NCBI RefSeq assembly: GCF_041260155.1
Contig: NW_027248277.1
Coordinates: forward strand, 21,769,877 to 21,833,876
Direction: 5' to 3'
Source: Ptychodera flava
Lineage: Eukaryota > Hemichordata > Enteropneusta > Ptychoderidae
Length of the DNA: 64,000 nt
Shown here: one piece after another, positions 1 through 64,000 of the stretch
Position numbering within the stretch: the stretch's first letter is position 1
Layout: every line of letters starts with the position of its first letter
Made by a program: the position numbers and the translations under genes
Notes under the pieces: generated by a model
Told to the model about the DNA's origin: nothing
The model's database searches: none
Seen by the model: the letters and a program-made list of their open reading frames with translations, nothing else

Positions 1-835
1 AAATATAAAGCAGTAAAGGGCATAGAACTAGTGCCCTCGCAGATCTCAAACTAAGTACTATCAAAACTTACAATACAAAACAGTCAAAATAGAAGTAGCA
101 AACTAACCTACGAAAATATGAGCAAAATATATGGGAGAGGGCCCCTTCAGTCAAGCAACCGAGCAACGGTCATTGGTGACCTTGGGGTCAAGGTCTGAAT
201 GACCTTGATGATGGATCCATCCTGAGAGGTCGCAATGTGGGAAAGGAGTGGAATTCCCGAGAAATGGGGGTCAGGATGGAATCCAAAGTCCGGACACTTG
301 AGGGAAAGGGAAAGAGAGAGGAGGAGACAGGGGATGGTGGTGGGATTGGCTGAGCTGCTATGGCATGAACCCAGCGGCTGAATGAATGAATGAATGGGAG
401 TGATGAGACAAAGGCTTGATTATGTAGTGTCATGTGCAAACGTGGCTGATTGGCTGGGAAGGAGGATTGGTAACATTCATGGGTAGAAGAGCCTATTGGC
501 TAAGGGGACGACAGTGAAGAAGTACGGAAGGCAGATAGCTAGGTGTAATCACAAAACACATCTGTGAATAAAACACAGATTCCACTTTAAAATATCCATT
601 TAAGGCATGTGCAATATAGCATATGTTTAGTACATGTATATTAAATGGTAAAGTAGCCAGCTCCAAAAGACAGTTCTCTCTACATTTATGTGAATCTCTT
701 CTGTTTTACTCACTCCTTCTTTCACCATATCTCAATTGCAAAACAATGTAATTGGAGGCATAACAAATGAATTGACCGTGTTTCAAACTCTGGTCTGTAC
801 GACACGTTAACCATTGGACATCGAGAAAGATGATG
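1..835. other. No gene recognised
   Basis: Apart from a short GAATGAATG run near 383-397 I see no domain, splice-bounded exon or transposon terminus here. The open frame on the minus strand at 188-439 is serine/proline-rich and looks like a chance product of base composition. Confidence 0.5.
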
Positions 836-864
836 GATATATATATATATATATATTATATATA

Positions 865-937
<73 letters not shown>
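836..937. repeat. (TA)n tract at the 3' end of a Penelope-like element
   Basis: Nearly pure TA dinucleotides with a few interruptions. The minus-strand sequence leading into it ends TATACTTCG followed by (AT)n. The same kind of junction, CATACTTCG plus (TA)n, recurs at 28,778-28,860, so the tract is probably the tail of the PLE rather than an independent microsatellite. Confidence 0.8.
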
Positions 938-940
<3 letters not shown>

Positions 941-1035
941 AGTATACAGATGTTCTCGTGGAAAATTACACTGCTCGATGCTAAAGCAGAGCGTTATAAA
1001 TAAACAGATTACTTCAAGTATAAAGTAATGAAATC

Positions 1036-1082
1036 TAAAACTTAAGTTTCATGGATCCTGCAATCCTCAGATAGAAGTGAAA
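1036..1082 (-). ncRNA. Degenerate hammerhead-like motif at PLE end
   Basis: The minus strand shows CTGAGGA, a TGCAGGATCCA hairpin-like middle, GAAA, then the palindrome CTTAAG. This follows the hammerhead order of core box 1, stem II, GAAA, stem III. One core base differs (CTGAGGA for CTGATGA), stem II has a mismatch and stem I is poor, so it is unlikely to be active. A better-preserved relative is at 53,077-53,122. Confidence 0.4.
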
Positions 1083-1289
1083 GGATTACTAGCTCGACAC
1101 TCCTACATATATGATTGGGACGAACCATTCTATTTGTAGGTAGTGTTAAAATTCGATAAATAATATTTGTTTTGGTGGCGACATTTTGAAACCAACTCAG
1201 AGCTTGTGTTTAACAGTGTAAATTATCAGCATTGATAATGTGCAGCTTTTCTGACATACAAAGATTAAATCGCTTGTTTATGTTAGAGT

Positions 1290-1575
1290 ACCTCGATGCT
1301 TTTAATTATCAATGATTGACCACGAAATGTCAAAGACTTGGCCTTATTTCTTAAATTCCATAAAAATTTTGACAACTCGGTATCGATTTTTTATCTCTCG
1401 GTACGGAACGATTTCATGTGGTTAGTGTAGCGTGTCTTGAAGGTGTTATCAGTGAGGTCGATGTAAACCTTCTCTGCGTTGTCCTCCATTGACACTTTGG
1501 CCTTGTAAACACGCTTTTGACTTGACAGTTACCCTTCAAGGAGCATGCCGACTTAACCTGCAACTACAGTCAGTG
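1290..1575 (-). pseudogene. PLE GIY-YIG endonuclease relic
   Basis: After a CSLKGNC segment the minus strand reads AKVSMEDNAEKVYIDLTDN, then FKTRYTNHMKSF and ELSKFLWNL. These match the usual YIGLT, FK-R--H--SF and ELSK--W spacing of the PLE endonuclease. The normally conserved YIG has become YID, and a stop follows SFRTER. The domain would nick target DNA for reverse transcription, but this copy is dead. Confidence 0.7.
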
Positions 1576-1860
1576 GTTGGTCCTTACACTGATCTCCGGT
1601 GATTGCCCACTTATTGATGCGATCTGATTATGCATTGCCATATCTTCATACAGGTATAACTCACTTTAATTGTGTTCTGTTGAAGATCTTGTGAAGTTTA
1701 GACCCTTTGGAAAATAATTGTCAACAAGTTGCAGAAATTTCCTACCGATGTTAGTTTCCACGTTCTTGCTGAAAGGGGGATTGACGTTTCCTGTCATTGT
1801 TTCTCCTCGCTAATTGGTTGTTCTTGACAAAGTCAATTTGTTCGGCGTATCCGCTTGCCT

Positions 1861-2425
1861 TTAGCGCCGTATTATATTGACTTTATATTTATCAAAGATG
1901 CCCATATCACTAGATATTGTTGAGATATTGCTTATTGCGTCAGGTATATGTTTGATAATAGCTGGCGGGTGATTAGACTGCTTATGGACATACATTGTTT
2001 GGTCGTTTGGTTTACGATACGGATAGAACTTGCCGTCGTTCAGATTAAATGTCACATCCAAGAAGTTTGTTATTTTCTGGTTTGTCTCAATCGTGATTTT
2101 CAGGCCAATGTCACGAAATATCTTTGTGATTTCCTTTCTGATCTTATCCGCCTTGCTGGCCGTGATATTTTTGAGTACACCAAGCCCGTCATCCCGGTAT
2201 AAGCCGATATGATCTTTATCATACTTCTTGGCGAGTGTGCTAAGTATATACAGACCCACCAGTTCGCATATTTCAGTTCCATCGAAGCTTCCTATCGCCA
2301 CATCGAATAAATCCTTATTCTCTCTTTTAATCCAGGGTGTTATGTCGTCAAAGAGGAGTGTCTTCCTCGAGTGCATTATGATATCAATCTCTTCATCAGA
2401 AATTGAAGTATATTCTCTCGCCTAA
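1861..2425 (-). pseudogene. PLE reverse transcriptase, C-terminal half
   Basis: The reading frame contains the catalytic-type motif LYRDDGL, then NFLDVTFNL about 40 residues later, and PYRKPNDQTMYVHKQSNHPP. The FLDV..YRKP..SNHP succession is the thumb-proximal signature of Penelope-like reverse transcriptases. Such an enzyme primes at a nick and copies element RNA in the nucleus. The fingers and first palm motifs are absent, because the frame begins just inside the flanking (TA)n tract with EYTSISDEEID. Ordinary non-LTR RTs have a different arrangement after the YxDD box, which makes them unlikely. Confidence 0.8.
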
Positions 2426-2436
2426 TCAAGCGAATT

Positions 2437-2461
2437 ATATATATATATATATATATATATA

Positions 2462-2518
<57 letters not shown>
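2437..2518. repeat. (TA)n microsatellite
   Basis: Nearly uninterrupted TA repeats that abut the 5' break of the PLE remnant. The PLE may have inserted into, or been truncated at, this tract. Confidence 0.9.
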
Positions 2519-2522
<4 letters not shown>

Positions 2523-3500
2523 GTCTATAGCAAGTAACAATTCATTCTATTTTTTCCTTTACTATTACCAATCATGAATCAATACAAATAAAATTTCTAA
2601 TCTGAACCCCTTTCGAGACACCAACGGCTGATCATGAGCCTTATATAAAAATAATGTTACTGTCTTAACGTACATTCAAATGATTGATCCTAAGCTACTG
2701 GATAGCTGTATTTCCAGTATCCAAGCAAATTTATTCAGTTAGACTTGTTACAAATGATAAACTCTTGCTGTAGATGGCAATCAGTAACACTTCATTTCAC
2801 TTTAAAAATGAAAATAGTTCATGAACGTGCATAAGCAACTTTCATCCGCACATGACATCATCCATCTGAAAATGTTGCCATTATATATTAATGGAACATA
2901 TTTATCTAAAGCAGTCATCCATAAAAACCTGTGAACTAAATTCATATTAGCTATCAGATGCAGTGGCTCATATAAAAAGAAACTTTGTTAAGTATCGATC
3001 ACACCGTCCTCTCATTTTAGTATTTAATCAGTACTGATGACGACGTAGCAAATTTCTAAATCAATCAAACGAGTTATTTTGGCGAAGTTTTTTAAAAACA
3101 AATAGTTGTCAATGACAAGGTCCCCACTTGGTCAATGAATTTTGAAACCATTGAGGGAAATGATGGTGAAATGATATTGGTCAACGGATACCTGGAAAAT
3201 TGTGGAGAAAACGTTTTATTATTGTGTATCCGCAGTTGTATGATACATGAATCCAATTAGTTTGAGAAAAGTTATGTTTGTGATCAATGGTTGCAATAAG
3301 GTTATATGACGTCTCAGTCTTGCTTGTCGTAAAGGTCGATGGACAGATTTCGAAGTCCCTCGCATGAAATATGTCTGTATAAATGTAATTTCCCCGTATT
3401 GTTTACCTTGCTAACTATGAAGCTCAGTTTTACAAGCACAAGCGTAAAAGCTGACTTGACCTGAAAGTAATTTGCACAAACGTTAAGGGAAATACCGGGC
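2519..3500. other. No gene recognised
   Basis: AT-rich sequence without a convincing exon, RNA gene or transposon end. Confidence 0.5.
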
Positions 3501-3501
3501 T

Positions 3502-3855
3502 GTAAAAGGCTAGTAATGCTAACTTTTGATGATTATTTTCATTATTTTATTCAATACTCAATCACAAGTTCTTTCCTTACTTCAAAAAGAATATTAAAAC
3601 ACCTATTATTCAGCTTGTCAACATAGCGTCTATATCTGTAAAATTTAGTGTTATTGTTACATTTGAATTCTAGTCAGGACCAGAAATCAATTGTCAACAA
3701 AAATCACAGTTTACATAAATACAGGCCGAGTTGACACGCAGCGAACTGTATACATCAATATGCTTTATGTAGTAGAACAAGAAATTATGGTCGACATTTA
3801 AAGTAAGAATAGTGGGAAAAATCATCAAAAGTTAACATGACTTTGCCCTTTAATT
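3502..3855. mobile_element. Candidate MITE with imperfect inverted ends
   Basis: The left end reads GTAAAAGG then GCTAACTTTTGATGAT. The right end, reverse-complemented, reads TTAAAGGG then GTTAACTTTTGATGAT. The ends are inverted and about 35 nt long with mismatches, and a TTAA occurs at the right boundary only. An old TTAA-targeting MITE fits, but the left target copy is lost, so support is moderate. Confidence 0.4.
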
Positions 3856-4309
3856 ATATCTGTCACTTCACAGCTTTATGACTTTGTTCCAGATTCGTAC
3901 TAATGTTCAGCAAATGTTATTGTCGTATTACAAGAAATTTCTCTCCATGGATGGCGTCTGACATCTCTGTCGTTCACTTTGATTCAATAAACCCATCATA
4001 AAAACAAACAAAACTGCATTTCACAAAAGTTTGTACAATATGTTTTAGTGCACAGTTTTTTTCCTTTTTGTGAGAGTGAGGAAATTTCATAATAAGGTTT
4101 GCAGGACTTTCATTTCAAACTTCAAGTGCTGACATTCACTCTTGCTGTCAATTTTTATGCAATACAGCAATAACAACAAACACACAGACATGCATATACT
4201 GACCACATTTTGCCTGGTTCATACTACTATACATGAAATATTGTAGCTTATTTTTCATTCATTAAAGCAACATCCTAAAATTAAAACACAGCCGTCTGGA
4301 AGCCAAATG

Positions 4310-4640
4310 TAAGTTACAGTGCGTTGTCCTTGTGCAAAGTGTGAAAGACCTTGGTCAAAAACTCTTTGAGTATTGGCTATAGACATCAACTATAGGAAAC
4401 AAAATGGCCATCACACAGTCAAAATTGATTTTTATCCAAAAACAAATCAACATGCATATGTGTGATATAGGAGTAATCCTTGTACCAAGTTTAAGAGAAA
4501 GTGCTCCAGGCATATCCGCGAAATTGGCATAAACGGATGCATGGACTGACGCTAGGACCCTGGCACAGATATGACCGAATCCGCAGGGCCCCGGTCTTTG
4601 TATGTGGGGATTAACAAATTGCCACAAATACTGTTTCTCT
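4310..4640. repeat. Probable old interspersed repeat
   Basis: The text contains CTTGTACCAAGTTTAAGAG, GGCTATAGACATC and a CGGATGCATGGACTGACG stretch. Related phrases (ACCAACTTT, CTATAGACAT) recur at 34,970-35,230. This looks like a diverged interspersed repeat; I cannot name the family. Confidence 0.35.
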
Positions 4641-5020
4641 TTGATAAGACTCAATTTAAAGAGGCAGAACTCATTCTCTGTTTTTCGCATTGGTGAGTCC
4701 ACTACCCATGAGCTCAGTTTCAATGTTTTATTTACCATACCGATAGCAATATACACCAATCACAATCGTTTGGCAACTGGGCTCATCTCATAAACAGCTC
4801 TCTTGTGATCACGGCTCGTGTAGATAACCAATAGCACAGCAGTACTTTCTTGCTGCAGTATGAACTGAAATACGTCTCCTTGGTTCGTTAGCTCTTTGGT
4901 TGAGTTAGAATTGTAAGAAAGACAGCAAGATAGAAAGTGAATAGTAAACTCTTTGTTTAGCCATAGACTTGGACCCCTACGAAAACTTTTAGCGAAACTA
5001 AGATATGACAGCTCCTTCAA

Positions 5021-7440
5021 GAGTTCTTTTTTCTCAAAAGGAGATACATATACGGTAGTGTAGCCGGTGTATAGCCTGCACTTGGTCTTTGTGGAGGAAC
5101 TGTGGCCAGTGGTAGTCGCAATATGGCATCAACGATTGCTCGAATTGTGTTTGTTACAATACTGTACTAGTAAATAGAGATTTTTCTTATTTCAGCAAGC
5201 TATCTATCGCTTGAAGCGTCTCGATTCTTCGAAATCCATGAAAGCATGGAGGAAGAGACGGGAAAGCTTGCACTGTCCTGGTTTGCCCACTTGGAATTAT
5301 TCTGACATTATGCACTACGGCTGCTGCAAAATAACGACCTCACAATTCTTTAAAATATGCTTGCCATAAATTAAACATAGAAAGCGGGGTCTTACGTTTC
5401 ACAGTCTACGGTTCACGTTATTCTCCACTTGTGATCTGGCTCACAATAACGCTTTTGCTAAGGCCCTATTGGTCATGAAAATGTTATTGTCACGATCCCC
5501 TATTGAAGGAAATTCTACTTTTAGGAAATTACCAACTTTCTTTCTCATTAATTTTGAAAGTCATCCAATCAAGTTTACCAAGAATTTCTCTCCGTCTTTG
5601 TTGATCGATCGAATTATTTCTCATCCTCAATGTTCTCTCTTCTTTGAACAAAAAAAATAACTAACCTTGTGGGAGGAACCTTGCTCTAGTTAACACCTTT
5701 GTCTAGTGGAGTTGGCATGACATCTCTTGTCCGTAAGCTGTAAGCAACTTACCCTGAACACCGTCTGTTCAAAATCGATGGGCCTGAGTCAGCATTCAGT
5801 TCGTTAAAATATTGCATAAACAAAAGGTTTGCTTCCTTGCGATAAAATAACCCTTTTGGGATCACTACATCATCCAACAGTAAAACTTGTGTATATATGA
5901 AATATTTTTATATTTTGGCATGAAAATATTTATACAGAAGTTTTACCAGGTCTTCAAAGTGGGTATAAAGTAAGTGAATTGTGATCAACGTTTTCCGCAG
6001 AGGTAGCTACCTTTATGTTGGAAATCTGAACTCGCAAGAAATGGTTATCTTTTTAAAAAACTGGTGAGATCAATCTTCTAGCTTCTAACTCAATGCTACG
6101 ACCTCTTTCCTCCATGGATCTGTTATTTTGTGCACAGTAAACACACAAGGCGGCTTGACAATTAACTTTTCTATCAACACAGTCAATGAAAATAGAGGTT
6201 AGGTCACAAACCACAGATTGGCGTTCTAGTTCACACAGTTATTTGATTGACGTTTATTTTCAAATAACCTAGGATGTCTCTTGCCTAGTTTTACAACAAA
6301 CCCGAAATTCGAAAACTGCTGAAAATCACCACTCTCCAATGACCATTCGAGGAAATAATGCCATGGTTCGATAACTAACATAGTTATGATTACATCTTGT
6401 GTGCATAGGTTTGACTTTGAGAACGAAAGAGATGGCAAAAGCCACATTTTCGGGAGCATGTCTCCGTTTGTGTTACCCCTTTAATAACATTTCGCATTAT
6501 GAGGGTCGCAATTACAGCTGCAGTTCTATTTACACCATGAGCTATATTAAAAGCTATTTAATGAAGAACACACATTTGCTGCCAAATAATTGAAAAATCA
6601 TGCAATTCCACAATCCGTTCATCAAAGCTGAATGTTTTACAATCCAACTTGAACGTGATTGGCCGAATGGCGTATCAGAAGAAAGTGTGTTCATACAAAA
6701 CTGAGGAATGGGTAAGAACAATATTTGGACATATTGATCAGTATAAAATTTGGCACGAAACCCACACAAGTAATCTAAACATCATCTGAAGTGTTTTTAT
6801 TGTCAAACTTTTATATCAGCAAAAGTGGTGCATCTATGTAGAAGATTTACTTACAGCACATTTCACATCATTTTAATCAAATTTGTATGAAGTAATATCG
6901 AGCAAGGTTCTTGAGCAACTACTGAGGAAAACTTTTGTCTCCATTGTCATGATGTGTATTGTTTCCAGTTCATGTTACTTTCATCTCATTCAATTTTCTG
7001 TCACAACACACTTAGGCCTACTAATTTGCGGGAAAAGAAAGAATTGGACTGGTATAAGTCAGCGTAGGAAATTAACGTCAGTCCTGCGGTCCGCGACCGA
7101 CTGTTTTCCCGTTGGACCGAGAGTTTCGTCACGTAGGTGGTCCTTGGTGACCGACTGAAATATTACACTCTTCATTTGCGGTTACATTAGTTTTGTTGCT
7201 TTTATTTCGAAACTTTCTCTGGATAAATGCTTGTACAATTAATTATCTATGGCACGGCACAGCGAAACATTGCACGAAAGTTGACCTGATCAGGTCAGCG
7301 GGTCGTGAACTGTTAGGATTATAAGGCGATAGATTTGTTTTCATTACAGCGTACGTAATTGGCTATCACAATTTTCCGCCTATGAAATCATTCCATACAT
7401 CAAACTGTGACGTGTTGCACACACGCTGAAGCACTGGCGG
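5021..7440. other. No gene recognised
   Basis: Several 60-90 codon open frames occur on both strands, but none shows a known motif or consistent splice boundaries. Upstream exons of the Roc-COR gene could lie here. I looked for a P-loop GxxxxGK[ST] and a switch-type DTxGQ and found neither. Confidence 0.45.
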
Positions 7441-7447
7441 TTATTTT

Positions 7448-8300
7448 CCGTGTTCAAGATGTTGAGGTTTCTGGAAGGCTGTGAGCCGCCCAAAAAGAAG
7501 ACAAAACAACACCCCCCCCCCCCCCCGAAGAAAAACTTTGCCATCAGAGAGAGTATGACAAAACACGAGGGCGAGATCATTTCAGTCTTCATGGCAGGTG
7601 GAATTTTGGGACTGGCTGCTGTACGATAATGACAAGATGTACTGCATGACCTGTCGCAAAGCATATGGTGCTCTCTCCGTCAATAAACTGCCAATACCAT
7701 GTAAGTCGTCCTTCTTCAATAATTCTAAGAACCCGTTTGTTGTGGGAACAGGTAACTTTAGACACTCAACGTTGACTGCCCACGCAAAATCTGAATATCA
7801 AAAATTTGCTGTTGAAGATGTTCGAAACTGTAATGCGCCAGCTGGGAAGAGTTAAGCTGAGATGGCATTGCAGAAAATGAGTACTGCACTTTTCGGTAAA
7901 CTTAGCCACCTTTTCCGAAATGCACATGCCATATGTCTGTCAAACCGTCCCTTCAGTGATTTTATCTGGATGTCGTCCCTTGATGAGAGAAAAGGTTTAG
8001 ACTGATGTTGGACAGACATATCGGAATAGCAAGGCATGCCGCCACTTCATCTCAGCGATCAGTGAGATCAACATACTTGATTTGATTGATCTAGTCCTGA
8101 GTCTGCCAGCCAGTAGTGCCAGTAGTGCAGAATGTGAACGGGGATTTTCCATTATGAAATTGACAAAAACTGACTAAAGAAACAAACTGTCTTCTCAAAG
8201 TATGACAGATTATGAGAATTAAATTGCATTCTCCAAACATAGAGGATTTTGATCCCACACCAGCAATACATATGTGGAATTCAGGTTCAAACAGACAACG
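7448..8300 (+). pseudogene. hAT-like transposase relic (ZNF862/C17orf113-like)
   Basis: The N-terminal part reads WDWLLYDNDKMYCMTCRKAYG followed by FVVGTGNFRHSTLTAHAKSE, resembling the TTF/BED-like zinc-binding module of hAT-derived ZNF862-type proteins. About 80 codons later comes LPASSASSAECERGFSIMKL and KLHSPNIEDFDP, the C-terminal hAT dimerisation region (SSA--ER-FS-MK--KT--RN-L). The large catalytic middle is missing, an in-frame stop lies at 7853, another stop follows LTKTD, and a 2-nt deletion disrupts TDLMRI. It is a DNA-transposon-derived pseudogene with a central deletion, lying on the same strand as the Roc-COR gene. Confidence 0.7.
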
Positions 8301-9195
8301 CAGACCAAACGTCATGGCTACAAGTTCAGCTTTGTTGACGGATATGCTTGCCAGTGCTGGTGAGCAGTGTTCTTCTTCTGCTGATGCTGAACAAAGCAAA
8401 TGTGCTGGAGATAGTGACTGTGATTCTCTGACAGAATCATACTGAATCATGTGGTTCAGATTTTGAGGACAACCCTGAAAGTGATGAAACTGACCTCTTG
8501 GATTTAGCAGACAGTATTGATTAGTACCCATACCTTATACAATTCAAAGAAACAAGGACAGTGTCATCTTTTTGCAGACTTTTAGTGATATTATAATAAA
8601 AGTTAACAAACATTAATTTTAGTAACCCATAGCTGTCCATTTTGTTCATAAAATAAAAGACAAACTAATTCTTTAGTACTATCATCAAAACACTGATTTT
8701 GAACTGAGATTTGAACTTGCATAAACTTGTAGACCGACTGAGTGAAGGACCGGCAGTTTTCATGGCGGACCTGGAGTTTTTGAGTACTCTTGGTCCTTCT
8801 GACCGGTTGAAATTTCTCCTTAATTTCCGACACTGCTTCAGCCATTACATTATTTCCCCAACAAGTCTTAGCAACAGCCGATACCGCGCATGTGAAGTAA
8901 TACATGTGTGTCTTGTTATAACTCTTCTCTTGAACTGAAGGGCTAATCATGTTTAACATATTTTGATGCAACCAAGATTATTGTGCAACAAAGCCACCAT
9001 GTGACACATACTGATTACATTTGGGAACAAGACAAAAGTGAATCATCATATTGAGCAATGTAGTTGCATGAATAATCAGGTGTACGCTTTAATTTATCGT
9101 GGTGAATTCCATATTCTAGGTTACCACAAACCAATTTGGTTTCACAGGAGGTGTCTAAAAGTTATATAACATGAGATTCGAATAAATTCTTGCAG
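8301..9195. other. No gene recognised
   Basis: The sequence continues past the hAT relic to the acceptor of the Roc exon. The open frame at 8711-8938 (+) has no recognisable domain. Confidence 0.4.
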
Positions 9196-9341
9196 AGTTC
9201 CTGTCATTCTGGATGCATTCAATACATACACATGCAAAACCTGGAGGTAAAATACAAGTTGGTTTACAGGGCAGAGTGAAAAAGGACGTTATGACTCCAC
9301 CTATTATTGTCATTGGAACGAAAAAAGACCAGCTTGGAGAG
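9196..9341 (+). CDS. Roc GTPase domain, C-terminal exon of a Roc-COR-glycosyltransferase gene
   Basis: The exon is bounded by the acceptor ATTCTTGCAG and the donor GAG|GTAAAA. It starts with two bases completing a codon and ends in phase 0. It encodes FLSFWMHSIHTHAKPGG and then PPIIVIGTKKDQLGE. TKKD is the G4 guanine-specificity motif (T/N-K-x-D), and the F-W--SI preceding it is typical of the last third of Roc (Ras of complex) domains in Roco proteins. The next exon begins in phase 0 with the helix entering COR, exactly as expected. The P-loop and switch motifs must lie in upstream exons that I did not find. Known Roco proteins use GTP binding to regulate dimerisation or linked effector domains. 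Confidence 0.75.
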
Positions 9342-9549
9342 GTAAAAAAAAAACATATTTCTGCTTTATGTTTAAATGTATTTAGATTATTTAGATCTTT
9401 CGCCGAGTAAGGCGATATGTTCATTGCTCTGATCAAGTTTGTTTGCGATGTGTGATGGCGATCAAGTGTGTGAGTGCGAGTGCTTTACGAACCCTACAGC
9501 GTGCGCAGGGGTCGCAGTCAGAAAAATTATAACAACGTAGGTCTGTTAT

Positions 9550-9632
9550 CGCCGATTTGGCCGAGCGGTTCCGACTGTGATGTCTTCCCTAGGTTACTGG
9601 GTGCCGTGCGTTGTGAGTTCAAATCCGATTGA
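9550..9632 (+). ncRNA. tRNA-like sequence (pseudo-tRNA or SINE head)
   Basis: TTTGGCCGAGCGGTT resembles an A box of a class II (Leu/Ser-like) tRNA, and GAGTTCAAATCCGA about 50 nt downstream resembles a B box. The acceptor arms do not pair, so this is not a functional tRNA. A tRNA-derived SINE or tRNA pseudogene within the Roc-COR intron is likely. Confidence 0.5.
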
Positions 9633-11759
9633 AAATCTACATATCACTGGGTCAAAATGCTAATTAAACCTACAAAATATAAAGTACATTACAAGTACTT
9701 TCTGATAAGGGAAATGATAACTTACATTTAAAGTACCATTCATTGCTTTTAGGTGTAATAATGGGAATAAAAATACTGCCATTACTAGTAGATGAATATA
9801 CCACAAATGCTATGCAGAAATTCAATAAATATTCAATTTTCACTACACTTTGAAAGCTTTGCAATAATAACATTCTTACAGTGACAGTAGTGGGGCCGTT
9901 AATTAGTTTATGAGGTAATTCTGTTCGAATATCTGTTTGCTTGTTTGCTGGCAGTCATTTTATCTTTTTTCAAACAAACCCGTACTTACGCTCAAGATAG
10001 ATTACTGTCCGAGTAAGGAATTTTGTCTATTTTGGCTCTTTTGATCAATTTAAGTTAAACATTCTTATATTCCTGTAAGAAAAATATCTCTGCCAGGCCA
10101 AGATTCAATTTTCTAGGGCCAATCAATTTTCTAAGGCTAATAAAAAGTTAGTCAGTTTGAATTTTCTGACCATTTTTAACATTGACAAAATTTGCTTATT
10201 TAGTCTCAGTCATTTGACCAACTTATGATTAACGAACATGCATCTACCTGCTAAAATATTTCTAACAACTTGGTAAAGTAAATCAAATCAATCATTTCAA
10301 GTGTAAAAAGATTTCCATTTTTTAAAGATTTCATCAGCTCATTTGCATTAAAGTAATTGTAAAGGCGTGGTAGGCACACACTTAAATTTGCATCGACGTA
10401 GAAATGTACCAACTAAAGTTCAAAGCCATAGGCTCCGCGATTTTGAGTTTCTAATTTTTGACCACTTTTCACATTTACATTGCTTATTTGTATTTCATTC
10501 ATTTATTCTATGAAGTTTGGTTTGAAATGTATTTACATACAGTTAAAATCTTATATAGCAATGTTAAAGTTACAGGGAAAGTTTTTTTCTTATTTTGAAT
10601 TTTTTTAATACCCCTCGCTGAGTTGTATATTCTTCATTTGATCAACATGATTTGAACAAACCACAATCGTCATCATAATAGGAGGCTTTGTACACGATTC
10701 CAGTGTATCAAAGCAAGTGCTACCGCAAATAAGATTTTTTGCCAATATTCTACATTTCTTTTGCTTACTTGCATGATTATCCTGTGATCAACTTGGATTG
10801 AACAAAGCAGATCTGTAACCGATTATGACCATTCTCGCAAAAGTTTAAAACTCAAGGCTCATTGCTTTGGGCGTTAAAGATTCCCCATCATTTCTTCATT
10901 TATATAATGCCCAATCTTACTTTTGAGCCATGACATTAAGATTTCAGAAAGTTCATCATTGAGGGGTGTACCATTTGATATTGTTCGGTGGACGGCTTGG
11001 AAGATTGACTGTGGAGCATTAGTTTTTTACTCCCTGCTTCATCAGGAATTATTTTTTTTCAGTTTGTGAATTCTGGCATCTTTTTCACTTTCCCTCTCAT
11101 AATTACATAATTACAAAATTATGAAATGCCAATATTTACCGCTGTACCCTTTACTAGAACAAGATTACTGATGTCTTAATATGTAAGAAAACTACAACCA
11201 CTGTCAGTGATTAAGTTTGGTCTAAGTAGTAGGCTAAAGCATGTGGCACAAAACGACTAAGGATTTGAAAGACAGCAAATGCATAGTGGTAATTAAATAG
11301 TACAATAAATCCAATTACATTAGAATGGTTAGGAGGGGGTCCCTCCTGATACATGAGATTTTGAATCTTACTTATTTGGATGAGATCATTTGGAAAGGTC
11401 GGTACATGTTAAACAACAGCAAAGGTTTGGTCTAAATATTAATCAAATCAGGGCATTAATGACATGAAATGTAATGAATACAGATGTTACGAAAATAGTT
11501 TAAGGTGCCGGAAGTTTGTGCAGATATTGTAAGATATCTGAAAATGGTGTGCCTTAAGAGCACGCTGACAATTAAAGATGTTATGACATGGGGTTCCCAA
11601 AATTATAAGTACAAACGTTTATCCCGAATCTTCCTAGCGACCCCAATCCATTATATCACATGGTCCAACCATAAATATAGAGTTAAGTTGATAAGTGCCA
11701 ATATTTTCGAGAAAACTGAGTGGGATAAACGCATGCATGCATGCATTTATCCAACTTAG
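9633..11759. other. Intron sequence without recognised features
   Basis: This is AT-rich intron 1 of the Roc-COR model. No exon-like segment or transposon terminus was recognised. Confidence 0.45.
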
Positions 11760-11956
11760 TTACATAGATACAGAGATAGATACATAGATAGATAGATACA
11801 TAGATAGATACATAGATAGATAGATAGATACATACATACATACATACATACATACATACATACATACATACATGCATGCATGCATGCATGCATGCATGCA
11901 TACATGCATACATACATACATACATACATACATACATACATACATACATACATACA

Positions 11957-11990
<34 letters not shown>

Positions 11991-12025
11991 AATACATACA
12001 TACATACATACATACATACATGCAT
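11760..12025. repeat. Compound (GATA)n/(CATA)n/(CATG)n microsatellite
   Basis: About 265 bp of tetranucleotide repeats with GATA-type, CATA-type and CATG-type blocks. The repeated Met-Tyr-Val-Cys-type open frames on both strands come from the repeat and are not genes. Confidence 0.95.
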
Positions 12026-12454
12026 GCTTGTATATCCTCCCTTGCTCTTGATCTTATTGACGGACTGGGCAAATTATTAACAAGTTGAAATGAAAATGCA
12101 AAATTACTTCCATTACTGATAAAGCAAAGTATTTTCAATGTATGTAGCAGATTTCATCAACATTAATAAATTCAGATATATAATCCTAATAAGGATAGTT
12201 TGTTAAATATATAATTAGCTTGTTGTATAAATGCTAAATGACTTACTCGTTACTGTTTAACATAGTATCTTCAATGTACTTAGCAGAATGACCACATGTA
12301 TATCTCTTGTGAATAGGCCCCAACAACTTATTAGTTCTTGCCATTCCATAACAGTACTTTTACTAGATTTTGATTCAGATCCGATAGGCTTTTCTTGAGG
12401 TAATATGATAATATTAGGTCTTTTAATCAACTACTCTATGTCTACTCTTTACAG

Positions 12455-13661
12455 GAAAAAGCCAGAAAGCGCCTTTTGGAAATCAAACACTACCTTGATA
12501 AATCTGTTGGCCCAGCAAATAACCATATTGTTGACTACATCGCCATAGACAACAAACCAAGAGGTTTCTTCAAAAAATCTCCTGATCCTGAAATTGCAAC
12601 CCTCCGACACTTGATTAAGAAACTGGCATCACACCCCTTCTTTGCTGATGAAGTACCACTGAAATGGGTTCTCCTGGAATTGGAGCTGAGAAAACAAAAT
12701 AAAGACACAATGCAATTGAGAGAAATCTACAAAATAGGCAACGATGTAAATCTTAGTGAAGAAGTCGTCGATGAGGCACTAGCTTTCTTTCACAGCATCG
12801 GGGAGATTTTACATTTTGTTGACATACCAAACATCAGAGATACCGTGATCCTAAATGTTAGCTGGTTGGTTGACCTCTTCCGTATTATCATCACACAATC
12901 TGTAACTTTCAAGACAGATCTCAAAGCCCCAGCTAAGGTTGCTTGTCAAATAGATGACCTATTGAACGAAGGGAGGCTGTGTGAAGGTTTGGTTGATTAC
13001 TTGCTTGACCATCACCACCGATCGCAAGATAAAGGAATTGTTCTCGAGGTTATGGAAAACCATGACATTATATACAAGATGTCAGATTCAGTATATTGCC
13101 TTCCATGCCTACTTCAAAAGGAAGCGAAAGATGATTCAATGTTGCCCGCTGGTTCAGTCTCCCGAAGAGCTATTAACTTCCATTTCGCTGGAAATTTTCT
13201 GCCTGAAGGAATTTTCTATCGTTTGGTGGTTCGATGTCTGAAAGAATGGTCAATAAAAGATGTGAAATTACTAAAGCATCAAGCCCGTATATATAAAGAA
13301 GGCTTTCATGTCACCCTGCGAAAACGTAAGGCTGACATTGAATTAAACATCCTAGTCAATAATGGGCAACCGGTAACCAGTGAAGAAGCTACAGGGGCAA
13401 CTGCTGTCCGTGTTCTTGTAGAAAGGGAGCTGAAATACCTCATCAAAACATATACACCAGGACTGTCCTTTCGATTATGTGTAAAGTGTCCATGCAAAAA
13501 GCATAATTCAGAGAGCACAATGCCTGGGAGTGAGCTTATGGACTTAGATGATAGTTGCGTTGATATTGATCAAGCTGTACATCCCTTAGAAGCTGTCTGC
13601 TATAGAAGTGTCACCCCAGTTCCAGGATGTCAAGAGGATATGAAACTCTGGTTTTCACCAG
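12455..13661 (+). CDS. COR domain exon of the Roc-COR-glycosyltransferase gene
   Basis: A 1,207-nt exon with acceptor TCTTTACAG|GAA and donor CCAG|GTAATT, phase 0 in and phase 1 out, open for 402 codons. It starts EKARKRLLEIKHYLDKSVGP. The middle has LASHPFFADEVPLKWVLLEL, then EEVVDEALAFFHSIGEIL and VILNVSWLVDLFRIIIT, the classic COR order (P--W--LE, F-H--G-I--F, P-WL---F--I). After about residue 200 a winged-helix-like portion includes SDSVYCLPCLLQ and AINFHFAGNFLPEGIFYRLV. The tail holds CVKCPCKKH and an acidic ELMDLDD. COR mediates dimerisation of Roco proteins and couples GTP state to output. The Roc end lies 3.1 kb upstream in matching phase. Confidence 0.85.
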
Positions 13662-14522
13662 GTAATTTTGTTCTGTTTTCATTTATGTAAACAACTACCA
13701 TAACTATACTTATACAATGTACAAATAACACGTTAATTACCAAACTCTTATAATGTTAAAGACGATATAAATTATTTTCGTTGCTGTTTCGACCCGTTTT
13801 GAACATTATCATACGAGTAGGCGGAAGGAAAGAAAGGCACAGAAATTTACGTCTCAATCAATCTATAGCTTTTTTGAGAACAAAACTTGACTGAATCTCA
13901 ACGAAACGAATACTGTAACGTCAGTCCAGCCGGCCACGCCCTACCCTTGTTGCAATCATGGTCCCTCCTATATTACAATGCTTAAGGAACCCACTTTAGA
14001 AGGAGTAGCTTTGAGTTCATTGTTTCAAACAATTTTGATATAATTCATTTGGAATATACGGGCATTTCCCTCTCGTGTTTCCACTGTTCAAATTGTTATT
14101 GTCATAGCCTATTAAAATGTCATTACATGATTTTCAGACGTATTTCAATACTAGTCTTTGTGAAGTGTTGGGAAGTGTACTAGAAAACGCACATACGTCG
14201 TCAGAACAATATATTATGTTTAGTGCATATCTGCTGAAAATCAGAGATGACGATAGGTGACCCTGCATAGGCCGAGTCATGATACCACACTTTCTTAATT
14301 TTGCAGTTTACTAACATATTGAGCGTTAGCATTAATGAGATAGAGATATTTTTAAAATACTGTAAAACCAATATCTCACTTAAAGGGTAAAAGTGATACA
14401 AATATTTTCGATACAATGTCATTATTTCTTAATAACTATATACATGTTGCGTGTATGCATCTGTGTGGGTAAGTTGCAAAAAGAAGTAATATACTGTTGG
14501 CTTCTTACTTCCTTCTGTTCAG
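13662..14522 (+). other. Intron between COR and first linker exon
   Basis: 861 nt with a GTAATT donor and a pyrimidine-rich acceptor CTTCCTTCTGTTCAG. No other feature was recognised. Confidence 0.55.
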
Positions 14523-14654
14523 AATACCATGTGCCTCGGCAGCAAAGTGACGCTCCAAAGCATCCCTTAAGACAGTCGCAAGTGATGCAAACGAAAACAA
14601 AGAAACATGGCCAAAGAACACCAAACGTTTGCCATGACACTAAGCAATTATTGG
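14523..14654 (+). CDS. Linker exon 1 of the Roc-COR-glycosyltransferase gene
   Basis: A 132-nt candidate exon with a strong acceptor (ACTTCCTTCTGTTCAG) and donor TTGG|GTGCGT. It enters in phase 1, matching the COR exon, and leaves in phase 1. It encodes a basic, glutamine-rich segment beginning EYHVPRQQSDAPKHPLRQ. No domain is recognised and it looks like a flexible linker. Support comes from splice signals and phase fit only, without homology. Confidence 0.5.
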
Positions 14655-15182
14655 GTGCGTTCTCCGTGGAATATTTTTCTAAGAATAGCTTCTATAATAT
14701 TTGTGTGCATCCTATCTAAGTATTATTTAAATATGAAAAGTAAATATAAAGGGTAGTTATAGTTGGTAAAAATACGTTTCTGTTCGTAGAAACCATTAAA
14801 GATCTTAAAAAATAGGACATTGAAATAATACCAGTTCCTTTCTTATTCTGTGACCCTCCATCCCTGTTACTGAAATAGAAATAGTCGTAATCTGAATTCA
14901 CATTCTCCAGGTCATTACATCCACGGCGTTGGTTGATTGGATTTGTTCAAAGCCATCGTCCTTAAATATGTAAAGAGTTTTTGCCGGTGACTGCTTCAAT
15001 TTTCATTGCCAAGTTGGTTTTACAAGCCGCTGACTTTTGGTATTGGAAAGTTGAGTTGCTTTTACGTGCAGCAATGCATGCTGGTTCACAGTTCACACTA
15101 TTCTGTTGATCGGCAACACGCACATACGTGATGTCTCTGTTGCAAGTGTACTTTTCATTTCAAAATTAGGTGCAATTTCATA
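14655..15182. other. Start of the large intron, no feature recognised
   Basis: This is the beginning of the 8-kb intron of the Roc-COR-glycosyltransferase model. Nothing distinctive is visible before the hairpin at 15,183. Confidence 0.4.
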
Positions 15183-15272
15183 GCCTTGTGCTCTGTGCAC
15201 TTGCTTCTTCTGTCGTGTTGGAAGTGTAACCGGCCGTATGGCCAACACGACACAAGAAGCAAGCGCAAGGCC
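15183..15272. repeat. Short foldback hairpin
   Basis: Arms pair across a short loop: CTTGCTTCTTCTGTCGTGTT on the left and AACACGACACAAGAAGCAAG on the right, with GCCTTG/CAAGGC at the outer ends. No protein or RNA gene is recognised. It may be a small foldback transposon remnant. Confidence 0.6.
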
Positions 15273-15357
15273 CTTAGCTACAACTATTGCAGCTATTTCT
15301 GGATGTGATTCAAGTGGAAATTTCACAAAATTGTCACTTTTTTATCCAGGGATTATA

Positions 15358-16950
15358 AGCTCCGCTGTCAGTGACGCAGAGCTTATCAAATAGGTTGATT
15401 TTTCGTCGTCGTCCGTCGTCCGTCGTCGTCGTCCGTCGTCGTCGTCCGTCGTCGTCCGTCAACAATTGCCTTCTCCTCAGAAACCGCAAGTCCAATTGCT
15501 TTGAAATTTTATATGCAGTTCACTTGGGGTGACCTCACTTAAGTTTGTTCAAATCGTGGTGAAATTGCAAATTTGTATTTTTGGGGCATTTTTTGTGTTT
15601 TTGGTAAAAAAAAATCTTCTTCTCTTAAACTGCTTGTCCGATTGCTTTGAAATTTGATATGTAGTTAGGGTGACTTCAGTAAGATTTGTTCAAATTGTGG
15701 TGAAATTTGCCTATTTGTAATTTTAAGGCAATTTTGCCATTTTTGGTAAAGAAATCTTTAAAAATAATCTTCTTCAAAACTACCAGTCAGATAGCTTTTA
15801 TATTTGGTAATATGTCCCTAGGGATGATCTATTTGAGATTTGTTCAAATTGTGCAGAAATATGCAAATTTGCATTTTTAAGGCAATTTTTGCCATTTTTG
15901 GGTCAGAAAATGTATTTCTCAGAAAGTACTGGTCTGATAGTTTGAAATTTGGTATACGGGTTTCTATAGAAGAACTAAGTAATATATATTGAATTTCTGA
16001 TGAAATCTGTAATTTGTATTTTTGGGGCAATTTTCGCCATTTTTGGTCAAAAAATGTGTATTTTCAAAACTACTTATCTGATAGCTTTGCAATTTGGTGT
16101 ACAGGTTCCTACAGATGAACTGAATGATATTTATTGAAATTATGATGAAATCTGCAATTATTTTTGGGGCAATTTTTGCCGTTTTCGTTCAAAAAATGTG
16201 TATTTCAAAAACTACTCATCTGATAGCTTTGCGATTTTGTATACTGGTTCATACAGATCACCTTAATGATAGTTATTGAAATTATGATGAAATCTGCAGT
16301 TTTGTAATTTTGGGGCAATTTTTGCCATTTTGGTCAAAATGTGTTACTCAAAAAGTACTGGTCTGATAGCTTTGAAATTTGGCATAAAGGTTTCTACAGA
16401 TGAGCTCACTAATATATATTAAATTTCTGGTGAAATCTGTAATTTTGTATTTTTCGGGCAATTTTTGCCATTTTTGGTCAAAAAACGTGTATTTCCAAAA
16501 CTACTCATGTGATAGCTTGAAATTTGGTATACAGATTTCTATAGATGAACTCAATGATATTTATTGAAATTATGATGAAATCTGCAATTTTTGGGCAATT
16601 TTTTTTCCATTTTTGAACAAAAATTGTGTTTCTCAAAAAGCACTGGTCTAACAGCTTTGAAATTTGGTAACAGGTTTCTATTGATGAACTGACTTTGATC
16701 TTTTGAAATTATGATGAAATCTGCAATTTTTGTTTTTGGGGGCAATTGTTGCCAGATTTGGTCAGAAAATGTAATTTTCAAAAAACTACTCATCAGATAG
16801 CTTTGGTTGACATGTTCATAGGCATGATCCGATGTAATATATTCAAAGTATGATGAAATCTTTAATTGTGTATTTTTGCAGCTATTTTAGCCACTTTTTG
16901 CTGGCCAATGCATTGAGCTATCAAAGATTGCCACCTTCTTCATCAACATG
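15358..16950. repeat. Tandem-repeat element, copy 1 (CGTC tract plus about 142-bp units)
   Basis: It begins AGCTCCGCTGTCAGTGACGC, then TTATCAAATAGGTTGATTTT and a CGTC-rich tract (15,403-15,460). About ten diverged 140-145 bp units follow, each containing GATAGCTTTGAAATTTGG, a TTTCTACAGATGAACT-like phrase and TTTTTGCCATTTTTGGTCA. The end reads GAGCTATCAAA. The same structure occurs at 37,489-39,271, so this is a dispersed repeat family. No coding capacity is seen; phenylalanine/lysine-rich open frames arise from the units. Confidence 0.85.
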
Positions 16951-17099
16951 TGTCAAAAATAGTTATTCAATTCAATTCAATTCAATAGAACTTTATTTAT
17001 CCCAAACATGGGCAATTAAAAAGCGTGGCTCAAATACAACATCAAAAAAATATATATAATACAAATTTACAAAATGGTAGGAGACGCAGGACTATACAA

Positions 17100-17653
17100 A
17101 AAAACAGTTTAGGAATCATTTAAAAGCCGCACAGCGGTTGGAATGAATGACAACTTGCGCCGGTTTGACCTGCAAGCCGGGTATCTAAAACGCCGACCAG
17201 AGGGAAGTGTGTCGAACTCTGCTGATAAAATATGATCACAAGACAAAAGAATTGAGCGGGCTTTCCTGAGTACTTGCTGATTATAAGCGTAGAAAGACTT
17301 CTCTGGGGTATACCAATTAGTTTTGAGCTAAGTGAAACAATTCTATCAAGTGAAGTTTTGTTTTTACAGACAGATTTTGATACCAACAAATGAATGAAAA
17401 TGAGATAACGCTTTCAATGTAAGATTTATAAAAAAGAGATAAAATTTGTCTATCAACCATGAATGAACGCAGTTTCCTTAAAAAGTACAATCTTTGCTGC
17501 CCCTTCTTCAGTATAGCATCGGTGTTATGATCCCATTTCAATTGTTGTCAAATATTGAACCAAGGTATGTATACTTCGAAACAATCTCGACTTCTTGATC
17601 GTGAACAATGGACGTAGGAGGGTTGCGTCTTGCCTCCTAAAATCAATTATCAT
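17100..17653 (-). pseudogene. LINE RT C-terminal region
   Basis: Continues the same LINE after the insertion: MIIDFRRQDATL, then KWDHNTDAILKKGQQRLYFL and LRSFMVDRQILSLFYKSYIE, with SLDRIVSLSSKLIG further on. These are the usual thumb and C-terminal motifs of CR1/Rex-type ORF2. Several frameshifts are present. Confidence 0.8.
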
Positions 17654-18329
17654 TTCCAACACAATTGGAACTATTTTGTGATTATAAGATCTTGAGCATT
17701 TTGTTGTAATCTATTTAAAAATCACGAATCTAACAGTGTTTTTGTGTGAAGACGAGGGCAAATTTATAAATTATTGATAATAGCACAATCATCAAATACA
17801 CCTATAACAAATTTACATTTTTGTCTAGCTTTTCGCAGTCTCAGGAAAGGAGAACCCATTAAATGTAACTGATTTGTCAATTTTGTTTAGGTTTAAGTGA
17901 AAATACAAATTTCCTTTCCAAGGCTGATTTGTAGGCATTTGCTTTTCTCACCGAACGATGCATGATAAAATTTTAAATTTTCGATGGTAAAATGGCCTTC
18001 TACCTCTACCCAAATCAGTTCTGCTGTAGTGTATGTTTTTTTGGTGATCTCTCTTTGAAATGATTTGGTAGATGTTAAGAAAATGACTTGTACATTTATT
18101 TATTTCATATACAAGGAAATGAGACCTGGTAAATTTGATAAAACTACCCTTTTCTTGTGCTTGTACTAATTGATGCTGGAAACTTTTTAAAATCACTGAA
18201 CTATTTCAGCCCTTCTATTAAAAATGAACTATTTATGGTAGATGCAAAGAAATGTAATCAATATCATCTGTCTGTTGAAACCTTAAAATATTAACAGCAG
18301 GAACCAACAGTTTTTGTCTGGAATTTTTA

Positions 18330-18715
18330 GGGACTGTACAGAGATGTCTTTGCAGCTTTCAGAGACCACTCCGAGGAGACCCTAAATCTTTTAGAGACCA
18401 CACTGACATGACCTTGAAACTTTTAGGGACCACCCAGATGAGTCCTTGAAACGTTTAGGGACCACCCAGATGTGACCCTGAATCTTTCAAGGACTATCCT
18501 GATGTGACATTGAAACTTTCAGGGACCACCCAGATGAGTCCTTGAAACTTTCAGGGACCACCCAGATGAGTCCTTGAAACTTTCAGGGACCACCCAGATG
18601 TGACCCTGAATCGTTCAAGGACTATCCTGGTATGACCTCGAAACTTTCAGGGACCACCCAGATGAGACCCTGAACCTTTCAAGGACTATCCTGATGTGAC
18701 CTTCGCTCGTCAGCT
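18330..18715. repeat. 32-bp minisatellite block 1 inside the transposon
   Basis: About a dozen tandem copies of a 32-bp unit with the core GGACCACCCAGATGAGTCC followed by TTGAAACTTTCAG. Variants alternate GATGAGTCC, GATGTGACC and CTATCCTGATGTGACC. Confidence 0.9.
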
Positions 18716-19654
18716 TGTGCATTCACAAGCATTACTTGGTAAAGCTGACAGGCAGACGAATCACTGAAAAGATTTGGTCCAACTTCTGCACATACAGCGT
18801 CAATATTCATGACGGTCGAAGCTAAGATTATGTAATGCTTAACACAGCGTCCTCATCGCTCCATGTGTGACTGGTCGGCCGGCTCCAAAACACGTCTTTG
18901 CATATTTATCACGCGACGAGATCTACAAGGCATGTTCTTCCCGGCATAAATGTGATAAACTGGGCAGTGGCTGAACCTTCAGTCGACTTAGACAAGCAAG
19001 CCTTGACGATTAATGGTAATTTACTCGCTGGTTTAAGTATGCTGTTACTGGCCGACGCGCCGCGGTGTCTGAACAGTAAACAATTAATTATTCGCAAACA
19101 ATCAGTTCATAATGGCACATTCCATTTTATCCTACAGGGGCATCTAGGATTGTGCGATTGTGTAAGGTCCCGGGTAAGGTACATGTTGCTCTTTTATGCT
19201 GTAAAGTTTCCCACCATTTAAAATACTATGGTTGTATGTTACAGTCTTCATGATTAATTTGGAGATATAGTCAATGATACTTTTCTCATTAAGCGACACA
19301 CTGAATCGTACACCAACTAATATGGTCCTTGCTAATTTACATAGTAAAGGTCACGGGTTACATTGTTGTGAGGCTCTGCATTGTTTCAAGTCGAGTGTGT
19401 AAACAGCGTGATGTTCGAATGGATTTTGACTACTGCACTAATTCCGAGCGGGAAAGGTTGCCGATTCTGAATGTAGGACTTCCATTACCCCAATTATTTA
19501 ATGACAGGACTACATGGAAAGCAACGGAATATTGGATATCTCCGACGAATTGATGTCTGTTACCACGGTCCTTTGTGGAGTGACACTGACAGTGCTGTTC
19601 CCGATCCCGACAATGATGTCAGCGACTGTGATTGTAGCGTGAACATGACTAAGA
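18716..19654. other. Core of the transposon between minisatellite blocks
   Basis: Unique sequence with open frames of 107 and 74 codons (18,898-19,221 and 19,329-19,553, plus strand) that resemble no transposase I recognise. It may be captured host sequence. Confidence 0.4.
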
Positions 19655-20095
19655 CTATGAGTCCTTGAAACTTTCAGAGACCAACTGAGGTGTCCCCGAA
19701 TCTTTCAAGGACTATCATAATGTGACCTTGAATCTTTCAAAAACCGCCATTGCAAGACGAGTCTTTGAAACATTCAAGGACCACCCTGATGTATCCCTGG
19801 ATCTTTTAGAGACCACTCTGATGTGACCTTGAAACTTTCAGGGACCACCCGGATGAGTCCTTGAAACTTTCAGGGACCAACCTGAGGTGCCCCTGAATTT
19901 TTCAAGGACTATCCTAATGTGACCTTGAAACTTTCAGGGACCACCCAGATGAGTCCTTGAAACTTTCGGGGACCACCCTGATGTGTCCCTTAATCTTTTT
20001 AAGGGACCACTTAGATATGACCCCTAAACATTTTTAAAGACTGGCCTAGAGAGGCACTTTGAAATAGTAAAGAACCAATCAGATATGATCCCGAA
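19655..20095. repeat. 32-bp minisatellite block 2 inside the transposon
   Basis: Same unit and orientation as the block at 18,330-18,715, more diverged at its edges (for example GGGACCACTTAGATATGACC). The two blocks sit in the two halves of the transposon in direct, not inverted, orientation. Confidence 0.9.
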
Positions 20096-20429
20096 ACCTT
20101 CAAATGCATCCAGGTCCTCTAAACAATACAGCAATCATCAAGTTTTGACCTTTAATCTTGACATTTTCAAGAATGTGTATCAATGAGATGAATTATCCTT
20201 AAAAAATTGTCAAAAGGATAAATTTACAATTTTTGAAAAGCAGATGGCTTTAAATACTACAATTTTTTAAATACTACTTTAACATTTAATTCAATAATTA
20301 CAGTTTTGATGTTTTCACCAGAAAAATGATAATTACTACATGCTTTGAGTAAACCCTCTCCTAGAGGGCACATTCTGTGACTTTTACTGTTCATCTTATA
20401 ATCACAAAATAGTTCCAATTGTGTTTTCC

Positions 20430-21623
20430 TTAGTTTTCTTAACATTTAAGTTTAGATACGAATTATCACACCACTCAACAAACTCACTAAGAGCGGGACC
20501 ATGATGACATTCTGATCCCTGTAGAAGTGTAAGCAGAGCACTATCGTCAGCAAACTTAACAAGGTGGCTACCTTCATGTGTACTTCTACAATCGTCAGTA
20601 TAAAGGATGTACAACAGAGGAGACAGAACGCAACCCTGAGGAGAACCTGTATTTGTTTGAATGATACTTGACAAAATACCATTGACAAAACACCCTTTGT
20701 GATCTATTTGTAAGAAAGTCAATAATCCAAAGTACAAGTTGATTGCTAAAATTAAATTTTAAGAGTTTTTCTGCAAGGATGTGGGGTTGGATTGTGTTGA
20801 AAGCACTGGAGAAATCTGCGAAAAGGATTCTTGCATGAGCACCTGTTTTTTCTAAGTGTTTGTACAGTGTATTGAGAATGAAAAGCTTAGCATCTTCAAC
20901 ACCTTTTCCCGGTCGATATGCAAATTGTAGGGGGTCTAGTTTGTTGCCAACCTTTGTCAGAATAATGGACTTAATTATTTTCTCAAATGTTTTCATTACC
21001 AGGGAAGTAAGAGCAACAGGTCGAAAATCATTGGGTTCTTTAGGGCTAGCTTTCTTTGGGACTGGTACTACTATAGAATTTTTCCATATGGCAGGAATAC
21101 TAACTGTATCAAGAGAAACTTGGAAAAGGTGTTGTAAGACTACACTAAGCTGATCAGCACAGAACTTCAGGGTGCGACCACAAATACAATCAGGACCTGG
21201 ACTTTTGTTCACATTTAATGATTTTAAAGTTTTAGCTACTTTCTCTGTCTCAATAGACATCCCTAACTCAGGAGACAATGACTGTTTTAGATTTGAGATT
21301 TGAGATGAAAAATCCTCTGTTTCAAAACGAGTGAAGAATGTGTTCAGGACCTTTGGCAGCGCCGCTGAGTCTAAGTTATTTAGTGTAACTTTTGACTCTG
21401 AAGGAGTAACCTTATTTACTGCTGCCATATGCTTGATACCTTGCCAAGTAGATCGAAAGTTACCAGAAAGAAACTTTGATTGAATTTTATTTTTATAATC
21501 TAACTTTGCCTGCCTAATCGCTCTCTTGACTTCTTTGTTTATCAACTGCTTCTCGCCTGATGTACCCTGAAAAAAGATTCTCTTCTTCTGGTTGAGAATA
21601 GATTTTAATTTTTGGTCACCCAT
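20430..21623 (-). pseudogene. LINE reverse transcriptase, main part
   Basis: The long frame runs from DQKLKSILNQKKRIFF through NKSPGPDCICGRTLKFCADQ, IPAIWKNSIVVPVPKK, FRPVALTSLVMKTFEKII and LFADFSSAFNTIQPHIL. A frameshift near 20,700 leads to TGSPQGCVLSPLLYILYTDD and LVKFADDSALL, the catalytic FADD. It ends at KKTKE, where the DNA transposon is inserted. The motif style fits the Rex1/CR1 side of the Jockey superfamily. Confidence 0.85.
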
Positions 21624-22262
21624 GGCTTGTTATTGGGGAAAATTTTAACATTTTTCGTAGGAATAACAGAATCCGCACAAAATGAAATATAGGAAGAAAC
21701 GACATCGGCAAGTTGATTAAAATCGATACAAGAATGATAAAACATCTCCCAGTCAGTACATTCGAAACACGCCTGTAAGCTAGAAATACTGTCTACTGAC
21801 CAGTTCTTCACAGTTTTTGTTACTCTACGAATCCGCTTAATGACTGGTTTATAGATAGGGGCAAGCATTACAACATTGTGATCTGAAGATCCAAGAGAGG
21901 GCAACGCAAAAGATTTGTATGCGTCAGGAACTGTACCATAACACCTATCAAGTATTTTATCAAAACGAGTAGGACACGAACATATTGGTGGATATTTTTT
22001 GCACTCTTACTAAAGTCACAATGATTGAAGTCACCAAGTACAAACTTCGGAGCATCCGGGGCAAGTGATTCCAATTTCTGTAAATTATTTGATATGTGTT
22101 CAGCTGCTGTAGAAACATTCGCTCGTGGGTGTACGTAGACTAAAGTGAAAAACAATTGAGAAAATTCTCTGGGAATGTAGAACGGACGAAGAGAAATAGA
22201 CAATAGCTCAATATCAGGTGTGCACATTCCATCACGGACATTCTCTACATAAACACAGCAGA
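21600..22262 (-). pseudogene. LINE AP endonuclease C-terminal part and connector
   Basis: The frames contain PDIELLSISLRPFYIPREF, FTLVYVHPRANV, FVLGDFNHCDF and, after a frameshift, LGSSDHNVVMLAPIYKP. GDFN and SDHN are conserved metal/phosphate-handling motifs of apurinic-type endonucleases used by non-LTR retrotransposons to nick target DNA. The N-terminal third is lost at the 5' truncation. Confidence 0.8.
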
Positions 22263-22680
22263 GCTATATCGGCCGCTAGGTCGCTTGTGTAATAAGTTTC
22301 AATTGAAATAGCACTATGAAATTCCGTGTCAGTTAAGCTCGGAAATTGTTGTTAACTTTTGCAATGGTTTTCTGTTACTATCTCTCTAATCTTGGAATGC
22401 CAATTTATGAGATATAATATTCATGAGAATGTAAATCGTGTCAGTATTTGCTTTCTTTTACAACTTCTTGGATGTAATTTAATTTTTGAAAGTTACTGAG
22501 CGTTCAAGTGGCCTTCAACAATAGGGCCATAAATGAGCATAATTAAGCATCTACATGTATGACAGATTAGTCCCTGTCCTAGTATTACTGCATTTTTGTG
22601 TTGCCCTACTAGGGGTAATACTCGGACGAGTATGGTGTAATGAATATTGTCCTCTCTTCACAATTTACCTTATTTTCCAG

Positions 22681-22735
22681 AAAAGGAAGCAACTATTGGG
22701 ATATCTCAGAGATCTGAAAGGAATGTCAGTGGCAA
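22681..22735 (+). CDS. Linker exon 2 of the Roc-COR-glycosyltransferase gene
   Basis: A 55-nt candidate exon with acceptor CTTATTTTCCAG and a perfect GTAAGT donor. It enters in phase 1, matching the previous linker exon, and leaves in phase 2, matching the glycosyltransferase exon. It encodes EKEATIGISQRSERNVSG, with no recognisable domain. Phase agreement on both sides is its main support. Confidence 0.5.
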
Positions 22736-23013
22736 GTAAGTTACCACTTATTAGAATATTCAATAGCAACACATGTGATGAACTTATGGTTATACTTATA
22801 TACACAAAATGATGACTGTTTATCACATAAATGCCTAACATTTCCTGACAAGGTGGGCATTAAGTCTACTGCAGATTATCTCAATATTTGGAAACCACTA
22901 GAGCTAAATAACACAACTTTTCCACTCAAAAATAATTTAAACACGCTACTTAATTTCAAATTAATTTTATCTGGAAATGGTTAATTGAAGAAACATTGTC
23001 TTTGCATCAAAAG

Positions 23014-24241
23014 GAAAATACTTCTGGTTAATGATGAGTGGGGAACTACCAAAGGTGGCATTTCTACAGTCAACAGACATGTTTCACAATTATTGGCTGA
23101 AACTCAGCAGGAAGTCTACGTAACAGCTCTTGAAGCATGCAAAGAAGATAAAGAAGATGCAGAGTCTAAAGGTATTCATCTTGTTCTCCCGGAAAAGCAT
23201 CACTCCGACAAGAAACCCTCAGTTGATTGGTTGACTGATTATCACTCAGTTCACTTTCCACAGATAAAACAGATGGAGAATGTTAAAGTAGTCATTGGCC
23301 ACATGCCAATAACAGGTATGGCTGCTCTAAATATCCACAAGGACTGTTTTCCTTCAAAGAAAGTGAAAACAGTGCTATTCAATCATGTCATACCAGAAGA
23401 CACGGAAATACATAAGGACACGTGGACACCCACAAAAGTTGAACAACAAGAAACTGAACTTTATCGCCAAGCAGAAATGGCCGATGTAGTCTTCTCCGTT
23501 GGCCCGAGAATGTACAGCCACTTCGAAAACAAATACAGAAAGCTAACATCTGTCAAGCATGAACTCTTCTTGCCAATGCCAGATGAAAGGTTCTTTGCCG
23601 TGTCAATGAAGCGGCCATCATTGGATTGCAAAATCCAGATCATTACATTTGGCAGAGTGACGGGTGTTGCTAACCTGAAAGGATATGATCTTGCTGCAGC
23701 TGCTCTTAGCAGAGTTGTAGAATCCCGCAATAGGAAGAAACCTGACCAAGATCCTCCAGTTTGGTTAATTCGAGGGATTCCTGAAGGACACGGGGAGGAG
23801 TCAAAGAAGTATGTTGAGAGGCACATAACGACTGGTCACCTTCAGTGCAATCTGTATCCTTATGGAACCCAAGACCAGATTCGAGATGACCTACAGCAAA
23901 GTCACCTGTGTCTAATGCCATCACGTAGTGAGCCTTTTGGTATGGTTGGTCTTGAAGCCATTGCAACTGGTGTACCAGTCCTGCTAACCAAGCACTCAGG
24001 GCTTGCAAAGTTCCTGATTAAATACTTCCCAGAGGAAATACACAAAGAAGTACTCGTTGATGCTGGTCTCAATGACAAGGAGAAGGAGAAAGATGTTCAA
24101 CTATGGGCTAAACATATAGAACGTATTCTTGACAACTATGACGCAGCGTTCGATAGGGCACAGCGTATGAAAGAGCTTCTGGAGCATAGCGAGGAAGTAA
24201 AAAAAACTCATGAGGTATTCAAGAACATATGCTGTGAGTGA
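23014..24241 (+). CDS. GT4-type glycosyltransferase domain, terminal exon of the Roc-COR gene
   Basis: The acceptor GCATCAAAAG supplies the one base needed to complete a lysine codon, then KILLVNDEWGTTKGGISTVN follows. GGIST is the acceptor-side glycine-rich loop of GT-B fold, family GT4 enzymes. Later come FGRVTGVANLKGYDLAAAAL and, near 23,920-23,970, PSRSEPFGMVGLEAIATGVP. The latter contains the E-x7-E pair (SEPFGMVGLE) that contacts the nucleotide sugar in retaining GT4 enzymes. The C-terminal helix ends at a TGA after NICCE. About 409 codons cover a full GT-B domain. No signal peptide is visible, so a cytosolic location is inferred. Substrate is unknown. The frame also stays open upstream to about 22,985, so a stand-alone gene remains possible. 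Confidence 0.8.
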
Positions 24242-24463
24242 ACTCTCTGAAGATCTTCAGCAAAGACATAAAAAACTTTGATACACTATGTTAAGATAAG
24301 AACCGTCTCTATTTGATATATGAACTCATTAAAAATCGAAACTTAATGTAAGGCATAAACGGAGCAAGTTTAAAGAAGATGACAATACAAAATATAATAG
24401 TTGTATAGTCTTCGCATCGGAGGATTTAATCCCAGAGTTGTCCCTTAAAATGCAGAGAATTTC

Positions 24464-24469
24464 AATAAA
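24464..24469 (+). promoter_or_regulatory. Candidate polyadenylation signal
   Basis: AATAAA lies 223 nt downstream of the glycosyltransferase stop codon, a plausible 3'UTR length. Position and motif are the only evidence. Confidence 0.4.
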
Positions 24470-27400
24470 AGCATAACTCATGACATGCAATTGATAAAAG
24501 TTAGGCTATTAAAACATAATCAAATACTAAACTTTGTACAGTAATCTGAAATATAAATTTCAACGTTTAAAAAATTACATAATATGGTACAGAGATTACT
24601 GAAAGACTCAGTATGCGTACTTAACAAGAACTACCTTATGCATGATGTCCTTCGCCATCGACTTGTGCTCTACACTACCCCTCTATGTGGGGTTTTCCAA
24701 CTGTTTCTTCTAAAGCTAGATGTTACAATTTAAATCGATGAGAAGAGCTACGTCTGAGGTGTGAATATTGCAAAATAATCAAGCATTTATTTTTTGTGTT
24801 TCGATTTATCAAACAAGGAAAAATAAAAAACAAGATGACTTAGTGAGCCAATCTTTCTTAACCTTAATAATTCAACAAAATAATAATACTAGAAACATGT
24901 GATGATATGTTAATGTTTCTTTTTAACTGATGATAATTTCTTTCTCTATAGAAATATAGTTTACGGTATTATTCACTGTTTGTAACTTTCATTTAAATGC
25001 TTTGAAACTATGTGTCGAATAGTTGTTGCTTAACCTCTCTACCAGTATGTGGTCTCTACTAGTCTTTATTTAGTTTTTGTTGTATTGAAACGTAAGGATA
25101 TGACATATGTTCAATTCAGTTTAATCAGTATAACATTAGCAATCCTAGATAATCTGATATTTTTACTGAAAGCCACAATACCTGCATTGTTGCTTGATGT
25201 GTTAAAGCACCAATGTACAAGAGCAAAAGTATTTTGTAGCAGTCCGCTGAATCTCTAGTAATAATAACAACTAGGCTTTCACGAAGCAGATAGCACAAAA
25301 TGTTCGAGTAGGTAACCTTAAGTAGTTTCATTGTTTTTGGATGTATTACTTGTCATATTGTATCACATGATTCACTGAAATAAGTTACCATTTATAATAT
25401 GTCGGTGTGTTATAATCCTACTTCCACAGAAAGATAAGTGGTCGTAGATGGTATAGAAATATTTTTCTTTATATGTCTGAAGTTCAGAGAAATATTATGG
25501 AAACAATTCCCGTCATATAATTGTTCAAAGGCGTATTTTGTCTAGCAGCAAATGAGCCGTTTATTGAAGTTTTATATAAGACTTAGGATTAAAGCAGTTA
25601 TCTGCACAGTGGGCGCCAAAATGTTAGATTTCTTGTTTATTTCAAAGTGCATTTTTACAGAATATGTGGCGAAAGCGTGATAAAATCATCTGCATTTTTT
25701 AATTCAAACGAAACTTAAGCTTTACCAATACTTGCACCTGTTATCTAAATGTTGTGAAGTGTAACACAGCCAAGGCTACATCAGCAGTAGCTTTCACAGA
25801 TTGATTTACAGTTATTCAAGATGTGTAATCAAGTCACATAAAATGCAACGTAACGGAATCTCCTGTGCTCAAAACTATGATATGATTTCATTTAAACTGT
25901 GCAGACTTCTTTTTAGGTTTCATAAGCTGTAGTAAGATTAATTATCCAATATCAAACCTCCAGATTTCCTTACAGAACACTTAATGTAATCATTAAGAGA
26001 TTCTTTTACGAAGTGAAGCCACAAACAGCACTGTAACATCATGTTCCTTACACGGAACACATTGCCCTTTCATGTTATCTTTTTCAAAATCTGCATATTT
26101 TGAAAAATATTTCTGTCTGTAATTTAAGCAAAGAGTAAAAGAATGAACATCAAATAGCTGATGTCCGTCATACTTCCTGAAAGTAATGTCACAAACAAGT
26201 GGTAATTGGCTTGTTTTGTAACTAGGTATTATATGTACCCTTATAAAAACCTGCACAGCTGTAGTCGAGAACAAGAATGAAATGAACCTTTACCTTACAT
26301 TCTTATTATGTTCAAAGCATCACCTGTGAGGGTTTTGTTGGAATCATTTCAATCGTATTGGCATTTAAAACGTATACAAATACGCTGGTATTGTGTTGTA
26401 AATTCTTCAATCCTCATTCATTGTCATCATATCTAGAAACTGTGACTTTAACAATGTCTTCCCTCTTGAAGGAGAGTTCTAGTTCCTTTTGTAATAAATA
26501 AGAACTTGATTACATAACATTTTACTTTAACTTTCAACTATTTTCTATAGAAGAGAAATATTCTCTTTTGTGTTTCCAGTAGTGCTCAAAACATTTAGAT
26601 AAAACCAGTATATATGACTATTAAATTTAGTTAGAAACAATAGATAATAACTTTTAATTATGTACCTTTCACTATCAATATTTTTTTCAGATAGGACCTT
26701 TAGTTTCCTTGTTTTGTTATAATTTTTCAATTCATCAATTGCATCTTACTTCTGTCTTACTCTTTTTAAAAGGGACAGAGTCACTCTCTCTGAAATTCTC
26801 GTTCATTTTGACTTCTTTGAGAAGGGAAGTGGTGTTCTGTGGCACATTACAACAGTTGCAGTCCTGCTTATTAAAATGGAAACAGTTCTCACAAACATCC
26901 TGGTATCTACCATGAATCTGTTACCATAAATAATGTTAGGCTAGGAAAAGGAGGGCTACTTTCATTCTCTGCAATCTCAGCATTCAAAGCAATCTAAACT
27001 TTTGATTCCGTGTTTTGCAATAGGGTGGGTTGACCTACGAGCACGGAACTGGGTTTGAAAGGGCTACATTTATACTGACAATCATGATCTTGAGAAGAAG
27101 ACCCTATTTTCTCTGAACCGAACATGCCACAAAGAGAGAGTGTCTTTGTCCCCTCAAAAAGTAATTTTTAAGTCTAGGGTGTTTTCTCGTTTAGTTTTGA
27201 ATTTGCGGTTTTGTGGAAATATTTTATTATCATTTGAGAGTGTGAGTAACCATGACTGGAGGTGCTACCAGGGAAACTTTCATTGAGAAAAACAATTTCT
27301 TTTGTGTGTATTGCTACCAAATCAGTTTGGTAGCAAACAACAAGGGAAAGCTTGATGCACAAATGAAGAAAAATGAACGTTTGTGCAAAAGGCATCACAA

Positions 27401-28773
27401 GCAATTAACTAAACGTTTTAATGCAGATAGAAACACTCATGGAAATAGGTTTCTTAAGCAGATACTTGTATGGACAGAGATTCCTTTGCCAAATTGTATC
27501 TTGAAAGTTTTCCTAGGTAGCAACCGAGTGTCTTTATAGTTTTAATATTTGAAACCATCATTCATGCTGATGAGATTTCTTGTGAAATAGATAATAACTG
27601 CCTTTTAATATCACGATTTTTCATATATTGGACCTTTATTTCACTTGTTTGATGGTAATTTATAATTCATTAATTGCATCTAATTTTTGTATTTCTCTTG
27701 AATTTTTAATTTGAGAGTAAAATCTTGAAACACAGTGAACCTGTTGTGAACAAAACATAACCACAGTCCTTCTCATCAAAAAGTGATCGCTGATGACAGA
27801 GGACCCACTCGCACCATTGATTGTGTTGCACATGCACACTACAGTACAATGTCTATGTGCCAAGTTTGAATGTTCTGTTCAGGGATAGCTGAGTTTTGGT
27901 TCAAAATCATAAAAAAATCGCAACAAAATTGCCGCCGGCAGCTATATTGGATCTTTTCGCAAAATAAATTAAATTTCATATATATGCCACAGTACTTTAT
28001 CTGTGTACCAAAATTGAAAAATTGAAACTATGCAAACGAAGAAAGGAAACTGCAAAAACGTCTCACAAAGGATGATGCAAATGATTTCATGGCCCGTGAA
28101 ATGGTCATGAATGTTTGCATTATATGTATGGAGATTTATTGTACCCCATTAAGTTCTCCGGTTAACAACCTAAGTGTCTTTATAAATTTCACATTGGTCA
28201 CTATATTTTGAATCGATCCATTGTGTTAACGTTGTAGCTTGTAAAGTTTCGTTGGTTTTCCTTTCAAAGGATTTTATATCTAGTTCAGGTTTTAGACAAG
28301 ATTGCTACTGCATTATATCACATTGTTTGAATTCTGTCATTTTCGTCATGCAATACTTTAACTGTAAATCTGAATATCGTAGTGATTAACAGGGCTTGAC
28401 ACGAGATGAAACGACCGATTAGCTGTATGTCTACTCAGAATTCATTTGAAATAGCCAATTATATAATTTGGCAGTCCTAACAGAACAAAATAACTGAATG
28501 GCATGCAATGAAATTTAATGTTTTTGATTTCAACTAGCATCCCTCCCGGTACAGATTCTGGTTGCATAGATTTGAAGATACCACTTTCAGCGAAAATAAT
28601 AACAAATATTTGATGAGTGGAGAGGGAAGTGTATCGAAAAATGAGTTTGAATAACAGTAATTTGTGCATCCGAACAAATGCTTATGATTTTGCGAAAGGA
28701 AGCGATGCAGTCAATAAAAAGTTCCAATATCAATTAATGTCTATTGAATAATTCAGTTAATCAATAATCCCAG

Positions 28774-28777
<4 letters not shown>
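24470..28777. other. Gene-poor AT-rich interval
   Basis: I see no exon with domain support. Two diverged direct copies of about 130 bp occur at 26,640-26,790 and 27,590-27,710 (shared ATAGATAATAACT, GGACCTTTA and AATTCAT-AATTGCATCT). They indicate an old duplication or repeat family. Confidence 0.45.
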
Positions 28778-28838
<61 letters not shown>

Positions 28839-28912
28839 TATATATATATACGAAGTATGCGGTTCGACTTGTCCGATACAAAGTGCTCAATACAAAGTAG
28901 AGCGAGATATAT
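28778..28912 (-). mobile_element. Penelope-like element 3' end with (TA)n tail
   Basis: On the minus strand CGCTCTACTTTGTATTGAGC and GCATACTTCG run into (TA)n. The PLE at 938-1010 has the aligned text CGCTCTGCTTTAGCATCGAGC and GTATACTTCG before its own tract. This is therefore the terminal segment of a related PLE. Confidence 0.65.
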
Positions 28913-28942
28913 AGGGATGCTGGAGAATTGATTTTACAATGT

Positions 28943-28991
28943 CATCTCTACAACGTTGTTCGTGAGTCGCGAAACTCACTCATCAGGAGAC
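28943..28991 (-). ncRNA. Inverted hammerhead copy with a damaged core
   Basis: The minus strand repeats the ribozyme at 29,011-29,059, but the GAAA box has lost one A (CACGAACAACG against CACGAAACAACG). Cleavage activity is probably abolished. Confidence 0.75.
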
Positions 28992-29010
28992 TAGACTGGA
29001 GTCCAGTCTA

Positions 29011-29059
29011 GTCTCCTGATGAGTGAGTTTCGCGACTCACGAAACAACGTTGTAGAGAT
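29011..29059 (+). ncRNA. Hammerhead ribozyme (type I, PLE-associated)
   Basis: All parts are present in order. Stem I 5' strand GTCTC (29,011-29,015); core CTGATGA (29,016-29,022); stem II GTGAGT/ACTCAC, six perfect pairs around TTCGCG (29,023-29,040); core GAAA (29,041-29,044); a very short palindromic stem III CAACGTTG (29,045-29,052); then TA with predicted cleavage after A29054; and stem I 3' strand GAGAT. A tiny stem III is characteristic of retroelement hammerheads, which are thought to act as dimers. The role would be self-cleavage of PLE transcripts. Confidence 0.85.
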
Positions 29060-29086
29060 GACATTGTAAATCAATTCTCCAGCATC

Positions 29087-29234
<148 letters not shown>

Positions 29235-29362
29235 ACAACGGGTTTCTTGAGGGCGCTTGTAGAGTATTCCTCGTGGTGCCGATGGACGGAATTCTCTCTC
29301 AAAATTTCTCAACGTTACGGGAGAAATTTTGTTAAATTTGTTCTGCTAGACTATCTTGAAGT

Positions 29363-29710
29363 GTGTTGGCCGGCAACTGGTGGTTTCTTTTGCCGAAATA
29401 CGATAACATGCTCGTTAAAATGGCATGTAAAGATCACGATGCTCGTTCGTCTCAGTCCTCTGCTCAAGATGGCTTCCTCACGTGTGCGTATACGTGTATA
29501 GTGATGACTCTGGTGGTACGTGTTGAGCGCGAGCTTCGAAGTTGGAAAGTTGTGGGTATACTACTCCTCCTTTTGTTGTTATCCGGTGACGTTGAGTTAA
29601 ACCCCGGTCCAAGGAAGTCGACGAGAGGGGCCCAACAGAGAAGCATCACCGAAGCCCTGAAAAATAAATCAAGTGACGTTACTAGTACACCAGTCTCCAG
29701 TGTGAGTTGA
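29363..29710 (+). pseudogene. LINE N-terminal leader with 2A ribosome-skipping peptide
   Basis: The frame contains a leucine-rich hydrophobic stretch directly followed by GDVELNPGP (DVELNPGP encoded by 29,588-29,611). D-V-E-x-N-P-G-P is the complete 2A consensus, which makes the ribosome skip the glycine-proline bond. APE-type LINEs of sea urchin, amphioxus and molluscs are known to carry 2A at the ORF1 N-terminus. The run of leucines in front could also act as a signal-type segment if skipping fails. A frameshift near 29,700 now separates the leader from ORF1. Confidence 0.8.
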
Positions 29711-30540
29711 GCGATGATAGTGACGGCAGCCATGTTGCGTCCGACAACACTGCAAACGGTAGTACCGCCTGTACACTGAGCGATGTAATGGCTGAAATAA
29801 GAGGTTTGAGGAAAGAAATATCTACTCAAATAAAGACAGTAGATGACAGAGTACGAAAGTTAACAGGTGAAGTTATAGAATTGCGTGGTGGAGTGCGAGA
29901 AAATAGCGAAGCCATGGCTAAATTGTCAGAAGAAAACGAAGGGTTACGTAACAGGCTTGGTAAAATGGAATATGAATTGGATAAAACTCAGGCACAAATG
30001 AAACGAAACAATTTGATTATTTACGGAGTTGAGCAAGCTGGGGAAGAACCTTGGTCGCTTACTGAGCAGATTTTGACAGACTTTATTAAAGAAAAGCTGC
30101 AAATCGAAGAGGCTCCGGACTTTGAACGTGTACATCGCCTCATATACGCCCGCAGCCACCCGCAACCAATTATAGCGAAGTTTTCCAGCTTCAAGCAGCG
30201 AGAGAAAATTCTACGAGCGGCATACAGACTTAAAGGATCTGATTATCGCATTGGAGAAGATTACACTCCACGGGTGAGGGAAATACGAAGGAAACTAAGC
30301 AAGTACGCAGAAGAAGCTCGTACAGAAGGGAAATCAGTAAAATTTGTATATGATAAACTGAAAGTAAATGGCGTAATATATGTATACGATGAGTTTACCA
30401 AAAGGTCCGTCCTTTACACCCTGTTGACGAAACACAAAGCAGAGCCGACTAGGGTTTTGGCCACGGCCAGAGTAATGTATCCAGGGTTTTCAGTAGCACA
30501 ACTTCAGAAGAAAGTATTAAAGCTGACTTTGCTCATTTGA
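29707..30540 (+). pseudogene. LINE ORF1 protein (coiled coil plus RNA-binding domain)
   Basis: After LSDDSDGSHVASDNT, residues 25-100 form a heptad-rich coiled coil (EIRGLRKEISTQIK, LSEENEGLRNRLGKMEYEL). Then comes an RRM-like segment starting RNNLIIYGVEQAGEEPWS and a C-terminal domain with FERVHRLIYARSHPQPIIAK and KLSKYAEEARTEGKSVKFVY. This is the Transposase_22/L1 ORF1-like layout that packages element RNA as trimers. The frame of about 277 residues is intact, but its start has been shifted out of frame with the 2A leader. ORF2 follows immediately at the TGA. Confidence 0.8.
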
Positions 30541-31650
30541 AATTTCTAGTTTGGAATGTAAATGGCTTGCTGGAAAAACTTGGTAATGCTGATTTTCGTG
30601 AATATATCCAACAATTTGATTTTATATGTCTGACAGAAACATGGCTTTCAAAGCAAGATAAGATTTCTTTCGATGGTTATAAGAATATTCAGGCTCCTGG
30701 AGTAAAGAAAAGTAATTACGGGAGAGCCTCTGGTGGTATATTAATTTTCTTTCGTGAAAATAACAGCTGTGGTTTTGAACTTAAACCTCTCTCGTGTACA
30801 TCTACAAATATAGTTTGGTCTGTACTTACGAAAAACAACAACCCACGTTTATTGATTGCTGGAGTGTACCGTCCTCCAGAGGTTCAAAATTTGCAGATAA
30901 GAGTTTCTTTGATAATTTAGAGTCTGATCTGATAAAGTATACTACTCATTACAACTGTGATGTAATTATAGCAGGAGATTTTAATGGGAGAATTGGTAAT
31001 ATTTCAGAAAGTATTGAGTTTGATTCAGATTATCTCCCAATTGATGATTCAGTAAATTGTAATTATCAGTTACCACCTAGAACTTCACAGGATAACGTGG
31101 TAAATAATTATGGTGCACAACTTTTGGAATTTTGCTCTAGGGTAGATATTGCTGTTGTAAATGGTAGGTTATGTCAAGACAAAGGAGTTGGTAATCTTAC
31201 ATATGTATCCAGTATTGGGACCTGTGTAAATGATTATGTTCTCACCACAGCAAATATGTTTTGTAATTTTTGGAATTTAAAGTTGATGACCGTATTGAGT
31301 CAGATCACTTACCTTTATGTTTTGACCTCACTTTTCTGGTTCACACAGTCCATGTCTCTTCTGGCACAAATACTCATAACAGTAATTTCTCGAGACTGAA
31401 ATGGGTTCCAGAGAAAAGAGACCAATATTATGATAATTTCAATACAGATAATGTGGAGCACATGTGTCAAACTTTCTATGAGTGTATTGCATGTGAAAAT
31501 TTTGAAAGTGCAGCTGATTGTCTCTGTAAAATTATATATTCTTGCAGCAAGGAAATGAAATTTAAGCATACACAATATACAGGTAATAGACAGAATCCTT
31601 GGTTTGACAAGGAGTGTTTGAATACAAAGAGGGAAGTCTATAGTTCTTGA
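30541..31650 (+). pseudogene. LINE ORF2 AP endonuclease domain
   Basis: Begins KFLVWNVNGLLEKLGNADF and continues FDFICLTETWL, ASGGILIFFRENN and LLIAGVYRPPE. After a frameshift it reads CDVIIAGDFNGRIGN and, after another, DDRIESDHLPLCFDL. The NVNG, ETW, GDFN and SDH motifs are those of the apurinic-type endonuclease that nicks target DNA. At least two frameshifts break it. Confidence 0.85.
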
Positions 31651-33890
31651 ATAATTTCAGAAAATTTCGTAGCCAGGATAGTTTGAATCGTTATATTCAG
31701 ATGAAAGCTGACTATAGACGCTTGTTACGCAGTAAAAAGTCCTCGTATCAAAAACAGAAACGTGAAGAATTAGAATTTTTAGCTATGCAGCCAATTCAAA
31801 ATTGTTTTGGCAGAAATTGAGTCAAAGTTCAACTGGTATCTCAAGTAATATTACAAGGGAAGAGTGGCATACTTATTTCAGTGCCTTGTTCAATCCAGAA
31901 CAAATGGAAGTAGAGGGTGTGGAAGAGTTCTATACTTCTGTCCAGGACTTTGTAGAGCAGCTTAATTTTGATGATTTCAGTGATGTAGATATTGACTGCT
32001 CTGAATTAAACTGTCCTATAGATATGAATGAAATCAAAAATAGTGTAAATAAGTTGAAAAATAACAAAGCTCCTGGAACAGATGGTATTCCTTTGGAATT
32101 TTGGAAATATGCACCCCAGGAAATGTATGATATGCTCTGTGTTCTTTTCAATGGAATTTTGGACAAAGGTGTTTTTCCCAAACAATGGGCAGTAGGCCTA
32201 ATTAGTCCGATTCATAAAAAGGCTGTAAAGATATTCCAGGTAATTATCGTGGTATAATGCTCTTAAATGCAATCAGCAAAATCTATACATATATTATGAC
32301 AGAAAGGCTCCAAAGTTGGTTTGACAAATACAGTAAGTTGGTGGAAGCGCAAAGTGGTTTTCGAAAACAGAGAAGTACCATTGATAATGTTTTTATTACG
32401 TACTCTTATTGAAAAATATGTGTTTCATTTAAATAGTCGTTTCTACTGTGCTTTCATAGACTTTGAAAAGGCTTTTGATAGGATTCACCATTATTCATTA
32501 TTTTATAAACTGGCCAAGAAAGGGATAAGGGGCAAATTTTTTTCATCTCTTTACTCTATGTATTCACATGTGAAAGCTGCTGTAAAATCTCCCCAAGGTA
32601 TAAGTGATTTCTTTGAAATCAGTACTGCTGTGTACAACAGGGATCTGTCATTTCTCCACTTTTGTTTTGTTTTTATATTAATGACTTAGAAGAAGCATTG
32701 AAATATGGTACAGAAACTGTTGTGTACTCTTATACGTTAAAGCTTCTGTATTTGTTGTATGCTGATGATCTGTCTCTTTTTAGTAGCACCCCTAATGGTT
32801 TGCAGCGACTCCTTAACCGTCTTTATGATTATTGTAAACGTTGGAGATTGACAGTAAACCTTGGTAAAAGCAAATAATTGTGTTTCGAAAGGAGGTCGCC
32901 TAAAAAAGACCGAGAAATGGTACTGGGGATGTAAAGAAATTGAAGTAGTTTCAAAGTATAACTATTTAGGGGTCATTCTTTCAAGTTCAGGTGTCTGGTA
33001 TCAGGCACAAAAATACATTGCAGATCAAGCCAGGAAGGCTTTGTACAATCTTGAGAGCACTTTATACAGATTTGATGGGCTTCATCCCAACATTGCATTT
33101 CACATATTTGATTGTAAGATACTTCCTATCCTTCTTTATGGTGGTGCTATTTGGGGGACACGAGATTGTGTCGATGTTGAAAAAATCCAGCATAAATTCT
33201 GCAAATTTCTGTTAGGTGTAAATGTGAACACAACAAACTCTGCTGTAAGAGGAGAATTGGGAAGATATCCCATTAAAACTTACCTTGATATGGAAATTTT
33301 ACGTTATTGGATAAGATGTCTTCACCCTGAATGCCCTGAAATTGTCTATGATTGTTACAAGTACCAGTATGATCGAGCAGAAAAAAGTGTAAACTGTTGG
33401 GCTTTATATGTAAAACATTTGTTGTATAAATATGGTTTTGGTGACTTCTGGATAAATCAGCAAACAATCGATTGTACTTATTTACTTCAACAGTTTAAAG
33501 AAAGGTGTTGTGATATCGCAATGCAAGAATGGCAATCAGAGATAGAGAGTAGCTGTAGTCTCCGTACATATGTAAATTTAAAAAAAAAGGCTTTTAAATG
33601 TGAGAAATATCTTAAATGTATTCAGACTACTGTATATCGCAAGGCTTTAGCCCGTCTTCGTATCATCCCATAATCTTCTAGTTCAAAAAGGAAGAGAACT
33701 TGGAATTCCACTTCATGATAGATTGTGTCCATTTAATTGTAATTGTATAGAAGACGAATTTCACTTTGTCCTGGTCTGTACTCAATATGAAAATCTCAGA
33801 GCCCGTTTCATTCCTCAATTTTACTACACACCTGCTATAAAATGGAAATTTAGTCGATTATTACAATCAGAAATGAGAGCATCTTGGAAA
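31651..33890 (+). pseudogene. LINE ORF2 reverse transcriptase and C-terminal region
   Basis: The RT motifs are in order: KLKNNKAPGTDGIPLEFWKY, LISPIHKK, EAQSGFRKQRSTIDN (frame-shifted), FYCAFIDFEKAFDRI, and LLYADDLSLF as the catalytic box. WRLTVNLGKSK and YNYLGVILSS lie in the thumb. The C-terminal region has LLYGGAIWG, IQHKFCKFLLGV and VRGELGRYPI. At least five frame changes are needed, so the gene is dead. The motif pattern places it in the Jockey superfamily (CR1/L2 side). Confidence 0.85.
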
Positions 33891-34050
33891 ATCTAGCAAA
33901 ATATGTATTCCATGCTTCTAAACAACGTCAGCGTCTGCTTGGCAATGGAAACTAGAAATGTAACTTTGTCTGAAACCTCAAGTGACTGTAACTTTTCAAT
34001 ATGAAAATTGTACATTAAGGCCGGTGGCCTATAGTACTGAATAAATATGA

Positions 34051-37488
<3,438 letters not shown>

Positions 37489-39271
37489 AGCTCCGCTGTC
37501 AGTGACACAGAGCTTATCAAATAGGTTGATTTTCCATCGTAGTCCGTCGTCGTTCGTCGTCGTCCGTCGTCGTCTGTCGTTGTCCGTCAACAATTGCTTT
37601 TTCCTCTGATACCACAAGTCCGATTTCTTTGGAATTTATATGCCGTTCATTTGGAGTGACCTTACTTTAGTTTGTTCAAATCGTGGTGAAATTTCCATAT
37701 TTATATTTTTGGGGCATTTTTGCTGTTTTGGTAAAAAATCTTCTCTGAAACCGCTTGTCTGGTTGCGTTGGAATTCGATATGCAGTTTACTTAGGGTGAC
37801 TTCAGTTAGATTTGTTCAAATTGTGGTGAAATTTGATATTTGTATTATTAAGGCAATTTTTGTCGTTTTTGGTAATTTTTTTTTAAAATCTTCTTCTTCA
37901 AACTACCACTCAGATAGCTTTGATATTTAGTACATAGGTCCCTAGGGATGATATATTTAAGGTTTGTTAAAATTGTGCAGAAATATGCAAATTTGCATTT
38001 TAAAGGCAATTTTGCCATTTTTGGTCAAAAAATGTGTTACTCAATAAGTAACGGTCTGATAGCTTTGAATTTGGTATACAGGTTTCTATAGATGAACTAA
38101 GTAATATATATTGACTTTCTGATGAAATCTTAATTTTGAATTTTTTGGGGCAATTTTTGCCATTTTTGGTCAAAAAATGTATATTTCCAAAACTACTCAT
38201 CTTATAGCTTGAAATTTGGTATAAAGGTTCCTACAAATCAACAAAATGATATTTATTGAAACTATGATGAAATCTGAAATTTTGTATTTTAAGGCGATTT
38301 TTATCCATTTTTGGTCAAAGAAATGCGTTTCTCAAAAGGTACTGGTCTGATAGCTTTGAAATTTGGTGTACAGGTTTCTACAGATGAACTAAGTAATATA
38401 TATTGAATTTCTGATGAAATCTGTAATTTTGTATTTTAGGCAATTTTTGCAATTTTTGGTCCAAAAATGTGTTTCCCAAAAGTACTCTTCTAATAGCTTT
38501 GAATTTGGTATACAAGTTTGTACAAATGAACTAAGTAATACTTTTATTGAATTTCTGATGAAATCTGTAATTTTGTATTTTTTGGCAATTTTTGCCATTT
38601 TTGGTCAAAAATGTGTATTTCCAAAATACTCATCTGATAGCTTTGAAATTTGGTAATACATGTTCCTACAGATGATCTAAATGATATTTAAGGAAATAAT
38701 GACGGAATCTGCAATTCTGTATTTCTGGGGCATTTTTTTCCATTTTAGGTCAAAAAATGTGTTTCTCAAAAAGTGTTGTCTGATAGCTTTGAAATTTGAT
38801 ATGAAGATTCCTACATATGAACTAAATATGAAATCCTGAGCTGGATTGCTACCGTACTAAATAAGCTGACTATTGAAATGATGATGAAATCTGCAATTTC
38901 GTATTTTTTCGGGCAATTTTTGTCATTTTTGGTCAAAAAATTTGTTTCTCAAAAACTGCAAGTCAATAGCTTTTTCATATTTGGTATAAAGGTTCTAAGG
39001 AATTTTTTGATATTATATATTGTAATTATGATGAAATCTGCAATTTTAATGGGGGGGGGGGGCAATTTTTGCCATTTTTGTCAGAAAATTTCATTCTAAA
39101 AAACTATTTGTCAGATAGCTTTGGTCGACATGTTCTTAGGGATGATCCAATATGATATATACAGAATATGATGAAATCTTCAATTGTGTAATTTTGCAGC
39201 TATTTTAGCCTCGTTTTTTTCTGGCCACTGAAATAAGCTATCAAAAATTCCCAATATGATCAAACACATGG
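37489..39271. repeat. Tandem-repeat element, copy 2
   Basis: Same start (AGCTCCGCTGTCAGTGACAC), CGTC-rich tract (about 37,546-37,588), roughly 142-bp units and end (AAGCTATCAAA) as 15,358-16,950, in the same orientation. One unit contains a small insertion at 38,826-38,866, and a run of about twelve G lies near 39,051. Confidence 0.85.
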
Positions 39272-39836
39272 TGGGCTTTCGGGCCAAAACAAACATTTGT
39301 AAAGGTGTTTAAAACGATTTTCAAGTTTTGTTTTGGGTAAGATATAATATGTATTATTTCTAATTTCCTTTTTGGTTTCTTTCAGAATTTTTTGCTGAAC
39401 AAAAATATAAGCAGAGGGAAATACAATTTCTGTTCTTATCCAAGGCCAGGGTCTCTTGCAAATTTCAATACCAGGCTTTCATTTTCAGTTTTATTTTTTG
39501 TGTTATTGTGTGGTATTTTTAAGCTGACAAGTTAAAACTGCTTATAATAAAACATAAAAACATAATGTTTTCATACATCAGTAATTTGACGAGCAGGAAG
39601 ATGACGATAAGAAGTTTGTACATGCACGAACGTGTACCTGTAGCTATTTGAATTTTCTACCGCGCATGGTGCAAATTAACTCTCACTTTTACCGCGACTT
39701 TGTCTAGATCGACGTGTGCGAGAGAAAAGCACCAAAGTTTCCTTTTTTCAACAATCAACCACGCCCTCATAACCAGGTATAGTAACACAGGTTTCACGGA
39801 TTTATGGACAGGCATTCGACTTCATGCAAGCAAGAC

Positions 39837-39871
39837 GTCACTGATGCAACCTTACTTGTTGCATCAGTGAC
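39837..39871. repeat. Perfect 14-bp hairpin in duplication unit 1
   Basis: GTCACTGATGCAAC pairs exactly with GTTGCATCAGTGAC across a 7-nt loop (CTTACTT). The same hairpin is at 40,463-40,497 in unit 2. Confidence 0.9.
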
Positions 39872-40462
39872 AATGTGCTTGCATTGAGTTGATTAGGTTT
39901 TCGGGCCAAAAACAAACATTTGTTAAAGATGTTTAAAACGATTTTCAGGTTTTGTTTTGGGGTAAGATATAATATGTGCTATTCTTATTTCCTTTTTGGT
40001 TTCTTTCAGAATCTTTTGCTGAACAAAAATATAAGCAGAGAGGAAAATACAATATCTGTTCCTATCCAAGGCCAGGGTCTCTTGCAAATTTCATTTTCAG
40101 GCTTTCATATTCAGTTTTATTTTTTTTGTGTTTTTGTGAGGTATTTTTAAGCTGAAAAGATCAAACTGCTTATAATATAACATAAAAACATAATGTTTTC
40201 ATACATCAGTAATTTTACCAGCAGGAAGATGACGATAAGAAGTTTGTACATGCACGAACGTGCACCTGTAGCTATTTGAATTTTCTACCGCGCATGGTGC
40301 AAATTAACTCTCACTTTTACCGCGACTTTGTCTAGATCGACGTGTGCGAGAGAAAAGCACCAAAGTTTCCTTTTTTCAACAATCAACCACGCCCTCATAA
40401 CAGGTACAGTAACACAGTTTTCACGGATTTATTGACAGCATTTGACTTCATGCAAGCAAGAC

Positions 40463-40497
40463 GTCACTGATGCAACCTTACTTGTTGCATCAGTGAC
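40463..40497. repeat. Perfect 14-bp hairpin in duplication unit 2
   Basis: Identical stem and loop to 39,837-39,871, preserved in both copies of the duplicated unit. Confidence 0.9.
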
Positions 40498-40576
40498 AAT
40501 GTGCTTGCATTGAGTTGATTGGCTTTCGGACCAAAAACAAACATTTGTTAAAGATTTTTAAACGATTTTCAGGTTT

Positions 40577-41142
40577 CTGTTGATTTATGGAGCGTAGACT
40601 GTCGCCAGTCGCTTGTACCGCTTTTTTCGCGTATCGGCGTAGCTTCCGGTATTAGCTGGTACAACTCGTGCCTTCGGCACTCGGCCTCGCCATGAGAGGA
40701 ACGCCAAGAAGATTTGACCGGTTAAGAAGGGCTTGACAACGCGCTTTCTGCGTAGTGAAGATTCATTACGTATTCATGGTAACCCCTGGCCAGCGATCAA
40801 TATCTTTGGGGGCTTTTGTCTTTTGGCCTGCTTTGCATATGACGTCGTTGGACACGACCTGCCAATCACCCAGGTAGTCAATTAAACTATTAATTGACTG
40901 TTTACCGACCCAATTAACACCATCCAGCAGTATCAGTCATATTTTAATCGCGTGGCCCGAGTGGGCACAACATAGGAACGCGTGTATTTCTATGTGTACG
41001 TTTCACTTGTGGTGTTGTTTGTACCATCGTGCGTTTGAAGTCCTCATTTCACCTACAGTATTACCTTCAAGGTGACAGGCTTACTATAAATGATCGGTAT
41101 CATGGCACCGAGTTCTGCTAACGGTAAAAACCACCTGTTTTG
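40577..41142. other. No gene recognised
   Basis: More GC-balanced than its neighbours, with CGTGCCTTCGGCACTCGGCC near 40,670. No exon, RNA gene or transposon end can be supported. Confidence 0.4.
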
Positions 41143-41551
41143 CCTACTAATTACTGCCCGTCGCTGTCCGTCCTGAATGTAGCCTATCTATAGCTACAGT
41201 AATCAGTCAATATATAATACCCCGCGCCTTATACTTTTTATATGAACTTATAACATCATAGTCCCAGCCGCAAAATTGTTGACTTTTGATCTGATATACA
41301 GGCTGATCGTTGAATCGCACCGGCGCATCCATGTTTACTTGCCCCATAAGCTTACTACTTTGCAAAGGTTGGGTAGGTGGAATACCTGGGCCAAAAATGA
41401 ACACCGGGGCGAAACTTTTTATTATAAGTTTATATTACAAGTAAATGTTGTGGAATATTAAGATACCGATCTATTACTGTATTGAATAGGCCAATTTCGT
41501 GACGGGCAGTGCTAGAAGAATGACGGGCAGGGACGGGCAGTAAATAGTAGG
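41143..41551. mobile_element. MITE, 409 bp, with about 35-bp imperfect TIRs
   Basis: The left end is CCTACTAATTACTGCCCGTC. The right end, reverse-complemented, is CCTACTATTTACTGCCCGTC, with similarity continuing through a second CCGTC. I cannot see a clear target duplication. No protein is encoded. Confidence 0.6.
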
Positions 41552-42442
41552 ACCGTTTCTTAGAATACGGTCAAAACGTTTGGGTGGTGCGCGTGACCGG
41601 GGGCACTGACACAAAATGGGTTGACAAGCAAATACACAAGCTTACAACCTGTGAAAAAAGAATTGTAACCAAGTTTACATGCTCACTAGTCATATATGTG
41701 ACGGGGAGCTAGAAATACTTATGTGAAGCTAATGTAGATCTGGCTCCCGAAAGAACGATAACTTAGTCTTTAACATAAATGAAATAATGTATAGTGGGTA
41801 AAACCAACACAAGGAAATCAAGAATTTTTGATAAACAAATGGCTTGCTTTAATTGGTTTCGACTTGAAGTGTTTCTAACGGAAAGAGGAAGGCTATTCCA
41901 GATTTTAACGTCGCATTTATTGTATTATTTGTAAGGCCATTTAAAGAAAAGATTTTGTTTGCCATCCTTGGATTTTTGAAAAACCTACCAGCCAGCCGGG
42001 AAAAAACAAACACAGACAAAAAACACAAGTGCATTAACATAAGGTCAATTTTTATGTGGTTTCGTTTGGAAAAAATAATATTTTTTAGTAATAGTGTTAA
42101 CATTGTTTTTGTTTTCTTAATTTTGTCTGAAAACCTACCAGCACGCGGACGGCATACAAATAATTTTATATAAAGCGCCTAATAATACTTACATAGTATT
42201 TCGTGTGGACAGGAAACTGAGTATATCTTCTTGAGTTTTGAGTAATCTATATGTGAGTAGAATTATCTACATCAAGCTTTTACCCATGCTACAGGATCAG
42301 CGAGCCTCAAAAGTATTAAAGCTTTCATACTCAAAATATATTCCTGAGCTTAAAGAGGAAGTTACAGGACCGTGGACGCACAATAGGGGATTACTGATGA
42401 TGCAGCCATTTCCATATAATGGGTAGGAGTTTAATAGAGCCT
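41552..42442. other. No gene recognised
   Basis: A phrase AAAACCTACCAGC recurs (about 41,980 and 42,130) within a weakly duplicated stretch. Otherwise nothing distinctive. Confidence 0.4.
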
Positions 42443-42575
42443 CACACCCCCCAAGAGCATGGGATCAGATTTCTCACACTCGTTGGGGATATTTTGTCTT
42501 ACACAAACCGCAGGCGAGTGTGAGACAAAATATCCCTAACTCGTGTGAGAAATCTAATCCCAAGTCCTTGGTGTG
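42443..42575. repeat. Foldback hairpin, about 55-nt arms
   Basis: CACACC, then GGGATCAGATTTCTCACACT and GGGATATTTTGTCT on the left pair with AGACAAAATATCCCT, GTGTGAGAAATCTAATCCC and GGTGTG on the right. The loop is about 20 nt. It looks like a short foldback or MITE-type element. Confidence 0.75.
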
Positions 42576-43184
42576 TAAGATTCTTTTCTCACATGGCCAC
42601 GAAATGCATTAAATTCACTTTGAGAACATTAACTGTTTAACTGTATCAGCGACTATCCTACTTCTTAGTCATCTAGTATTCCATGTCACTAACGCGAACT
42701 CCGTTGCGAGTTCCACTCCCGATGTTTCAACTTCTGCTACGTACGAGTCTTTCAATCTTTCAACCATACTGTTTTTTTTTTCAAATGAATCATAAAAATC
42801 GTAGGTCACCGTGAAAATATTGATATTGGAGAAACTAATTACCAAAGAAATTCAAAATGACGACCATTCCTGTGGCAACTCTATACAGAGAAATGAACTT
42901 TCATTTTTCGAAAACTAAGACAGTGAAAATTTTTCTAACACCAAGAGTTTTCAAATCAGCCCCCCCCCCCTTATGGGCAGACCAGCAAGAACTGTAAACT
43001 TTTGAGAATCCGAGGCGCATTCTACCTACAGCGGTATAAAGTATTGATCCCACAGCGTGAGTCCTCGGACATAATCATAACGGCCTTAAATTTGATACAA
43101 TTTGATAATTTCATCGAAAATATTGTTCAGGAAATGATTTTGTTTTGCTCTGACTATATTTCATTTATTTCGTTCGCAGACAAA

Positions 43185-44665
43185 ATGCCAGCTAGGGATT
43201 ATGAGAGGGTAAAAAGCTTGGTCGCGGAGAGTTTGGCGTTGTTTATCAGGTTCGTCACAAAGATGGCGCCATTTATGCCATGAAAGAATCAAAGGTAGTA
43301 CTAATCTTGCGTCTCAGATCCAGGAGCTTGCAGCGTTGCATGCATTAAAGGGGAAGTTCACCAAGGATGATTTTTACATATGTGGTAGCTCTGTGGTCAT
43401 TTACCCCCAGAAAAGCTATTTTCACCATTTATAACTCGCCCGATTTTCTAAGAAAATGATAAAAATAGTACAGGAAAATGCCCATGTAATTTGAATCATG
43501 GGAAAAAAGCCCCAAGCTTGGAGCTTGCATCATGTGATATGGAAGGGACCATCTTCGGATGGGTATGGCCCCCACATTGTCCACTCACAGTAATGCAGTA
43601 GTAAACAGCAACACAAAATCTGACAGTGGACAGTTTATCATATGTGATTCACCGTTTATGAAAGGATACTCAGTATAAACAAAAGTTATGTAAATACGCA
43701 CAGCCTGGTTTAAGCATGGGTGAGTGGACAATGCCATACCCATGGGAAAATGGTGCCTTCCATATCACATGATGCAAGCTCCAAGCTTGGCGCTTTTTTC
43801 CCATGATTCAAATTACATGGGCAACTTCCTGTACTATTTCTATCGGTTTTTATAAAATCGTGCAAGTTATAAATGGCGAAAATAGCTTTTCCGGGGTAAG
43901 TGACCACAAAGCTAGCACATATGTAAAAATCATCCTTGGTGAACTTCCCCTTTAAAAGACCACCCTAACATTATCCAGTATGTCGAATATTTTAAGGAAA
44001 AGACAAACATGTGTATCGTGATGGAGTTCTGCAACCGTGGTAACCTAGAGAATTACGTCATCGAAGCGAAGCGTTCCGATCAACTTCTCCTCTCTTTCAT
44101 AAAGCAAATGGCGGACGCTATCCAGTATTCTCACAGTAGGAGAATCGTTCATCGCGATCTCAAGCCAGAAAATGTCTTGATCACGATGAATAATGGTCAG
44201 TTAATTGCCAAAATTGCTGATTTTGGACTTGCAAAGATGAAACTTACAAGCACCGTTTCTTTACCAAGCCGTGGGCTGCCTCTGGCATCTTACATACACA
44301 CTGAGGCAGGAACAAAATTGTACATGGCGCCCGAAGTATACAACGGTAACTACACCGAGAAAGCCGATGTCTTTTCCCTTGGAATCATGTTCTGTGCCAT
44401 ACTGGAGCGCACAATACTTGATATACCACGACACGGCAAACGGCTTGTTATCTTTTTCAGCGGCCAATGTCAAGAACCTGTAGGAATGTTCCTTCACACA
44501 AATCCAGGTGCGACCAGAACACTTGATCCGAAGGTCAACATTCCCGAGGAAAGTAGGAATCTGATCAACTCAATGATCAGAGCTTCCTACAAATCCAGAC
44601 CCTCGGCCGAAGAAGTCCATGAGTCGTTGCAGTCAGCATCAGGTTCATACTGCTGCATACTGTGA
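43185..44665 (+). pseudogene. STK35/PDIK1L-like protein kinase, interrupted by a MITE and frameshifts
   Basis: An ATG at 43,185 follows a possible acceptor CGTTCGCAG. MPARDYERVKSL leads to RGEFGVVYQV (glycine loop) only after a one-base frameshift near 43,219, then YAMKESK (beta-3 lysine). A second frame change near 43,295-43,303 precedes SQIQELAALHALK. A 603-bp MITE follows, after which DHPNIIQYVEYF and CIVMEFCNRGNLENY resume. HRDLKPEN (44,150), DFGLAKM (44,217) and MAPEVYNGNYTEKADVFSLG are intact. The activation-loop spacing and APEV..YT-KAD-F-LG resemble the STK35/PDIK1L group. The protein would end SGSYCCIL, a CaaX-type box. Catalytic residues survive but the breaks make this a likely pseudogene, unless the indels are assembly errors. 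Confidence 0.8.
43349..43951. mobile_element. Foldback MITE, 603 bp, TTAA target, inside the kinase gene
   Basis: Terminal inverted repeats of about 235 bp (43,349-43,588 and 43,720-43,951) begin AGGGGAAGTTCACCAAGGAT and differ at scattered positions. TTAA flanks it at 43,345-43,348 and 43,952-43,955. Removing the element with one TTAA joins LHAL to KDHPNII in the kinase frame, confirming the boundaries. TTAA duplication is typical of piggyBac and Kolobok-type transposition. No transposase is encoded. Confidence 0.85.
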
Positions 44666-45635
44666 TCGAACCACGCCCGTATGCAAATCTTTTGAAAAGA
44701 AATTGAAAAAAATTACCAAAATAGGTGACAAACCATATTTTTCATGAGTCATCGAATTTCAGAGCAAAGTTCTATTAAAAAATTATAGTGGAGCAACATG
44801 TTGCTTCTTTTGTGAAAAGTTTTGGTCAGGGGGTTACTCGTTTTGATTGCATCTTCAGTAAGCATATTTAGCCTATTTGGAAACCGCAGATACTATTTCG
44901 AGTGCTCTTGCTAGGAAAAATAATAACGTTTATTCACAGATATTTTTTATCATCGTATAAATTGTTGAATTATTTAGATCAATTTCAATCCATTCACAAC
45001 AAACACAAATATTTAAAAACTAATGGTACGGTGATTGCACTGAAGTTTATGTGGATTGCACTTACGTTGATTGTACGCTTGACGGATCGTCGTAATGCAT
45101 ATTGGAAGAATTACCCGTTTTATTTATTTGGTCGCTTTTCGGATTTTTGAATTCTTAGGGATGAGTTCATAAATACTATAATATTCACTGAGCCTTTTGT
45201 TACTACATTAACAATTTTTATCAACATATTTAGAAAGCATTGAACTTTATCCCACCCCTAAAAGATGTAAACAACACAGCTAATACAATTTTGTGATATT
45301 GTAAATACAATGCATTTGTTGATGTTAAACGTAGTGTAGAACAAGAAAGTGAATTTGATTAAATTTAGGAAAAGAGATGTATATAGATAGATTTCGAGTC
45401 AGTTGTATTTCACAACCTGCCAGTACTTTGAGCTGTCAACATGCGTTTGGACAAATCATTGATTGAAATTGACTAAAATTTTCCAGACGTTCTGTTACAA
45501 TGTTTGATAACGAGTTGAAAGTCTCTCGGGACATCTGTTGTTGAATTGCGTGCAAATACTTCATGGCTTCTGATCTTGCCAGGAATTTTCTTCCCTTTTT
45601 CTTGTATCGACGTCCGTATTTGACAGTTTGCCATT
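44666..45635. other. No gene recognised downstream of the kinase
   Basis: AT-rich. The 82-codon frame at 44,902-45,150 has no recognisable domain. Confidence 0.4.
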
Positions 45636-45727
45636 AGACTGAAAGATCAGTCGCTTGAGGGCGCTCTCTGCGCTCCCTGGCAGAGGGGAGCGCAGAGAGC
45701 GCCCTCGTGAGACGGATCTTTCAGTCT
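45636..45727. repeat. GC-rich foldback hairpin
   Basis: AGACTGAAAGATC and GAGGGCGCTCTCTGCGCTCC on the left pair with GGAGCGCAGAGAGCGCCCTC and GATCTTTCAGTCT on the right, with a bubble between the two stem parts and an 8-10 nt loop. The GC-rich inner stem stands out from the AT-rich surroundings. Confidence 0.8.
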
Positions 45728-46103
45728 ATTTGTCAAGGAGAATAGACTGCACTCACTACCGTTTAGAAAGCTATGGAGTTCCCATGACTGTGTCATTCGA
45801 TGAACACCTTCCCCCTTCCATTCAAATAGCCAATAACTTAGGCTTACTTACTGAATAAGTCGGCATCAGAAATTACTCGGCCGCTTCCACGACTTTAAAA
45901 TGTTTGTTTGATAACCGAGCGGAGATATTAGTTCACAGAAATGATATAAATGAAACTTCGTTGTTTATGAACAGCTGGTTCAAAGACAATTAAGCCGAAC
46001 TGGACAAAAATATCTTTCATTGAAAGCATTTTAGCCTACCTGTTCACAATATCTTTCATTGATTCAATTATTTTAGCCTACCTGTTCACATGTGCTCTGA
46101 AAA

Positions 46104-46106
<3 letters not shown>

Positions 46107-46137
<31 letters not shown>

Positions 46138-46138
46138 T
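46107..46138. repeat. (TGTC)n microsatellite
   Basis: About eight TGTC/TCTG tetranucleotides in a row. Confidence 0.9.
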
Positions 46139-46789
46139 GGTGCAATGTCTTATTTACAGCTCATAGGATCTGAATAAAATTCTGCACGTGAATTTTGTGT
46201 AGCAACAATAAGAAGGCCATTTTTGTATGTGTTTAGTTTAATCAATGTTTATATGCATGATTAATTACATTGACTAGATGTGAGGTATAAACAAACTGAC
46301 TGTGTAAGGTCTGATCAATGGTTATTTCAACAGAGATCATAGCAACAGACTTGGCAGTTTTATTTCATTGATGTTGTTTATTTTATATCACATTTTGTTT
46401 AGTTAGATATACATATCGAGAAATCCTAAACTAAGATATTGGACAGTGCTTAAAGACAGCTGTTTAAATGTCAGGCAATTGCTAATTTCCATTTCGGGAG
46501 ATTTAAAAATAGGGGATATATCAATGGTTGCAAAAGCAACTATACTAATGAAAAATTGTCAAATAGTACCCACAACAACAGATAAGTGAACTAAAGCTAC
46601 TAGTAATTGGATTTTAAAGATCTTTCCGAATCTTGCTTTTGTCTCTGAAATTTCTGCTCCCAATCTCATGAGTTTTGTTACTGTTGCAACAAGACATAGT
46701 TACATACGATTCTCGGAAAACATACATGAAAATTGACACATTATAACTAAATAAGCATTCATTGCGTTAAATTGGCAAAGAGTTTACGA
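46139..46789. other. No gene recognised
   Basis: AT-rich spacer between the TGTC microsatellite and the WSC-like remnant. Confidence 0.4.
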
Positions 46790-46860
46790 TACATGTAGAT
46801 TTCTGTGGCGCTGATTGGCCAATGCGCCACCTTTACCATCACCCTGGCAGAGGCCAACCC
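46790..46860 (-). pseudogene. Remnant of a WSC-like domain exon
   Basis: The minus strand reads CAGGGTGATGGTAAAGGTGG, then TTGGCCAATCAG and CACAGAAATC. The intact exons at 53.8-59 kb read CAGGTGATGGTGAAGGTGG, GGGCCAATCAG and TTACAGAATC at the same spacing. Only the C-terminal quarter of the domain is left and it is out of frame. It suggests the domain array once extended beyond the present cluster. Confidence 0.6.
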
Positions 46861-47159
46861 GGACTTACACAGCCTCTCCATGCAAGGAAAGTGACCAAAG
46901 AAAGAATAGTTACCTAATAAGTAATCGTTTATCATCGACAATTATAGTATTTTGCTATAGGGAAGTAATATAAAATTCGACAACAGGTTTTGTGAGTGCC
47001 CTCTTTCATCGATGCATATCAGCAAAATGTATTTCCCTTGCAGGATGAGGTGTCGCTCAGTTGTTGGTATCTCATATATTTTTTTTTTTCATCTTTTCTC
47101 ATTTTATTGTCATTATTCATATTTTACAGAGAAAAGGTATCCTTAAACGGAGAAAAACA

Positions 47160-50100
47160 TTACATTAAATTCATTATGCTAACGTATTCCTCTAGCTGAC
47201 TAGCATGTGGATTCTTCAATTTTTCTATTTTGTACCGTTGAATAAATTCATTTTTCAAAATAATCTTTACAGGCATTACTGTGCCTCCAGTTACCCAGTA
47301 TTTATGGGTTGACCATTTAGAAAGTAAAATTAAGAGGTCAACCATGTCGCCTTTATCACCAGGTCTAGTCTCACCTAAGTCACAATTAAAAATAATATCT
47401 ACCTTTGATAATATAATATTGTGTCCTGTATAATTACTTGCAATATACGAAACATGTTTCCATAAATTTTGTGCTACATCACATTCCAAATAGCGATGTT
47501 CTAAAGTATCAATACTGAAACAAAAATTACAGTACATAAAATCAATTCTCTTCCAGTAAAATGAATATTTGTAACATGGTATGAATCTGTGTAATAGCTT
47601 CCACTGAAACTCTCTCAATTTGTATTCTTTTGTGACTATGTAAATGTTTTTCCATACTCTAATACAATTATGTTCGTTTCTTAAACTTGTTGCTTGTAAA
47701 GATACAAACCACTTAAGTAACTTATCGTCTGCCCCACGTTTTTGCTTTTCAAATAATTTATAATAAACTCTCGATGTCAATTTATTTACATGAACAAAAT
47801 TTGACTCTGATTGTACTCCATACTCTGTGTTACCTTCTGTTGTAATACATGGGCAAAACATATTATATTTATTTGTCCATTTCCATGATACTCTGTTCAT
47901 CTTAGCATTATCACTTGCTTTGTACCATGCATTGAGAATATTTAAATAAAAACTTGGAATCTGTGATTTGACAGTTATGTGTACAGAATTACAAAACTGA
48001 TTTTGCTGCAACAAATCATGAGAATCACCCAGCTGGAAATAGGACCAAGGAATAGCAGTCCATGTGCTGCCTTTATTTTCAAGGGGCCTTTTGATCCACA
48101 TTGCACTGATGGCTTTTAATTTGTTATCTAGGTTAAGATGGTTTACTCCCCCTTGCTCATATCCAAATTCGAGTATACGATTTTTTATAGGCCGTTTTTC
48201 TTAATGAAGTTGTCCGTGAGATTTTGCACTTTAACTTTAATATTGCCTGGGATACCTATTACACTGGCTAAATAAACTATCTGAGAAATGCCCAAAACTT
48301 TTACAATTGTAACCCGGCCAAAGATAGTTAGATTTCTTTGTGCCCAAGAGTTAAGTAGTTTTTCTAATTTGATTAATTTCCCGTCCCAATTCAGTGAATC
48401 ACATTTCTTTTCATCATAACCAAAGTAAACTCCAAGGGTTTTGATTGGGTCGTTTGTCCACTCTACACTTTAAATTTTCTCATTGCAATTCCTTTTTTCC
48501 CAACCCACATAGCTTTAGTCTTCTTGTTACTCATTTTCAAACCACTGCTCCTATGAAAGGTATCCATAACTTCGAAAACAGCTTCCAGAGAATGCTTTTT
48601 TTAACAAAAATAGTCGTGTCGTCTGCTAAAAGTGATATTTTTTGCAGACATACCATAAGGTAAATCAATACCACTGATGTGATGATGTTGTCTAATTATA
48701 CATGCCAAAGTTTCAATGACCAGTAGAAAAAGAAGAGCTGAAAGTGAGCAGCCTTGACGCACTCCCCTCTGTAACGAGAAATACTCTGTGTGCCAACCTT
48801 TATAATTTATACAGCTTGAAATATTGTTATACAACGACTCCACCCAACGTATAAAACTTGGACCAAAATAAAATTTTTCAACACTTGAAATAAAAGTTCC
48901 AATTTACAGTGTCGAAAGCTTTCTCGTAATCTACGAATAGAATAATACCATGTTGTTTTCTCTTTTTTGTGAACTGTAAAACATCGGAAATAAGTCTTAT
49001 ATTTTCACCAATATATCGTCCTTTCATATATCCTGTCTGATCTTTATGTACAATAGAATGCAATACATGTTTTAATCTATTTGAAAGAGCTTTGGTTGCA
49101 ATTTTATAGTCATTATTTAAAAGCGATACAGTCTCCAATTGTTTAGGTCAGACTCGTTACCTTTCTTGAACAGCAATGTAATCATTCCTCGTCTTTGCGA
49201 AATCGACAGTTCACCAGCTTCCCATCCTTCATTTAAAGCGGAGACAACTAACAATTTTACGTCCTCCCAGAAGAAGCGGTAGAACTCAACCGACAAGCCG
49301 TCCGAACCCGGAGATTTATTTCCTGCCATTCCTTTCAGAGCTGCATAGCATTCCTCTTCAGTTACTAAACCTTCACACATTTGCTTTTGTTCTTCCGACA
49401 ACTGTGGTATTGTGACGTCACCCAAAAATTCGTCTAAAGTAATCTCGCTGTCTTTTTTAGTGTACACCCGTTGGTAGAACTTCTTTTGCTCCTTTAGTAT
49501 ACAATCGGTGTCTGTAATCATATCACCATCATCATTCAACAGCTCTTTAATTTCTTTTTTCTTTGCGTTATGTTTTTCCAATCTCAGAAAATATTTAGTG
49601 TTTCTTTCTCCCTTTTCAATCAATGCCGCTCTTGATCGTATTTGAGCACCCTCTGCAAGTAGACTGTAAATGTTTTCTAACTTCTGTTTTGTCTCTCCAT
49701 ACTGTATAATATTTGCATCCGACGGGTCAGCTATCATTCGTGCTTCACAGTCTTTGAGGTGACGTTCAAGGCTTGGAATATTCTTATTTATATTTTTGGT
49801 AGTTTTTCTAGTTACCTCCATTGCACAGTCTTTAATCTCTTTCTTTACCATTTCCCATTGTGTTCTTCGGTTCATAAAATCGCGTTCATTGCTTTGCTGT
49901 ATAATGTCTCTCACATTACGCACGAATTCTTCGTTTTCAAGAAGCTTGTTATTTAATTTCCATGATCCTGGACCCCTGCTTTCAAACGTTGTTGCTATTT
50001 CTAGGAAAACTGCCATATGGTCTGTCATAATGGCTGGTCTAATATCATATTTTTTTGTTGACTTCGTTAGATGATCAGAAATGAAAAATAATCGATGCGA

Positions 50101-50719
50101 CTATATACTGGCGATGGATGTAGTCTGCGCCAAGTAAACTGCTTTACGCTCGGGGAAAGTTTTTCCATATATCCACCAATTGGAATTGTCCCATTAGATG
50201 ACGTAAGACACTTATTGATCTGTCTCGTTGTTTCTGAGAGGCATAATGTGGTAGCCTGTCTAGTTGGTTGTTCAACGTACAATTGAAGTCACCTGCTACC
50301 ACAATATTTTCATATATACAGTTGTCGTTTATAAAATTAATCAGACTTTTGAAAAATTGACTTCTGTGCAGCCTAGTATTTGGTGTATAAACAAAACAGA
50401 GTGATAGCTTTATACTGTTATGAGTGCCGTTAACACTTACAATTCTGCCAAAATTGTCATATTTCGTTGAATCTACTTGAAAACCAGAATCTTTACCAAT
50501 CCATATTGCAGTTCCTCTGCTATAGTTGTCTCCCTTAGAATAATAAATCTTTCTACCTCATTCCTCTTCCAAGATCTGGATATTATGGCTGTTAATGTAT
50601 ATTTCTTGCAGAAATGCTATTTCAGCTTTCTGTTGTTTAATCCATTGCTGAACACATTTCATTTTTGTCTTGTCATTGAAATCCCTCACGTTGAGGGATA
50701 AAATATTGAGCTTGATCAT
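47160..50719 (-). pseudogene. Tx1-type LINE ORF2 (AP endonuclease, RT, C-terminal domain)
   Basis: Starts MIKLNILSLNVRDFNDKTK, 22 nt after ORF1. Endonuclease motifs: EIAFLQEIYI, GTAIWIGKD, IVVAGDFNCTL and a DHMAV box followed by ESRGPGSWKLNN. RT motifs: KSPGSDGLSVEFYRFFWED, GMITLLFKKG, DQTGYMKGRYIGEN, ILFVDYEKAFDTV, GVRQGCSLSALLF and LLADDTTIF as the catalytic box. The C-terminal 313-residue frame has FQWKLLHRFIPCYKYSFYW and CNFCFSIDTLEHRYLECDV, the zf-RVT-like region. At least four frameshifts and one stop are visible. Confidence 0.88.
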
Positions 50720-50740
50720 ACTTATGGTGCCGACTTTAAT

Positions 50741-51884
50741 TTACATCTTCTCTTTCTTTTTTAATTTTTCCACAATCAACCTTTTGCTGAATAGACTATA
50801 TAGGTTGCGATTCAGCAGACCGTTCTGAGATATCTTCTCGTGAGGTGTTATACTGTGGCTCTTCCCCGTCGCTGTTCTCGGTTGCACCGCTGTCTTCTTC
50901 ATTTGTATCTGTTTCTTTGTTACGTGATGATTTGTCACCTTGTCCTCTGTGATCTTTGAGGAAGGAAAGTATGGTACTCTGTGCTTTGCTTTCCTTAACA
51001 TCTGCAGTTGTTTGCTGGCGTTGCGTAACTGTTGTGCCTCTTTCAAAATGCATTGGTTGTTTACTGGATGCGATTTCATTGGTTTTTGACGGTTTGTGAC
51101 ACCTGTTGTTTGGCGTACATTCGTTTGGAGTTGTTCTTGATTATTCACACTATCCTGCATACTTTCACATTCGCGAGCCATATGTCCATCTCCATTGCAC
51201 TTTCTGCATTAAACAGGTTTAGAACAATTGCGTGCTATGTGTCCGTTTTCCAAACATTTGCTGCAACTTTGCATATATTGTGTCTGCTGTTGTTGATTAC
51301 TGAAAATTCTACCAGCAAACGAACCAACTTTGATGGAAGTTGGTATCGGTGTTGTGGGTTTTTCAATAAATATAGTTCTGTCTCCATTCAGCACGTTGAT
51401 TAACTTGCCGTTAATTCTCCATTTCATCTGATTTATCCGTGTCTTTATTTTACACCCGAGTACTTTTAGCGTGTCTGCTATGGCACTGTCATCGACAGAG
51501 AGAGGAATATCTTTGACAGTTAGCCTGATCCAGTCTTCGTTAATGTCTCTGCGATATGGATTTTTACCCCAAAGCTCGACTGCTTTTCCTCGCAATCTTA
51601 CTCCGTGTTGAAGAAGTATTGCTCTGTCCGCTTTATCATTTAGGTAGATTCTCCTAAACTCGTACACGCTGTAATCCTTCCAGGCTGGTCATGGTTATAA
51701 CTTCTGCAATAGCATTCAGAATTTCCTCTCCTGATAGCCATTGTTTGTTTTCAGGCGGCAATACATCAGATTGCTTGAGGAAAAGTGGTAAAACAGGGGG
51801 CTCACCAGTGTTATTTTGATCCGCATTTCAGTCTTTTTCTACCACCTGCGCATATGTTGTACGTTCACTACCCACCATGGCCAT
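50741..51884 (-). pseudogene. Tx1-type LINE ORF1 (RNA-binding, CCHC knuckles)
   Basis: Starts MAMVGSERTTYAQVVEKD and soon meets a stop. The main frame (51,667-50,741) has YEFRRIYLNDKADRAILLQ, LRGKAVELWGKNPYR and LTVKDIPLSVDDSAIADTL, an RRM-like segment. CSKCLENGHIARNCSKP is a CCHC knuckle. A TAA at 51,209-51,211 interrupts before a second knuckle, CRKCNGDGHMARECES. The tail is glutamine- and lysine-rich. The product would coat element RNA. Confidence 0.85.
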
Positions 51885-52109
51885 GATTCTCGTACACATA
51901 AAAATGTCCCAGAAAGTCTTCAATTTTAGCTCTTATTCAGTCCTATTTGTAACACTGACGTAAGCTCTCTAACTTGATTTGTGTATCGAATTGAGTTCGT
52001 CACAAAAGTAGCCCTTTAATGTCGAAAAACTCATAAAGTTCGGAGCGCTCTGACAAAGTGCTTCCGTAGACTACAGAACAGGGCGCCCTCTTCAGGTATC
52101 TCATATATT

Positions 52110-52780
52110 CTTTTACTTGGAAACTAATGAAACGAAGAGAATGTAAACAGCAATATCAGTAACCAGCCAAAGACTAGCCGAAGACAGGTAGTGCAAATAT
52201 CTAGAGGTTTAATTGTTATGGACAGCACCGCGATCTTTTGTTTTATTTCTCACTTTTTATGTTTGAAAACTATTTCAGTTGGTGTTTTCTTTCAAACTAC
52301 ATAGGTTTGTGATATGTCCGGAATTATAATGGTATTGACGGTTATTGGTTTGCGTTTTAGGGCCAGCAAGGCTGGTACTCCTATGTTGAAGGCGTGTAAG
52401 GAAGACTGGATTCAGCGAGTACTATAAATCTAAAATACTACTTTATTCCATTATACACTTTGCTACAGAACATATATAATCTAATGAGTAACTGGGGGTG
52501 AGATGGAGATTGACGAGTATATACGTGGGTTCTTGACTGAAATTTATGGCCTCATGAATAGTAATGACAGCTCATGAATAAATGACATAGCGCGAGAGTA
52601 ATGAAAGCTCATGAATAAATGACATAGCGCTATGTCACACAGTTGTAAAGATAAATTCCGGAAAGGCGGAATGATTAACACGTATATGACTGCTTCAAAT
52701 ATTTACACTATAACTGTTCACCACCTTTTTCACAACTAATCATAGGGCAAATGAAGTGAAAGGATTCTTATCCCGTCGCT
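52110..52780. other. No gene; short direct repeat and palindrome
   Basis: GCTCATGAATAAATGACATA is repeated after 36 bp (about 52,571 and 52,607), and TGACATAGCGCTATGTCA at 52,621-52,638 is a perfect palindrome. No exon is recognised. Confidence 0.6.
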
Positions 52781-53125
52781 CTCTTTCATATCTTTGGGAC
52801 GTATCATTCTATTTGTAGGTAGTGTTAAAATTCGTGGTAGATTATTAACAACGCATCGAGCTACTCTAACATAAGCAAGCGATGTAATCTTTGTATATCA
52901 GAAAAGCTGTACATTATCAATGCTAAGAAATATACGCAGTAAAACGGTCTGGGTTGGTTTCAAAATGTCGCCACTAAAACAAATATTATTTATCAAAATT
53001 TTAATACCACCTACAAATAGAATAGAACGTCCCAAAGATATGAAAGAGAGCGACGGGCTAAGAATCATTTCACTACATCTGTCCGATGATTGCAGGATGC
53101 ATGAAACTTATAAGTAACAGATATC
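52781..53125 (+). mobile_element. Penelope-like element terminal fragment with inverted arm
   Basis: From about 52,857 the plus strand encodes KRCNLCISEKLYIINAK and VATKTNIIYQN, the PLE C-terminal tail also found at 1,100-1,290 on the minus strand. The preceding 52,781-52,837 (CGTCGCTCTCTTTCATATCT) is the inverse of 53,010-53,060, giving a head-to-head arrangement typical of PLE insertions. A degenerate hammerhead closes the fragment. Confidence 0.75.
53077..53122 (+). ncRNA. Degenerate hammerhead ribozyme at PLE end
   Basis: Stem I ATCTGT/ACAGAT pairs perfectly (53,077-53,082 with 53,117-53,122). The core reads CCGATGA (one change from CTGATGA). Stem II is TGCA/TGCA around GGA with a U-U outer mismatch. 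GAAA is intact. Stem III is the palindrome CTTATAAG, followed by TA at the predicted cleavage site, as in the hammerhead at 29,011. The U-to-C change at an essential core position predicts an inactive ribozyme. Confidence 0.6.
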
Positions 53126-53303
53126 ATATTACCCAGTAAACAGTTGCATATCTGTATGGCGATGGGCCATTTTACTCATTAGATGAATAAAATCCCGGCA
53201 AATAACACTCTGATCGCTAACAATATTTTAGCTATCTTTGACAATAATTTTGATCCATCCAAATCAAACAAAAATTAAGAAGACTGTTCATGTGATAAAT
53301 ATA

Positions 53304-53439
53304 TAATCACATGGAATTTTCTTCCGTTCGACGTCATCATACTCGTGTCACGTATTTCGCCTTCGGCTCAACGTAGTGCGCCTCCGCGAAAATTATTCGT
53401 ATACAATGACGTCAAACAAAGAAAAATTCCATGGGATTA
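53304..53439. repeat. Short foldback element, about 136 bp
   Basis: TAATCACATGGAATTTTCTT and GACGTCAT on the left are inverted on the right as ATGACGTC and AAGAAAAATTCCATGGGATTA-like sequence. It encloses about 65 bp. Confidence 0.65.
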
Positions 53440-53861
53440 CATTTTAAAAATGACCTTGAATTTACTGACACTTAAAATTCGAAATGGCCATCCTCCCTTA
53501 GTGATCTGTCTTGGAAAAAGTTTTATTTATTCTTATTTCCAAAAAATAAAAAAAAGTGTACAAGTTAACCCTTAAGATTCAAAATGAGCCCAGAAGTTCC
53601 TGATCAAATGAATTTTGTAATCTTTTTTTCGAGTCCGAATACCAGTCATTTAGGCAAATTCTATAAGAAGAAGTAAGAAAACAAACTAGTTTCATAGAAA
53701 GCACATGAAGGTATCCCTATTCATATATTCATAGTGTCTATCCAACAAAAAAGATTTTCTAAGTCCAAAGCTAATTTGACGAGAATAATTAATGCAGTAT
53801 TATTTACAACAAGAGAAGAAAAAAAACGAACATCAAATATGGCAATACAAATAAGTGTAAA
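53440..53861. other. Sequence 3' of the last WSC-like exon, no exon recognised
   Basis: It follows the donor of exon A on the minus strand and should be intron. I did not find the next exon or a terminal exon with a stop and polyadenylation signal. Confidence 0.45.
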
Positions 53862-53867
53862 ACTCAC

Positions 53868-54170
53868 CAGGAGTATTTATGATTCTGTAAACCTGATTGG
53901 CCCATCCTCCACCTTCACCATCACCTGCACAGTTAGTAGACCGCCCATACTTCTGATAAGTGTTCTGCGCATCCGCACTCGATGCACACCATCCACCATC
54001 CTGCACTGCAAATATGGTGAATCCACGTGACACTGCAGCTTCTTTGCATTTCCTGATGGCATCGTTTCGTGATTTGTAGAACCCATCAAGTCTATAATCA
54101 TGTCCCTCCAATGGCGATATTGCTCTATTTGCGGTGTCTCTCCAACATCCGAGATTTTCTAAGTCTGATG
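53868..54170 (-). CDS. WSC-like domain exon A of a secreted multidomain protein
   Basis: 303 nt, acceptor AAATTAG|CA and donor CCTG|GTGAGT, phase 1 on both sides. It encodes SDLENLGCWRDTANRAISPL, then YRLDGFYKSRNDAIRKCKEA, FAVQDGGWCASSADAQNTY and a GDGEGGGWANQVYRI end. Four cysteines (GCW, KC, GWC, NC) and the GCW--D..C-..GWC pattern suggest a WSC-like extracellular carbohydrate-binding-type module common in marine invertebrates. The exact family name is not certain. An ATG 14 codons upstream is in frame, so this module could instead start a short stand-alone protein. It is the last intact copy before the PLE and Tx1 insertions. Confidence 0.75.
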
Positions 54171-54493
54171 CTAATTTATAGAGAATAATGAGAGAAGCAA
54201 TACTGTTAACCATCGAAGGAAAGCTTATCTATAAGTGATACAGTAAATGTGTGAATTTATTTGTTAGTGAAACCTTCGTTGATCCTAGAAGGAGGTTACG
54301 TCTTGTAGTATTTTTCTCGTTCAATGTGTTTGATAACCAGTACTGCGATAACCTCTTCGTTTATATTATTAACGCCAGGATATTTGTTTTCTAAGAATAT
54401 TAACTGATGAACAGACGGAAAACAGTAGTCAGTTCAGATAAAAGCAAGTTTTTCAACCTTTTAACAATAATGGGTAAAGGCTACATTACTCAC

Positions 54494-54795
54494 CAGGGGC
54501 ATTTTTATTCTGTAAACTTGATTCGCCCATCCACCGCCTTCGCCATCTCCTGCGCAGTTGTCAGTTGGTCCGTATTTCTTGTAAGTGTCTTGAGCAATAA
54601 CACTGGATGCACACCACCCGCCGTCCTGCACCGCAAATGTGCTGAATCCACGTGACAGTGCAGCTTCTTTGCATTTCCTGATAGCATCGCTTCTTGATGT
54701 GTAGAACCCATCTAGTCTGTAATCCCGTCCCTCAAGTGACGATATTGCTCTATTTGCGGTGTCTCTCCAACACCCAAGATTTTCTAAGTCTGATG
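54494..54795 (-). CDS. WSC-like domain exon B (1-nt deletion)
   Basis: Same acceptor and donor as the other copies but 302 nt long. The A run before the donor has five bases (AGAATAAAAATG) where exon C has six, shifting the last four codons and changing the exit phase. The domain is otherwise intact (GCWRDTANRAISSLEG, FAVQDGGWCASSVIAQDTY). Including this exon would throw downstream exons out of frame, unless this is a homopolymer sequencing error. The ATG upstream is not in frame here, in contrast to copies A and D. Confidence 0.7.
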
Positions 54796-54841
54796 CTAAT
54801 GAGAATAATGAGAGTAGCAATACTATTAACCATCGAATGAC

Positions 54842-55481
54842 CCCGGCGGTGGCAGTCCCCGGGTTGATGGGTACCCATGCTTGTTACCCAAGTTTGAAAA
54901 GTACCCCCTTTCCTAGAATATTTCTGAGAAAAACACCCCTATTTGTGGCAAATCTTGGAGAAATAGCTGTAAAAAACATACCCTTATTTTCGAAATCTAG
55001 GAGGTTAGTATGTTGACTTCCAGGGTTGACCCTGGAGGTTGACTTTGTATACATGTACATATATCACAAATGTTTGTCCTCACCTGATTTTAGTCACATT
55101 CATACACAATCACTTCCTAATCCGTTTGGATTTGCAGTTCTCTGCTGGCTCCTGTGTGACAATACACCTCCCATCATCTACTGTCCCTCGTGTTGATTTA
55201 GGGGGGATGGACCATAAGTGATGGGCATGTATACGTCATATGTACATACAAACGTACGGTACTGTTTTTCATTTTCTTTGTGAGTGAGACTATACCAGAT
55301 TAGTGTCCTAGGGAGATTATGAAAGGAATACCCCTAATCTCGGAGGTTACTCTGAAAAAGTACCCCTTTTTCTCGATTTCACGGACCTAGAATCTCCGAG
55401 ATGACTGAAGAAAAACACCCCTTTTCCGTGAATTTGGTAACGCGCATGGGTACCCACCAACCCGGGGACTGCCACCACCGG
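54842..55481. mobile_element. MITE, 640 bp, 8-bp target duplication
   Basis: The left end CCCGGCGGTGGCAGTCCCCG and right end (reverse complement CCGGTGGTGGCAGTCCCCG) continue as imperfect inverted repeats through GGGTACCCATGC. CGAATGAC is duplicated at 54,834-54,841 and 55,482-55,489. An 8-bp duplication is usual for hAT and some other superfamilies. It sits in the intron just upstream of exon B. No transposase is encoded. Confidence 0.8.
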
Positions 55482-55760
55482 CGAATGACTAGCCGATCGT
55501 CAAGAGAACATTAAATGTGAGAGTGTGATTGTTGGGGAAACTCGTCGTAAAACCTTGATGGAGGTTACTTCTTGTAGTATTTCTCACGTTAAATGTGTTT
55601 GACAAATAGTACTGTGAACAATTTTGACTGTTATTAAACGTCAGGCAATTTTGCTTTCTGAGAATGTTCATTGATGAAAAGACGGAAAGTAGCAGCCAAG
55701 TCGGATAAATGCAGGTTTTTCAACCTTTTAACAATAATGGGTAAAGGCCACGATACTCAC

Positions 55761-56063
55761 CAGGGGCATTTTTTATTCTGTAAACTTGATTCGCCCATCC
55801 TCCGCCTTCGCCATCTCCTGCGCAGTTGTCAGTTGGTCCGTATTTCTGGTAGGTGTCTTGAGCAATAACACTGGATGCACACCACCCACCATCCTGCACC
55901 GCAAATGTGCTGAAGCCACGTGACAATGCAGCTCGTTTGCATTTCATGATGGCATCGTTTCGTGATTTGTAGAACCCATCTAGTCTATAATCACGTCCCT
56001 CCAATGACGATATTGCTCTATTTGCGGTGTCTCTCCAACATCCGAGATTTTCTAAATCCGAAG
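55761..56063 (-). CDS. WSC-like domain exon C
   Basis: 303 nt, acceptor AAATTAG|CT, donor CCTG|GTGAGT, phase 1 to 1. It encodes SDLENLGCWRDTANRAISSL, then YKSRNDAIMKCKRAALSRG, FAVQDGGWCASSVIAQDTYQ and CAGDGEGGGWANQVYRIKNAP. IMKCKRA differs from IRKCKEA in the sister copies. The sequence upstream lacks the conserved ATG seen before A and D, which favours the internal-exon reading over a separate start for each copy. Confidence 0.78.
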
Positions 56064-56474
56064 CTAATTTAATGAGAATATTGAAAGAAGCGAATAAAGC
56101 ACCAATAGCTGCGAATATGTAATAAACCGATCCAAATATATCCTCAGTTTACCAAGACGTTTCTTTGAATAACACCCAATAAAGACTGAAAAAGTGTATA
56201 AAACTTTCATAAGTGTTGAAAGTGGCAGGTAAAGTTAAACATTTTAACATTATTTAGATTTCCCATCATTTTCAAAAACTAATCATGTGACACACAAAAT
56301 AAAGAGTACACCACTAAAATGTTGGCCATCATGTGTTGTGCATTCAAGTAAATGGCATCATGCTTGTTCTGATATGATCACGATGTGTATGTGCAAGAAA
56401 TACTGCATTTGTGTACGTCTCAAAGGGGGCTCTATTTTATGAATGCAGCACCCGCTTATTATTTAACCTGTTAA

Positions 56475-57294
56475 GGAGGTACGCTACCATTCAAAAAATG
56501 TTGGGACATTCTTGAAGTTGACTTTTCTGAAATAATCTTTATGTGTACATCGCAAAGATATGAAAAAAATATGGGGTACCCATGCAAAATTTTTGAAAAA
56601 ACACATGCCAAAATTGACAGAAAACCACTAAATCTCCCATTTTGCGAAATTTGCACTTACCAGCAGAATCTTTATTTTATCGCAAACGATTAACAGATCC
56701 TAGTGTGCATACCAAAATTTGCATTGCCAGGACAGCTGAATTAGGACAATCAACTAAAATTTGTGATGTCTTGTCTTAAAAATTAAATATTAGACCCTAA
56801 ATTTATCATTTAACTGTAAAATTAGTCTTTTTTAAAAATATAAACTTCATATAAATGCACAAAATAATTTTCAAAATGTTAAAAAGTACAGCAATATCTA
56901 TCAAACAGACAGTGCTCTTTGATTTAGAAGCAAAAAAAGTGGGGTCACCATGCAAATTTTCTTACTAAACAGCAAAAAGTGACGAACAAAGGTGAATTTT
57001 GTTAGACCTGAGATTTGACCCTCTAGCTTACTGATATTTTGTCAGAGCTACAATTGTTAATTATCTCTACTGATCTTTCAAATAAAAATAACTGTCGATT
57101 TTTCAGTGCAAAAATATATTTCGGTTGTTTTGATTCATAAAAACTTCTGAAAGAAATATTATAAGGTCACTAGCATGATTTTTTGCCATTTTGTCCTGTT
57201 ATTCACGCTCACCAGGTTAGGTAGTCTAAAAGGAACATGTACATCTTCTGGACAAAAGAGGGCGCTCTCCTATATAGAATGGTAGCGTACTACC
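56475..57294. mobile_element. MITE, 820 bp, TTAA target
   Basis: The left end GGAGGTACGCTACCATTC and right end (reverse complement GGTAGTACGCTACCATTC) are flanked by TTAA at 56,471-56,474 and 57,295-57,298. It is AT-rich inside with no transposase frame. It lies in the intron between exons D and C. Confidence 0.75.
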
Positions 57295-57556
57295 TTAAAA
57301 CGCGTAGGCAATGTCCAAATTAGCGAGCAGTGATAAATCTATACACGTCATTCAGGTAACATATTTGCACGAACCACCTTTGATTTAAAATTAAAACCAT
57401 GATAATAATGACAAAAAATTTGCAGCTATTGAGTCTGTAGCCATCGAAGGACAAGCTTATCAACAAGAGACACATTAAATGTGAGAGTGTATTTGTTAGT
57501 GCTACTCTTCGTTGACCCCAGAGGGAGGTTTCCCCTTGTAGTATTTTTCATGTTAA

Positions 57557-58472
57557 GGGGAGGCTGCACCCAACACAGCATATTTTGCTCAAAAATCACG
57601 GTTTTGCAAATATTCATTCAATTTAATTAATATGTTAACCCAAGATTAAAATGTTGGTGGGGTTCACCTTTAAGCTTGTCAAGCAGTCGTAAGTTTCGAT
57701 ATACAGGAGTGTTAATTTATGCAAATGAATGCAAATCACCTCATTTCCTGCACCCAACACAGCATATTTTGCTCAAAAATCATGGTTTTGCAAATATTCA
57801 TTCAATTTAATTAATATGTTAACCCAAGATTAAAATGTTGGTGGGGTTGACCTTTAAGCTTGTCAAGCAGTCGTAAGTTTCGATATAAAGGAGTGTTAAT
57901 TTATGCAAATGAATGCAAATCACCTCTTTTCCTGGCTTCTTTTTCCTCCCATTTTCAAAATTTGCAAAGAATTTAACTCCTCTCTGGCTGCGTCAAATTT
58001 TTCTGAAATTTTCACATTGTGTTCTCTAAATGCTCTTTAAAAAAATGACTATTTTGTTTGGCAATGAAGTTCTTACATTTTAAACAAGAGGCACTTGAAT
58101 TTTACGAATCATGATTTTCGTCACTTTTTTGGTAGTCAGTTTTTCAACCCTTGCCATTTTTGAATGAGGATAAATAATGCAAAATAAAATAGTCGTTTTT
58201 TTCTACATGTACTCTTCTTTCAAGTTAAATATTACATTTCAGAAAATAGTGTTAAGTTTTTGACTTAAATTAATTTGTATCATTAATACCAAAATTGAGG
58301 TTTTTTACCCCAAATATACACCCACTTCATCTTTCAAGTAAACTACTGCTACCATACTAATCTTCAGAGTCTCTGATTTGTGAAATTAAATAATATTATG
58401 GGGTTTCCTTGTTATCATTGATGAGAAATATTACTTTGAAGAAAAACTGTGTTGACAACATGTAGCTCCACC
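57557..58472. mobile_element. MITE, 916 bp, TTAA target, with internal 184-bp duplication
   Basis: The left end GGGGAGGCTGCA and right end (reverse complement GGTGGAGCTACA) are flanked by TTAA at 57,553-57,556 and 58,473-58,476. The paralogous intron copy at 55,575-55,605 shows the empty site, GTAGTATTTCTCACGTTAAA followed by TGTGTTTGA. Inside, a 184-bp segment starting TGCACCCAACACAGCATATT occurs twice in tandem (57,565 and 57,749). No transposase is seen. Confidence 0.85.
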
Positions 58473-58646
58473 TTAAATGTGTTTGATAACCAGTACTGGT
58501 ATTAAAGTTTTGGTTACATTATTAAAAGTCAGGAAACTGTTTTCTGAGAATGTAAATGATGAAAAGACGGGTAAAAGCAGCCAAGTCGGTTAAAATGCAG
58601 GTTTTATAACCTTTTAACAATAATGGATAAAAGCCAAAATACTCAC

Positions 58647-58949
58647 CAGGGGCATCTTTTATTCTATAAACATCATTTGCCCATGGGCCGCCTTCGCCAC
58701 CTCCTGCGCAGTTGTCAGCTGGTCCGTATTTCTTGTATGTGTCTTGAGCGATAACACTGGATGCACACCATCCGCCATCCTGCACCGCAAATATGGAGAA
58801 TCCACGTGACAGTGCAGCTTCTTTGCACTTCCTGATGGCATCGTTTCTTGATTTGTAGAACCCATCAAGTCTATAATCATGTCCCTCCAATGACGATATT
58901 GCTCTATTTGCGGTGTCTCTCCAACATCCGAGATTTTGTAAATCCGTAG
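58647..58949 (-). CDS. WSC-like domain exon D
   Basis: 303 nt, acceptor AAATTAG|CT, donor CCTG|GTGAGT, phase 1 to 1. It encodes TDLQNLGCWRDTANRAISSL, then YKSRNDAIRKCKEAALSRG, FAVQDGGWCASSVIAQDTYK and CAGGGEGGPWANDVYRIKDAP. It is the first domain exon downstream of the signal-peptide exon at 61,271-61,352, whose exit phase matches. As in copy A, an in-frame ATG lies 14 codons upstream and would give a hydrophobic leader (MANNIASFIILIKLA). A separate start is therefore an alternative. Confidence 0.78.
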
Positions 58950-58992
58950 CTAATTTAATGAGAATAATGAAAGAAGCAATATTATTAGCCAT

Positions 58993-60602
58993 CGAAGGAC
59001 AAGGCGATTAACTAGAGAGAAATTTTGAGTATTGCATTGTTGACGAAATTTTATGTTGACCCTAGACTTATGGGGGAGTTTATATTTTTCTGCACTTCTC
59101 AGGAACACCACTGGAAATTATTTTGGACAATTGGATCGTTCAGTTGATCAAATTTATCAAGAGTGTTAGGTGCAATGTAGCTGAAAGTTGCAACTTAACA
59201 AATTACTCATGAAAACAAGTGTATTACAAAAAAGAAAAGTGAATGGGCTTAAATTTGCTGACTAAACCAACACTAATACACCAGTTTTCCAAAAACAACA
59301 TTTTTGACTATTAATTTTGATTTTGTTTTGTGTGTATGTGAAATGATGTAATGACGGATAACAGCTGCCTAATCGGTTTACAATGCAAGTGTTTACAACC
59401 GTTCAACGATAATGAGTGAAGGCCAGAGGCCTCGGCACGTTTGAAGACATGGCCCCCTTATGAGGTCAACCGACCTACTTTTCATCAGCAAGGTAGGCTT
59501 GCATGTCTCGTGCTTTGATAAGTGTGTGAATTAAAGACAATCTTGCTTCAATTCATCGGCGTCGACTGATTTGACCAGCTACCAAACTCAACTCACACAC
59601 CAATAAATTAGCGAGATATGACCCAAAAGGTTTTCTTATCCCGATGTTTACTAATGTATCCCCTCACTATCTCCATTAAACCCGCTATTTGTTATGTTGA
59701 TCAGTGTTGTGTAGGGATCACTTAGTTGGCAAAGATAAAAGGTGGCACTAGCGCCAAGAAGGCGGTGCTGATGTTTAGGTCACAGTCTTTGTGCACCCTC
59801 ATTTGCTCAAGATTACTCGAAAACGTTTTCATCTCACAAATAAGTGAAAAATAAAATAAAAAATGAACTTAAGTTTAATATTCAGAGAACGAAGTACATG
59901 TACATATATATTCTTGACCGGAAACTTTGAGAAGTATCAGAAGTGAACTTGGACGTGGCAAAATTATGAATTTATATATTTGTTTGTTTGTTGTGAATGT
60001 CAAATATTTTCATTGCCAAACAATGTCGCAAACCTTGCCCTAAATGCTAAATATTGGATTCTACTCCACTGGAAATCGTCCTGTCTTGCGTGCAGACGAT
60101 AACTTTTGCACAATTGGTATAATTGCCAGTGTAGCATGATGGGACTTCTTTGACGTATCTGCAACAAGAAAATGTCCCGAATACTAATATGTGGCCTTCC
60201 TGACAAACAAAAGAAAAAAGAAGGTGAAAACGAGATTGTCTGAGACGGCAAGAAGATTATGCCGAATTAAGTGTAAGGATCACGTGTGTCTGCCTATACA
60301 GAACAATTCAAAATGACATGATATGCAAATAACTTCGGACGATAGAGTCTATTGATAGGTTACTTATTAGTATTGTGTTAAAGGAGTAAACATACTAAAT
60401 TATAAAATTGACTGACAGCAACCATCCTGTTATTGACAGGCTGCCGCGATAAATCTTTGCTTAACCTATAGATCCACAGTTTGATCACCCTGTCATAAAA
60501 TGCGACCTGTTTGTAGAGGTTATTGCCCGGTACAACACTCCAATGAAGATAAACAATGAAAAGGAGCTCTCCACTAACGTGCAATACCATCTGTTTCTGT
60601 GT
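58993..60602. other. Long intron or intergenic sequence, nothing recognised
   Basis: No domain exon or transposon terminus found. If the signal-peptide exon joins exon D, this is part of intron 1. Confidence 0.4.
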
Positions 60603-60690
60603 CGTATCAGCATGAGTGTCATTTGTGCTGCGTCAGACAAGAACAAAGTCGAGTGTCTGATGCGGCGCAAATGACACGAATGCTGATACG
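60603..60690. repeat. Foldback hairpin, about 37-bp arms
   Basis: CGTATCAGCATGAGTGTCAT and TTGTGCTGCGTCAGACA on the left pair with TGTCTGATGCGGCGCAA and ATGACACGAATGCTGATACG on the right across a loop of about 15 nt. A few mismatches are present. It may be a small foldback transposon. Confidence 0.8.
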
Positions 60691-61109
60691 ATGAAAGGAA
60701 CAGTTGCCCAGAATTTTACTATAGTATAAAAAACCCTAAATTTTGAGGCTTTATTATATTACGCCATAGACCCTGGAGCCTAAGCAGACCGGAACACTCT
60801 GCCAGGCTGAGCCGTCTCAGCTATAGCCATAGCGAATCTGGTTTTCAACTCAGGGCTGCTCATTACATTCAAGACAACGGATACAAGGACTGACGTACAA
60901 AAGTCCAGAGCATTGCTGCAAAGTTAAAATAGCTAATGATTTATGTAGAGTTTTTTATATACTGCGATTTGAAAATGCAGAACAGAAGAAATGAATACGC
61001 AAAAGAGCAAGTGCCGAAATATATATTTCACAAGAGTTCATCGTAAGCGAGCATAATACAAAAAACCGCATAAATAAAGACAAAGAGATACACAAAATTA
61101 TAAGCTAAT

Positions 61110-61203
61110 TTAAGCTTGAGATTGACAATCAGAGTCGCACTTTGGTTTGCTCCAACTGTCTCTGTAGAACGTTAGTTGCAGTTGGATTGAGTCTCCTGCT
61201 TCT
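61110..61203 (-). CDS. Terminal exon of a candidate small secreted peptide
   Basis: The acceptor TTTTGTTTTTTAG is strong and follows the signal exon after a 67-nt intron. Splicing gives an in-frame GAA codon and AGDSIQLQLTFYRDSWSKPK, then CDSDCQSQA and stop TAA. The predicted mature product is about 30 residues with a CxxxC pair. It resembles no family I know. It could be a tiny secreted peptide, or an alternative last exon that truncates the WSC-like protein. Confidence 0.5.
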
Positions 61204-61270
61204 AAAAAACAAAACCAACTTTTTACCATACCGAAAATAATGAAGACCCTCGGAAAGTCGGTCCACTTAC

Positions 61271-61352
61271 CTTGGCTAAACACCCTTACGATGGTGATAG
61301 CGAGAACCAGAAGACGTATTTGGTTGAACACAGCCATCGCTCTGTCTTGCAT
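61271..61352 (-). CDS. Signal-peptide exon
   Basis: Starts MQDRAMAVFNQIRLLVLAIT and continues IVRVFSQ, a hydrophobic secretion signal with likely cleavage after VFSQ or nearby. The donor is a perfect CAAG|GTAAGT, leaving phase 1. Two partners fit: the small exon at 61,110-61,203, 67 nt away, or the phase-1 WSC-like exon D. Both give in-frame joins. The start may be either the first Met or the one five codons later. It lies at the 5' side of the domain array on the same strand. Confidence 0.65.
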
Positions 61353-61744
61353 AGGTTTGATTTGGCTAGTAGCAAGATTTCAAGATTTATTCACTGGCTG
61401 ATAAGGCCGTTGATCAGGTGATCTAGTCCAGAATGTCGATAAACGTAATTTTAAGTGGCTTGCGTTGGTTAAAGGTGACAATGTTTAGGAGAGATAAAAC
61501 ACACTTCATATCATGTCTTGGCCCAGTGTCAAAAGATAAAGGTTGTTTGTTAATTTCCCTACGTCTTTGACGTCAGGGGTCCTCGTTCCATTTTTAGTCG
61601 GTCGCACGGTGGCCGACAGAAATCTAAAAGATTTGAATCACACTTTGGAATATTGAAACTTTACCATTCATATTCAGAAATTAAAATCCCTACTAGATTT
61701 AATTAATACTTTAATTAATATTTTATGGCTTTATAACAAGCTTG
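61353..61744. other. Upstream region of the signal-peptide exon
   Basis: The promoter of the minus-strand gene would lie here. I see no strong TATA box or other site that I can support. Confidence 0.35.
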
Positions 61745-61935
61745 TAAATAGAGCGATACCGTCAGTGGAGGGACAGGATCAAAGACTTGATGCTTCTTAC
61801 CAAGCAAGAAACGACACCATCAGGAAATGCAGAGAAGTTGCATTGCCACGTGGACTCACCACATTTGCGGTGCACAATGGTGGATGTGTGCATCGAGTGC
61901 TGATGCGCAGAACACCTTTCAGAAGTATGGACGGT
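61745..61935 (+). pseudogene. Inverted, frameshifted WSC-like domain exon
   Basis: On the plus strand, opposite to the array, the text encodes NRAIPSVEGQDQRLDASYQA, then RNDTIRKCREVALPRGLTTF and AVHNGG. A missing G (GGATGTGTGC where the family has GGATGGTGTGC) shifts the frame before the WCASSADAQNTFQKYGR region, which is still readable in another frame. The start and end of the domain are absent. Its sequence (ADAQNT) is closest to exon A. Confidence 0.75.
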
Positions 61936-62660
61936 ATATTAATAGTCATGTGGCTTAGCAAAATTAATATTACACGGATGACAAAAATGACAAATTTGAA
62001 ACATAGGTTTGCATGTGTATGGATCGAAATTAGCTACTGCTCCAAAAATTTGGGCCACCTGAAAGACTCGATGACGTCATAAATTCAAAATGGCCGCCAT
62101 TATATTACTAAAATAATAAAATGCGGTTAATTTAGGCAGTTTCAAATACTGATTTGAATAAACTGACACAAACAAATACAACATAAAATTGACGCACCTC
62201 AATTATTATGACGTCATAAATCGAAATTGTTTACCAAATTCAAAATATCCACCGTAATATTGTCTTATAATGTTAAAATACTGTTTATTCAGTCTGTTTT
62301 AAGCATTTCATTGCCTAAACTGACATTTGCACCCTAAATTACAGACAAAACATATGATTGGTACAATATAATTATTGTGATGACAAAATGTTTGGAAACC
62401 TAAAAAAACGTAAAAAAACGCCAGGAAGCACATTAAACATATAGAAGATTAAATACAACCAAGAACTTTTCTCAGGTTTATCAAAATCCTTGCAAATCAA
62501 TCCTTAACAGGTGATGAAATCAAAGCATTAAACAAAGGCTTGTGATTTATTCCCATTCCGAAGTGCCTATATAGAAATACATTATCATACGAAGATATCA
62601 ACAAATGTATTTGCATCATATGATTATGCAATATCATGAGAAACAAATAAACAGTCAATC
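61936..62660. other. No gene recognised
   Basis: AT-rich. CGATGACGTCATAAAT (near 62,070) and TATGACGTCATAAAT (near 62,207) are repeated locally. Confidence 0.4.
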
Positions 62661-62669
62661 AGATATCCA

Positions 62670-63925
62670 TTCTAAGATAAGTCAGTGTTAGACACTACTA
62701 ACAGCGGTGACCCTAATTGTGAAACTATCGCGAAGCAACATAGACCGATAATGGAGATTCCATTTGCTCTCAACAATCTGTCCGAAAAACAACAAATCAC
62801 GAGAAAACCTTCCAATAAGGGAAGCGGCATAGCAATTGTGAATACAACGAATGACATTATAGAAAGTTATAGAGAGCGACAAAATGCACACTCTTACTGT
62901 ACATTTAAGCAACACTCGGCGACATTAATTATACAGTGGAAATGGTACATGAAATCATTAAAAAATATGCGACAAGACTATTTACGAGGTGATTTACAGT
63001 TTCCTCACTCCCATAACTAGAATAGTGTTTACACAACAATAGTATCTCCTGCAAAATACACAAAACCATATCAGAAGGAACAATTTTTCGAACAGCCTAT
63101 TATAAGTGACTGCTCGAGCCCAACAAACCAAAAGTCAGAATTTCTAGAGTTTGTCATAACACCAATCGTCCAAAGGCAACCGACATTTTCAAGGGCACGA
63201 AAACTTCATTTACAAGTTATAATCAAGAGAAATACAAGAAAACCTCTATTCCGGTAACATAAGACGCGGTATAAATGTAAACAAAAAAAAACTTGTAAGA
63301 AAATGTAACCATAAACACAGTGATCGTAGCGCCGGACTCTGAAACAGTAACAATAAAGACATACGATACAAAAAAAGAAAGAAGAAAAAAGAAGAAAAAC
63401 ACCAACAAAGTACATGGAAGCCTCACTGTCAATTATTCTGAGACACAACATGTTCTAATTCAACCGAGAAAGATACAAACAAATCTGTGGATGCAGTATT
63501 GGTTCCATGATGATTTACACGGAAACAGAACATGAACTTCTAGCATTCAGAACATTTGTCGAGCAGTACAATACTCTGCACCCTACGTTAAAATTCATAT
63601 TTGAACATTCTATCGACAAAATCTCAGAACTTGCTCTAATTGTCTGCAAAGGTCAGATTTGCAATCGAGAGAGATTGTTCTACTTTAAAATCCACACAAA
63701 ACCACCTGACGATATTTATTAAGAAGTTCCTGCCGCCCAAAGAACACCTTCAAAGGCTTCATTAAAGGTGAATTACTCAGATATGTACGCAAATTCAACA
63801 ACAATGTGGACGTCATAAAAGAGGTGAATTTCTTCGGGCAAAAACTTCAACAACAAACACTAATAGCTTGTATCAAAAAGAAATTAATGTAACAAAACGT
63901 CCGCTATGCCTCATTGACTAAAATA
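62670..63925 (+). mobile_element. Penelope-like reverse transcriptase relic
   Basis: The plus strand encodes NNLSEKQQITRKPSNKGSGI, AIVNTTNDIIESYRERQNAH (normally QITIKPSDKGSGI in this family), then SEFLEFVITPIVQRQPT. After breaks it reads ETEHELLAFRTFVEQYNTLH, PTLKFIFEHSIDKIS and NTFKGFIKGELLRYVRKFNN. These are successive PLE RT blocks from fingers to thumb. The catalytic box is degraded and stops are frequent. This is a different PLE lineage or region from the copy at 0.9-2.4 kb. It may continue past the window edge. Confidence 0.75.
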
Positions 63926-64000
63926 AGAGTAATGATGAAATAACAAAACTTTTCTGCACAACCTTCGTCCATTCATCAAAACCAGCCAAATCAAACAATG

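Follow-up and report, generated by a model that had tools for sequence, protein, structure and literature searches.

We found that five plus-strand exons between positions 9196 and 24241 of the window, the whole stretch of 64,000 nucleotides of Ptychodera flava DNA that was analysed, are, as judged from the sequence, one hemichordate gene predicted to encode a Roco-type protein with a C-terminal GT4 effector, because exons 2 to 5, the 18-residue linker exon included, are linked in the same order in a P. flava gene model (P0001). The features are the following:

9196 to 9341, plus strand: exon 1 of those seen, internal, its acceptor phase calling for one base of a preceding exon; Roc from after G3 through G4 (GTKKD), 49 aa
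12455 to 13661, plus strand: exon 2; end of Roc, COR-A and COR-B, placed by Pfam, the P0001 alignment and a structure model
14523 to 14654, plus strand: exon 3; 44-aa linker, placed by phase (1/1) and by P0001 (37/44 identical)
14655 to 22680, plus strand: intron 3, 8.0 kb, in which satellites and an ORF for reverse transcriptase (minus strand) lie
22681 to 22735, plus strand: exon 4; 18-aa linker micro-exon, placed by phases (1/1 and 2/2) and by P0001 (16/18 identical)
23014 to 24241, plus strand: exon 5; GT-B/GT4 glycosyltransferase domain, complete, and the stop (TGA, 24239-24241)

The first-pass annotation had proposed five plus-strand exons with matching phases, making up a Roc-COR-type gene with a C-terminal glycosyltransferase, and both proposals held. 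Splice-site reading gave GT-AG for all four introns between exons 1 and 5, the junction phases were 0/0, 1/1, 1/1 and 2/2, and the joined exons formed a 922-residue frame without internal stop, in which both COR and GT4 domains were recognised. P0001 was collinear with exons 2 to 5, both linkers included, and 84-92% identical to them over aligned residues (272/312 in exon 2, 37/44 in exon 3, 16/18 in exon 4 and 376/409 in exon 5). Exon 1 has no counterpart in P0001, nor have the first ~90 residues of exon 2, P0001 starting at a Met inside COR-A that corresponds to window position 12710.

Intron 3, an 8 kb repeat-rich intron between exons 3 and 4 with tandem repeats and a reverse transcriptase ORF (Pfam RVT_1, 2.9e-15, 20598-21629, minus strand), as well as the GT4 proteins of ~410 aa, too short for COR, that were common in P. 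flava and Saccoglossus, would suit a wrong junction of two adjacent genes, one for a Roco protein, the other for a GT4. However, P0001, which lies on a contig of 47 Mb, joins the same four exons, with the micro-exon nearly identical, and the domain order is shared by P0006, P0009 and P0124. The GT ORF contained no separate start before 23,014, by which the first-pass annotation would have recognised an independent gene; its first in-frame ATG lay at 23273, already inside the GT domain. Two separate genes were rejected on the P0001 and P0006 alignments together with the missing GT start Met before 23273, and we consider a wrong junction very improbable.

The best model for exon 5 was the Pfam 'Family 4 Glycosyltransferase in conflict systems' (GT4-conflict, PF20706; 273 bits, 5.1e-81, profile positions 1-373 of 385), whose 26-bit cut-off is by itself unspecific, matches above it occurring in 14/14 control genomes. 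The structure model of the domain had a pLDDT of 92.1 and its PDB matches supported a GT-B fold, while G24/G25, H106, R224, K232, E316 and E324 (EX7E) were invariant in 10 animal and 6 bacterial or metagenomic rows. We take these columns (glycine loop, R/K donor-phosphate pair, EX7E) to be candidate catalytic or donor-binding positions. The full GT-B domain read earlier was borne out by this evidence, and the GT4 of the window gene looks catalytically intact. The fold matches included metabolic GT4s (sucrose-phosphate synthase, BshA and MshA), a resemblance that would favour an ordinary metabolic or secretory glycosyltransferase in which COR is incidental. However, the 21 NCBIfam models listed for exon 5 were all far below their own cut-offs, against the 273 bits of PF20706, and the partners found in relatives were death-fold, NACHT, LRR and ankyrin accessions; a metabolic role thus seems quite improbable.

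In the exon 2 ORF, Pfam identified COR-A (2.7e-17, 63.4 bits against a cut-off of 35.3) and COR-B (2.6e-6, 27.8 bits against a cut-off of 27). The structure model of this exon was moderate only (mean pLDDT 69.0), and the PDB matches that Foldseek returned for it at E<=0.001 were all Roco, LRRK1 or LRRK2 (11/11), many with high rmsd values; VIA-align comparisons, for the COR and GT models alike, covered Foldseek's own top chains. Exon 1 alone matched no Pfam family at E<=0.1, and in tblastn it matched P0006 at 57% over 49 aa (E 1.5e-11). Roc is represented in the window by the stretch from after G3 through G4 (GTKKD) only, and the gene may begin outside the window. Coding for a P-loop or G1-G3 was not found in positions 1-9195 by tblastn with 11 Roc proteins and a motif scan, which would miss a P-loop split by an intron. 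A P-loop-like string at 5708-5788 was rejected, as it contained a stop and its tblastn E was 0.97 at best, not significant. Thus, of the Roc G4 motif and COR claimed at first, GTKKD, COR-A and COR-B were present, but Roc was incomplete.

Complete Roc (GKT, DFAGQ/DFAGE, TKKD) was found in the relatives P0006 and P0089, whose models start at the P-loop with no LRR ahead, though both may be cut; P0089 comprises Roc-COR and the first ~20 GT4 residues. The window having yielded no P-loop or G3, we infer GTP control of its protein from these two relatives. The window copy and P0001 may be without a working switch, because no P-loop or G3 was found in the 9.2 kb upstream and P0001 also begins inside COR-A. 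The same two observations would agree with a lost GTPase core in both the window gene and P0001, COR then serving, together with a G4 remnant, as a dimerisation scaffold for a GT that is always on or otherwise regulated. However, exon 1 has an open frame with GTKKD retained and, by its acceptor phase, demands another upstream exon, and Roc is complete in P0089, which belongs to the sister pair in the COR tree. An exon beyond the window is also plausible, since introns in the window gene reach 8 kb, and an intron-split P-loop would escape the motif scan. We therefore regard such a loss as rather unlikely. That no Roc core was found in the window, and that GT4 stops after ~20 residues in the P0089 model, could also point to a decaying copy of the Roc-COR-GT4 family. 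A pseudogene is nevertheless improbable, with all five exons open, splice sites intact, candidate catalytic columns retained and exons 2 to 5 collinear with P0001 at the identities given above.

Scoring was confined to the 7993 candidates with the most words in common and to proteins 0.55-1.75 times as long as the query; of the 79 GT4 relatives thus obtained, 18 carried Roc or COR, so that the combination of Roc/COR with a glycosyltransferase in one protein, which the first-pass annotation had suggested looking for in related animals, was indeed found. Lancelet gene models accounted for 15 of the 18 (e.g. P0017, P0023, P0024, P0033, P0041 and P0054); the relatives are predicted gene models, among which false fusions or chimeras are possible. 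A search of loci with one pattern found 154 relatives, of which 80 were kept. No protein identical to that of the window was among the matches. Other GT4 relatives carried death-fold, NACHT, LRR and ankyrin accessions, and the domain annotation named a DED in P0006 (Roc-COR-DED-GT4). We read the accessions as Death, CARD, NACHT, caspase, LRR and ankyrin. The immune-type context suggested earlier gained support from the DED, from these partners and from the 'conflict systems' Pfam model, and the lancelet and acorn worm fusion family probably has a role in innate immunity. With PADLOC, neither the window exons nor P0006 had a hit, and the bacterial locus L020 had one that was weak and irrelevant.

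The pairwise identities and the trees together indicated that the GT4 and COR histories are incongruent in the animal family. In 17 chosen pairs, the clashes came from lancelet models with similar GT4s on far-diverged Roco backbones or the reverse: P0017 and P0024 were 87% identical in GT4 while their CORs could not be aligned (25% over 48 positions), P0017 and P0027 were 84% identical in GT4 and 21% in COR, and P0042 and P0041 were 94% identical in COR and 45% in GT4. Some pairs were concordant (P0017-P0030, GT4 83% and COR 91%; P0042-P0033, 80% and 89%; P0024-P0027, 87% and 73%), and cassette exchange is therefore not universal. The 'COR' value of the window and P0001 (90% over 762) came from untrimmed rows, GT4 included; their COR rows were trimmed before the AU test. 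In AU tests, whose groups were chosen after the trees had been seen, a single clade was rejected both for the GT4s of the animal Roc-COR proteins (20 rows, p 4e-45) and for the hemichordate CORs with a GT4 or the beginning of one (five rows, p 0.005).

The GT4 tree had 93 rows (the window, 67/68 of P0001-P0068, the second GT4 of P0004, 9/10 of P0069-P0078 and 15/80 loci; P0056, with a GT4 span <300 aa, P0075 and P0079 were omitted), the NACHT label of P0046 being its source's name only. With midpoint rooting, and with a warning of long branches, its 69 animal rows grouped together (100/100), divided by a long branch from the 24 bacterial or metagenomic rows that include L005 and L020. The COR trees had 29 rows, P0124 having been dropped as too short; P0034, L005 and L020 were below the COR profile, so that bacteria are absent from them. 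P0089 belonged to the sister pair of window/P0001, P0006 lay among GT4-less Roc-COR-DED genes, and the lancelet Roco-GT4 models were spread over three distant COR lineages. The fusion family thus appears, on these trees, to have been reassembled several times in lancelets and acorn worms. A single ancestral animal fusion kept unchanged was rejected, the AU tests and the clashes between GT4 and COR identities speaking against it, though losses could add to gains. Direct inheritance of a bacterial Roc-COR-GT4 block was rejected as well, the animal Roc-COR GT4s standing apart from L005/L020.

We consider it fairly probable, from the sequence comparisons, that the window gene encodes a Roco-type protein with an exchangeable GT4 effector for GTP-switched cytosolic immune sugar transfer. 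A Roc core encoded further upstream, beyond the window unless the window copy has lost it, would form with COR a GTP-dependent dimer or assembly switch, for which bacterial Roco and LRRK2 could serve as models. A trigger would alter the Roc-COR state and the tethered retaining GT4 would then act, using a nucleotide-sugar donor to glycosylate a molecule of the invader or of the host, presumably in the cytosol and as an immune effector. In evolution, GT4 would be an exchangeable cassette set on various sensor or switch backbones. If this is true, a glycosyltransferase under an animal Roc-COR switch joins kinases as Roco outputs and offers a natural comparison for how the Roc-COR state controls a tethered enzyme. 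More tentatively, deuterostome invertebrates may possess a modular intracellular immunity in which one GT4 'warhead' is swapped among Roco, NACHT and death-fold backbones, with GTP-gated cytosolic glycosylation as an immune effector mechanism.

Human LRRK2 has the Roc-COR tandem in common with the window gene (the family profile matched LRRK2 Roc-COR at 1.2e-15), but carries a kinase where the window gene has a GT. Bacterial Roco COR was also matched by the family profile, in keeping with the matches of the COR model to Roco/LRRK structures. The P. flava COR-GT4 models P0001, P0009 and P0124 and the Roc-COR-DED-GT4 model P0006 match the order of the window gene, P0006 differing by the DED between COR and GT4. 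The lancelet Roco-GT4 models likewise have Roc and/or COR with GT4-conflict in one predicted protein; many, unlike the window gene, have ankyrin or LRR regions, and their GT4s, 37-42% identical to that of the window gene, formed a separate lancelet group. The first-pass annotation had taken a Roc-COR-glycosyltransferase to be undescribed. However, PMC8195603 (eLife 2021) reports the use of GT4 by bacterial conflict systems and its effector position in bacterial LRR-AP-GTPase-COR proteins, and L020 (Sideroxyarcus MAG) is an example of such an LRR-Roc-COR-GT4. As in the window gene, Roc-COR is followed in L020 by a PF20706 GT4 as C-terminal effector, but L020 has N-terminal LRRs, none being seen in the window gene, whose N-terminus was not found in the window, and the L005/L020 GT4 lineage differs from the animal GT4s. 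Since the L020 GT4 groups with bacterial GT4s, apart from those of animals, the fusions in animals were probably assembled separately, and the animal branch may be a novelty of an architecture already known in bacteria.

Finally, coral proteins with NACHT and glycosyl transferase group 1 are described in PMC4083563. These NACHT/NB-ARC proteins (PMC4083563 and PMC12314368) likewise combine an NTPase switch with a GT4-type domain in animal immune-type families, with NACHT where the window gene has Roc-COR. An exchange of a bacterial-type conflict effector among animal receptor-like backbones, if true, would agree with what these sources report of coral NLR-like genes. The one Pocillopora GT4 match was 26% identical.

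Rebuilt from sequence, the five plus-strand exons at 9196-24241 kept the junction phases of the first-pass annotation (0/0, 1/1, 1/1, 2/2), were separated by four GT-AG introns (4/4) and joined into a 922-residue frame closed by a TGA stop at 24239-24241. For its phase, exon 1 needs a single base supplied by an exon further upstream, and the gene must therefore have at least one exon before it. The best relative among the matches listed was the predicted P. flava model P0001 (COR-A, COR-B and GT4 domains; 92% in GT4), which was collinear with window exons 2-5 (272/312, 37/44, 16/18 and 376/409 identical aligned residues) and had no counterpart of exon 1 or of the ~90 residues that open exon 2. 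Accident would be hard put to explain the matching of an 18-residue linker exon. The GT ORF had no in-frame Met upstream of 23273, a position within the GT domain. The collinear predicted P0001 and this Met-less front together support the proposal that COR and GT4 belong to one gene; the gene and its domains are very probably real, and the conserved columns are observed. Searches with the window GT4 region gave no identical protein, so the window may belong to another enteropneust; if it is P. flava, P0001 may be a paralogue or a diverged allele.

What the first-pass annotation called Roc covers just the part around the G4 motif. Neither P-loop nor G3 box was detected in the upstream 9.2 kb by tblastn with 11 Roc-bearing hemichordate proteins or by a six-frame motif scan, searches that an intron-split P-loop would escape; the Roc core of the window gene therefore either is encoded before position 1, outside the window, or was lost. 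The start of P0001 likewise falls within COR-A. The predicted protein P0006 had a complete Roc (GKT, DFAGQ, TKKD), COR, DED and GT4, and the predicted P. flava P0089 had a complete Roc, COR and linker, and then only the first ~20 GT4 residues before the model ended. P0089 was 86% identical to the hemichordate protein P0009 over 445 residues, and the contigs that carry the two are equally long.

The family profile matched LRRK2 Roc-COR (1.2e-15) and bacterial Roco COR. Judging from Roco biology and the conflict-system context, Roc-COR would determine whether assembly is on or off, and the GT4 tethered to it, once switched on, would modify a cytosolic target. An immune-type role of the window gene seems moderately probable, and GTP gating of the window copy itself is a more doubtful suggestion; whether the Roc core lies upstream or was lost is the chief uncertainty for any GTP switch.

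A protein search with the GT4 region gave 79 relatives, every one of them annotated with PF20706; 69 were from animals and 10 from bacteria or metagenomes. Roc or COR was annotated in 18 of the 79 (3 from P. flava, 15 from Branchiostoma), which is a lower bound, as the search scored a limited candidate set within a length range. LRR, ankyrin, OTU, caspase, NACHT, CARD, Death and DED accessions were also present across the 79. Our own profiles, run on 167 fetched proteins, found COR in 29, GT4 in 156 and both in 18, a set that gained P. flava P0124 and lost P0034 (COR-B only in the precomputed list) relative to the accession set.

The GT4 tree (93 rows) contained a hemichordate and a lancelet group (support 99/98 and 96/98). 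Roc-COR-bearing GT4s were dispersed among Death, DED and other partners, with a minimum of 12 changes of the label on the animal rows. In the COR tree (29 rows), the lancelet GT4-bearing CORs formed three lineages far from one another (an ankyrin type, an LRR type and P0004/P0047), and P0006 grouped with GT4-less Roc-COR-DED genes (4-row group, 100/98). A single clade was rejected for the 20 animal Roc-COR GT4 rows (p 4e-45) and for the five hemichordate COR rows with GT4 or its start (p 0.005). The p values are weakened by the choice of the two groups, which followed inspection of the trees. The histories of GT4 and COR clash. The window, P0001, P0009 and P0089 formed one hemichordate COR clade (95/92), so that their fusion may have been a single event.

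Identities were compared in 17 chosen pairs, all of predicted gene models. P0017 and P0024, both of B. lanceolatum, were 87% identical in GT4 and had unalignable CORs (25% over 48 positions); P0017 and P0027 shared 84% in GT4 and 21% in COR, and P0042 and P0041, both of B. belcheri, 94% in COR and 45% in GT4. Concordant pairs also occurred (P0017-P0030, GT4 83% and COR 91%; P0042-P0033, GT4 80% and COR 89%). In these predicted models the identities show apparent assembly by exchange. The predicted B. lanceolatum protein P0004 read GT4-Roc-COR-GT4, its two terminal GT4s belonging to two different lancelet GT4 groups.

Among bacteria, a genome scan gave 154 relatives, of which 80 loci were kept. 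Two of these matched the Roc-COR profile, which was built from animal proteins and may have let further bacterial Roco fusions escape: L020, a single 1461-aa ORF reading LRR-Roc-COR-GT4, and L005, with LRR-Roc-COR and GT4 in different frames. Both GT4s clustered with bacteria in the GT4 tree. PF20706 at cut-off found matches in 14/14 control genomes, so only high scores were informative.

The first-pass annotation knew of no Roc-COR-glycosyltransferase; however, excerpts of an eLife 2021 paper (PMC8195603) already describe bacterial AP-GTPase-COR proteins with LRRs and GT4 in the effector position. They also report over 500 GT4 paralogues in Acropora and GT4-TRADD-N in cnidarians, cephalochordates and hemichordates, and propose that GT4 modifies invader or host molecules; those of its forerunner (PMC7159879) place glycosyltransferases among bacterial conflict effectors. 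Coral proteins combining NACHT with glycosyl transferase group 1 appear in excerpts of PMC4083563 and PMC12314368. No animal Roc-COR-GT4 protein occurred among the matches listed from the open-licence literature; Figure 6A of PMC8195603, which shows animal GT4 architectures, may already include such proteins. Shuffled ROCO genes of brown algae are described as candidate immune receptors in the excerpted text of PMC11378527, where the word glycosyltransferase does not occur.

The window held these other features:
11761-12025, TACA microsatellite, 66 copies, in intron 1
15490-16900, 18356-18703 and 19657-20022, a satellite of ~145 bp and two minisatellite arrays with 32-bp units, in intron 3
20598-21629, minus strand, reverse transcriptase ORF (RVT_1 2.9e-15), within intron 3 of the fusion gene
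21871-22263, minus strand, ORF adjoining the RVT_1 ORF, no Pfam match
29686-33673 (plus) and 47160-51688 (minus), two further stretches LINE-like by eye
43943-44662, plus strand, single-exon protein kinase piece (Pkinase 2.2e-43, profile 56-259 of 263)
53833-59007 (minus) and 61657-62082 (plus), several tandem weakly WSC-like exons, similar by eye
7559-7852, plus strand, zf-C17orf113 zinc-finger ORF (1.2e-8)

The minus-strand stretch 20598-22263 in intron 3 was itself LINE-like by eye. One of the two further LINE-like stretches had Exo_endo_phos (1.2e-6) and the other a CCHC knuckle below cut-off (0.0025); three other ORFs scanned in them matched no Pfam family. The front of the N-lobe was absent from the kinase ORF, and the two WSC-like exons scanned fell below cut-off (E 0.0057 and 0.003). 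The zinc-finger ORF was followed by hAT-transposase-like remnants, recognised by eye.
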